Source: Branchiostoma floridae (taxonomy: Eukaryota; Chordata; Leptocardii; Amphioxiformes; Branchiostomatidae). Taken from it: a stretch of DNA of 64,000 nucleotides. Below, piece after piece: positions 1 through 64,000 of this stretch. Positions within the stretch are counted from its first letter, which is position 1. Each line of letters starts with the position of its first letter. The notes beneath the pieces were generated by a model. That model was given only the letters and a program-made list of their open reading frames with translations, was not told the DNA's origin and made no database searches. Location of the stretch: positions 13,419,822 through 13,483,821 of the forward strand of contig NC_049982.1 of assembly GCF_000003815.2 (NCBI RefSeq), given 5' to 3'. The position numbers and the translations under genes were made by a program.

Positions 1-48
1 GTGAAATGTGCAAGGGCACAAGATCGGTGGCACCTCAACGGACCCAGA
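1..48 (-). repeat. Fragment of a tRNA-type SINE
   Basis: Read on the minus strand, these bases contain a stretch (GCCACCGATCTTGTG, then CCTT) that also occurs in the SINE-like repeat at about 20.9-21.1 kb. Only the central part is present; no tail or target duplication is visible at the window edge. It is probably an old inserted fragment downstream of, or within, the last introns of SMYD5. Confidence 0.4.
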
Positions 49-1101
49 AGCTCTGGAAATTTCATTTTAAAAACACTACCGATTGCACCACACAACCCCA
101 CGTGTTAAGTTATCATAAACAATATGCACACCTTATATCTGTATCTATAATGTGCAGTATACATTTACATTTCCAATTCATCAAACATATAGCACAATTC
201 AAAATGTTTATCATGAATATCATAATAAAAGTACACAGTATCAAACATTTACAAACTGCAATTTAAAATCAAGTGAGGTCACGGTTGACCTGGTATTGGC
301 AATTGTGTAATGTCACTAATGGTTCATTGCACCTTAAGCTCTTACAGAAGAGATGCTTTTGCCATCATGCAAAGTGGAACTGTGATATCACCTTAATGTA
401 GCCTAAGTGTTAAGTGCACTTTCCATGTACTTATTACCAGAACCCAAGGTCTGAAAACATGCTACCTGAAGGGTTATAGTTACACAACTTCCTCACAGTG
501 CAGCTGTGCAATTAAGACTGCCAACTGAAGGATCTTAAACTTCCAGTAATAAATAATGAGTTAAACAGATTGAGCTAATTGGTCATTCAGCAGCAGGAGC
601 TAAGGCGTGATCCTGTATCAAATATCCACAAGAATTCAGCAAAACCTGTAGGGTCAGCGCCTACTAATATCAACATGTGTGTTGGGTTCTTTTGCGAATA
701 ACATTAGAGGTTTAAGCTATGCCAAAAAGCAGTTACTCAAGCAACTGGATATGATTTTGGAAACGGTCAGACGTTTCAACTGGAATCCACCATTTTTTGT
801 CAGTGACACTAAAGTGATCTGGAAGAAACAGGCCTTTTATACTCTAGCTATGAATGAAGACAATTTCAGATGTCCAATCAGAAACGTTGTAAGACAATTT
901 CAGACTGAAGACAATTTTGATTCCAAAGAGAACAAAGGTAAGGCAAAGTCAGGTTGAATACAATTTTGCATTTCAAAGGAAGGCAAGGCTAAGACACAGC
1001 TAACACAAATGAGTCAATTAGCTCCTGTTGTTTTAGTTACAGGAGCTAAAAGTTTTGTTGCTGGGGGGGTGCTATGTCCCAAGCGCCGGAAAGTTCCATA
1101 C

Positions 1102-1347
1102 GCAGAGGTTCCATGCACGTTAGAGGTTCCATGCACGTTAGAGGTTCCATGCACATTAGAGGTTCCATGCACTTAACAGGTTCCATGCACGTTAGAGGTT
1201 CCATGCACGTTAGAGGTTCCATGCACGTTAGAGGTTCCATGCACGTTAGAGGTTCCATGCACGTTAGAGGTTCCATACACGTTAGAGGTTCCATGCACGT
1301 TAGAGGTTCCATGCACGTTAGAGGTTCCATGCACGTTAGAGGTCTAA
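1102..1347. repeat. 18-bp minisatellite, about 13 copies
   Basis: A tandem array with unit GAGGTTCCATGCACGTTA (18 bp). Most units are identical; a few differ by one to three bases. Because the period is a multiple of three, the array is open on both strands, reading as GSMHVR repeats on plus and TCMEPL repeats on minus. There is no splice or start context and no known protein match, so it is treated as a non-coding minisatellite in the 3' part of the SMYD5 locus. Confidence 0.95.
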
Positions 1348-3184
1348 CACCCAAGGCTCCTCAATACACCAGCCCTTGTTGAGTGATACCAGTATATAAT
1401 TTCCTTAATATATCATATCATTTTATGGAAAACTTAAACTTGTACCTGTGGAAACCACCTGGCCGGTGTGAAGCTTAAAACTTCTATATAATTTTCCCCT
1501 TGACACTGATAATAAGTACTGATAATAATCCTGTCTGTCCACACAGACCCATTTTCATGGGTCAATTAACTCAGTGGTCCTGTTGGACAGGTCTCACTGT
1601 ATGATGAATGTCAAACTACTGAGAAGACATGACTCACCTTAATAACTTCTGTCTACTGTGCCTACTCCTTGTTCTCTCACATTCATCCAAATAACAGATG
1701 AACAACTCCTGTAAAAAAAAAAAAATCAGCATTGAGCAGAGAGCTCTACCTTACAGGTTTTGATATCGGCATATATATAATAAAGCCATTCGTGAATAGT
1801 ATGTATGAATGTACGAGAGAGAAGGCCAAACATTCAAATATTTGTCTGGTTCATCACGATGTAGAGAGCTCTCAAAACACATTTCTTGATGGGGGACCAA
1901 TTTACAAGATAACTTATTCACAACAGCAAAACAAATACGTAGGGAAAAAATATCACTTACACCCACATCTCTATCCTATTTTTGTCTTCAACCTGACAAC
2001 TGGTACTTAAGAGCAGAAATGACATGTTGGTGATGTTATTGACAAAAGGATGTCTGATCTTCAATAGCCAACAGCTGAGATTGCATTGGTTTTGGAGCAT
2101 CAATTTGTGTTTGTACAAAAGCAGAAAAAGCCTTATTAGGAGCAACTCATGATCAAGTACTATCAACTCTTAACATGCATGAAGACAAAAATAGTTGATT
2201 CCATCAAAACGCCCACAGTAAGGCCCTTAACATGATTCACAGGCAGACGTTTTGCCTCCAACAGAGCAAGAAGAAAATTGTGACAAGACATGCACATACA
2301 TGTGCCTTCAGAGAACTCATTCAATTATACAATATTACAATAAATTGACAATTAACATGTTAAGAATATCGGTTTTCTAGGAGGAAGACAATTTGATGCA
2401 CACACAATGTGTCATTTAACATGTAAATAGAGAATCATTCTTTTACTTTTAACACAAGAATTTACAACACCAGCTAGGGCTCAAAATGATAGGTGCATGG
2501 TACCATGCACTTTTTGTTCATCCAGAATTGGAGCTGTGGAACTACTTTGTTAATATGGTGTAGTGTAGTGTTACATCAGTACATAGAGTCTCAAAACTGT
2601 CACCCAGGGGACTGAACAAAAGTGACCATTCAGGACCGGCTTGAACTCAGAATCAGCTCACAATATGGCATACATTAAAATGGTTTCCAAGTCAGTGTTT
2701 TTACATCATGTCAAATATTTCTCACATGCATTACATGGACAAAAATGGTGTAGTTTGAAACAGCAAAACTGCAAAAAGGGTCTGTGTTATATAACATTAC
2801 ACAAAGAAGTATTCAACACTAGGTGACTAGAATGAGATATAAGTTTGTCTAATGTCTACAGTCAAGGAACGAATTCATTGGCATATCATTGGCAGTGCAC
2901 AGCATCATTATAGCCCACTCCGGGCAGCTCTGTGCTACACATATCTCCATCCTTTTGTTAGGAATATGTTTAGATTGGACTGCCATGTATGAATCCTGAA
3001 TTTCATGTAAACACATCAATGCAAATGTCAAATAAACCAAAGTTGACAAAACATAAAAACTACTTGTCTCTTTGGACAACTCTTTGCAAAATATCCCCCA
3101 TTGCGGGACACAAATCCACAGCCAAGACGTTTAAGAAGTTGTCGACTGAATGTCTGCTATTTTTCTCTGCTTTAAAAGCATGTT

Positions 3185-3498
3185 AAGGTCAAAATTTACG
3201 GTGCGATTGCCGTCACAACATCAGGCATATTGGTTTTACAAAGATTTCTCAATAAGCATCATCAAAAAATCAATGTGGCTGCCCATTGGAAAATTAGGTG
3301 GCCGTCTTGGACAGGAATTGGGACCCGTCTGGTCCACATCTAACATGATGGCCATTGGCACGTTGGACAGGTGACCATCTTGGGAAGGTCACTTAACGCT
3401 AGCGTATATGCGAAAATTTTCGGGACTGAGAAAAACTGGGTGTTATGGCCAGAAGTAATCCACTTGAAGAGGTGACTGCTTAGGCAGGTTTGACTGTA
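3185..3498. mobile_element. MITE, CAGTCAAACCTG-ended family (one end clear)
   Basis: The right end carries CAGGTTTGACTGTA, the same terminus as the complete element at 22266-22449. The interior has the family's recurring wording (GGACAGG, then GTGACC or GGTCAC). The left end is degraded and its border is uncertain. It lies downstream of the last visible SMYD5 exon. Confidence 0.5.
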
Positions 3499-3811
3499 CT
3501 TCAATACATCAGCATACTGCATGTTTGTGACATTAAAGCATTGAAAAATTGTTACAACTTTTGGCATTACTTGTTCAAAATGCTGTAAAATCAAATGGTT
3601 TACTACCAACTTACAGATTTCAACTGCAAGTCTGGACATGCAGCTACTAGCAACATGTCGCCAATTGTTAGGTTGGGTGCACCAGTAGTGCACCTATTTA
3701 CAAACATGAATATTCAGAAATGCAAGTTCTTTGATTCAATTTCTTTGAGTAAATTTCTTACATTTTCCTGCTTATGTAACGCCTCATTATCATCAGGCCA
3801 CTGACACTTAC

Positions 3812-6800
3812 CTCTCCCTCAGTAATGTCTCGAAGGGCTCTCATACTGAGTACATAATTGCTTTCATCAAATGATGGTTCAGCAGTAGGCTCGCAGCTGT
3901 GGTTACCTAGCAACCCAAGACATGAGAATGGGTTCATACACCTCCATTGCCTTTATCTTAAAATTGAAGAAACTCAATTTGCATTTGAGAATGGAGATCC
4001 ATCATTTTAGCACTCATCAAAGCTGAAAAATTTATATAACAACATAGAATGACCACCCACTTCTATTGATCCACTACCATCAAACAATTTTGTCATCTAA
4101 AGAAGACTTTGTGAAATTTTGATAAGAAGAATCTGTACAAAGCTCATTGTAATGAAATAATCAAACACGTCTTATAAAAGAAATGAGGCCATGTTAGATA
4201 ATTTTTGTCCTTGAGAAGCATCTTCCACAGTTCACATATTCAGCATGATTCTTTGTGGACTATTCAAGAGTTGGTCTGTACATAGTCACATTAGTTCAGT
4301 TATATTAAATCACTTAAATGGTAATCTTAATGCTAAAAACACGTTAACAGCAAAAATCAGTTATCGCAATAGGGCACAGCCTACTAGTAGTGAGATACCT
4401 GTTTAACCATCAGCACATTAAAAGGTAAATTTTGGGTTAAACTGGTACAGATTCAGGAGTCAGACAGATAAGTCTGCCAGAAGTTTATCAAACATGCATG
4501 TAGTTACTCACAGCAACTCTGCAGAATGTAAAGTCCAGATCCCTCACAATTCAGGAAACTTCCTGACTCTGAAAAAAGATAGTTTACACGTGTGAGTTAC
4601 ATCAATGTTTTCAATGACACTTTAGGTGTGCATTGCTATACTATTAATGTACCTGGCTGCATATCCACTACTGAGTGCATGTACATGTGATGTATGCTAC
4701 CGATTTTAGAATTAGATCTTTCAGATCAACACCAACATAATATTGTATTCTCAAATCTGCCCTACTTGAGTTCAGCATTAACCCTTTTAGTTGGTGGATC
4801 TAAGCTGCTTTTAAAAGTAGTGGAAGTAACAAATCAAAGCCAGATCACTTATTTTAGGACTAGGCTAATCCTTACATGCAGCTGAAGACACTAAAAAGGC
4901 AATAGCAAAAAGCTCATCTGTATGTATTGGGTGCCATTAAAAAGTAAATATTTGTGATGCTGCAACTGTATCAGTCTCAATATAACCACACACTTCCTCG
5001 CTAACGAGTTCATATGACATCCTTAAACCCTTAAACTGCCAAACCCGGATATATCCGGCACACATATACATGTCCTGTGTGCCGCATCCAGATATATCCG
5101 GGATACCGTATTCCCCCGAAGTAGCAGCTTTGCGCGCATGTAGCGCACGAACCTCAGAAGTTAAGGACTTCGGCCTTGTTCGGGGGGTTCTTTTTGGAGG
5201 TCAGCGGCCAACCCTGGCACTGATAGCATTCTATAGGGCTGAAACTCTGGCAGTTTAAGGGTTAACATAATATGATATCATGACAAAATAGCCTATTAGC
5301 ATTACCAAGACACATTATGCATCAGCCAAGTACTATTATTTACACTTATTAACAGAAGAATAACAGACATGACTAGACTACCACTAACTTTGGTTTGCAC
5401 TTCTAGTTGTCTATCTTACTCACATGTGGAATCTTCTTTTGTTCACTGCAAAAAAATTCTGGGTCCAGCAGGATTTGCGTTATTGTTCATGTTGTTGCCA
5501 TCTGCAACTATTATTAGACATGCCAGCCATATGCATTTCCCACAAAGTTGGCTTTTATACCATGCATGCAAACTTAATGGACAAATGAAGGGATCTGGGA
5601 GTGCAGCAGTGTTGTCCCTACCATGTTCCATGTCCACGTAGAGCTGATCGATGAATGCATCAAGTTTTTCCCTGTCCTGAGATGGAAGCTCCAGTGCATC
5701 GCAGTTGTGCACATACACACTGAGGGAACTGTGCGTGTACAACAGAATACTCTTATTTAGCCTTAAGAAATCAAGTTGACAATGATAAAAACAATCGACA
5801 CTGCAATGAATAGGCTTTTTTTAAGGAAAGACAATCTAAATTCAAATGCCTGATAATGATGGTAATTTTTTAAAACACTAAGGATTTGGTGCGACAGTTT
5901 GCCAACACCTGCACATAACATTTTCCACTAAAAGCCGTAAATCTTTTCTTTTAAAGAATATATAAAAATTCAGAAAGTCTCAGTCCCAGAGATGGGTACT
6001 GGAACAAAACCATCTTTTTCTTGTTGGACCAGTCCAGAAAAGACAGACCTGAAAAAGATCAGTGGACCGGATATTGGACCGATTCGTAAATGTTCATATG
6101 ATTATACCGTTCAAGTGTTTTGGGGCCTTACATGTGCACGAAAATAACAAGAGCTAAGTATAGCAGACTTGATAGTCATTTGTACCAAGTTTCTACAGTC
6201 AAATTTGGCCTAAGACAGAGGCAGTTTGTTTACATGAAGATAGGATTCTAAAATGCCAATGGATGTCGGATACTCCATCAAACAGAATCATTTTTTTTAG
6301 TATGAGAAGTTCACAGATAATTAGGTCCAAGTTCTGGTCCAAACCTGGACCTGATCCTCCGGACCTGGACAGTACCTGGACCTGAATTTTCTGTTTGTAA
6401 GGTGGCAGCAGCAAGTCATGTGAAAGTAAAAAGAAGGTCAGAAGTTATCAAAATCACTTTCATTTTCACTTTGAAAGTGAAAGTGATCTCAAACCAATGA
6501 ATAGATCAAGGACGTTATATGAGAATAGATGAGATACTCTTCCACTCAAGTACTGGTCATTACAGAGAGGACAAATGTTAAATATGTAGATTTTTTACAG
6601 GTTTTTGTGTAGGGGAAATTTTTCTCTTTTTCACAGGTATAATGAACAGTGGACATCCCATTCCAATAATTGCAACCTTTTCCAGTAGTGTGAATGTTAG
6701 ATTAGCGACACAGCTTGGATTCAATAACGACCTTGTGTTGGAAGAAAGTCTAGCACTATGACTACCAACACAGTGAACTTCCATGACAGCCTAATTCAAT

Positions 6801-9800
6801 ATCACAACTTTCTTGATCCAAACCCCTGGACTACTCAAATGCTACAACTACTGTGTCAGAAGTTTTGGTTACATATCGAAACCCAAATGTAAATACACTA
6901 ACACATTGCTATCCTATATTATGGTGCATTGCTTCTAGAGCTGGGCTATCATTGACAAACTACATTTTGAGCAGCCCTGAGATGAAACATTGACTAATTG
7001 TTCAGCATAGAAACATGATACCATTTGAATCAATTACAAGTTTGACAATCTAGGGAATGCTGACTTGGACAATACATAATATTTGCTTGTGCCTGATGCC
7101 CTGATCTCCTAAACACTACTTAACCTGCACACCTGTCCAGATTTCAAATTAAGCCCCTTTTACATACAACCTACGTAAGTTGAAAGGAGGCGGATTTGAA
7201 AATTGCATTAAGACAGCTTCACCTTACTTATGTTGTGGTCTTTTCTTAGAACAATTCTGTAAGTCAGGAAACAGACAAGACATTCAGACAGGAAGAATAT
7301 GTTTTCCGTATCGTGCATATGAGGTTTTCACAATTTTGTCCTTACATGGTTGAACAGAATAAAGAAGCAGCTATGGATGGATTGCAGACGAGGTTTCTCA
7401 GTACAAAATGTATATCGGTATTATTTTACAGAATTCACGACAACATGAATTTTACAGAATGCATAAAGAGTAGCACTAGAAATAAATCTTACAAAATACC
7501 TACAAGCACAATGTAAGTACGATGTTAAGTTCAGCCTTAGTTTCATACACAAGTAGCTTTTTTGTAACATGACAGTTATATGATGATTGCAACACTGCCA
7601 TTGCAAACACCTTAGCCATAGAAACATGATGTCTTGATTTTGCTTGGATTTAACAGGGGCCGCCCTAAGATGCTGCCCTAAGATGGCATAGAGTTTTTTG
7701 CTGATCTTATTATGCATAAGTACACCCTGTTTGTTGCCACTTACTAAATAAACCAAGTCCAAACAGCTGTTTTTTTCCATTAAAAAAATACATATTCACT
7801 TCAGGTTTTTTTTTAAGACAGAATTTTCACAACAATGTTGGTAGCGCCGAATCACTGTGGTCACCTGTTACAAGGTATTGGTGGCTCGTGTCCCTAAATA
7901 TACAACCTGTACAAAACAGCCAACTGTCATACACATAAGAAATAAAGCTTCACAAAACACTTCAAATATTGGTCTTCAAATGTTTGTTGAGTAGAAGACC
8001 GGCCATAGAAAAAACAACATACGCATCACCGCCGCCATTGTTTTCCCCAGGGAGTGTGGCCCCGCAGGTGGCAGACAAGCAAACGTCCATTTCCCATGGA
8101 AACACGAACTGGATTGGGATAGATTCAGCCCTCCTCGCAGGAGACAAGAAGCACACACAATCACAATTCTACTGTCAAAAGAAAGCTAATATATCATAAA
8201 ATTAGAAAATTTTTATCTACATGGTGTATGTTTATCTAAATTGGTCACCAGCTTCCGAAGAGAGCAAATTACAAAAGCGTGCCAAGTTAGGGCGCACTGT
8301 CTAACGCAGCTCAAAATCAGAAGTGATATTCACGATAACGTCCTCGGTGTTTGCCCGTTGTAACACGGAGGGTGAAGGGTTCATGAACAGTATGGATGCA
8401 TTCCTTATCCAAGTATGGTCTTTAGATGAAAGTGTTAAAAATTCATCGATCAAAACTTGACCACTCTTTGGCAACATGTGATGCGCAGTGCATAAAAAAA
8501 CGTAACATCTTAGGGCAGCCCCCGTTAATTGTATGTTTAGGGATATTGGCAGAGTTTTTTTACACATGTTGTAACATGAACGTGAAGTGCTAGCTTTCAA
8601 TGCTGTGTTTTAAGGACACTGTAGTTCGAAGTAGATACCTGATGATGATGGCAAGCCAAGTGTAGAGTAACCAAGTGCCATTAACTAAGCACTTGTGTGT
8701 AAAAGCTGAATTAAAATACATGTACTTCCCTCTACGTACTTACAACTCAAATATACAGTGGCTTTTATTTCCTAAAGTATGTGTAGCCAAGGACAAAAGC
8801 TATGCAAGTGTCATCAAGACCACTACCATGATAATCTCATGATAGGTGACCTTGGATACTGCTGGATGAGTTACTGACCTAGTCTGTGACAGTCAGGTCC
8901 ATCAACATTAACCATTGTAAGATGTTCTGACAAGTTGATACCATACAAAATATGATAATCATGAAATGAGACATAGTTTACTGTGGCCACTTTCCAATCT
9001 CTAGTCAATGGCTAAAAAGAAACAAGGACCATCTAAGCTAAGACCTAACGGGGGCCGCCCTAAGATGCTTCCTGCCCTAGGATGCCACGGATTTTTTGCT
9101 GATCTTATTATGCATAAGTATGCCGTGTTTGTTGCCACTTACTATGATGAATACAAAGGTAAATAAACCAAGCCCAAACAAACAGCTTTTTTTTCTATTA
9201 AAAAAATACTTTCACTTCCCTTTTTTTTAAGACAGACTTTTCACAATAATGTTGGTAGCGCCAAATCACTGTGGTCACCTGTTACTGCGTATTGCTGGCT
9301 CGTGTCCCTAAATATACAACCTGTACAAAACAGCTACACAACTGTCATACACATAAGAAATAAAGCTTCACAAAACACTACAAATATTGGTCTTCAAATG
9401 TTTCTTGAGTAGAAGACCAGCCATAGAAAAAAAAAACATAAGCATCACCGCCGTTGTTTTCCCCAGGGAGTGTGACCCCGAAGGCAGCAGACAAGCGAAC
9501 GCCCCAAAGATGTGTATGTTTATCTAAATTGATCATCAGCTTCCGAAGAGAGCAAATTACAAAAGCGTGACAAGTTAGGGCGCACTGTCTTATTTTATTT
9601 TAAAATCGGAAGTTATATTCACGATAAAGTCCTCAGTGTTTGCCAGTTGTAACGCGGAGGGTGAAGGGTTCATGAAACGTATGAATGCATTCCTTATATC
9701 CAAGTATATGGTCTTTAGTGAACATGTTAAAAATTCATTGATCAAAACTTGACCACTCTTTGGCAACTAGTAATGGAGTGGCCCCCATTAGATATTTTAT

Positions 9801-12800
9801 TTCTTCACAGTACTCACACGTAGCCACCAACATAAGTACATGTATCTAAATATACAAATTTCTATCAACCTCCAGCTGGACATAGCTACAGTCAGCTTAA
9901 GAGAACATGATCCCCTTTGGAGATCATGAGATTAGTTTGATAGAACATACAATATAGATGTATACAGACACATTGTGCTGCTGCCTTTATAGCTTTAAAC
10001 TACTGATGATGGACAAAAGGAGAAATTGAGTGAAGACCACATCATTACTCCCCAAGGAGAGCTGATGCCCATGCTGGTATAGCCTGCAGTGATTTGACAC
10101 CAATAATCACTGATATGGATGAAAAGTGTAATTTAAAAGCAGGTATAAAGCTGGACTATATGCGGTTTGCACCGGATTACGCCTACAGGCGCAATATAAT
10201 CACATAACAGTTCTGTGAGATTATTGTCTAAGAAGTAGACCAGCATAGGTGTATTTTAGTAGCAGATTGATTTTGAGCACCACCTTTAATAATGTTCCCA
10301 TGTTGAAATATGTAAGGCACCCAAGGCCCTTCAGACCATTACATATGTTACCAAGTGCTCTTTGCACATGCCTATTGCCATGGATTCTTGAATAAAAATT
10401 TTCCACAGCAATGGTCTCCACTTTTCTTAGAAATCCTGACAACATCATGTATTTCGATCTCCAAAATACTGAAGATGGGTTTACTTATCATATATCCCAC
10501 ATGAAAAGCTGAATCTGATATTTCTTCCCATGGGCAACACATTTGGCTTTGTACCCACAATTCTGTAACTTGTGGTAAATGATGCATATGTTTGTAGAAA
10601 TAACCAATGCAGGTGGGGAGTCTAGCTTTTTTTGTAATTATTTAAACAAGGACATTGTGCAAACTTACTGGAGGAAAAGAGAAGGAAACCTATTAGATTT
10701 TAATTTATCCAAGGCAAGATGTGTTCAAGATTGCTAGTTAAGGGGTGTGTACTTTAATTGGACTTTTTCCATTTTACCTTTACATTCCATAGATCTGTCA
10801 CCCTTTGGGGACATATTAGATACATGTAGGGAAGATAAAAGCATATTTTGATACCTCAAATAGGCATTTTTACATCAAAATGGTACTAACTTTACCATGG
10901 ACACAGAGGTATTTTAATATGGTTATAGTTAAGTCACACAAGAGGGCTCTTACCTTGTCCCAATTCCTTGTCCATTCCTTCCAATCATTGCAAAAATTGA
11001 CCTGAAGCCGTCAGGAGTAAACCACTGCACAATTGGCACATAAATCATGTTAACAGTCAGTTTTATGTTCAAAGAAAAGAATGTGTGTGATTTTTCTAAG
11101 ACTTGTGGGAGTCAAGTGGGGAATCAATGCAACATTACATTTAAAAAAACCTGCAGACGTACACACAGCTGTTAGAATTTCAGGAATACAAATGTACAAC
11201 AGTTGTACAGACTATGACATATTATACATTTATTTCAAAATACAAAATAGTAGTGGGTTATTATCAATATATCATGCTTGAACTGAAGTACAGTCTTCAT
11301 ATTCAGTGGGTCCAGATTTCAGAATTTCAAAAGGCCTCCATTGCGAGGACTCACGTCTTCGGCATGCATGGACAATTGTGGGAAAATGTTGCCAGAGCGC
11401 CGTCCCCCTCGACCCTTTTCTACTAACAGAATTTTTACAAGCAAACTGTACCCCTCAAAAGCAGGAAATGACGTCTAAAGTGTCCTGATTTCAAAAATTA
11501 AAGTCTCCAGACCTCCCTTGCGATGGCTTGCGTCTTCGGGGTTCACGACGACGTACGTAGTGTATATATTATGTTGGGGCGTGGGTCGTCGTCTCAAAAA
11601 TCGTTTTCTCTAGTAGAAGCTTACTCTGTCAGCAAAATTTGTTCCTTAAAATACAGGAAATGTTGTTTCAGAGGATCTAGATTTCAAAATTTCCCAGAAC
11701 GTACCTTGCAACGGCTCATGCCTTCAGCCCTCGAAATGGTGAAAATGTTTGTGGCGTTGCCCTCAATAACTAATTCAAAAGCTAAATACATGTGCATTTT
11801 CAATAGAAATGGCATTGAAGTTCTAAGTCTGGCAGCAATATTTGCCCCTCAAAATGCAGGAAATGGCGTTTTAGAGGGTCTAGATTTGAAAATTTTTGGC
11901 GCTCGATTTGGTGATACGAAAGATTTTTGCCTCCACAATTAAAAAATGGTGCCGCTGCCTTTGACATGTAAATGAGACCTTGTTTTGGACTATCAGCCCC
12001 TTTCCACAACTAAGTTTCTTTTTTACATTTTGAAATATTTTTTATGGATCCATTTGTTCCTAGTATAAGTACATTGTTTCAGTTGCCACAGACTATGATG
12101 ATAAGCAAGATAAACAAACAAGGTCCATGCACACAGCAATCATTTGCATTCAAAATATACTTTTACATATACAACTTGTTTTTTTTTGTTTTTTTTTTTA
12201 AATAGAATTTCAACAGTAATGTTCACTTGGTAGCACCAAATCACAGCGGTCACCAATCACTGCAGCTTGAGCCGCTAAATATATGACCTGTACCAAGCAG
12301 CCACACAACTGTCATACACATTAGAAATAAAGCTTCACAAAACAATACAAATATGGGTCTTAAGATGTTTGTTGAGTAGAAAACCAACCATAGCAAAACA
12401 ACATCAACATCATCGCCATTGTTTCCCCATGGGAGTGTGGCTGTTAAGGTGAACAAACTCACTGAAAGTGAAGTCTGCCTGTTCCAATGTGTGAACCAAG
12501 AGTTACATGTTTGAGAATGGATTCAGTCATACATGTACAACATAAATTCCACTTTCAGACTCATCTGTTGCATCCTGTTTTTTATCAAATCAGACCGAGA
12601 GGAACCATTTCTCTTTTCAATGAGTGTGGCATGTTCTTTTAAGTGCTTTTTTTGACGTCTGCCTCCCATAAACAAGGGTCCTTCTCAATCAACCAAACAT
12701 CCCATCCAAAGGAAGTCCCTAATTCAACCTCCTTGCCCTAACCCAAGTCAGGTACTTCTACTCATTTGCAAAAGTCAAGTGGTGACATCTGTGTGTTAAG

Positions 12801-15800
12801 TGTCTTTCCCAGCAGTGCAACATCAGGCTTGACAAGATTCAAAATGACAATTCAAAATGACATTTAGATCTTGAGTCCGAAATCATAACCATTAGGCTAT
12901 ACAACTGATATTATTGCTACAGATGCATATATCTAGAAAAAAATTACTGTTCTGCCAAAACAACATCGTGCTCCAACGTTTTGAAAGCTGAATGTGCACA
13001 CAGCTAAATAAATTCATGTGACTATAGATAGATATTTCAAAAATACATTATAGAAAATTGTCAACATCCTTGCAGACCAATTCATTTTGGGCAGCATGAC
13101 TATTCAAATCTACTGACTGAGGAATACACAACACAACGTACATGCTGTAGCTAAAATGGGATAATGAACATGTAACCGTGCACCACCTTGCAGTTTTGCT
13201 TGATCATGCAGGGATTTCAATCTTTTTGTGATTTTATTTACCAGACACAAATTTATCTGAAATAAACGATTATGTTTTTAGCTGTCAAAAGATTCTTTTG
13301 ATTTAGAGAGTATAGGAGCCCTGGTATAGTGAATGGAATAGCTTCCATGCTGTAATCAAAGATCCTGTAGCTTTTTTGGAACAGGTGCAGGATAGGGCAA
13401 TGGGTACTGAATATCAATGGGGCTACCACTGAGAGGAAAATGGGATAGATGGGAAGTATAGCCTGGGTACCATCCGGGCAGTAGTTCGCTCCTATGTTTG
13501 CTTCTGCTACCCATCTGGAGACCGGCACATTTAAACCGTTTGGTGGTACATGTAGCATCAGTTAATAAACGAATTAAGGAATAGGTTGAGCGCTCCTACG
13601 ATGACAACAGCCCTCCCGCCAGTGGCCGGAGGGCTTTCGGATGTTGGAATGCCTGTTTGAACGAACGCTTGACCCCATTCCATAATTCACCCTCATCCAA
13701 AATTTTGATGATTCCAGACGTTAACGTGGCCAAGGATCCCAGACAGAACAGCAGAGAAGTGATATACTGTAAATGCAGAAATGTTCGCGGTGGATTAATG
13801 TTCGCGGTTTTCGCGGCGACCACTTTACCGCGAAATTAAATCCACCGCGAACATTTTTCTATTAAGGTATTAGACTGCAGTAGATAGTGTTACCGCGAAA
13901 TTAAATCCACCGCGAAAAGTAATTTTTCCCGCTACCGCGAAATTAAATCCCCGCGAATTTAAATGCATTTACAGTATATAGTGTAAAATAAATGTCAAGT
14001 GAGAAGCGACTGTATGTAATGTATAATCAACACAGGAGTGAACTACTTGCCAGATGGCACCCAGGCTATGCAAAGTGATGGGGGGAAGTGATTATACATC
14101 CTAGTAAATGTACAAAAATGAAAGTGCTGAGTTAACAGTACATCTGGTATTCATCTTTTGTGATGCCTTTTCTTTAGCTCACCTGATCCAAACTTTCCTC
14201 ATACAGTGCCTCAGTCAGGAGTCCTCGGAGTAGTTCCAGCTGATCCTAAGAATTAACCAAAAAAATGGAGGTGTAATTCAAAATTTCTGTTGCTCTTCTT
14301 TTATTCAGAAGCCATTACGTACAGCTAAGGCTTAGTCAGTTAAGAAAGCTAGAAACAAGAGACAAAACAATAGCACACCTGGAATTCTGCTCCTAGCAGC
14401 TTGTGTGACATGTGTTCCTCCTGGTTAGTGGTCGCCTGACAGAAACCAGCAAAGGTCTGGAGAAGACTGTCCCTGTCCGCTGCCTTCATACACATAAAAG
14501 TAGACCTACAGTTGGTTGCCAGTTGTTTGAATTTAACCATTTACAGTCTAAATGTTTGCTTCCTTCAAATAATATATGGACATATGAGAAGTGGTTCTAC
14601 GTATGAAACAATTATCAAACAAAATTACAACGAAAACACATATTTAGATAAACATTAATATATTTATTCAACAAAACTTCAAAAGAATACTTTTTACACA
14701 ATATGACATAGTAATAACATCTAATACATCACATAGCTACTAAATTTTCATAACTTGTCCTCTTGCAGCTAGTGTATAAAAATTTTGGATAAGAAACTAG
14801 TAACATTGTCTCTGCTTATGACCATGCAAATTGATGATACATTGTACATACATGTATCATAGATAAAATGTCAAGACTCCACATGTAACTAAATAAAACA
14901 ATACCTGCTTGACCATGGCTATCATTCTGGCAATCATCGTGATACTGGCCGTTTCTGGAGGGTAGTGTATATTTCTACATGAAAATAAAAACTTTCATAC
15001 ATAACAATCTTAAAATAGTCATGATTCATGATCAAAGTCAAAAATAAAGAAAAAACAGTCATACCTCATGAGCACAAGACAAAACAAATGAAAAGTATGA
15101 CAGAAAAACATACAGAACAAAACATATTTGTTGAACAACTGCAACAACAAATTTCATACTGCAACAGTCTTTCACAGTCTATCACAATACTAGTCTTCCG
15201 ATACTCCCAGTCTTTCTCTCAACTTTGACACACGTTTGGTCTTTTGCATAAAAACATCCATACTAAATGTTGAGTAACTACTTTTTGGCGTATCTTATTA
15301 CCTGGATGTCTAACCTAGATCGACATACTAAATGTTAACACTTGAATCAAAGAATGCACATTGTAATAAACACATGTCATTGTTGGGCAGAGGGTGCTGT
15401 TACCTCCAGGTTTCTGCTAGTTTGTTGATGGGATGCTCTGGATCATTAACAGAAGGTCCCAGACACAGGACCCTGTGGTACTTGTTCCAACCCTCCTGTC
15501 TGCAACTCTCACTACAGTACAGTACCTGCCAATGTAGAAACATTTGGATATTCGTCATGTCTTCACTCCATGATGTCACAATCAAATATTGAGCACATTA
15601 TCATCATTATCATGCACATGTACAAAGCACAGGGAAATAGATACAGTTAGAGAAAGTGTGGAAACTTCATTTTGATCCATCATCTTTGTGAATACCTTAT
15701 CAATTGCAGTTCATAATATATTATATCTATAATTGGAAAGATTGTGTACTACCCTCTACAATGATATTCTATCTGTTATGATCATCCATCCATCCATCCA

Positions 15801-18800
15801 TTCACCCAGCCATCAATCCATCCAGCCAGCCACCCAGCCACCCATCCATCCTGGTGATCCATTCAATGATCCATAACAAAGATGATGATGTGATTAAAAG
15901 GCCTGACTTTACAAATACATGTATGCTCACCTGACAGTGAGGACATGTGACATGCTGCTCTAGTTTGACAGCACAGCATTGTGGGAAGGGGAGCACCAGA
16001 CTGTGACTGTTGGCCAGTCGCCTGCTCATGGCCTCAGCTGTCTCCATGGAGCGCATGCAGTGGTCACACGCTGAAGGGAGGATAAACATAACTCACACTG
16101 ATAGAACCACAAAGAATTTAGGACTGTTCAAATGATCACAATTGCAAACTCCACTTTCTCAGTTTAGATGAATGCACATTATGCTGTAACTAGGTGTTTA
16201 TCTAATAGGCAAACATTATCATACCCCATGGAAAACATATCAGGCAGTTTGCTAAAATTGTTACAACAGTAGGCTTAACCCTGTTTTATCGAAAGGACTT
16301 ACCTAATTGACTGCATCATTTAGGTATAAGTGGACGTCACATTTAAAAAGTGGGCAGCTTTTTTACACCATGTCAAATAGAAAGCTTAGACAGCATCGAA
16401 CAATGGTAACGTTTGTTACAGTTACTGTAAATGCAGAAATGGTGCACAAAAACGGTCTTTTCTAGTCTTAAATGTGGATAATATAACCGTGGCAACTATC
16501 GTACTCGTGGTGGTAACATTTGTTACCGAATTAAGTGACAGGCATAAACCACCTCACACAAAGCCTCCAAGATCAGTGACAGTAGCGATCTGACGTGATC
16601 GGGCAAAGGGCCTGGGCAGCTGGTTTTACCTGCCAAACAATCATTCTATGAACTGAATGGTTACATATGGGGCTAATTTACTAGTATTTGAATCTTCGTG
16701 TCTTCTCAGGCAATTTTTAGGGGGTGAAATTCCACCCCTGGCTATGATAATCTTCCAAGCCATCAACCAATATGAATGTTGCGGTGCATCTTTTGTAAAA
16801 CATTACAGAGATGGTGAAAAAATGAAGGAACCCATGATTTTGTCTAGAACTTCCTGCGTATCAAGTCGCAAAGGCAGGCGACAGCATTTTTTATATTTAA
16901 ATGAGAACAAGCCAGTAAAGAGTAGGCAGCAGGTGGGTATTTCCTGACCACAATGAAATTTTTCAAAGTGACATATGCAGAAGACTGTAATCAAACCTGC
17001 TGTATATATGTGGGCCCATGCAATACCACATGTAGGGATCGCAGTTTTTCTTCCAGTGTATTTGAGGACTGGTAGGCACAAGGACATTAACAGAACAGAT
17101 TAAGTAATGAATTTTTAAATCAATCATATTACTAATTAACATGAAAATCAATCTTAAGCCTACCACCTGATTTTTGTCTACCACAGGGTCCCCATTACCA
17201 CTGAAAGAGGTTTGATCGATATGCTCAATATTCCATTTGACAGAAACAAGCACTTATACTAATTGGTTCATACTTAGCAAAATCTATGCAAATCAATTGC
17301 ATCCATCAGAATAGCCATCAATCTGTTGCATCAATCCACACTCAATGTACCTCAATATCTTGGAATTCTAATGGCTATGATCTTGGAATTTCAAGGAAAT
17401 TGCTAGAGGCAATTCAGCTAAGTTAAGACTTGAGAGGTAATCACATGACAAATTAAAGGTGATAACAGCATACTTGCAGATGAGGTATTGTTGTTGTTCA
17501 GATTTTAAATTTTGCGCTTGGTTTGGATATTGATTTCGTAATGTCAGTCTTGATCAGTGAATTGGGTGTTTAAACTCCTGTGGGACACTGCTGTTCAATT
17601 CAATTCATTCCACCCCAATGACCTTGAGGGTGTTGGTGTTCCAAAATCCCTATGTTCCGAAATCTCTATGTTACAAAGTCCCTTTGATAATGATGTGAAG
17701 TCCCTCTGTTCCAAAATCTCTATCACAGAGTTCAGTTGCAAACTTTTTATTTAGGCTGCTAAACGTTACTAGTAGCTCATGAATGCACGCTACCTAACCG
17801 TGCACCAGTTCGATAGCATCATAGCGAAACTTTCAGAAGAATTCTTGACGAATGGCAGAAGATGAGTGAATGATCCAATCTGAAAACTAGAATTTCAATG
17901 TTTTCTGCTCAGGGCGACCCATGCGGAATCAGGTCAGCATTCAGGAACGTTGTCGGAAACTGTAGCTTCGTGAACTTAGTGATAGCTGTTGACTTGTAAC
18001 CACCATCCGTGAGTTATACATGTAACCGTTACATGATTAAAGCTGTGTGTCGGAACACTCACATGGAGATTTCGGAACATAGGGACTTCGGAACATAGGG
18101 ATTAATTGAACAAATCCATCCCCAGAGATGTACTGGATCAAACTCGAATCAATATCAGGCTTTTCACATTCATGTAAATCTATTTGCATTCAATCAAATT
18201 GCCTCTGTAAGCAAATTGATTTGGATTGATGTTGCCGAGTGTGAACTGGGCCAAACATACCAGTGTATTTATACATCGCATTCCATAAAAACTGGCAGGA
18301 TACTATGGGTTTCTCCCTGAAGATAACCTCTCCCTCCTTGAAAGATCTTGTGGCATGGAGGCATTTCCCCTGAAAATAAAATAAAAACAAAACAAAATTA
18401 TTTATGATTTCGTGACCAGTAACCAGAAACCAAAGTAACCAGAAAACAATTTCTGGGGTGCATGTGATCGATCGGAGGACAAAGTACCCTGCCACTTTAA
18501 CCCCGCAATATGTTATGTTTGTCATAGATGATCACTACTAGAGAGTGGTTCCAACTAGAGTGTAGTCTCCAAGCAGACCCTACGGTGCCTTAGAAATAAT
18601 ATCAAAGCTGGCAAAGGAGTATAGCCGGCCAAAGGGAGATAGCCGGCTAAGGTAGTCAAACGGGCACCTGGTGCCGGTATACCAAGTCCCTGGCCAGCTT
18701 TGATATTATTTCTAAGGCACCGTAGGGTCTGCTTGGAGACTAACTAGAGTGATCCTCAACCGAAGAATTCTGAAGTCTGCCCCCCTCCCACCTATACAGT

Positions 18801-18988
18801 CAAGAAACAGTTACCCGTACCCCCTGATATAAAGTCCGAATCAAAATCGCACTGACAGTTGAATATGGACCTCATGTATATGACACATAAATAAAAACCT
18901 TAATGGGATCATGCACGATGGTTACACCAGTAATATCCATCGGTGTTTCAGGCCCATGCGGAGTTGCTGTGTCCATGGGCGCAGCCAT
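3812..18988 (-). CDS. SMYD5: SMYD5-like SET/MYND lysine methyltransferase (C-terminus off the left edge)
   Basis: SMYD5 is a SET/MYND lysine methyltransferase. It has been linked to histone methylation and to methylation of ribosomal protein L40. Exons, in transcription order: 18899-18988, 18261-18369, 15931-16070, 15404-15525, 14905-14974, 14379-14483, 14183-14245, 10954-11024, 5622-5728, 4512-4568, 3812-3906. All have GT/AG borders and compatible phases, and give 343 codons; vertebrate SMYD5 has about 418 residues. Visible landmarks: [17 protein letters not shown] (residue 31 on), [14 protein letters not shown] cysteines from C68 (CDHC, CPHCQ, YCSESC), the run [44 protein letters not shown], and the SET motif NHSC at 313-316. 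The start is the only suitable ATG upstream of exon 2; the 30-residue first exon has little conservation. The EICISYLD block and the C-terminal cysteine cluster are not found and should lie left of the window. Large introns carry several MITEs. Confidence 0.93.
5027..5262. mobile_element. PIF/Harbinger-like MITE with 15-bp TIRs
   Basis: The element starts ACCCTTAAACTGCCA and ends with the exact reverse complement. A 3-bp TAA follows each border pattern (5024-5026 and 5263-5265), as expected of Harbinger-type insertion. The interior contains an imperfect repeat of CCGGATATATCCGG-like palindromes. It is 236 bp long with no coding capacity, inside an SMYD5 intron. Confidence 0.7.
5990..6392. mobile_element. 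hAT-like MITE, diverged copy
   Basis: This copy shares with the element at 22788-23222 the end motif GGGTACTGG, runs of GGACCTGGAC/GGTCCAGG and the segment GGACCGGATATTGGACC. It lies in the opposite orientation. One terminus has decayed (after GAATTTTCTGT), and no target duplication is visible. It lies in an SMYD5 intron. Confidence 0.5.
7654..8524. mobile_element. Non-autonomous TIR transposon, TTAA-flanked (copy 1)
   Basis: The left end CAGGGGCCGCCCTAAGATG and right end CATCTTAGGGCAGCCCCCG are near-perfect inverted repeats. Each is bordered by TTAA (7650-7653 and 8525-8528), the target preferred by piggyBac-type transposases. The 871-bp body has no long conserved frame. A close copy lies at 9049-9787 and a decayed third at about 12.06-12.47 kb, all within one SMYD5 intron. 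Confidence 0.65.
9049..9787. mobile_element. Non-autonomous TIR transposon (copy 2)
   Basis: This is a direct-orientation relative of 7654-8524: the left end CGGGGGCCGCCCTAAGATG, the segment TTTTTTGCTGATCTTATTA and much of the body match. Internal deletions shorten it. The right end (GTGGCCCCCATTA) is altered, and the flanks read CTAA and TTAG rather than TTAA twice. Confidence 0.6.
11300..11945. repeat. Diverged multi-unit repeat (GCAGGAAATGRCGT family)
   Basis: There are three to four loosely tandem units of roughly 170 bp. They share words such as GCAGGAAATGGCGTTT, GGTCTAGATTT, CAAAATTT and GCGTCTTCGGGGTTCACGACG. The same family forms the core of the element at 45261-46445. Open frames here (for example 11523-11942) have no recognisable protein similarity and are attributed to the repeat. 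Confidence 0.6.
12055..12475. mobile_element. Decayed third copy of the TTAA-type element
   Basis: Segments such as GTTGCCAC, ACTATGATGA, GAAATAAAGCTTCACAAAAC, the GGTCTT...GTTTGTTGAGTAGAA stretch and GGGAGTGTGGC follow the same order as in 7654-8524 and 9049-9787. The terminal inverted repeats are not recognisable. It is an old fragment in the SMYD5 intron upstream of exon 8. Confidence 0.5.
13459..14068. mobile_element. TIR element (TAGCCTGGGT...) with a nested mariner-type MITE
   Basis: The left terminus TAGCCTGGGTACCATCCGG is mirrored by an imperfect reverse complement ending CCCAGGCTA. The two inverted arms are about 34 bp with several mismatches. No target duplication is clear. The interior is interrupted by the TA-flanked element at 13765-13976. 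A tiny hairpin with the same termini is at 54724-54769. Confidence 0.55.
13765..13976. mobile_element. Tc1/mariner-like MITE with CCGCGAA repeats
   Basis: The ends are TACTGTAAATGCA and its exact reverse complement TGCATTTACAGTA, next to TA dinucleotides. Inside, the phrase ACCGCGAAATTAAATCC occurs three times, along with inverted GGATTAATGTTCGCGG. Pieces of the same family are visible at about 16.43 kb and 50.69 kb. Confidence 0.7.
15786..15852. repeat. (CATC)n / (CAGC)n microsatellite
   Basis: Imperfect tetranucleotide repeats CATC, CAGC and CACC run for about 65 bp just downstream of SMYD5 exon 3 (minus-strand sense). This is simple-sequence DNA with no further feature. Confidence 0.9.
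17638..18106. mobile_element. Inverted-repeat element with CCCTATGTTCCGAA ends
   Basis: The left end repeats CCCTATGTTCCGAAATCTC and the right end carries the reverse complement GAGATTTCGGAACATAGGG, each in two to three imperfect copies. About 350 bp of unique sequence lies between them. The borders are approximate. It resembles a foldback-type MITE in SMYD5 intron 2. Confidence 0.5.
18563..18742. mobile_element. MITE with about 50-bp perfect TIRs and 9-bp TSD
   Basis: The element begins TAGTCTCCAAGCAGACCC and its last 50 bases or so are an essentially exact reverse complement of its first 50. The flanks are duplicated as ACTAGAGTG at 18554-18562 and 18743-18751. Total length is 180 bp with no coding capacity. 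The 9-bp duplication fits Mutator-type transposition. It sits in SMYD5 intron 1 and shares the CYAAGCAG terminus with elements at 42418, 49750 and 56450. Confidence 0.85.
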
Positions 18989-20777
18989 GTTTTTCATGGA
19001 CTGTTCTAATCGTTGAGACGGGGGACACATGTACACTATCCATATCAAACAAGTTATATACTAGTACTATCACAGAATGACATAGAGTTATCAGTTTTAT
19101 CACAATCCTTCCCACTATACATATTATGCCAGTCTTATTTGAATACTACACAATGAAAACAGGAACGGATCACATGTAAGAACCCGACTCTAGCATTCAG
19201 AAAGTGCGACTACCGGCAAACTAGTGACGTTAGACTTAGAGGAGCTGTTCCGTGTCGTCAATACACAACAGTTTTATCGGCTTTTAAAAGAATACGTCTT
19301 GGGCCGTAAACTGCACAAATGCCAAGCTATAATTGGTCTGTGCCTTTTGCAGATATGTCATACGCCATGTAACGTCGTGTTCATGTAACGTTAACCGTAA
19401 CGTTAGAGGAATTGTCACCAAACTTTTTAAGGACGTAACGTTGTTAAACCACTGAAACTCCAAGCCCGTTTCCATGTGCTTTTCTTTGACAAATTTAAGC
19501 GCCCCGTTTTTGTCATCTTCCAGTCTGCTATTAGGCATCAAGAGAATTTTACAATGTATGTAACGTTATGACATGAGCACAATTTATTTTGCCTTAGGAA
19601 CTTTTTTTACCGGGGGCCCCGATGATGGCCAACACACAGAAAGTGGAAGAAAACGTTGTAAACTTCTCCACGTGCATTTGCTGCTCCGATCAACTATGTT
19701 GGTACAATGATGTTGTTAGGAAAGACGACAATGCATCCCGACTGGTTCTACTACTGTACATTGTATAAATCTATATATGAGCGCCTTAAGTTAAGTCATT
19801 GCTAATGAGAGAGTTTACGGGCCTCAATTCTCAATTCTTTAGCACGTATTATAATCATCAGTGTCCGCCAGTGTTCACAATGTAAATTCAGACACTGTGT
19901 TATATGTACATGTTTGGCATCAAAGTATACGGCCGGTTCACAATTTGACCGAGCAACAGCAGGCGCCGGCAGTTTAGATGCTTTTAAGGGTCTGGGTGAA
20001 GGTGCTAAATTCATACAAATCTCCACTTTTTTTTTCTTCTTCAATGAAAGTGATGCTAAAATGATATATCGAATAGACTATGCTTTAGCCTTTACTAAGC
20101 TCTGTTCATGGCAAAGAAATATAAAAAGAGAGGAGCAATGCTCCGATTTATTTTTTTATTCTTTCCATAATTTCTTACATTGAACTATTAACGTCATCTT
20201 ACATTCCATCTATATAATTATACATACATCTATTCAATGACAGTTTTAAGGCCAGCAGGGGCTGCCGGTTTGCAATTATACAGACATGCATGGGGATGTG
20301 GCTTGCTATTGTGAGTTTTTATTCGTCATGAAAATATGGCAATGAATATACGGCAATGCAATGTTTATTTACAATACTCACGGTGTTACTACATGAATAA
20401 AAGACTTGCTGGTTGTGATTGTTGGCGTGTTTTTTCTCTACACTTTCTTGCTGTACCCTCTGTCAACCTCCTTGATTTAGGTATCATGTTCTGTTTTAAT
20501 TTTCGGCCTCGTGCTTAAGATTTGGAGTAGCTGCAGGAGATTTCATCCATAAAATTATTATTTGATGTAACGTTATCATTGCTTGATTTTTGATTTCGGT
20601 ATGGCGGCTTTGAAAAGGCGTCTTCTGACACCTGTTCCGCCATACCATCCACAAGTTGTCTTTGTATATGGAAAATCTCAATAAAGAAATTTAAAAATAA
20701 ATAAAAGCTACTGTGGCCTAATGGTGACATTGAAACTTTATGTAACCTTATATAAAAATTATATCCATTAAGCCCCC

Positions 20778-20802
20778 CCCCCACACACACACACACACAC
20801 GT
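20778..20802. repeat. poly(C)/(CA)n microsatellite
   Basis: A run of C followed by about ten CA dinucleotides. Simple-sequence DNA in the SMYD5-AS3MT intergenic region. Confidence 0.9.
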
Positions 20803-20909
20803 GCCTCTTGTGGGGCTTTTGGGGGGTATTTAAGAAGAAGAAGTTAGTAAGGTAACAATAACGCCCTGTCAGTTGCATAATTCATGTGTCGTGATTTCAT
20901 AATAATAAT

Positions 20910-21091
20910 GGCTTTGGGTCATGTGGGATAACGACATGGTGTTTGGCCCAATACCTAGATGCCCTGGGATTGAATCCGTTGGCATGCCACCGATCTTGTG
21001 TCCTTCGGAAAACACTTAACACAACTTTCCCTCACACTTTGCCCGTCACTTTATTCAGGTGGAAATGGACAAGGAGGTTATAACCTCCTTG
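20910..21091 (+). repeat. tRNA-derived SINE-like repeat
   Basis: The segment has a box-B-like GGGATTGAATCC, preceded about 35 bp upstream by a loose box-A-like stretch. It continues with GCCACCGATCTTGTG and CACTTAACACAACTTTCC, an arrangement typical of tRNA-derived SINEs. Related wording appears in reverse at 1-48, and loosely near 12.78 kb and 22.49 kb. It ends at the palindrome 21070-21091. Confidence 0.55.
21070..21091. repeat. 22-bp perfect palindrome built on CAAGGAGGTT
   Basis: The left half is CAAGGAGGTTA and the right half is its exact reverse complement, with no spacer. The 10-mer CAAGGAGGTT/AACCTCCTTG recurs at least ten times in the window (see findings). Function unknown. Confidence 0.85.
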
Positions 21092-22265
21092 GTTAGGACG
21101 TTGACAGTGTAGCCAATGAGAACTTTACATAAAACACTTCTCTTTGGTAGGTCCCGTGTTTGAGGAGAGCCAAAACCCGACACACTTATCAAAAGAGTCA
21201 CCAATGTTCACGGTGAGTGGTTAAAGATCGTTAAAACCTACCGTCCGGTGACATAGTTTACTGCCTACTCAGGCTACTCACGTCACGGTAAGTTATAGAA
21301 TGACTGAATGCAGCGGAGTTGTAACAGTTACACTGCAAATTATACTTTTTATGTCTCTATTCTGATTTGTATGATTAGCATTTAATTGTGCAAAAACATA
21401 TCCATCTTGGACTCAGAGCCAAAGTTTCCCAACTTCAACCAAGGAGCTTTTATCAGGAGCCCGTCCTGATTTGCTTCAACTGAACTATTTCCACTGGCGG
21501 AGTAATACAAACATCAGAGGCTGCCATTTAGAACTAAGTCCTTCGACGCGTCCGGCTGGAGTGGATAGGAACAGGTAAATAACGTGTTCAAAGTCAAAGT
21601 TTACAAGCAGCATGCTTATGTAGAGTTACGTACACTCATTAAAGGCAGTTGTAGAAATGTAACGTTAGGTAAATATTTGGTGAACGTGTGCTGTGGTAGT
21701 AGTCGTGACACGTCGATACGTATAAGATGGGGGAGGGGGGCAATGTCGCATCATTCATTCCGAAAAATTAATAGTCTGGTATCCAGCCGTAATATAGCTC
21801 CCGAGTCTCGTCTCTCCTCATCGCAATTGCGAAATTAAGAAATTGAACGTCTCTAGCCGATATTTAATGAAGTTTGGTGTTTTTGAAGTGTTTTGAAACC
21901 AATCCTTCATTAAAACTATAGTATTGGAACGCAATTCCGCAAGTCATTGTGATCAGGTTTGCTCACCTCCACTAGCTAACGTTATAACGTTAATAGTTTG
22001 TGGCAGCTAGCTCTCAAAGTATGACTCCTCCCTTTTGTCTTAGGTCAGAAACAAGAATCACTATTTGAATCTTAATGACTGAACTTCATGGTAATTGGTA
22101 AAACCAAGGAGGTTGAAAGAGGGGAAAACCTGTTCTATCTGGTAGCCCCCAAGGGGTAACACAGCAACACAATAGCTTTGTTTGGGGAAGACACCATACT
22201 CTGTTACCCTAAGGGTGTAGGCGTGAGTGTGCAAGGACAGTCTGACCCTAACCTTTGTAAGGTTA

Positions 22266-22449
22266 TACAGTCAAACCTGTATTAGGGACCACCTCTACAG
22301 AGGGGCCACCTGTCCATAGTGGCCACTTTTTGTCGGTCCCTTGGGTATTTTATCTACAAGTTGCCACCTCTATACAGAGAGGCCACCTGTCTATAGTGGC
22401 CACATTTGTCCGGTCCCTTGAGTGGCCACTATAGACAGGTTTGACTGTA
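22266..22449. mobile_element. MITE with TACAGTCAAACCTGT termini
   Basis: The ends TACAGTCAAACCTGT and ACAGGTTTGACTGTA are exact inverted repeats starting with TA, consistent with a TA target. The interior repeats GGCCACCTGTCTATAGTGGCCAC-like blocks twice and again inverted at the right end. It is 184 bp long with no coding capacity. Partial relatives are at 3185-3498, about 33.07 kb and about 33.74-33.94 kb. Confidence 0.75.
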
Positions 22450-22787
22450 CTGTACATGCAAATGCTACCTTTAGTGGCATCATGTGGTATAGTGGTTAGA
22501 CATGTCCCAATGTTTTCCTCACTTCACTCAGGCTTCAGTTAGGGAGATCCCACTTATATGACACAAAATGGAGACCAGTCCATTGCCTGAGGAGAGCCAC
22601 ATGCTGAGTGCGATAAAAAGAAACACCGAAAAGCGTGGGGATCCATGGCTCTGACTCTGAGTGAGTCAAAATCTAATATACATAACACATTACATGTACA
22701 TTGTGTACTAGGCACTTGACCCCAACTGAGGAGCATTGTCTAGTATCTGAACAAGAACAGAAACTGTAAAATGAATATTGCACATGT

Positions 22788-23222
22788 AATGGGTGGGTAC
22801 TGGTACAGAAAATTCAGGTCCGGTTCAGGTCCAGAGGATCAGGTCCAGGTCTGGACCTGAACCTGGACCTGATTCAGTATGTGAAAAGTTGTGAATGGAT
22901 TATACTCAAAACAATGGTACATTTTGCTACAAAGAATCTGTTTTGTGAAGTATTCGACTCCCACTGGCGTTTTCAAATCCTACAAGGCTGGCTGCCTCTG
23001 TACAATTAGCTGTAAACCTTGGCAGAAATGACTATAAGCTCTACGCTACTTCCCTCTTGTTATTTTCTTCGATGGGTAAGCCCTAAAACGTGTGAATGCC
23101 TGATCATATAAACTGTTCATTTTCCAATAGGTCCAACATCCGGTCCACTCAATTTTTTTAGGTCCGGTTTTTCTGGACCGGTCCAATAAGAAAAGACGGT
23201 TTTGTACCGATACCCAGCCCTA
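22788..23222. mobile_element. hAT-like MITE with 8-bp TSD
   Basis: The left end AATGGGTGGGTACTGGTACA and the right end, read in reverse complement, TAGGGCTGGGTATCGGTACA are imperfect TIRs. Both flanks are GCACATGT (22780-22787 and 23223-23230), the 8-bp duplication typical of hAT elements. The interior is dominated by GGTCCAGG/GGACCTGG repeats. Insertion lies about 110 bp upstream of the AS3MT start codon. Confidence 0.8.
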
Positions 23223-23339
23223 GCACATGTCCATGGAGGTCAACTTAACCACATCTTGTCACCAAATTATCTTGCAAATAAACTTCTATTATTATCCTGA
23301 ACAGATAACAACACCAAGGACAGGCCATTGTGTTGCACC

Positions 23340-26300
23340 ATGTCGAGCTGCTGTAGTACAAAGGATGGCTGCAGTGCAAATGGACAAGGTAAGATCCAGG
23401 TAGAGGAAATATCATACAGAAGGACATATGGCACATAACTTCCCATGTCCCACAACAATATTGACCAGTACTGTAATTGTTATCCTTGCAAATGTCTAAC
23501 TTAAAGAAGTCAGACAGACCCTTTTGGTTTTTATAGATACACATAGTATGCAAACAATTTGTAGTTAAGTGTGCAAGATATTGAATAATTTGGAAGCCAA
23601 TGAGTTTTCCCAAAAAATTTTAATTTATAACAACAAAGATATACAGCAATTTCCTGATGCGTAACAATGCATCCCTGCAAAAGATATCTATTTTGAACAT
23701 TATTTTTCAAAGTAACAATTGCTTTGATACTATCACCGGAAAAGAAAACTGGCTAACTCCAATAATCTCTCAGGCAATGGAGACAAGATCCATGACGAGG
23801 TAAAGGAGTACTATGGGAAGAAGGTGAAGACCCAGAAAGACCTGGAGACCAAGGCCTGTCTCATGATGCCATCCAAGATACCATCACATGTCAAACAGGC
23901 ACTGTCTGCAGTCCATCCTGAAGTAGCTGCCAGGTCTGGAAATGAACAATTTTACTATTTGTGTGTGTGTTTGTTAGTTCATGAAAAGCTAAAATCACCC
24001 AGCAGCCATCTTTTCATTTAAGTCATGAGGGAGGAGGTAGTGGTCAGACAAAATAAAATCTTCAGACAGACTACATAGTCCATACAGTTGAATCTTTACA
24101 TGACGATGTTATCGCAAAAACAGATAACCTATACTAATCAATGGTTGTTGGATGTGTTCTTACTTAAAGATAGCTTTGTAAGTTAATCTTAATATCAGTG
24201 TTGCTCACACACTGGTCCCCTGCCATCACAGGTACTACGGCTGTGGACTGGTGGTGCCAGAGTGTCTGGAAGGCGCACATGTGTTAGACTTGGGAAGTGG
24301 AACCGGCCATGACTGCTTTGCTCTTGCCAAACTGGTTGGGGAAAAAGGCCATGTCACTGGCATAGATATGACTGATGAACAGGTACAGTTTAGGACAAAA
24401 TTACTAGACCACAAAACATCAGTGTAGCAAGTAGGGCTACAAAGCTTAAAAATTGTTCAAAATTATAAATGCCAGAGAGGCCTAGATTGGCCTAAGATCA
24501 ACATTCCTTGGATAATTTGCAGGATTTTTTGCATCGGTCTTTTTGCTTAAAATAATGTTTAGTCCATACCCTCTGTCTTGTCATCCGTAGTGCTGTACAG
24601 CTGCAGTTTTACTTAACATATACCATTTCATCTCTCCCATGTTTAGCTGGATGTTGCCAGAGAGTACGTGGACTACCACCGTGACAAGTTTGGCTACTCC
24701 AAACCAAACACAGACTTTGTGAAGGGTTACATCGAGAAGCTTGGGGAGGCTGGGCTGGAGGACAGCACCTTTGACATCATTGTCTCCAACTGTGTGGTGA
24801 ACCTGTCTCCAGACAAGGCAGCTGTGCTGAGGGAAGGGTACAGGGTACTGAAGGTAATGTTTGGGATATATCATCATCTATTACAGCTATAGGAAATGCT
24901 ATGGGAAATACTGGGCACAGATGGGAGTCTTAATATTTGTGTTTGATTGAAATGCATTGTGCATTGCATTGTTTACCTGTAGATACTATGATGATACCTA
25001 GGTCAAATTTGTAACACTTCAGAAGTTGGTTTGCCATTATGTTTCATATGTGTTGATCTTTAGCGTACAGAGTTTCTTTTCAAATCATGACGGGTGAAAT
25101 GTGGCTAACATGTGTTACATGATCTCTCAGTGATGTGTCGTGTTAAGCAAGGTTCCTGTTCTCGTTTGCTCAGCCTGGAGGGGAGCTGTACTTCAGCGAC
25201 ATCTACGCTGACAGAGACGTGCCTGAACATATCAGGAAGGACAAGGTCATGTGGGGTCAGTCTTTACTGCTCCAGTCTACTGTTTCATTACTCAATGATT
25301 ATTATAGACAGAAAGAGTGAGTATGTAGGCAAATATATAAAAACTTGTCAGAAGTTATAAAACCGTGAAGTAAAGGGTTTGATGGATGGATGGAGAAGTT
25401 GACAGATAAGAAGACATTTTGAGAAGGGAAGGACCAAGAGACTGGACAGAGACATTTTTATTTACTACCCCATATGAAAGGAGAACTATAGTCATGTGAT
25501 TTTCCTCATGTCTAGGTGAGTGCCTTGCCGGTGCCCTGTGGTGGGAGGACCTGGTCACACTGGCTAAGGAGGTCGGTTTCTGTACACCCAGACTGGTCAG
25601 TGCAGGGCTGGTCAACCTGGACGATAACAAGCCCATGAAGGACCTCGTAGGTGAGACTTGTCATGACTTTCACTAGTATGAGGAGTGGAAAGGGAAGGGT
25701 AGTCTACAGAAATGATTTACCCAAGGAAGTTTACACACAAAAACAGAATTAATGTAGGAATAACTGAGCACAAACTGAAAAAAATTCACGCTATGTGCCA
25801 TGTGAAAATGGTGTTCTGTACCAGGGACAGGCCTTTTAATAGGTGTGTTGTCTGTCAGTGGTGTTCAGCACCAGGGACAGGCCTGCTAAAGTGCATGTTG
25901 TCTTCAATGATGTTCAGCACCAGGACAGGCCTGCTTACCCATGTGTTGTGTGTCAAAGGTGTTCAGCACCAGGGACAGGCCTGGTAACACGTGTGTTGTC
26001 TGTCATAGGTGTTCAGACCTGTTTCCGTATGTGTGGAATATAACTCTGTGTCACTGATTGTGGTGCATGTAATCTTCAGGGGACATCAAGTTTGTGTCTG
26101 TGACGTACCGACTGTTCAAGCTTCCACAGAACACCAGTAAGGAACCAGCTCAAGTTGTATACAACGGCTCTGTCACTGGGCATGAGACAAACCTCAAGTT
26201 CGATGCACTGCACACCTTCCAGGTTTGTCTTGCTTGGGTTCATTGTCTTAGTAACATTAAGTATGCACACTTCTTTGGTTGATAGTAATTTGTATGTAGT

Positions 26301-27325
26301 TATGGCAGAAAGAAATTGTTTGGTATTTTGACAGAAATTGGTTTGGTGTCATTTCTCCAAATTAAAAACATAATCCAACAAATGTATGTAACAGTACTTG
26401 TGATTGATGTAAATTGCAAAGAGTTTGGATACTTCCTATTCAAGTGTAAAGCCTTTTTCATGTAACATGATCTACCATATTTTAGGGAAAAGAGATGTGT
26501 ACACAATGATATTAAGATCTAGAGAACCACAGGAAAGATTTTTAGTCTTTAAAGACAAAACTCCTTGCATATAAGGATTCTGCTGAAACATATGGGTAAT
26601 TTATATCCAGGTTTTGGGTAAACCACTTAGGACATAGTTTTCAGATTGTATGTGCTTTTCTGTGCAGGAAGGAGATGTTGTTGAGGTAGACGCCGAGTTG
26701 TCTGCCATCCTCCAGGAGTCCAGATTTGCTGATGACTTTACTGTCAGACCTGCCAGTAAGAAGTCCAAGGCAGACCCAAAACTCTGCTGTTCAGGAGCCA
26801 AGGTAAAACATTTTCAAAGTTGTAGTTTTAAGCATATGTAACAATTATAACACCAATTTTATGATATTGAGTGTATGGATATAAATAATAAGTTTTTGCA
26901 ATAATGTGTCCTTGTACTGATTCAGCCTTCGGGCCCAAACCTGGCTGTCCAAGAGTTAGAAATAAACCATTCTATATACATCAGTATTGCCTAAATATTT
27001 CAAGCTAAGGTATGAACAGTATTGCCTAAAGCTTTGGTACTTAAACTCATTAATTTTATACTTAGCAGAAAATGAATGATTTGCACAAAACACTGTCCAG
27101 TGCACAAGTATGTCTCTTTCATTTGCCAGCGCTCGTGTACGGTGTGTCATGAATATGTTTGATTACCACATGGCAGTGTTGCTATTTGTACAAATGTGTA
27201 AGACAGTTTTGAACTTGTAACACTATGTTGATTTTTGTATATCTTTCCAGGGTGTCCCAACAAATCCCTTTGAAGGACCACTGGACAAGGAGTCATCCTC
27301 CTGTGGACCAAAAGGCTGCTGCTGA
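23340..27325 (+). CDS. AS3MT: AS3MT, arsenite methyltransferase, complete
   Basis: Cytosolic enzyme that transfers methyl groups from S-adenosylmethionine to trivalent arsenic. Nine exons: 23340-23388, 23774-23933, 24232-24382, 24647-24853, 25174-25255, 25516-25650, 26080-26222, 26668-26802, 27251-27325. All have GT/AG borders and consistent phases, and total 1137 bp, 378 aa (human about 375). The SAM-binding loop VLDLGSGTGHD is at 87-97. The four cysteines matching human C32, C61, C156 and C206 are C45 (KACLMM), C74 (RYYGCG), C169 (VSNCVVNL) and C219 (WGECLAG). Other family blocks are GEKGHVTGIDMT, GYIEKLGEAG, GGELYFSDIYAD and RFADDF. The start has a good context (CACCATGT) and gives a cysteine-rich N-terminus (SSCCSTKDGC). 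The C-terminus ends CGPKGCC, like the CCG-type tails of the family. The gene converges on the opsin gene. Confidence 0.96.
25811..26020. repeat. 50-bp minisatellite in AS3MT intron 6
   Basis: There are four full units and one partial, starting at 25811, 25861, 25910, 25959 and 26009. Each contains GTTCAGCACCAGGGACAGG (with small changes) followed by TGTGTTGTCTGTCA-like spacer. The core closely resembles the unit of the array at 29410-29725 in the neighbouring opsin gene. Confidence 0.9.
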
Positions 27326-28760
27326 GAACGGGTTTCAAAGCAGCCAAATAATGGCTTAAAAGTAAAGACTTAGGTTTGCAACATCAGACTTTTATCAGAG
27401 AAGGCAGGTTTATTGTGCTATACTGTACTATTTATTTCTGTGTTTCTTGCTGTTAGGAAAAATAAGTGCCATCTTGCCTGCATGGCTGGGCGATGAAATC
27501 TCACCACCACTTTCTGCTCCAGTCATTTCTTTGTTTTGTTAGTCTTTGAATTGTGACGCCATTTTAGTCACTGGCTCTTGTTCCCAGCACTGTAAGATTG
27601 TCTATTCAATAATGGTTGACAATACCCTAAGAACAAGAGTTATACCCTGGATGCACGTAGTATATCAGATATTAATGACCTGGGTTATTAGGAAAATGGA
27701 GCCTTCTGATTGGTCGATGTTGTCTGGCTATATGCACTTGTAAGGACAACATCAGAAATTAAATCACAAGCAGTTATATCAATGACAGAATATTAGATTA
27801 TAATGGCATGAGTGTATCAGCCTTGTTGAAAATGACAAAGTGATTTTTAACTAACTTTGTCCAAGATTGTGCTATATTACAGGCAAATGCCCTCTCTTAC
27901 AAATGACAGCTTTTATTGCACAATAATTGTGCAAGGTAGAATTTATTACATCTAGACATTCTTTATCTTCTTATGTATACTATGCAGGGGTTGCCACATG
28001 TCATTATGTACTTATATTTGCTATTCAAGTAAATTGATCTATAGAATGTCTTGTATTAGAGCAAATTCATTGGTGAGAAATGTAAAAGACTTTCACATAA
28101 AAGTCATTAATATCAAGTATCATTGCTGATATCTGGAATAAACACAACAGTACTTATATGTTGAGAAGTTTCTGCTAGCACAAACACCTACACACAATCA
28201 GATCAAGGTGAATACATTGAGAATGCCACTACAAATCACAAGAAATATCACTGAACAAAGGAAATGTATCTTTTCACATATAGCAATACTGATATCTATG
28301 TACATATCGGACTTGATAATTTATACATTTGCTGGAATATGTGCTCAAGTACTGTATGTACACATACAACACACACTCAAATGTTTAGCCATAATACTAG
28401 TATACAATATAGAAGTAATATTGTAAGGACCAGCCCCACATTTTAAGTACACATTTCTTTATACAGGAAGTATTTATCATTAGCAGTTGTCAAGAATTAA
28501 GTATCGCTGTGGTCGATTTCATCATGATTTAGTCCCGAATGTTCAGAGTCATTAACAAATTTGACTGGCCAGACTTCAGGACGTTTGGAAACTGAGTCAA
28601 AAGATGCTTGAGAAATAGAGGATCACATTATATCAACTGCAAATCACATCAGGGAAGCATAGTTTCCCCCTTAAGATTGACATGTTGTTGTCTGCTGTTT
28701 GAAAGGACACTGGACCTTTAGAAATATTCAATTCAATTGTTTTCTTCTTAACTAAAGTTT
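27326..28760. other. Convergent 3' UTR region of AS3MT and the opsin
   Basis: Between the AS3MT stop and the opsin stop (minus strand). AT-rich, with no repeat family recognised and no plausible exon. The first 800 bp are likely AS3MT 3' UTR, ending near the AATAAA at 28137-28142. The last several hundred bases are likely opsin 3' UTR; no clear minus-strand AATAAA was found there. Confidence 0.6.
28137..28142 (+). terminator. Polyadenylation signal candidate for AS3MT
   Basis: AATAAA about 810 bp after the AS3MT stop codon, in AT-rich DNA. It is the first canonical plus-strand hexamer I noticed after the stop. Assignment rests on position only. Confidence 0.45.
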
Positions 28761-31700
28761 CTACACAAGGTTATCTTTGTAGACAATCGCCTCCATGTTG
28801 ATATCTTCGGGAAGGTAGGCCTGGCAGCGGTTCTGACGGGAGGTGCTCGCCCTGATCATGGCGGCGGTGCCATTCTGGGTTCCCCAGCCAACCGGCATGA
28901 TCCGTGCCTGAGCGGCCGCCCCCTTTACGACGCGCAGCGCCGCCTTGCGGAATCGCTGGTTGAATGCAGAGTAGATGATGGGGTTCAGCATGCAGGACGA
29001 CTTGGCGCACATGGTGGGGATGTAAAGGGCCATGATCGGCAGGTGCCGCTGAAATATTGCCCAGGTCGAGGAGACGGCGTACGGTGTCCACACGGCGACG
29101 AAAGACACCACCATGAAGAGGCACATCTGTGAGAAAAAAGCTTCAGGCTAAGTTCTGTAGAAGCACCTGATGGTAAAGACATCTCGTTACCAGCGATTCA
29201 CGGACTACGTCACCGTTCTAACCTAGTCGCCCTTCTAAAACTACACGTTCCATTTTCTTTGACTTCGTGCCATGTAATCCGTCGCACATTCTAAAATATC
29301 ATTGGGACACGCTTCCCATGCTCTGACGTATAGACATTGATGTATATATGCATGTATGTCGCCAGAAGTACACATGGGTGCTAGCATAAGGAGTAAGCCT
29401 ACCTACATTTGTGTGTGGATGGCATTCAGCACTAGGGACTGGTATGTTTGCCTGTGTGTGGGTGGCATTAAGCACTTAGGACAGGTCTGTTTGCCTGTGA
29501 GTGGATGGCATTCAGTACTAGGGACGGGTCTGTTTGTGTGTGGATGACATTCAGCACTAGGGACAGGTCTGTTTGCCTGTGGGTGGATGGCATTCAGCAC
29601 TAGGGATGGGTCTGTTTGTGTGCGGGTGGCATTCAGCACTAGGGTCAGGTCTGTTTTTAGTGTTTGACTGTGTGTGGATGACACTAAGCACTAGGGACAG
29701 GTCTGTTAACTTGTAAGGGTGACTTGCATTCAGTACTAAATGGCAAATCCTACATATCGACGCGAAGCATCTGAACTGCTCTGAAAGCCTAGATTAGTGT
29801 AGCTTGGGTACCTGAAGGCAGGTCCCGTTGTAATCGATTTGTTACGATTAGCGCACCTAGTGCTCAGCCAAATAAACTAGTTTACTATCGGAAGTGCGTA
29901 AACTTAATGCTCCTTACGATGATGTTCTTCCTTTTGTCCTTCTTCACAACTTGCCGCGCCTCTTCGCTGGCCAGGGCGGCGAATCGCATGGAATCCATCC
30001 GCCGAATGACCCGGATGTAGCAGAAGATCATGACGGTGACGTGTAGAACGTAACACCCCAGCAGACACAAGGACACGTACAGGGCATCAGACACACTCTC
30101 CACGTACCAGTCTATGGCACAGGACGTTCCTGAAAAGGCGTATTGATACTTCAGCACGCTGCACTTTGTACAGAAATACGCAGTAACTGCAGCTATGACG
30201 ATGTGTTTCTGTTTTCGAAATAACTCCAAAATTTTAAAGACATGTTTCTGAACAACAGACGTTTTACCATCATGCTTTACCAATGTGAATTGCCCAAGTC
30301 AGGTATATTGTAAATGTTACTGTCCTAGCTTTGAAGTCAAGCCTATGTTTCTTCTTGCAAGCACCTTTCCAGTTTGAAAACCAACCGTGAAATCAAACTA
30401 CGCACGGTCGCTAATGAGTGAAGCATAAAGCAAGCAGGGACATATCAAGCCCAATTGCAGAATAGGCAAAGCAATATCAGACAATTCTTTGATTAGTTGA
30501 CTGTGATATTTAACAATTGACCTGAAAGCTTCTGTAGTAGGCTTAAATGAAGGGAATCTAATTCAAGCCACGCCAGATCTCTCCTGTAAATCTCCTTCGA
30601 AGTAATTGTGTTCCTGATGCTTTGCCCTGTTTATATGTTCACAGACTATGTATGAAACAGTAAAAAAATGTACATTAGCCTCTGTCGTCCAAGCAGACCT
30701 TAGATATGAACCGAACATCTTCTAATCGCGCTCTAAACTTGCACATATGTCCAGATTGTGTATATGTTTCTTGACTTTTTAGATGTAAAAAAAATGGCAG
30801 TGTGCACCAAGGGAAGGTAGGCAAAGTTCTTACCAAACGGCAGCATACTGTACGAACTCCATCCGAACAGAGGCGGTACGGTCCAGACCAGGGCGTAGGC
30901 CCAGATCCCCACGATAACATGCACGGTGAAGCTCTGGGTCAATCTGCAGGCTGTGAAGAGAAATGATACCCTACAATGAAGGGGGGGGGGGTACAATCTA
31001 CGGTTTTCTTATAGTAGCGTCAAGTCACTCACTATTAGACACAAAACCTGCGTGTTACGAAACACATCGCAACGTTAACAAATGCAGTTATAGCTTGAGT
31101 GTCGTCCTAGTTAAGGCTTAGGTCACATTTCCAAACCGTGGCCCGGCCGCGGGATGTTTAAATGAACGAAAAATTAAAACAAATACCTAGAATTTTATGC
31201 CCATGAATCTTATGCTGACATTTTGTGTATTTTGATATCTTTTGTATTATTCTTTTCCCTCCCGAAAGCGGCACGGCCTGGCCCAGGTTTGGAAATGTGA
31301 CTTTAGCGGGGCTCCCACACTCTCCCCTCATATATGGGAGCTCCGATAAATAAACTAGGATGACACACAGGCCAGACAGTGCCTTTTCTTGCATGGAGTT
31401 ACATGGTTCCGATGTTATGCAGGTAGAGAGTGCGAACAATTTTTTCAAAGTCTAATGGAACGTTTTGCCCCTTCATAATCGGACACTGCAGGCACCATGC
31501 AGTGAATAGCGTCGTTAACCTTTCGCTGTACCGAGCATTGAAGTCTCGCGCTCCCTCGAGGTCTCGCGTTACTATCATAATTCCAGTCACGGGTCCACAA
31601 AATTAATTGCCATTCATGAACTTGCTAACATCGTAGATCCTTGTCTATAACTTGAACTAGGCGGGTGTGTGTTATTATAGACTTTGATATGTAGTTTGAT

Positions 31701-34700
31701 CAAGCAGTCTATCTCTCCCACCTCCCCAAAACACGTGTTGAAATTGTTTGAGCTACCCTCGAGCATTTACGACAAGCTTAAAGTTTTCACAAAAGCAGGC
31801 TGATTTTAGATAGAATAGAAATTGCGTAACTTTGCGTGGGGGGGGGCGGTTCTCGTATGACGGATCTTCAAATATGCTACATATCATTTTTTTTTGTTCT
31901 CCTGTGGAAGTGTTTGATTTTCTTGGCAGCTAAATGGTGGCTTTCAGTCCGTAATGTATAATCTCTGCCATCGCGACAAATCGACAAGATTCAAATCTCC
32001 AAGTACTGGAAAAAAAGATTCAAACCGATCTAAAGTTAAAGGCAATAACTAAGTACTTATATATCTCAGACCCTACACAAAAGATAATTAAGATCAATGA
32101 GTGTATTTGTAAAATACTCCGTTTCCTTCAATATGCTTAGAACATATAATACATCAGTCACACGTTTGCCACTGAGAGTGTCAAAAGTTATGACGCATAT
32201 GTTAATCTGCAGAAATAAATAGTTCTCTGCTTATTCACTATAGCGACGACTTTGTTTCCTGAAGCGTTAACGTTTTTCTATCAGTGGATAATTAGTATGT
32301 CTTGTGCTTGGTTTGATATGCATACAGTTAAGAAATGCATGTATTACTCCCTCCACCCTTGTCCTGTTTGGGCCATTGTACTCACGGCTGCAATATGGAA
32401 TAAACCTCCCATGCATTTATGCCTAGCTGCTAGCAAACTCCGAAAACATTCTTAGATCTAGAGAAGGCAGCAATCTGTAGACTGGGGTTGACAATAATAA
32501 TAATTTCTTTTTGATTCAACAGGATAATTTGTGGGCCCTACAAAGTGATACACTTATCCGCTGAAGTGCTCGTGTGTGTGCTTGCAGGCATATGCGTTCC
32601 CATACAATCTGGCTCAGTAATAAAAATCTAAAAATGATACGGGGGCAGCTCGCCAGAAGAGGCCAAATCTCATTCCGTTCAGAGACTGTTTCCCATGGCT
32701 GATATTGACGTGCTTGCCGGGATAACACGATTAGAGTGGGAGATCGGATGTGGTCAGAAGCGTGTGCAATTTCTATCATCGGAGATTACCCCCTGGCCTT
32801 AGTGACGTGGATCATGTCTGTGGAAATGTCGCTAATAATGCATGCGCACAGTAAGGTCGTTTCTGCGTTTCATGTTTTTTTTTTTAATGAAAGGCTTTTA
32901 GGAAGAAAATTAATGTCCTCTAAACGATTCTCTGTCCTATGTCTCTTGCACATCGTGCCTGGAATTTGCAAGACGTTCGATCAGTGGACTGCGTTTGTGT
33001 TAGAAACCCATGCGTCGTATGTGGAAGTCTATCTGTATGTAAGTACGTAAAGAGAATAGTCATGGCATTATTTGTGAAACCTGCCCAAGGCGACCACGGG
33101 GGGGGGGGGCGGAAAAAAGCGGTCGATTTGGACAGGTGGTCGCTGAGAAGAGTATCGACTCAAAACGTGCCCGATGCAAAGTATAATTTTTTTTCCGTTG
33201 TGTTTAATGGCAAATAGCAAGCACACTGCACGCACGCAAAGAAGCGGGGTCTTTAATGTCAAATACAACACGCACACTGTAACCTATAGATTTAACCCCA
33301 AGCTTTTATCGAGATTTTATACGATACAGTGTTTTAAAGCTCAATATTTGTACACTAACGTTTTAGACAGTAAGGGAACTTTGATGCTGCCAGTTACCAT
33401 ACAAGCCTTTATGCGTCGCTGTGTTCTTGATCGCCGTATCTGAAATAACTACCGTGCACCTTTCGAATTCGATGCCCGGTATGGTGGACAAAAGCACTCA
33501 CACAGATCTTTCTTAAAAAGGTATGAGGCTATATACGTTTCAGCATTCGATCACTTTATAAAAAAAACTTCTGTAACAACTAAATTTGGATTTTCTTACG
33601 AAATTTCCTCTCATATTACAGTAGAATTCCATTGACCCACCCATTTATTCTAAACATAATATCGTAATGGCAGTCAAAATCCGACGCAAACTGGCCGATT
33701 TCGGCACAAAATCGCGCTAGTTATCATCAGAAATCGATGAAAACCTCAATTTTAAAAATGATGCGGTCGTTATGGGTCCCAATTCGGGCCGGTCGCGGTC
33801 GCGTTGGCCAGGTGGTCGTTGAGAAAAGGTCGCTTAATGCTTACGTCAATGGGGGAAAAAATCGGGACCGAGAAAAAGCGGTCGAAATGGCCAGGTGGTC
33901 GCTGAGTAGAGGTGGTCGCTAGGACAGGTTTGACTGTATATATATATTTTTTAAATTTTTTTTTATTCGCATTTCTTTAAAGAGGATGAGACGGAAAGCA
34001 GACTCTGCTTATCGAGGTCTTCTCCTCATGTACATAAACAAAATAAGGACACACATACATGGCTACAAAACGCTAAATAACAAAGTCAAGAGATAATGAT
34101 AACGGTATATTTTTACGTATAGCTTTCTATCTTTTGTTTCTACAGACAGCCCGGCCGGGCCCCGGTTTGGAAATGTGACGTTAACCTTACTGTGGCTTGT
34201 GAATGGTGGTTGCATGTGCCAGGTGTTTGACCAACCACACTTCACTATACAGAAACCTTTTTGTAGTGTACATGTGCACATGTGTTTTATCATTGAGTAT
34301 GGTGTGATACGTACCATACTGCGGTTTACAGATGATGATGTACCGGTACACGCTGATGACACATAGCGTGTTCATGCTGCTCATGGCACAGGTGAAGCAG
34401 ATGAAGCCGTCCAGTACGCACCACACCTCGCCGAACAGCCACTGCTTGGCGTAGCTGGCGATCACCGTGAAGGAGTAGCCGAACACGGCGACGGCCAGGT
34501 CCGACACGGCCAGGTTCAGCAGCAGGATGTTGTGTTCCTTTCCTCGGAACTGCTTCTCTTTCAGGAACACGCCGATCGCCAAGCCGTTACCGACCACAGC
34601 TACAATGCCTTCGAAAGTAATATAAAGAAGTACACATGTATCATACTCATTACAGAGTCAGTATACGGGTTAGCATTTATTTCATTTACTTGCTCAGCTT

Positions 34701-37700
34701 CACATATTTGTTCATTCAGCTTTACAGATTTAAAATAACAAATCTGAGCTGGCAACAGAAAAATAAAGGCCGGCTCCTCAAATAATGACATAGATATATA
34801 TTCGCTCATTTCATCAAAATAATGCCTATGCATCACGTTCCCGTCAGATGTGAAGTTTATTTATGACCAACGATTGTATTTCAAATGTGGAAAAAGCAGC
34901 ACCTATTTAACCTAACGGCGACCTAGACGCACACATTACCCGGTATTCCCTGTCACGATTTTATCTCAATCGTTAACTTCTTTTGTGTGGAGTTCGCGCT
35001 TCCCTAGAACTCCTAGTCACCTCATTGACAAGTCGACCCGACTCCACCGACGACTCCGCAGGATGGATGTGACACCAGTCCGTTCACGAGTCTGTGTCCG
35101 AGCTATGATATAACCAGTCCATTGATTACGAGTACTCTCGCCTTCTGAGCCATGAGACGCATTGGACGCCGGATGATATTCCAAAAGTGCAGTACATGCC
35201 TTTGAACGCCGAGATGAATTACTTATATTGAACTTGATCTTTCAACACTTGAGTTTGACTAAAGATGTATAATAGATGGGCCTTCTCTACCACTCTTCTA
35301 CAGATGTGTCTCCATGGATTCTAGTCGTTCATGCCCGCATACTGATGAGGTGTGAGGTACGTACAGTTATGCTTCAGTCTGAATCTTTCTCGTGAGGGCA
35401 ATTAGGGGTCCTTTCGAGAGACATGGGACTGCGATTGCCTTGGCTAGACACGTGCTAAGTGACGGAGAATTCTACAAGTGACCTATATTTTATGACATAC
35501 GGTATGGTATTGGTGCATTTTTAAAGGTGCACCTTAGATACCGTAGTGGATATTCGGAACCAATAATGTGACGCTAAAGCCTCGGTGCCGTTGAAGATAG
35601 GGAATGTTTAATTGGCGGATACATTATGCTGTCAAGTCTGTAGCGGCCTCCTTAGCGCGCTGTTCCATCATTATGTCCATTATCTGTGTCCAACTGCGCT
35701 CACACAGGACGTAATATTATATCTATTGTCAGCATCCGCAATATCTGTCAAACAAAACTTAATCCATGCTGGTAACTACTGCGGCCATGTGATTCTTTAC
35801 AGATCTGAATGACCACTTTTTTTCGGAGACTTATTCGATGTAGTTTGTTTAAAAACTGTAAATGATTTGAACCTCTTTAACCGTGTCTTTTCATGTATTC
35901 TCTGATTTCAAGCCATTTGTGGATATATCTTCAAAGTTTCCAATCCACTTAGAATTACATGTAAAGCTTCTGGTTCCTCGTTTGATTGCACTAGTTAAAG
36001 TTGTTGATGATCAAAGCATTTTCCCGCCTTGAAATTAAAGCAGCTGCTCGCTGTATGTAATCTTCTATATGGACTATGAAGATAAAGGCACAGTGCCGTC
36101 CTAAGTTGTAATCTCCCAATATCTTCCCAGTGGTGCAATTATAACCCTTTTAGATTGCAACCAGAGGTATTAGTTAAGTCTCCATTTGAAATGTTCTTAA
36201 ATCCATTTTGAGTTATTATGGAAGATGCAGTGAGTGGAAACTGATGGATACGCTCTAATACAGCAGTCTATTAATGCATCCGGCTTATAGTAAAACATAC
36301 ATCACAACAATGAAAACATCTACATACAATATGAAATAAAGGCATCTCAAGCATAGCTATTCATGTGCACGGACTGCTAGTGTAGGAATGTGGGGGAGGG
36401 GGGGGGGGTGAATTCGCGATTTTCAACATGGAAGGTTCTGATGCCGGAAATGAAGCTGCTGTGGGCAGGTTTCCCGGCATATATTACTTTCCCGGCATCC
36501 GAATCTTTCTGGTTGAAAATCACGAATTCTCACACAACACCCCCATCACCCCGTTTTGATATCTACATTGATGTCCTTGATGATACTGAATGGCATCGGG
36601 CGTTTTTAGTAGAGAGATCTTCATAGCTTTGCTGTTCAACGTCTTTGAAGCCTTTAATCACCTTTATCAGTGTTATTGAAGAGCACAGGCGGCATGTGGA
36701 GGGACATCCTTTTAACTTGAAAGGAAACGTATGTAATCAGTCTGGACTAATTCAAGTCATTTCTGCTCCATGTATGAAAGTAGATTCCCTTGCATATCTT
36801 ATGACTCTGCCTCTACCATCTTGGGCAGGATATCACAGACCACAGGACAGATCAATGGCAGGGACATCTGAAGAAACGTGCATGGTACTTTCGCATTGGG
36901 ACTTATGACTTGGAACAAACTTCATGCAAATGTAATCAAGGAAACCTAGATATGCATTCTCTAAAGTGTCTAGATCTCTTCTTGAATTTTACATCACAGG
37001 CAAAGGTACCAGCGTAAGTGACACTGATAGGATATTACACATTTGAAAGACAAGCGATGCTAACACTGAATGTCGTTGGAAAGTGAAAAGAAGCGTGGGC
37101 CTCAAGACGCGCTGAGGGTAATGAAGTTTTTAGCAAGAGGGTATCTTGGAGACTTAGTGTCCATTAGTACAGCTCGAACCCATTTGCCAACCAAAAGCCG
37201 CAGCATGAAGGAAGACGGAGACATGTCGTCTAACCAAGGAGAATCGATTGGTCGAATCAATCTCGTGTGAAGACACTGAAGTCGTCTCGTTCTCTTGACG
37301 GTTGCATGCGCGCCACAGGGAAGTCAATGAGCGACTCACGTAGTCTTCAAACAAAACGGAACACAGGAAAGAAGTATGATAGTCTAATGAGGCTTTGTAG
37401 AGTTGAGTTAAGTTATGATACTCTCCGATCCCATATCTGGTACTTTTACTGAACAGTTCATGTTCAATGATTACACAACTTGATAATTTGTACTTTATAA
37501 TTCTCTTTAGAAAGATGAATGTCCTTCAATATTCTGGTACAGAAATGCTTGCAAATGTATATATTTTTTTAATAGTGTGACCGGCTTTTATTACAGCTAT
37601 TTCAATGTATACAATGCCGTACATCTTGAGATAAAACTTGTCAAGACTTGTTTGTTATCTGTTTTCTTTATCATTGATTTAAACGGCGCAAACCTGCGTC

Positions 37701-40700
37701 ATTCAAAACGAATGTTACCGATGGGGGTTTGCCTTTATTGACTACAGAACAGAAAAGACACTCAGGAGAACGCTGATAGCTTTATGCTTCCATTTATCAG
37801 CACGAGATAACAGATCTGACAGTTTAACTGGACCTTCGGAGTTCCCTCACTTCGTAAATCATCTCAGTCGGGTAGGAATTATTGTTTTAGCTACTTGGCA
37901 CCACACGACACCCTTAGTTTAATGAGTTCCAAGCACCGCTATCACCGAGATAACAGATTCGCCAAGTTTGAAACTATGGATCTTACTTAAAAGCATAGCG
38001 CTTCGGCATCCCAGAATTTCCTTTCAAAGGAGGCCGAGCGGGTGGCAGCGCTAGTACTGACGGGAGGGTGTTCCAGAGTAACGTAACGATTCTCTCTGGT
38101 TTTCCACCACGATAAGCTGTGTTCATACTTGCGTATGTATTCAAGTCCGAATGAGGTCCGTATGAATGTCTAGGCCTCTACCAGGTTCAACAGGTCGCTG
38201 GAAAAATAGTAGAAATTGGACAGATATAGACACTTAACATGACAACAGAGCAATTATTATCTGGCCGAGGAGTTTGATTTGCGACCAGCTAACTCCTCTG
38301 GCATGTTATCAGGCTTTGTCCAATTTCTTTTTTACCAGCGACATGTGGAGCCTGGTAGACGCTAGACTTCCACACGGACCTTATTCGAAGTTACGCATGT
38401 GTGAACCCAGCTGTACAGAAGAACACGTTCAGTAAAAGACCTTGAATGACCTTCTCCTCAGGTGAGGGGCTCAAGTGAATCATGATCAAGTTCGAACTCG
38501 CTTGGATCGTTCATGAACCAAATGAAAAGCTAAGTGTTCCTCGCTCACTACAAACTATAATAAAACACAGAAGACCATTTTGCCTTAAGACTTAGAGCAG
38601 TTAGAATTACTTGCTTCATTTCCCGACTGTTATGGGCGATGCGTAGATAGAGCGACCGATCTAAAGACCTCCACTCAGATAAGTGGAGATAACGCACAAG
38701 CACTTAGCATGTCCTCGAGCTCCCCATGCAATACCTTCCCCTCATGGTCATCAGCACGCACAGATTCCGCTATAAGCGGCGGTCGGGATGCAGGGTCCCA
38801 TTCTGCAGCAGCTTATTTTGCTGGAAGCGGAGAAGCTTTGGGAATACCAATGGGGTCGTGATTGGGAATACAATCAGGATGTATGTATCATGATGATTAG
38901 AAGAAGGCAGCTCAGAAGATCAGACGGACATATATGCAACAGAGATTGCATTATTAGACGACGAACCGTGTAAGACGAACGAACCGTAGAACGAAGGAAC
39001 CAAGTAAGACGAAGGAACCATGACGGTATGGTGCAAAACTAACAGGCGTCGCCATGCGGGAATCGCTCTCTCTCACACCGCGCATCCCCGTATCTTATCT
39101 GTTGCGCACAGGAAAGCCTTCATCAATACTACCGCGCTGTAGGAGGATGAAGCGGCTATCTCAGTCCTCTTCTGCAATGTCTTCCCTTCTTTCTTGCGTG
39201 GCATTCAAACGCCGAAAAAAGAACAATTATCCTGCCATAACGCATGGCCGAACATGTAAATGAATCTGACAATGTTTGTTTTTTTACTACAGGGGATAGC
39301 GTCCCTGTGACATGTTTGACTTTTCCCAACAATTCGACTGCTTACATTTCGGTGTCTTAAAATGATCTTGATGTCACTGTGTTTCACCTTCGTGATTTAA
39401 TTGTGATTATACTCATCGTCAGCGTCCTAGCCATTGTTGCCTTCGCCAAGAAAGTTATTTGTGCGTGTGTGTGTGTGGATCCTGATGATATTTGGTAGCT
39501 GAGTAGGTGTCAGGGCAATAAAGGTCAAGTTCGATATTGGGCCCCTAGCGGCTTTCTAAGATACTGTAGTGGAACTTCCATTTTTAATGCTGCCAGATCG
39601 TGATTATGAGTGGTAGATGGCTCTTGGACAGTAGTTACTATAAGTTTATTCTGCAGGGGCCGATTTTGTTTCACAATTTGGATGACAATAACTCAAAAAT
39701 GTCTTGACGGATCGTCAATATGACTAACATAATGAAATACCAATAACGTAAATCAGCAGCTAATACTTATGATCAGTGAGAAAAGTTTATAAGGTAAGTG
39801 AAGGTGAACATTGTTTTAAATATCTTATTCAAAGCCTCGAGAAGAAATCTAAAAACAGTATTCAATGGAAGGGCGCAGGTCCAGGCTGTAACACGACAGA
39901 GATCTCCAACCGTCTGGGAGAGCTGAAGGATGAGCTGGAGGCCCTGGAGAGGAAGGAGGCTGAGCTGGACCAGCAGCGGCTCTGGGTGCAGCAGAGCATC
40001 AAGAACGTCACTGAAGACGTGGAGAACCACCGGCTGGCCTACGTCACGCACGAGGACCTCTGCAGGTGTTTCAGAGGAGACACACTTCTAGCGGTCCAGG
40101 CCCCCTCAGGTACACAGTTAGAGGTGCCCATCCCAGAGGCAGCGTCACAACCACAGGGCAAGAAGTACCAGATTCACCTCAAGAGTCACTCCGGTCCCAT
40201 CTACGTCCTGCTGGTCAACAAGGACACGTCCAGCTCCAGCCCGGTGGTGGTGCCGGTCCCCCCGCCGGACATGCCGGGCGTACAGCAACCGGGCACCCCG
40301 GCTAAAGTACCACAGCAGACGGTACCACTGGTACAGCAAGGTGTCTCTGCGCCAGGCAAGTCTGGGCTCCCACAAACAGCAGTATCAGCCTCTCCCATGG
40401 ACACCATGAGTTTACCTGCCCCCACCCAACCCTCACCTGTCAAACCTGGCCTGGCACCAACACTGGGTGGAGAAATTCATGCTTTTGGGGACATCGGTGG
40501 ACTCTTCGACCCCTCAAAAGATCCATCCATGGATGGAGAGTTTATAGATGAACTGATGGCATCAGAAGCTTTCGCACCTCTCCTGAGGTTGTCTCCGCCC
40601 CCTGGCGACCACGACTACCACTTCAACTTGAACGACTCGGAAGGCGTCTGCGACCTCTTCGATGTCCCCATGTTGGACCTCTAGAGACTACGGCAGCTGT

Positions 40701-42655
40701 TCTGACAAATAAACAAACAAACAAACAAGCGAAGATCACATCTGGAAAAGGACCTGTTTGTTGCTGAATAAGCTACTGTACAGTTTTGTTGGACAGGATA
40801 TGGTTTTTATGTAGGTAGAAGTACTACACATATTATCTGTATATATAGAAGTAGCCAAGATGACTTGACAAACAAACAATAAAAGAACCCTCATTCTCCA
40901 CCTGCTGGCTTAGTATCAGGTGCAGTACCATTACTGGGCAATAGATGTCTCTTCTGTACAGTACAAAGAATTGGGCTTCACCACTCATTTAAGTACTCTC
41001 CTTCAAGCACAAATCGAAATGTCACCAAAAAGCATATTTCTGCTATTCTTTACAGTGTTTTCTTTCTTGTGTATCTGTCTAGATTTTGTGTTTTAATGAT
41101 TGATTTTAACAAGAGCATCCGTTTGCAAGGGATGTAAAAAAAAAGACGTATCAAGTTTTATATTAGACTGTAGGAATTATTTTGTATATGTAGAGTGGGA
41201 ACATGTTACTTGTAACTGATGTTATGGTGCTGAGTCTATTGTGTATACACTAAGACCTTCTGTAAACTCAAGTCTTTGTGTGGCTGCTGACCTACCAGCC
41301 AAAATCATCTGATAATGTGGACATCACCATGACTAATGGCATGTTAATTTACCGGTAGCACTTAAGTGGTATGGCATGTGTCAACTTCAGGTCCACTACA
41401 CTACAGAGGTATTCTGTCTCTAAACGCTGGAAGATGTGCACACAAATTGATGATGTTTCCTAAACCTGGGAAGATGTGCACAGGAATTGATGATGTTTCC
41501 TATACCTGGGAAGATGTGCACAGGAATGGATTATGTATTCCTAAACCTGATGATATATTTGGCAGAAATATCCTTACCATGCATTGTCCAAGGTCAAATG
41601 TCTGTAAGCCTGCAAACATGCTTATCATACAATATCAGGGCAACCTAAACAATGACAAATCTCCCAGTTCAGTCATACAAAGTGCAGTGGGCCTTAAAGC
41701 AAGAGGTGAACAAAGGGTCAGGAGTTATTTATTTTAAATAGTCTCATTTTCACAATGATGTTAGGTGAAGTCTCCAAACAGAGGATAGGCTTCAGCTTGT
41801 TAGGCTTATCTTTTTTGGTTGTTTTTAAAATTGGCTTCCTGTTTTGTCAGGTTTACTTTTTGTCTGTAAGTCAAAGAAGAAAACCTAACAAAATAAAAAG
41901 GCAGTCAGAAAATTCATCAACAAAAAGCTAAAGCCTATTCTGTGCTAGGAGTCAGGGTAAGTTAGGTGTGTCTAGTGGTGAGTGTAGCTTATACTTCAAC
42001 CAGTGTACCAAAGTTTGTCATTTTCATTACCTAAAGACATAGTGTTATTCCTAAGCTATCTGTAAGTCCGAAATACATACTATTTGTCTATACAACCATT
42101 GTATTACCTTTACATATAGATACTTTGCTTACGTCTAAGATCTTTGAAAAAAGCTTACTTCTAAGATCTTTAAAAAAAGCTATCCTTTTGTACTTTGATC
42201 AAGGAATCTGGTGTGTAATATAATGTAGATATGGAAATCATTTTTTAAAGAGAAAATGGTTAGATTGTAGGTGTATTTTATGAATGGTTCATATTAACAT
42301 AGTAGTTATATTGTTTGAATCATTGTTTTTTAATCAAAAATTGTATAAAGAAGTCTTTGTTATGGTTAAGGGAAATTCACCTTGAGCAACAGTCTTTGGT
42401 ATGGCATTCTGATAGTATTCTGCAAGCAGAGGTTGAGTCGGGGGATAATAATGCTTCACTCTGGAGCGGTAAGAATTCCTGGCCACAGAAATTCCCCAAA
42501 GCAACCTCTGCTTGGAGGATATTCTAATTGATGTTTTGCAAATTCCTGATAATTTTTGACATAGTCTGAATTAAGCACGACATTGCTCAAGGTGAATAGT
42601 CCCAACCTACTTGGTTTGATGTTCATGTTTCAATAAAATGTTTAAAATTAAAAAA

Positions 42656-42706
<51 letters not shown>

Positions 42707-44125
42707 TTCAAAGCCATTCGTTGAGCATTAGACGCACTTTTGCTTATATGTGTTTTCAGTTTAAAATAACATAACAGATTGCAGTCGAAATCAAAAAGGG
42801 GAATAAAAATTACAAAAGTTACATATAACTCAAGTTTACTTCACATAAACTATGTCATTATCATAACATAACAGTGATAACAACGTAGAAAATCAATATT
42901 TATAAAAGTTACATATTAGTTTAATTAGCACCAATACAGAACGAAATGAATCAAGATTACGACATTACACATACAAAGCTGACAGGCCAATCTACTAAGC
43001 TACACGAATCCTCCAGTCTTGGCTAATATGCGATTTTCATACTTTGAACAATTTATATTATTTTCTTGGAGAAGATGATCAACTGAAACATACAAATGAG
43101 GGCCTTATCAATATGAAAAGTGATAACACTTCACTCTACAAAGTTGACATTTTTAACTCTAGTTTTTATTGTTGTTGTTATTAGTATAGAGATATTAATG
43201 TTGCTCACTTTTCTGTATTTTTATAATCTTGTAATATCGAGTCAGTAACGTGATGTAACTAGACCACCAGATGCAATCGGGTCGATCGTTGATGACAAGG
43301 CATGTTGATAATGGCGAAGCTAACAAATGAGACAGTGGGTGGTTCTTATCACTGGCTATTGAGGCGATGAAGTTTTCGTCTGAAGCAGTCAGAACCATAT
43401 TTACCGACGATCTCTGAAAAATTCATGACATGCCGAAATTCCAAGAAAATGTTTTGTGCGTTGATTGAGGAAAGTTTCAATCGGGAGACATCATTGATCA
43501 TTTGGCAAATCGGTCACGCAGGAATGAATTGCCACGTGTACATGCGGAGTGTCTGCCAAAGGTGACATTAAATCGGTCTGTCGTGTTTTTGCTTAAAGAG
43601 TGACGTTAGGAATGCGACGTGCAAAACGTTTATGGAATGTTCGTAATAAAACGTGCTGAATCACAGAATCGACCCAATCGCACAAACCCAATCATGGGGA
43701 AATCCCACGAGTACCAAGTGATGCTCATATTTCATATACTCCATGTATGTTTGATAGATCCCAAACTTCGTGTTGGAAGTACTAGTAGTCGAAGGCTGTA
43801 GCTGTAGTATTACTGGAATCGAATCACCAGCACAATATCGTGAATGTTTATACCTAGCAGGATCCACATTTTTGATGTCTCTCCGTGTTCAAATTAAATG
43901 CAACTTACCAACAATGGTGAGGTATATAGCGATAGCCATGTGTACATCTGGGTCCAGCTGGTGCGTGGTAGTGTTGTATCTGTTGAAGTCGGTTTCACCT
44001 GGAAGCGGATCCTCGTCACTCCAGCTCGGGGCCCAGTCGTGAGCATCCCGAAGGTGACTGCCGGGCGGTCTCGGTGTCCACGGCGGTCCGCCCGCAGCGT
44101 TCAAACAACATGTAGAGTTGTCCAT
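28761..44125 (-). CDS. Group-4 (Opn5/peropsin-type) opsin, complete, five exons
   Basis: A seven-helix retinal-binding GPCR. Exons in transcription order: 43909-44125, 34315-34608, 30834-30950, 29918-30129, 28761-29126. Phases agree (1,1,1,0) and total 1206 bp, 401 aa. The N-terminus has glycosylation sites N3-S-T and N51-T-T. TM1 is [16 protein letters not shown]2 has LAVSDL (D109). C136 and C213 are the conserved disulfide. TM6 has W293xP295Y. K322 in CAKSS is the retinal lysine, followed by NPIIY (328-332) and NQR. Wording such as [16 protein letters not shown] and [10 protein letters not shown] is closest to Opn5; AKSS-NPIIY fits the wider Opn5/peropsin/RGR group, so the exact subtype is open. 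Odd: YRY (160-162) replaces DRY, D139 sits at bovine position 113 and L207 at position 181. An acceptor-like CTCCTCAG ends at 44147, so an upstream non-coding exon is possible. Intron 1 (9.3 kb) contains an antisense E2F retrocopy. Confidence 0.93.
29410..29725. repeat. Minisatellite in opsin intron 4
   Basis: Seven to eight units of about 40-46 bp, with core GGCATTCAGCACTAGGGAC followed by GGTCTGTTTGCCTGTG. Longer and shorter units partly alternate (GTTTGTGTG versus GTTTGCCTGTG). The core is homologous-looking to the 50-bp array in AS3MT intron 6. Confidence 0.9.
31117..31305. mobile_element. MITE with TCACATTTCCAAACC termini
   Basis: The left arm GGTCACATTTCCAAACC, followed by GTGGCCCGGCC, is mirrored by GGCCTGGCCC then AGGTTTGGAAATGTGAC at the right end. 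It is about 190 bp long and the borders are approximate. A second, one-sided copy ends at 34187. Located in opsin intron 2. Confidence 0.65.
33070..33160. mobile_element. Fragment of the CAGTCAAACCTG MITE family
   Basis: The segment around GGCGACCACGG, a poly(G) run, AAAAGCGGTCG and GGACAGGTGGTCGCTGAG matches wording in the block at 33737-33938. The ends are not preserved. Opsin intron 2. Confidence 0.4.
33737..33938. mobile_element. MITE relative ending CAGGTTTGACTGTATA
   Basis: The right terminus ACAGGTTTGACTGTA equals that of 22266-22449. The interior has GGTCGCTGAG and GGCCAGGTGGTCG repeats. The left boundary is unclear; it could begin nearer 33620. In opsin intron 2. Confidence 0.5.
34050..34187. 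mobile_element. One-sided copy of the TCACATTTCCAAACC MITE
   Basis: It ends in CCCGGCCGGGCCCCGG then TTTGGAAATGTGACG, matching the right arm of 31117-31305. The facing arm is missing or too decayed to see. It lies about 130 bp downstream of opsin exon 2 in transcription sense. Confidence 0.45.
36390..36553. mobile_element. Foldback MITE with GTGAATTCGCGATTTTCAAC arms
   Basis: The left arm runs from the poly(G) run through GTGAATTCGCGATTTTCAAC to GATGCCGGAAA. The right arm is TTTCCCGGCATC through GTTGAAAATCACGAATTCTC to a C-rich end. Arms are about 55-60 bp with some mismatches and a loop of about 40 bp. Opsin intron 1. Confidence 0.7.
38115..38412. mobile_element. Foldback element with about 110-bp arms
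   Basis: The left arm begins AGCTGTGTTCATACTTGCG and includes CTACCAGGTTCAACAGGTCG and GAAATTGGAC. The right arm carries the reverse complements (GTCCAATTTC, CCAGCGAC, GCCTGGTAGACG, ACCCAGCT) in mirrored order. Identity is roughly three quarters by eye. The centre is about 75 bp. It resembles a large MITE in opsin intron 1. No target duplication found. Confidence 0.65.
39822..39836 (+). repeat. 5' target site duplication of the E2F retrocopy
   Basis: ATCTTATTCAAAGCC, identical over 15 bp to 42701-42715, which follows the poly(A) tract. The base before and the bases after differ between the copies, so this is the full length of the match. Confidence 0.93.
39839..40684 (+). CDS. Intact E2F4/5 C-terminal reading frame within the retrocopy (no start codon)
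   Basis: 281 codons without a stop or frameshift. Aligned by eye with vertebrate E2F4 it is colinear through the coiled coil, marked box, proline-rich linker and acidic C-terminus, but the linker is shorter than in human E2F4 and lacks the serine run. The first in-frame ATG (40271-40273) would leave 137 residues, holding only the linker and the pocket-binding tail. Whether any protein is made is unknown; the entry records the frame, not evidence of expression. Confidence 0.6.
41395..41560 (+). repeat. Short tandem repeat in the retrocopied 3' UTR
   Basis: Three imperfect units of about 47-50 bp containing GGAAGATGTGCACA, GGAATTGATGATGTTTCC and TAAACCTGG. They lie inside the E2F retrocopy, so the array should also be present in the parental E2F mRNA. 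Confidence 0.8.
42418..42516. mobile_element. MITE of the CAAGCAGAGGTT family, inside the retrocopied 3' UTR
   Basis: The left end GCAAGCAGAGGTTGAGTCGG and right end CAACCTCTGCTTGG are inverted repeats; the subterminal GTCGGGGGATA is shared with 56450-56541. It was presumably part of the E2F mRNA when it was copied, so the parental 3' UTR should carry it too. Confidence 0.65.
42632..42637 (+). terminator. Polyadenylation signal of the retrocopied E2F mRNA
   Basis: AATAAA 24 bp before the 39-base A tract at 42662-42700. This spacing is right for the signal that directed cleavage of the source transcript. Confidence 0.85.
42701..42715 (+). repeat. 3' target site duplication of the E2F retrocopy
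   Basis: ATCTTATTCAAAGCC directly after the poly(A) tract, identical to 39822-39836. Confidence 0.93.
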
Positions 44126-45260
44126 CCCGAGGTGGAGAATCGCCGACTGAGGAGAGAAATAAGAAGCTGCTCATTGCCTGGTGCCGCGGGAATAAACTCG
44201 ATCTGTGATGCGTGGTGAGGCTAGTGATAGGTGGATCCACCGCCGGATGTATGCAAATAAAAACTACGTAATGTACATTTGGGTATCGACATCAAACATT
44301 GGATTCTGACTGTGACGTATACTATGCTTCTTGTCATTGAGTAGCATTAAATTCTAAGGTAATTATCGTATACTGGTTTGGATTCTGTGGTGCCGCTGAT
44401 GGCACGATCGCTTCGCCGGGCGATTTGTACACTTAAAATGTCACCGGTAAACAGCTTTCATCACGACATTAATAGGAAAACCGTTTTGTAGAGAAGAGAA
44501 ATGATGATGCCTCAATACAAGCATACTCATGGGAACTGACACCGATTACTGTGACAGAATAAATGTGTTTTTCATTACCAGCTGCGCTGTCACCACTGGG
44601 TCATGTTTTCAGCTACCAGCTTTGCTGGCTGGTTATGGGTCGTCTTCACAAGTAACTGGTTTTAGGTGGGGATGTGTTGGTAACAAGTAACTAAGAAACT
44701 TTACTTAGTCTTTCTTATAGCGCCCTGTAATGCTTAACATAAGTGGTATTATGATAAATTATCCCTGTCACCACCGAATTGCGCACACCATATCACGCAC
44801 TGCTAGGTGTCATCCATGCAAGAACTTAGTGCCAAAATTAATTTGTAACGTATGATATTAGCATCGATTGCAAGGGAAACATTGAATACATACAAAACAT
44901 CGAACATTTGTTTGTCCTTGTTTATAATTCCGAACTATGCATTTGGCAGCCTTTAGCATACAGTTATACCTGGCAGGTTTTGATTTTGTTTGGTGTGGTT
45001 GAAAAAAGCTTAATCATGGTTGATTTTTTTTCAACCTTTATTTAACCTTGATACATCTTGGGCCTACGCCGTTTTTCAATATTTCAAGGGGTGTCAAGGA
45101 TAGAAGTAATAATGTCAAGAAGATGTAGACAATTCTGAGCCGGGAATTCGACTTACATCATCTAAAGTCTGCACTTGTGCTCTATCATGTTCACATACCC
45201 ATGTACTGACGTACATTCTGGATAACACTGAAGTAACGATGTTCGAATTCTCCCCATCAT
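44126..45260. other. Region upstream of the opsin start codon
   Basis: Likely promoter and possible non-coding first exon of the opsin (acceptor-like CTCCTCAG ends at 44147 on the minus strand). CpG content is raised from about 43.95 to 44.25 kb, tailing off beyond. I see no TATA box, no recognisable coding exon and no classified repeat except AT-rich DNA. Confidence 0.45.
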
Positions 45261-46445
45261 TGAGGGTCTGCATGCCTTTTTCCGTTAAGCGTTACGAGTC
45301 ATTTTAATTCACCGTTAGTCGTTACCGACCCGCTCTAATTCAACGTTAATCGTTATCGGTATATTCTTCGTGAAGCGTTATTGGTCGTTTTATTTCAACG
45401 TTAATCGTTATTTGTTATCCCGAATTTACCGTTAACCGTTACCAAAAAATTCTTCGTAACCCGTTATACTACACAAAGGAAGTCAAATGCCAGATAGAAC
45501 CCCTGAACATGCAGGAAATGGCGTTTCAAAGGGTCCAGATTTCAAAATTTCTCCGAGCCTCCCGGCATTCGGCTCTGAACATGGTAAAATACGTTGCAGA
45601 AGCGTCTCCCTCAAAACTTTATCATTCATACAAATTTCAGTGTCAAACATAGCTAAGTTTCGGGCAAAAAGTTCTCATAGAATGCAGAAAATGAGTTTTT
45701 TCCCGGACCTCCATCCAATGCGACGGCTTGCGCCTTTGGCGTTCACGACGACATGGCGAAAATACGTTAGGGGCGTGGGCTTTCTCTCTAATAAGATGTC
45801 ATTTGATTTACAAAATGCAGTAAATGGCATTTCAGACGGTCCAGATTTTGTACTTATATTGCAACACCTCGTGCCTTCCGAGCATGAATTGGTAAAAATA
45901 TGTCGGGGCTCTTGGGGTGGAGGCCAAAGCTACGAGTATAATCATGTGTAATTTGATGAAAATATAATGTCAAAATCAACCTAGCTTAGTCGGTCGGCAA
46001 AATTTGCCGAAAATGCAGGAAATAGCATTTAAGAGGGTCTTGATTTTAACCCCCCCCCCCCCTGGAATGCGTCGCGCCTTCGGCGCTCCATGTGCTGAAA
46101 CAATAGTTCAATCCACCTCCCCCCCCATAAGAACTTTGCTGCCGCCGTCTCTGTGGCGGGCCGGGAGCTCTGCCTCTGTCAATTTACAGATGTCATGGAC
46201 ATTGTCCCTGTCATTCCTCCGGGTTCTGGGCACCTTTTGCTTCTCACAATGTATTTTCACCCATTGATATAGCTACTCTAGCGTTGTATGAATAGGAATG
46301 CACGTCAATATTAATGTTATGCTTTGTAACTCATTCTGAATTTACCGTTAAGCGTTTCCGAGCCTCCTGAATTTACCGTTAAGCGTTACCTGGCCTCCTG
46401 AATTCACCGTTAAGCGTTACCAAGACCCCCCCATGCAGACCCTCA
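45261..46445. mobile_element. 1.2-kb TIR element with subterminal CCGTTAAGCGTTAC arrays
   Basis: The termini TGAGGGTCTGCATG and CATGCAGACCCTCA are exact inverted repeats, flanked by TCAT on both sides. Next to each terminus are direct arrays of the phrase AATTYACCGTTARNCGTTACC, about six diverged units on the left and three on the right. The core (45480-46080) consists of GCAGGAAATGGCGTTTCA units also found at 11300-11945. Open frames in the core (for example 45487-45951) show no transposase similarity, so the element appears non-autonomous. Confidence 0.65.
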
Positions 46446-49400
46446 TCATTGCCAGCTAGAGGCTGGTCTCCTGTAGAGTGGTCCTCACGGCACCATGGCC
46501 ACGGTATTTAGTGCTTCTAGTATCTCAACACGTACAGGTAGGGATTTTCATGTTGCACTCAGACGGACTGTTAGCCAAGTGCTCCATGGACCATCATGCA
46601 GGATGCTAAAAGCGTTACCGTTCATGGGACTGTTCAGTAACTGAATAATGGCGCTTAATCTTACTACAACTAACTGCAGGTACGATGTAGCAGGAGTTAA
46701 AATTTAGGTCACACCACATTTTATAGGCAATCATTGCCCTTCTATTTTCACATCGACTCTGCTATATTCCTGGCGGCACTGCGTTATGTATATAGGATGA
46801 AAATCAATAATTACAAAGTTTACGAAAATCTACCCTTCGAGCTGAAGAGACCTAAGCGACTGCAACAGTTAATCCTTGCTGAAAGCATTTGTTAGAAAAT
46901 AGTTGACGGGCTGTGGGACACTAGAGCTGCGCATATGGTCCAGTTTCTTAACCACAAGCCGGGAAATTGGGACAGACGTTCGCTTTATGAAGGACTGTCA
47001 TCTTGACATCCCTGAAATAACTTTGACAAGAGAGTAGCCATCCATATTCGCTCTCACGGTGATGTGTTACCGCCAGGAGAGCTGGCACGCACTAAATCTC
47101 GCCCAAAAGACAGGATACGAGTTAGACATCGATATTGGCTGGGTCGATTCCTCTCTCTTCGCAGCCAGGGGCTGAGTTGTGAGGAGTTTACAATAGGTGG
47201 GGCTAAATCGCAAAGGTCTGGAGCAACTGTCATTTGACGCTAACTCAGGTGACCTCAATACGACTGTCGTAAGGGTCGTCATTCGGCGCTAAATCAGGTG
47301 ACCTCAGTACGACGGCAATTGCCCCATGTGCGGCCAATGGACTGCAGGTTTTGAACCACTCACCCCGGGAAGGACCCCTACTCTTTTCGATAAGTGCGGT
47401 GGGTCTTTCATCGTGCTCGAGGTGTGGCTCTCCCCAAACACGGTGTGCGTGCGTGTGTGCGTGCATGTGGTTGTTTTTGTGTGTGGCTTGTTCAGCACTG
47501 AAGACCACGAGCTTAAACCAATTCAGCGCCTCGCAAAACAGCTTCATCAGCTTTGACATGTAACGGAGAAACTTCCATTTCTATTCATTTTAATAGCAAT
47601 TAAGTTTGATGGAGCGATGATTAACTAAGTACTTCATGTACAAGACAGATGGATGGGTCAGGAAGTCACTATAAAAGATGGATGAAGGCGTCATTAGGAT
47701 TTAAGTCAATCGTATTGGGATCTAGTGCGTTATAGGATAGGTCGTTACTGTCACATTAGATCAATATCAAACCATTTAGAATAAACTACCCTGTCAGCGT
47801 GGACTCTTGTGTGTGATGGAGGCTGATGTGATTAGCTGTACATTCAAAGGATGCCTTCATTGGGGTGAAATTGACGTTTATTTCATCATAATTTATACTA
47901 GGTCAGTTTATCCCGTAGCATCGTCTTTGGCGTTCTAGTTTTAGGGTCTGTAACTTTTTCTCTGCCTCATTCAGCGCCGCGTGCAAGTATGTATTTGTAC
48001 TGAAGTTTGTGATGAAAATTTGTGATGGGGAGACCACTTGATGTTTTCCTTCTAGTGATCTACCTCAAAAACATAGAAATGAAAGAAAAGAAATGCACAT
48101 ATAGTGTCCTAGGTAGTCCACAAACAATTAAAAAGTCGTTAAGCCAGTCACGTTTGTCTAACCGCTTGATCGAAGCCGCCGTTGAAAAAAAAATGTTGTG
48201 CGATCAGTTTCACCAACACTTAGCGGCACGTGAAATCCACGTGAAAGGTGATAACAATATTTGATGTGAAACGTAGTGTCGGTGCGGTCCGCTGGGGCAT
48301 ATCAAACCTTCCTTAAACTAGATTTTAAATCTTAAATCTCTATAGATAGTGTCCATAAAAAGACAGGTTTGACGTCATAAATACACTATTGAATTACATA
48401 AGAAACTACATGCACGACGCTTCAGGGTAACTATTGGTAGTTTATTCTGCTGTATCGCTGGATGTCAACCTACTAGTTTTTCATTGCTTTATACAAAGGA
48501 GTTCATGACTAAGGATCATACCTAATGTCCTTCTTTATCGCCCATGAGAGTTGCCATATTTTGTACCTCCGCATGTGGACACGACAAGAGTACCTCACGA
48601 CAATGAGTACCTTTACGTCAACAGTTTGGCATACATTTCCCAGTGCAATATATGTATATATATATATATGCCTTTTCTGTCTGGACCATATGGCACGATC
48701 ATTGGGCGTTCACACAAGACTATAAACACATACAAAAACATATGATCAGATTAGACAAGAGAACTTTATTCATATGAAATAGAGAGCCGGAAATAAAGTG
48801 AACACAACTCTTGTATCCACGTTTTCTCTAACGTTTTACTCTATGTGCTCTATTAAGAGTATGTCTTCCTAAAACACATTTGAGCTACCCATATAGAATC
48901 AAATGCATCAAATCAGTTTGAGCAAACGGAAAGATCAATCATATGTTACGAGTCAGTTCTCCGCTGCCATATAAAAAATCCTAACAATATTACAAGAGGA
49001 TGCCCATCTTACGTTTGTCTTTCTCTTTGCCCCAGTCTTGGCTATATACATTGTAATATACCGATCGAGAAACAGATATGACTATCTCAATATATCTTCT
49101 TCAATTCGAAGATAGCAATGTTTAGGGAACTTGCAAATAATGACATGATAGCGTCAAACATCGACGATAGGTCAAGCGAAACTTCAGACGCCTGGAAAGT
49201 GGGTCGGGTTTGGAATTGGATGGCTCTTTGATTAGCTCCCAAGAGCGCCCGGCCCGGCGCGTCCTTATCAGTTATCTTCTCATTAGTCTCGCTTTGATAG
49301 ATGCAGTTGAGTCTAACTTTCTCGAGCACTTTTCAACTTTTCACGCCGTTAAATGTCGTAAAGTTATCCATATATTTCGTATTATTCCGTTTGCTGGCTT

Positions 49401-49749
49401 ATTTGAATATCAATATTACCATAGTCGCCACGCATAATTGGCCCTCGTTACGGTGGCCTTCAGGTAGCATGTTTACTTCTACCCCCACCAACCCCCCCAC
49501 CCCCGATGTGTTGGGTTGCGTTCCACATTTCTCCTCACAGATCACTGTTCAAGCAGAGAGATCCGTGAACTTACGTATTCACTTGCCGTATTCTTGTGAT
49601 GTTAAATGTAATCAAAGGACCCCGCAACCTATGTTTGGACCACCTAAGATAGGCCGATGGAGAAGACAGGTGGTTCCGAGATTGATGAGCTGAGGGAACA
49701 ATATTACTATTGATTCTTTTATATGCGGCGGTTGATAGATGAGATTGTG
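46446..49749. other. Intergenic DNA without recognised genes
   Basis: I find no supported exon. From 47.05 to 47.45 kb there is moderately GC-rich sequence containing two near copies of GCTAAATCAGGTGACCTCAGTACGAC-like wording, probably an unclassified repeat. A GT/GC-rich run is near 47.45 kb and a (TA)n run near 48.66 kb. The rest is AT-rich. Confidence 0.5.
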
Positions 49750-49844
49750 TAATCTCTAAGCAGATATTACAGTCTAAGCCGGCAACACTCCTTTGCCAGG
49801 TTTTGATACTATCTTATGCTACCGTTGCAGCTGCTTGGAGATTA
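49750..49844. mobile_element. Short MITE with TAATCTCYAAGCAG termini
   Basis: The left end TAATCTCTAAGCAG and right end CTGCTTGGAGATTA are inverted repeats with one mismatch. The interior TTTTGATACTATCTTATGC and CTACCGTTG parallels the arm of 18563-18742 (TTTGATATTATTTCTAAGG). The stretch at 52563-52600 (ACTATCTTATGCCACCGC, then CTGCTAGGAGATAA) is a related half element. Confidence 0.65.
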
Positions 49845-52620
49845 TGAATTGTCACCAAAAGACAGTTGTCGTGCATGAGGAAATCAGGTCGAACCCAGTC
49901 TGGAGGAGTGAGACCTTTCCACAACACAACACACCTGTGTGCCTTGTGGAATGTTAGGCTCATGACTAGCAGGGCCACTTTGTGGGGTTTCAGGTATAGT
50001 TCAAATGGCCTGGATTGGTTATAACAGCTTATCCCCGCTATGATGTCCGCCCCCCCCCCCCCCCAACACACACGTCAATGAATGAAAGACCTTTATTGTA
50101 CATTCATGCCTCGACGGGCTAGGTACAGGTCACTGATAACAGACATGACTGATAACAGACATAACAAACATATGCAAAAACAACAAGATACAATTAACTA
50201 GCTGAAGGTACTAAGCTAACAGGATGGTCGACATCTTCTCGCTTCTTTGTACAGGTGTGTCATACCGCCCCCCTAACGACCGTTAGGCTTTGCCGCGATT
50301 GTCAACCCTGAGTGTGAGGGTGTGTACCGGACACCCCTGCGGATTCACCTTCCATGCGGAATGCACACTATCGGTGTTTGTGATCGATGACATTTTGTGA
50401 CTGTACAGGCCGACGTTTCTGGTCGACTGGTCCTAATTGGTCCCTACGTGACTATTTTTTGTAAAACATGGTCCGTTACCGACCATCTAATGATGGTCCG
50501 GTGGAAGAGATAAAGACATCAGTGACGCCCACATACAACCGTACTGTGTGCATGTACAGCAGTAGCACAGGGCCTGGAGCAAACCCGATACAAATGACCT
50601 GTTATTTCTGCGACGTACAATGTAAATCCCTAGAAACGACTATAAATCCCTATAACCGACGCACATACAATGTAAATCCCTGTTAACGCGGGGATTTAAT
50701 TTCGCGGTAGGAAGAAAATGGAGTGCTGTGGTTAACAATATACAATATATACAATTTACAATTTACAATTGTGTATACAATTTACACTTATAATATTCAG
50801 TAAGTACTAACACGAAAACAGCGAAAATTCATTGACAGTACAACAATGTATATCGTACGTACGATACGCCTTTATTCTAATTTTTAAAAGGCCGAGTGCA
50901 CTTGGTTTTAATATTTGGTTTGGCACAGAATTGCTTGCAGTACAGTTTTACAAACCGCTCATCGTTTGTGCTTGTCCAGATGTATATGATTTTACATGGT
51001 GGTCTAATTGATAATGTTATTCCATCTGATTTCACGTGTCGACGCAATTCAGCTTGATAATTGCTGAATGCCGCAACTATGCATCTTCAACTGATCAACC
51101 TTGTCAACGTACTTTGGAAATCATTTGGTTGTGTTTTTTTTCAGTTTTTTGGCATCGATCAGGACAGGTATTAACTAGGTATAAAACAAAAGCAGGTTTG
51201 TCGGATCGTAGAACAGTTTTATTGGGAGTTCTGTAATGATGACGTTTTGAATAGTAGAGAAACGCCTGCATCAAGACGAGACGAACGAAAAGGAAACCAA
51301 ACCTATGTATCAGAATGTTTTTTTATGTCTGTACCCTATTACGGCTGTTATATTTGTATGCCTGAACTCAGCCCGATAGGTCATGGATGTACTCTGTAGA
51401 CTTAAGATGGCCCAGGGCATATGGGCACTACTTTCAAAGTCCTGTAGGAAATTTGTCATAACTCCGTCATAGAAGCTTGAAAATGCCTCAAATTTGGAGT
51501 ATACGGAAAACACAACTATAGAAATACAAACATGAGTCATTTATGAAGTTACATATTATGAATTTTGAGATATTACAATTTATTATGATGTATAATTTTT
51601 CCAACAAAATGTAGTCTAGAAAACCATTCCCAACGCGCAAATTACATGAAAATTTTTCAGTACATACTGACATATGTTCCCTTTCAGAACTAGTGAGATT
51701 TATTGAGAAACATGTTCCCGCTCTGTGAAAAATATTGATTTTTTCACATTTATGCATGTAATTTTAGGGTACCTTTTTCTATAATCACCTTATAACTCAA
51801 AACAAAGACCATATACAATATATTCAACTACATCTGAGTGTAGAGCAGGACATTTCCAGTGATTTAATTTCATTTTCAATCATTTTAAGTCATTGCTATC
51901 GTTTTCTACAAAGGTTTGAAGTTTGGATTATCAATTTCTACCCTGTAAGTCATGTTTTTAGCAAATCTGGCCATCACTCAAGTTGACAGGTGTAATTAGC
52001 ACCTCCTTGGCGAGTAATTATCTGTAATTTGCCCTTGTGCCTTGACAAAAGAACCAAGGTTTATTGTTATGCGTAGACTAGTTTGTTGGTATAAACAGTT
52101 GTTTTGTAGCAAGATTGTTATTATGCTCATAGAACGACAAAAGTTTTAGGCTGTCTTAGAGAATAAGTCTCTCTATATTAATTACATTGAAGATGGATTC
52201 TACAAAATGCACATCAAGAAAACCGTGCAACTGGCCGGGCATTTTGGTCCCGCAGCACGGCTACGAATCCCTGGGGTCAAGAGACTGTACTATTCGCCAA
52301 AAACTCAGCAAAATACGCTCAAAACGAGTCCGACTTGGACTCTGTTGCAGTCTCCGAACGGGGCTTGTTTTTATTGGGGGCGGGGGGGGGGAGCTGCGTT
52401 GGTTCGTGATTTTCAACATTAGTTTCGTTTTCTTGCGCCGGGAAAGGGATTTTGCCCAAGGAGCTTGGTTTGCCGAGGAAGGGAGTTTGCTCACGGTGGA
52501 AGGGGCATAAGATAGCATCATTAGCTTGGGAAAGAAGGCGGAGGCTTATGAAACTCCTCACTAATACTATCTTATGCCACCGCAAGATCTGCTAGGAGAT
52601 AAGTTATATAGCTCAGATAT
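49845..52620. other. Intergenic DNA without recognised genes
   Basis: No supported exon. It holds a poly(C) run at 50.05 kb and a retroelement-like 3' tail (minus sense, around 50.08-50.13 kb: CATGAATGTACAATAAAGG). There is also a fragment with GGGGATTTAATTTCGCGGTA near 50.69 kb, related to the MITE at 13765-13976, and a poly(G) run at 52.38 kb. Other sequence is AT-rich and unclassified. Confidence 0.5.
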
Positions 52621-52621
52621 T

Positions 52622-52766
52622 AACCTCCTTGCTCAATACATTACAACCTCCTTGACTCAATACTGCCAAACTGGGGTATGAAATGACGCGATTTTGGTAC
52701 AACAATTTTTTCGAACGCACCAGAATAGAACCAAGGAGGTTAAAGAAAGTTAAATTAACCTCCTTG
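52622..52766. repeat. Cluster of AACCTCCTTG words with a 12-bp hairpin
   Basis: AACCTCCTTG occurs at 52622, 52645 and 52757 and its reverse complement at 52732. The last two form an inverted repeat with arms CAAGGAGGTTAA and TTAACCTCCTTG separated by 11 bp. Function unknown. Confidence 0.75.
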
Positions 52767-55570
52767 ATAGAACATAGAGCCAAATTGTGTGCTTTGAGAA
52801 GTAAAACATAATACGGGTTGCTATAGTTTGCATGAAATAGTGTATAAAACTGACCATGAGAACAACAAATCATTAGAGAATACTATACAATCTACAGCCA
52901 TAATGATTCTGGCCTGTCGCCATGTTTGTTATCATTGCTGATTAGAATGTTTGTTTATGGCTGTCAGAGTAAAATTGCCCATGATGAAGAGAGTTTAAAA
53001 TCAACCCAAATGCATGTACAGTATACTTCGATGTGTAAACATTTGTAGAAAAGCGTGAAAAAAGTGACACTGGTCTCCTCCTTCTATATTTCCCCCAAGA
53101 CAATTGTACAAAAGTTGTGCTATTTGTCCAGGCAAGGAGGTTGGTCCAGGCAGACAACCATACATATGATCTAGGCCGACAAAGGAAAATAGCCACACTA
53201 ATTCAACTCGTATGTTCTTTTCTTTTTATAGCTAATACCCTGTGCTTCCCTTATCAGAAACGCCCGTGTTGGTAAAATGCCCTTTCCCCAGCTGTTGGTT
53301 ATATTAGGCAAAAGTCTGGTCATTTAGGGCAAGGAGTTTATATAGAAATATATAGGGTGTTTTCTATTTCATGTGTTTATGTTGTGTTGTTTACTTTTGC
53401 AGTTTACTTGAAGCACTTCAAGTATGATGCATAACATTATTGATAAATCCCGTGTTTACAGAGCAGTGGGAGTGGTTAAAACTTTCAGAAGCATGTCAAA
53501 TACTTCAAACATCTATCTGAGTAAAGACTGATTTTTCCCATCTTTTGTATGGGTTAGATTGTAGTTCTCCCTGGTTGTGAAGAAGGTACTTTTTGTCTGT
53601 CGTTCACACCCGGACGGAGACAAAGGACCAAACTACACATACGCCGTGGCAAATACAACAATGGCTGCCCTGCTGTAATTTAGGATTTAACAAAGGAGAT
53701 TCCATGTTTGCTGTGATTGACAAACTCAAAAGTGTCATATTTAAGTGTCAAATTTATGGTTAAATAAAAATGAATCAATAAAGAAATGACGATTAGAAAA
53801 TAGATTGAAGATTAGTCAAAGCGCGTGTATTCCCTTATCCCCATTTAGCGTTTCACAGATGTGTATTGTTTCTTGTTTTGCCGAAATCATTAGTGGCCAT
53901 GGACGAGTATTCTGTATGCATAAACACACGACTGTCTTGTCCTTCCCTTTGCACTTCCTCAGATTTTAGAAATTGAGTGCGAGCAATTACCTCACCAGGA
54001 CAGATTAGCGCCTGATTGGGATGCAAAGTGAAGGCGGGACACTGGGCGGCAACTATCACTCAAACTACTGCATATTTACAAGCTATATACTGGCACTTGG
54101 CTCATTTCAATATCCAAGTACCTAATAATCATATTTAAATGAGTTATCTGGCAAGGCAGGCCTGGGCAATCTTAAGTGAATGGAGTACAGTAAAGGCGAT
54201 CATGCATTCATTGGTTTCTGGGGTTGGAAAAGAAGGGGGCTGTTCGAAAATGCGTCCATATTTTTAAAGATAATTCCCGTTTTGTAACACCGCTTAGTTG
54301 ACTACACGGAGGCAGACGCAATGTTCAGCGAACGACCCAACGACCTTGGAGTTAGCATGTTTGAAGGGAGTCAGGATATCACAGAAACAAGGCGCCGACC
54401 TCTTCACCTCTCCCTCTGACGACGTCTGTACTCCGATAATCCTTGTGACCTCTCGCAACGCTAACCCCGGCTAATGTAACATGTCAGCTCGTGTATGATT
54501 CACATGGATTATAAGGATATGACAGGAGCATAAGGCCTGCGATCATGCCCAAGATAGTCATAATGTCGCCCAAATAGAGAGCTCGGCATAGGAGACAAAC
54601 AAGTTTGCGTTTGCTCAAATGTTCACCAAGAAAGTGACTCCATTTGTAAATTCTAATTGGTGATATACTCTTGCTCTGGATATCAAAATGTCCATTCGAA
54701 GAGTTTCAAACCCAGTTCTGTGTAGCCTGGGTACCATCGTCCGTAGTGATGGAGGATGGTACTCAGGCTGGCCCAATACTTTCGCTTGCCTAAGTTCTGT
54801 GGCCTCTGGAGATAAATCATACATAGCAAGCTACATCCGGGTAGTGTGCCATGTTCTGTATTAATCCTTTACGGCTAGACGGTCAAAAGAGGTGAACTTA
54901 AAACGCCAGAGTTGTCAATGGATGATCGATGCCAGTCCACATGTATCCTTAACCTCAAAGAGCGATGTGTAACGATACATCAGTTACGCTTCACTTCCAC
55001 GGGCGGACAAAGTGTTACATCGGCTCTGAGCCCGGCGCCTCAAAATCGATCTTTTTTTAAATATTTAAAAGTCCCAAAGGTCACCCTGAATGTACTTGAA
55101 GGGAAAGTGTCCACTGGCTTTATATAAGTCGGGACTCGGGACTACCTGTGTACCCTATGAGAGCCTAATCTGTGCTCTCAAAAGGACGGTACTGTCTTTT
55201 CGGGAATGAGGAAATGGCTAAAGGCTCGTTAATTAAGGAGTTTGAATCTTAATTTTAGGCTTACATGACTTTGTTTTGAAAATGCACTTATCTACAATGA
55301 AGAATGATGGTATTTTGACAATACACCCAACAAGCAAAACTATTGGATAGTACATGTAGGTCATGATTGATGTTCACTTCGCATTTTACCAATATATAAT
55401 GACAATGATCTTTATTGCATATCCATGCTCTAAATGCACTCAGTTAAAGTATATGTGTAGAAAGAAACGTTTATATAAGACTATTAAGAGCGTGTATTTC
55501 GGCTGAGTTTCCAAAAGAGGTCAGTGTGGCTACTGCACCAAAGTGGGGGTTACTGATGGTATTATTGGCG
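52767..55570. other. Intergenic DNA without recognised genes
   Basis: AT-rich and mostly unique by eye. It contains one more CAAGGAGGTT word (53133) and a 46-bp hairpin at 54724-54769 (arms AGCCTGGGTACCATC and GATGGTACTCAGGCT). A retroelement-like tail is near 55.40-55.44 kb (minus sense, GCATGGATATGCAATAAAG). I see no coding exon. Confidence 0.5.
54724..54769. repeat. 46-bp hairpin with TAGCCTGGGTACC-type ends
   Basis: Arms AGCCTGGGTACCATC and GATGGTACTCAGGCT (one mismatch) around a 16-bp loop. The arms equal the termini of the larger element at 13459-14068, so this may be a minimal internally deleted copy. Confidence 0.65.
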
Positions 55571-55618
55571 ATATATGTCCGGTAAGTCTGGTATTGGCTG
55601 CCTATAACAACCACTGCT

Positions 55619-55652
55619 GCCAGGTAAGTCTGTATTACCGGACTTACCTGGC
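55619..55652. repeat. 12-bp-arm hairpin
   Basis: GCCAGGTAAGTC and GACTTACCTGGC flank a 10-bp loop. An extra CCGGTAAGTCTGG lies about 40 bp upstream. Probably part of a small foldback repeat. Confidence 0.7.
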
Positions 55653-56449
55653 ACTTATCGCTATTGGTAAAATCCGTGGCCGCTTTTACTTTTAGTGCCG
55701 TGGGCGTGGTGGCGGCGCCAAACGTGCCAGACAGCCAAGAACCTGCTTAGAAACTCGGCCGGGGTGCCGGCTGGGATGGTCTTCCTAAATACCGAAAACA
55801 ACTCGATGAATACCGAAAACAACTCGAAACCTTCTAAAACAAGCATGAACAACTGATCAGAACTCGAAAACAGCCGAAAAATAACTCATAAACAACTAGT
55901 TATTTCTATTTTATTTTCATCTACTGGTTACTATCCCTTGAATTATTTTCTCCACGGCCGAGGGGGAGAATGGGGGTGATTCTGAATGAAGGACGACTGA
56001 ACTGAACTGAACTGAATGAAGGATTCTTCCAGCAAAGGGGATGTAGCCTATGGAAACACCTTTCCATCACACACTGTTTTATGGTTTAGAGCAAAATCCT
56101 TATTTTGATCATTTAGTTTAATCCAGAATTAGGGGGTCTCTGTGGTAATACACGTTTGACTTTGACTTTATTTAGATCCACTTTTAGCTAACAATATTAT
56201 GTTGCCAGCTATTCTTCCAGTAGTCCACATAAAATACATCAATACACGCACAACATTACATACATACATACATAACACATGTATGTATTGCGGTTTGTCT
56301 ATTTAAAGCGATTTGTTGTGGCAGCTGAAATGCGTTATAATTGAGCAAGACATGTACTAAATTGTTTTGGTTTCTAGAAAAAATGTAGTACACATCAGGT
56401 AAATAGGCAGCAGGCAAATTCAGCAGTAATTAATAAGCAAACCTATTTT

Positions 56450-56541
56450 CCAAGCAGAGGTTTTGTCGGGGGATAGTAGTGACTGCGATTTCTCGTTGTG
56501 GTCACTACTACACCCCCGCCCCACCGTAACCTCTGCTTGGA
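56450..56541. mobile_element. MITE of the CCAAGCAGAGGTT family
   Basis: Termini TCCAAGCAGAGGTT and AACCTCTGCTTGGA are perfect inverted repeats. Internal GATAGTAGTGAC and GTCACTACTA extend the fold. The subterminal GTCGGGGGATA is shared with the copy at 42418-42516. About 92 bp, no clear target duplication. Confidence 0.75.
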
Positions 56542-56695
56542 GTTACATAATAGATGCCAAGTAGTATAGATACCCATTATGAGTTGGCGAGCTGACCAAG
56601 CAGTCCCCGCTTATAACAGGATCCGTGAATCTGAACATTAATATATTCGAACAGGCAAAGGAGATCGTTGACTCTATCATTACTAATACTGTATG

Positions 56696-56922
56696 AATAA
56701 CATGGGTCGTCAAACAAATTAATCCTTTTAGCCTAAATCCTGTCCAAAACAAAATCAAAATTATTCAATAATAACCCATTGAAATGATTGTCTGTTGTTT
56801 ATGGTTGTGTTGTATTAATAACATGGGTCGTCCTAGCCTACCTCCTGTCCAAAATAAAATAAACATTTTCAAATAATAACCCATTGAAATGATTGTTGTT
56901 CATGGTTGTGTCGAGTTGTTTT
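56696..56922. repeat. Tandem duplication of about 115 bp
   Basis: Two adjacent units both begin AATAACATGGGTCGTC and include CCTGTCCAAAA, AATAATAACCCATTGAAATG and ATGGTTGTGT. The second unit is slightly shorter. Local duplication inside the 55785-57025 interval. Confidence 0.85.
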
Positions 56923-57025
56923 CGGTTGTTTTCGGTAATTAGTGAAAGTTGTTTTCGGTTGTTTTCGGTAATTAGTGAAAGTTGTTTTTCGGTTGTTTTC
57001 AGTTGTTTTCGGTATTTAGTTTTTT

Positions 57026-60000
57026 CACGTTTCCGTGAAGAATAAATTAATGTACACCACCTCTGACTTTCTTTCTGCTTGCCTTCTTACATTTCTTGCT
57101 ATGTTTCGTTGACAAGGCGGTCTTTATATTGAGGTGATCACTTGTACATGCTAGACTGCATCGTTCTTTCTTTTATATTCTGGGTCAACATATGTAAAGA
57201 ATTAAATAGTACCAAGGACGTTATATCAGATAGAATTTACTACTATACATTTGTATTATTTTCATGTCTTCGTTCCTCTTGAATTGAATTCAAAGAACCG
57301 TTAAGTCACTATAAATCACCGTATCACTTTTGTCATCGTTATGGCCAGTGTAAATGTGCCGGTACGGAGGGATAACCCTATGGGGACACCTGGCGGTCGG
57401 AGAAATTCACACACCATACCGATGCCATTTCTTGCAATAATATTTTGATCGTAAGTCGGCTCTATTGATATATCCCCGGGGTACTGCAGTAATGTTTTTA
57501 CCGTTAGATGGCGCTTTTGAACCATGGAGACAAAGCCATACTAGTAACGTAACTATCACCGGGGTCGGGCCGAGGGAGAATATTTGGTGTAAATATTTTC
57601 CTACAGGGACAACTCTGTGTGTCATTCTAGCAGATACGGGATCAGTCTGAATTTACTCCCTGTTGCTGATATAGCAAAATCCACTTCTCATGCAGTGGCT
57701 ATTTAACAGTAGTCTTGCTGTAACATAACAAATATGTGCACCGCACCCTGGCAAGTCATTCTTCACAAGAGACCTATATAAAAGTCATGACAACAACCAT
57801 GTGTTCTGTCTGCTTTATTGACCAGTAGAGTGGCACAAACCATGGCAGTATGGGAGGGCAGATTCTCCATAGCTTACAATACATGTCTCTACTACTTCCA
57901 GAAGCAAGATCACATGAATACACGCATCTCTCACTTCTGTCATTTTGAACAGGTTGGGAGAGAAGCATCCACAGAGTGACTTCATCAGTCTGCCAAGGAA
58001 GTCAGACATGTCTAAATAGTCTACTTGTCTAGCCGGCTTCTGGAGCCTAGATCTTACACATGCAGAAATCATTAGTGAACATTACACTTGCCTTATATAT
58101 GAACACAGACATTTTGCAGCTTAGAGAAGTTTTCATGCAGTGAGCTAATATCCATCCACAGACGTTCTTGTTCAAAGTCTAGAGAGAACAGGAACATCTA
58201 CCAACACCAAACAGGAATACAAACACTGTTTGGCCCAGAGGTCTCTCTTCACATTTGTTACTGATATCAGTATCACACATCAATATGCAGTTTCCCTGTA
58301 GATGTCACTACTTTTGAATGGGAAAATATTGCATACCACAATGTGTTAGCGACTTATCATCACATATACAGTAACATTATACATGTCCTGTACATTGCTT
58401 CGCTAGTTACTGTGGGGCCAAATGTGAGAGCATTTGTATACAGCAAGAAATAGTACTATGGCCACTACTGTAACATTTGCATTTGCGTCCACCCATACAC
58501 AACAATAATCACAAATTACATGTGTCACACAAGCAAGGAATGAAGTTACAAATGCATATTCTTAGGATATTTTCACTCTTGCTTTTAGTGACATGTTAAA
58601 GGGAATAATTTTCGGAGACAAATCAACAGCTATGGTGTTGAGATAGCATATACAACACTACCAAATTGACATAGGCAACTACATGTATGTATACTATAAC
58701 TCTTATCAACCACAGTTGTCTCAAACATTTCATGCTAATGTGCTCTTAACAATACAAACTATAATGATGCACACTTTCTCATTAATGCTTGTGGCAAAAC
58801 TTCATGTGTAATAAGGTCACATAGCCAATCTAAATTTCCTCTTAAACAAATGTGTTCTGTGAATTCCAAAAGTATCTGTGATTTTGAATAAATAATAATA
58901 AATAGCATATAGGAATTATATCAACACATATTGCACATTGACAATAAGTTGTCACAGCCACATGAAAACACGTGAAGTCCAGCACAATTCACACTTTCAC
59001 CCATCCAGGGAGCTGTGCTCTGAATACATTTTGTCTTGAAGTAGTGACATTTTTCTGGCATTTTATCCCTTCAAGCCTGTAGCAGCTTGGTAGGTTCCAC
59101 ACAAGTGGAAACCTTGCTTCATTAAACTGAGCCACAAGGGTAAGCGTTATACTGATTGGTACAAGTTTTGTTACCACATTCTGCTTTCCATTTAGGAAAT
59201 TTCATGGTATACAGCATGAAAAGATTTGACAGCTTGTGGAACTGACAATTCCATCCTTTTGACATTTCTTAGAAGATTTACAGGCTGGTAACATGCGTAC
59301 ACAAAACAATAATCTTTGTGTTCCAAAGTTACATTTTGGGGGCCATAGTTACATACAACTCATTTGTTGTTTATATTCTGTATTAATAGATATTCTTATA
59401 AATGAACTGGCTCATTCATTCTTCCATACCAAGCATACCCTTCGAAACAAATGTACGGGAGCTTGAACAATATCATCATGAAGCTAGAGGCTATGATGTT
59501 TGTTTTTGTTGTAAGCATATATACACATGGAGACATTCCTTCCTCAGTGCAGACTGGGAAAGAATGCTTCTACATCTTTTCTGATACAACATACTTGTGT
59601 AGATACTATCACATGTACTGTAATAGGACACTCACACATGAAAACCAACAAACCTTCACCCTGATTTCTTTTTTTGGCAGCTCTACTACTAAACTACTAA
59701 CCTAGCAGCTGCTATTTTGCTACAGGTCCAACAGGTAAATATATCTAAAGGACTATCCTCATCCCTTGTAATACGTCTTACATTAATGTCAACATTTTTA
59801 ATCATCTTTTTATAATAACACATGTACATCTTCTGTCACATTTGACAGTATTGATTCTTACTTCCAATGAGTGACCATAAAACTTAGCTCGTCACTTTTT
59901 GGGCAAAATGTCTGCAAAGGAAGAGAATACTAAATTGAGGGAATATGTAATAACAACTTTTAGTTTCAGGCATTTGTTCATACCTTTGAAAACCCCATAT

Positions 60001-60497
60001 TCATGACTCTGTGACAGCTTCCAGTCAAATGCAGTCTTTAACTGTTGTCTGGTTAGAATTTAGAAGGCACTGGTTTCTACCCTTGCAGACATTTTACAAA
60101 TTTGGTACAACTTTGTGTGCTACTTACTTGCAAACATATGTGAGAGAGCACAAATCTAGTGAGTAATACGTACATATTTCAGTCTTACCATACCTGCTAT
60201 GCCTCTAGTTACCAAATGTACATCCTACGACTTACAAACGATCTAAAGCTCGGTGCGAAACACCATCAGAAAAATGTCGCAGCTCCCCTATCTTATCTCC
60301 TGTTGGCCTAGCTGGTGATGAATCATAATGTTATTGACTTTATGCAACAACACACACCAATGGAGTTGATGCACACATATCAACATCATTCACCTTCTCA
60401 CCCAGCCAGCATCCACGGGTATTTTGTGACTCTTTATCCGATTGGCCAACGATGCAAAGGTTCAATTGCAGTCAGACCAATAGGATGGCAGCTTCCA
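57026..60497. other. Probable long 3' UTR and downstream DNA of the acidic-protein gene
   Basis: AT-rich, repeat-poor DNA 3' of the terminal exon at 60498-60599. A minus-strand AATAAA (plus-strand 57812-57817) marks a plausible 3' end, giving a UTR of about 2.7 kb; this is inference. The first 700 bp (57026-57780) lie beyond that site and show nothing recognisable. Confidence 0.4.
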
Positions 60498-63400
60498 TCA
60501 GATGGTTCCTTGTTGGCAGCATCCTCTCTCGTACAGACGGGTGCTTCGTTCCTCGCCTACAGGCAGCGGGAGGGGGAGGGCGTCCTCGGCATCCGAGGCC
60601 TGGGGGAGGAGAATGGCACGTCAGGGACAAAAAGTACCTTATACATCACAGGCAAGTCTTTGATTAGACCAGTATGCAGCACAGAAAGGTTAAATTTTGT
60701 GTTGTTGTACTGAAGTCATTTGAACTGAGCTCTGGAAAAACATGCAGACCTACAACTGTGCATAACATAGTGAAATGAAGAATTATTCTTTGGCAAATTT
60801 CTGTAATACTGACACAGTTATATGCTACTTTTTTCTTGCACATAATGCACAGAAAACTATAGTCTTACGTCGATGTCAGGAAAAGGAAACGTGGCGTGAG
60901 GTGAGGCCACATCCAGCAGCAGCCCTCCAATGGCTTCTCCAAAAGCTGGGGGTTAAACAAAGACAACAGTGAAAAGGCAGTCACAACACTACTTGTCTTC
61001 AACACCTGATAACTCCAACTTAAGAACTGGTGACTGGATATCAATAAACCCTCCAACACAAAACAAGCAGGAATTACATTAGTAGTTAAAAGTGTCAAAA
61101 TCAACTAATAGAGACACCTTTTTCCCAGTCATTTATGAAAAACAACAGTCACAATGATTATCTAGTACTACAAGGTACTTTCTATCATGGTAAATAGTTA
61201 TGTATGTATGTATAAAAGATGGGAATTTGAGACCCAGACAGGCCCTGTACTTACGATCCAGAGATCCCAACTCTTGTGGGTCATCGACCTCTGTGCTCCA
61301 AGGCTTGGCTGCAGCCATCCATGTACCAGAGATCTCTACTGACAGCATCCCCTGGCTCGACTGGGGTGTATCCTCAGTGTTCAGGGGAATATTCTACAGG
61401 AAAAGGAAAAACTCCAGTTCAGAACCCAAATAGTTTGGAAGCATCTAATTGATCATCAGGATGCTGAATGCCTTGTTTGGATACTATTCTGCAGTGAGAA
61501 AAACATCCAAACCTACATGTACAATGTAGACTATGACATGTCTCTTACCTCCCACAGGTTAGGCGGAGGTGGTGGCAGCTGGTCCTTCTCAGTGCCGACA
61601 TCCTTGTCCTCATCAAAGGACTCCCTGCCGTCAGGGGACGTCCTCTCCCCCTGGGTCAGTACCAGCTCATCCAGAATGGGGGAGAAGTCCGAGCCGTCCA
61701 GCTCCTCCTCACCTCCCACATCTTTCACACTCGTCTGGGAGGATTTCTCAAAGGAAAGTTTCCTCAGCTGCGGCAGAAGATCCTCACAGAGGTCTCCAAC
61801 CAGAGGTTCCTCAACAGTTGCCAATAGGGGCTCCTCCACACCTTGTACCATCACAATCTCCTCCACTGTCTCTGGTGGAGTACTGAAGATATTGTCCACA
61901 GCTACCGCCTCTTCTAAGTCCTCCTCCTCTTCCAGGATTTCCGTCCCGTCCGAGTGGTAGCACTCGTCAGGGGAGGTTTCGCGTGAGGTTATCGGTTTGA
62001 AGTGCGTGCGAGACGACACAAACAGGTCTTCCTCATCCTCAAACGAGCCGTAAGAGTTCGGCTTCGGCTGAGTCAACTTGGACTGTTTTGGCACAGCATC
62101 TGCCTCTACCTTGGGCTTAGGTTTCACCTCAGTGAAGCAGCTTTCCCCCTTGTGGTACTCCAGTTTACTCACAGGAGCCGCGGACTGGGGAGCAGCAGCG
62201 GCTTCATCTTGTACAGTTTCCACGGGGAAGGCTGGACAGGACTCGCTGATGTTCTGTGGACCGTACTCTGCATACTTGTAAGGATCTTCCTCTCCTACAT
62301 TCTGCTTGTAGAATTCTGTGCAGATACTGGAGAGAACTACGCTGTCTGCAAACTGCTCGCTATCACTGTGCACAGAGTGCAGATCTGTCGAGTCGTCCTT
62401 GCTCACATCACTACCATGAGCAAAACTGAACCTTGACCTACTGTGATTTGAAGCATCCGAGAAAATCGGGGAGGGGGCAGACGTGGGAGTGAAGGATCCC
62501 GTGTCTGGAGTTTCCCACACCTCCCTCTGCCCTGCCATGCTGATCTGTCCATACAGCCCACCAGTGATGAAGCTGCTGCCCACTTGCAGGAAACTCAGGT
62601 CATTGGGGCAAGGGTACCCAGAATCTGAGAAATAGCCACTGAAGTCGTCCTCGCATTTCTCGATCCTCGAACTCTCCATCCACGGGCTGAAGTTTGCCTC
62701 TGCCTGCTGGGGGTTGTCCCCAGTCATCGGAATATTTGTGGACAGTTTTCGAACCTGGGGAGACTCGCGCCCCGTGTACAGGTAACTGTCACTGGAGCGC
62801 CGACGCACACGTTTCCTGTGCAACCATCGTCCGACTGGGAATGTACTGTTCATCTTCTCGGTGGTCTCCTCGTCAAAGCAGAACTGCCTCTCATTGCCAA
62901 CTGCCCCAAACTCAGGACTGTCATTCTCAGGTCCGCCCTGCTCCTGCTGGCAATCTGTACAGCTGGCAACAACAAACAAATCACCATCTGCACGGTTGCT
63001 GTTCTCCAACAGAGGGCGATCCGACTCCTTCGTGTCTTCATAGGTGAAGACATCACGAGGGAATGTAGCATTCCCGTCTTTGTAGGAGTTTGAGTCCTTT
63101 GCTACTGGGGACGCACGTTCACTCAGGAACCCTAATCTGGGTCTGTTTCTCCAGATGTGCAGTTTGGCGTCCGAGGAGTCTCCTCTCTCTGACACGGGAG
63201 AGAACAAGCTCCTGTCTCCCAGATGGCTCGTGTCTATAATACTGCCACTCTCTGACCCTGGGGTTTCTCTGCCCCAGATGGGGGCGATCTTGGAGCCGTA
63301 CCTATCTTCAAACTCAGCTTCTGTTATATCTTCCAATGAGCCCGAAGACTCCGACAGGTTGTCACCTTCTGTTCTGTTTGGAAAGTTTTTAGACTGTTTT

Positions 63401-64000
63401 TCTACATGAGAGTCTGTGTGTTGCATAGATCTATGGCATTCCTCTAATGATACACTAATGTCTGGATGTGATGTGGTTCTGATAGCAGCATTCTGGCAAT
63501 GTTCTATACAATTTCCATGATCAGTTCTCTGTTCTTTGGCACTTTGTGAATGTTCTCTGTCACACTTTTCAACAATTGTCCCCGACCTTCTCCGAAACAT
63601 TTGGTCCCCTTCTACTTCGCAGCCTTTTTCCCCTTCGAAAGCTTGCCTGTTATGCATACAGTCTATGCAACATAGCTGATCATACAGGAGCTTCTCTTTT
63701 CTATCAGGGTCACTTTCTTGGCTCCAGTCTACCTGACTGTCTACAGTTGGAGACACCATTTTGTCTCCGGTGGAAAGCACTGCACTGTCCCCGTATGTGT
63801 ACCCCATCTCCAGCCGACTCCCTGTCTCCACCCCATCGAAGAAATCCTCAAACATGGGACCGTCGTACCAGTAGCTCATCTCTGCGGTGGCACTGGCCTT
63901 CTCCATGAAGGGATAGTCCCCGTCACTCCTCCTGGCAGGCATGGCGGCCGTCTCCTTTCCCACAGGCTCAGTGTACCACAGGGGAAGGCTCTTCATGTGG
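60498..64000 (-). CDS. 3' part of a gene for a long acidic protein, function unknown
   Basis: Four exons in transcription order: 61549 to the right edge (2452 bp, open throughout), 61255-61393, 60869-60945, 60498-60599. Borders are GT/AG and phases fit (0,1,0), giving about 915 codons; the N-terminus is off the window. The large exon is rich in Ser, Asp, Glu and Pro, with no transmembrane stretch and no folded domain I can name. It has many short motifs: GYFSDSGY, RSRFSFAHGSD, SFEDEEDLFVSS, EEEEDLEEA, CEDLLPQLRKLSF (KLSF resembles a PP1-docking RVxF motif). The small exons read PLNTEDTPQSSQGMLSVEIS, then PFGEAIGGLLLDVASPHATF, then an ending GCCQQGTI. RFSxxHxSD, YFSD and CEDL-SF phrases also occur in the disordered tails of lemur tyrosine kinases, but in a different order, so a kinase-tail identity is only a weak guess. 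The two last exons rest on splice logic alone. Confidence 0.75.

Follow-up and report, generated by a model that had tools for sequence, protein, structure and literature searches.

The window analysed here, a 64,000-nucleotide (64-kb) stretch of the Branchiostoma floridae genome, carries a predicted opsin-like receptor gene on its minus strand. The Pfam domain 7tm_1 was found in three of the ten frames scanned, all on the minus strand: one at 34187-34654 (8.2e-20), the remaining two scoring 26.7 and 26.1 bits, under the curated cut-off of 30.5. The first covers exon 2 (34315-34608), which spans TM1 to TM3 and has an AG acceptor adjoining 34608. When phase-1 donors were sought upstream of this exon, four candidates came up, one of which is exon 1 (43909-44125, MDNSTCC...AIYLTIV/G), with a GTAAGT donor whose GT lies at 43908; exon 1 alone has no Pfam match. 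The predicted join of the two exons delimits a first intron of 9,300 bp (34609-43908). A TM4-like frame lies at 30733-31008, and an open frame at 28761-29147 (minus strand) encodes TM6-TM7 with a lysine motif. Searched alone against the PDB, exon 2 is closest to cholecystokinin receptor A (4.8e-12), with an LW opsin fifth (6.5e-12); for the TM6-TM7 frame (28875-29147), opsins come top among 43 PDB sequences. The opsin label therefore rests on TM6-TM7 and its lysine, and the predicted product is a seven-transmembrane receptor that carries the retinal lysine in TM7 and may be neuropsin-like.

Other features were noted in the window. Antisense between the opsin-like TM5 and TM6 frames, at 29.4-29.7 kb, lies a tandem array related to mir-2060, a family not known outside amphioxus; the array is in keeping with a lancelet source for the window. 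It comprises at least seven units on the plus strand in 29403-29700, where the search ended, with starts 39-52 nt apart. The match at 29446-29539 is the only one in a whole-window Rfam scan to reach its gathering score (60.7 bits against 54.5); in a permissive scan one of four mir-2060 matches reaches it, in a shifted register. Two Rfam mir-2060 matches lie on the plus strand at 25793-25990 (25.8-26.0 kb), where the B. belcheri miR-2060c-3p sequence, as given in a passage of PMC5650284, matches at 25863 and 25961, with one mismatch each, and at 25813, with three (0.02 matches expected). An 822-codon open frame on the minus strand (61531-63999) runs off the window end and has no Pfam match at E 0.1. 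Another minus-strand frame (18190-18531), which has no Pfam match at E 0.001, presumably resembles the start of a SMYD-type protein.

Within the first intron, on the plus strand, an E2F-like sequence is bounded by two copies of a 15-bp repeat, ATCTTATTCAAAGCC, at 39822-39836 and 42701-42715. These are identical at 15 of 15 positions and the match extends no further on either side; the first A of the repeat is common to the end of a poly(A) tract, so that 14 bp of the target-site duplication (TSD) are certain. An exact search of the 64 kb for the 14-mer returns these two copies alone, each on the plus strand, against a chance expectation of about 2.5e-5 in 4 kb calculated from base composition. 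With up to two mismatches allowed, one further match appears at 58166; three or more matches were obtained in 5 of 100 shuffles, and chance explains this third one. The poly(A) tract consists of 40 As (42662-42701), or 39 without the A shared with the 3' TSD; no other run of A or T in the window reaches 14. An AATAAA polyadenylation signal (42632-42637) lies 24 bases upstream of it, and a further signal-like hexamer, ATTAAA, is present at 42647. The exact 15-bp flanking duplications and the pure 39-base A tract 24 bp past AATAAA reported in the initial annotation are thus as described, and the locus has two features of a processed retrocopy, namely a TSD at both ends and a 3' poly(A) that follows a polyadenylation signal.

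The E2F frame starts directly at the 5' TSD. It is open over 281 codons (39839-40681) followed by TAG, as had been claimed, and the coding sequence (39837-40684, plus strand) comprises the end of the DNA-binding domain, where truncation has occurred, the coiled coil-marked box and the C-terminal region. Pfam PF16421 (E2F_CC-MB) matches at 4.6e-33 over profile positions 1-96 of 96. In a PDB search at E 0.001 the complete set of matches was E2F5 (1.1e-44), E2F4 (5.4e-44) and, far weaker, E2F1 (7.5e-07), which places the sequence nearer to E2F4/E2F5 than to E2F1. The CC-MB domain is read without a break in both searches. No E2F DNA-binding-domain Pfam match was found in the frame at E 0.1; absence of this winged-helix domain is expected of a truncated copy, and the sequence is therefore a copy of an E2F4/5 member and not a full member. 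A stretch of 12 residues that resembles E2F4 is presumably the only remnant of that domain. The last 43 residues may resemble the E2F4 C-terminus; against the PDB, at E up to 10, they matched no E2F, the single match being ribosomal protein L30 (E 1.1). A weak Pfam match to HTH_Cmi2_C (E 0.027, 15.2 bits against 27) was taken as chance.

The coding part is followed by a 3' UTR of 1,977 nt (40685-42661, plus strand) that includes the AATAAA. The two elements pointed out earlier in this UTR are both present: a 40-bp tandem repeat of 3.2 copies (41420-41549, plus strand) and a palindromic MITE-like element (42375-42597) with inverted ends identical at 15 of 15 positions (42375-42389 and 42583-42597) and a folding z of -6.16 for 42365-42605. 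The latter may already have been present in the parent or have been acquired afterwards. Three of the five matches to its end in the window lie outside the copy, with three mismatches each, and show no excess over chance (mean 3.24). Inside the copy, four Rfam matches score 24.7-26.5 bits where the gathering scores are 88-97; all four fall on one hairpin (41821-41915) and were attributed to chance. ARAGORN found no tRNA.

The UTR also differs from its surroundings in CpG content, with an observed/expected ratio of 0.19, the 3-kb flanks having 0.86 and 1.03. This agrees with, without proving, a sequence brought in from elsewhere, such as a methylated gene body. When change points were modelled over 30-52 kb, the depleted segment was placed at 40753-42703 or 40352-43204, with a gain of 32.6 log units in each case. 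The best change point does not begin at the 5' end of the copy; the coding part has a ratio of 0.53, close to the median of 0.59 for stretches of that length in the window, and on the left side of the copy the 36001-37000 interval has 0.50. Other CpG-depleted stretches occur in the window, one of 0.07 in 848 bp near 10.2 kb and one of 0.17 in 1,977 bp near 26.3 kb. The idea that CpG depletion is unique to the copy was rejected because of these equal minima elsewhere, and the signal was kept as support alone.

Taken together, these data indicate that the sequence is almost certainly a processed retrocopy, truncated at its 5' end, that derives from a spliced and polyadenylated E2F4/5 mRNA, as originally proposed on most of the same marks (TSD, poly(A), AATAAA, unbroken frame), to which the E2F5 and E2F4 PDB matches are now added. 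The reading follows from the exact 15-bp repeats that adjoin the E2F sequence at its start and the poly(A) at its end, the 40-A tract 24 bases past AATAAA, the full E2F4/5-type CC-MB domain without a break, the exons of one receptor gene on either side, and the CpG-poor UTR between CpG-richer flanks. Exons 1 and 2 enclose the copy on the opposite strand with donor and acceptor in place, which supports its antisense position in the first intron of the predicted opsin-like gene and agrees with the nesting first described. Duplication at the DNA level was rejected on the TSD and the poly(A). That the sequence might be the authentic 3' exon of an E2F4/5 gene whose DNA-binding-domain exons lie farther upstream on the plus strand would account for the 281-codon frame, the normal stop, the UTR and the poly(A) signal. 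However, a genomic exon is not expected to finish in 40 As or to carry identical 15-bp repeats at its ends, the repeat leads straight into the E2F frame, and the locus is spanned on the other strand by the opsin-like gene, so we regard this explanation as extremely improbable. We give next to no credence to a cDNA misjoined into the contig through an assembly or library artefact: the near-perfect cDNA-like 3' end would suit it, but a contaminant would not lie between two copies of one local 15-bp sequence.

Target-primed reverse transcription is recognised by a TSD, a poly(A) end and 5' truncation. For the processed retrocopy, we infer an insertion of LINE type, in which a LINE-encoded protein would have nicked the target site, reverse transcription would have been primed on the poly(A) of the E2F4/5 mRNA and would have halted within the DNA-binding-domain codons, causing the 5' truncation, and a 15-bp duplication would have been left behind; the empty site would hold one TATCTTATTCAAAGCCATTC. 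The initial annotation had gone further and proposed L1-like trans-mobilisation. The consensus of the L1 endonuclease is TTTT/AA, and the predicted bottom-strand nick, AGAT/AT, matches it at two of six positions (one of six for AAGA/TA, if 14 bp are read). A score of at least 2 against TTTT/AA is reached at 56.6% of window positions on both strands, so the nick is no better than an average site. An L1-type endonuclease is not supported by this nick, although a single site cannot exclude one.

In its present form the copy is unlikely to yield an E2F protein, as the first in-frame ATG, at 40271, comes only after the CC-MB domain; the copy would be neutral and without a promoter of its own. It could instead be a functional young retrogene, expressed as an exonised chimeric transcript or as a truncated E2F, devoid of the DNA-binding domain, that titrates DP or pocket proteins. 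The frame is indeed intact through the CC-MB domain to the stop and open upstream to 39773, and Table 1 of PMC3136929 classes 176 of the 337 retrocopies of amphioxus as retrogenes. Yet there is no in-frame start codon ahead of the one just mentioned, the promoter and 5' UTR were removed by the 5' truncation, and a very recent neutral copy would also keep its frame intact, so that we hold a retrogene to be very unlikely. A further slim prospect is that the insertion is still polymorphic and that its antisense poly(T) and intact CC-MB frame let it act in the host gene, either by altering the splicing of opsin intron 1 or, if sense-transcribed from a captured upstream exon, as an E2F4/5 devoid of DNA binding that titrates DP and pocket proteins.

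The state of the copy suggests that the processed insertion is probably recent. From the TSDs, the A tract and the open frame, divergence since insertion is below 1.3-2.1% (95%) if the frame is neutral, a rough bound that uses assumed indel rates and the copy's own marks. The same neutral bound is 1.65% with one indel per ten substitutions, and medians are 0.3-0.5%. In simulations with 3,000 runs per value, all marks survived in 40% of runs at K=0.005, 16% at 0.01, 2.3% at 0.02 and none at 0.04. Without the frame, K is bounded at 4.3% by the TSDs and poly(A) together and at 10% if only the TSDs are used; most of the strength of the age bound comes from the open frame, and it is weaker if selection kept the frame open. 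Amphioxus heterozygosity is given as 3.2-4.2% in the abstract of PMC12500494, and because the neutral bound lies below this range and the 4.3% bound is about equal to it, it is plausible that the insertion is polymorphic, as had been suggested. Presence/absence variation is described as widespread in lancelets in parts of PMC12373286.

As to the parent, Table 1 of PMC3224931 lists one E2F4/5 gene for B. floridae, which is a candidate parent and makes it unlikely that the copy is the only E2F4/5 gene of the genome. Passages of the same paper report an exon-intron structure common to the human, fly and worm E2F4/5 genes and leave intron positions relative to the retained part unstated.

Searches of the literature on amphioxus retrocopies, E2F4 retrogenes and amphioxus E2F4/E2F5, mostly by title, returned no title on this copy. 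Retrocopies are not mentioned in the available passages of PMC9673378 or PMC12373286, where the lone "retrogene" is a reference in PMC9673378, and passages of PMC5802833 describe Branchiostoma opsin loci as populated by transposable elements. According to passages of PMC3136929, retrocopy number correlates with LINE1 copies across chordates, amphioxus being left out of that count. The claim that L1-like mobilisation of host mRNAs operates in this lineage can be kept only in part: a host mRNA has been retroposed, the L1-like component is not supported, and retroposition of host mRNAs in lancelets was already known (PMC3136929, PMC5803294). The E2F4/5 copy is a real, ordinary and probably recent processed retrocopy. 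As a well-preserved retroposition event it could be used as a presence/absence marker and could help to show which LINE is responsible for retroposing mRNAs in lancelets, as a single data point, without changing the general picture.

Truncation at the 5' end, seen here, is also a common mark of mammalian processed pseudogenes mobilised by L1. The poly(A) end and TSD are shared with these elements as described in parts of PMC3747384. In contrast to the mammalian L1 products, the cleavage site of the E2F4/5 copy does not match the L1 consensus. Among amphioxus cases, the B. floridae retrocopies reported in passages of PMC3136929 (n=337, 235 intact against the parent, with no burst of young ones) are likewise host mRNAs copied to a new site with an open frame; set against that collection, the present copy has identical TSDs, a pure poly(A) and a 5' truncation. 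Like the AmphiSYCP1 retrogene, it is an amphioxus retrocopy that consists of a single exon and lies next to a developmental locus, but AmphiSYCP1, from what is stated in sections of PMC5803294, is older than the divergence of three Branchiostoma species, has replaced its parent and is transcribed, whereas the E2F4/5 copy is truncated.
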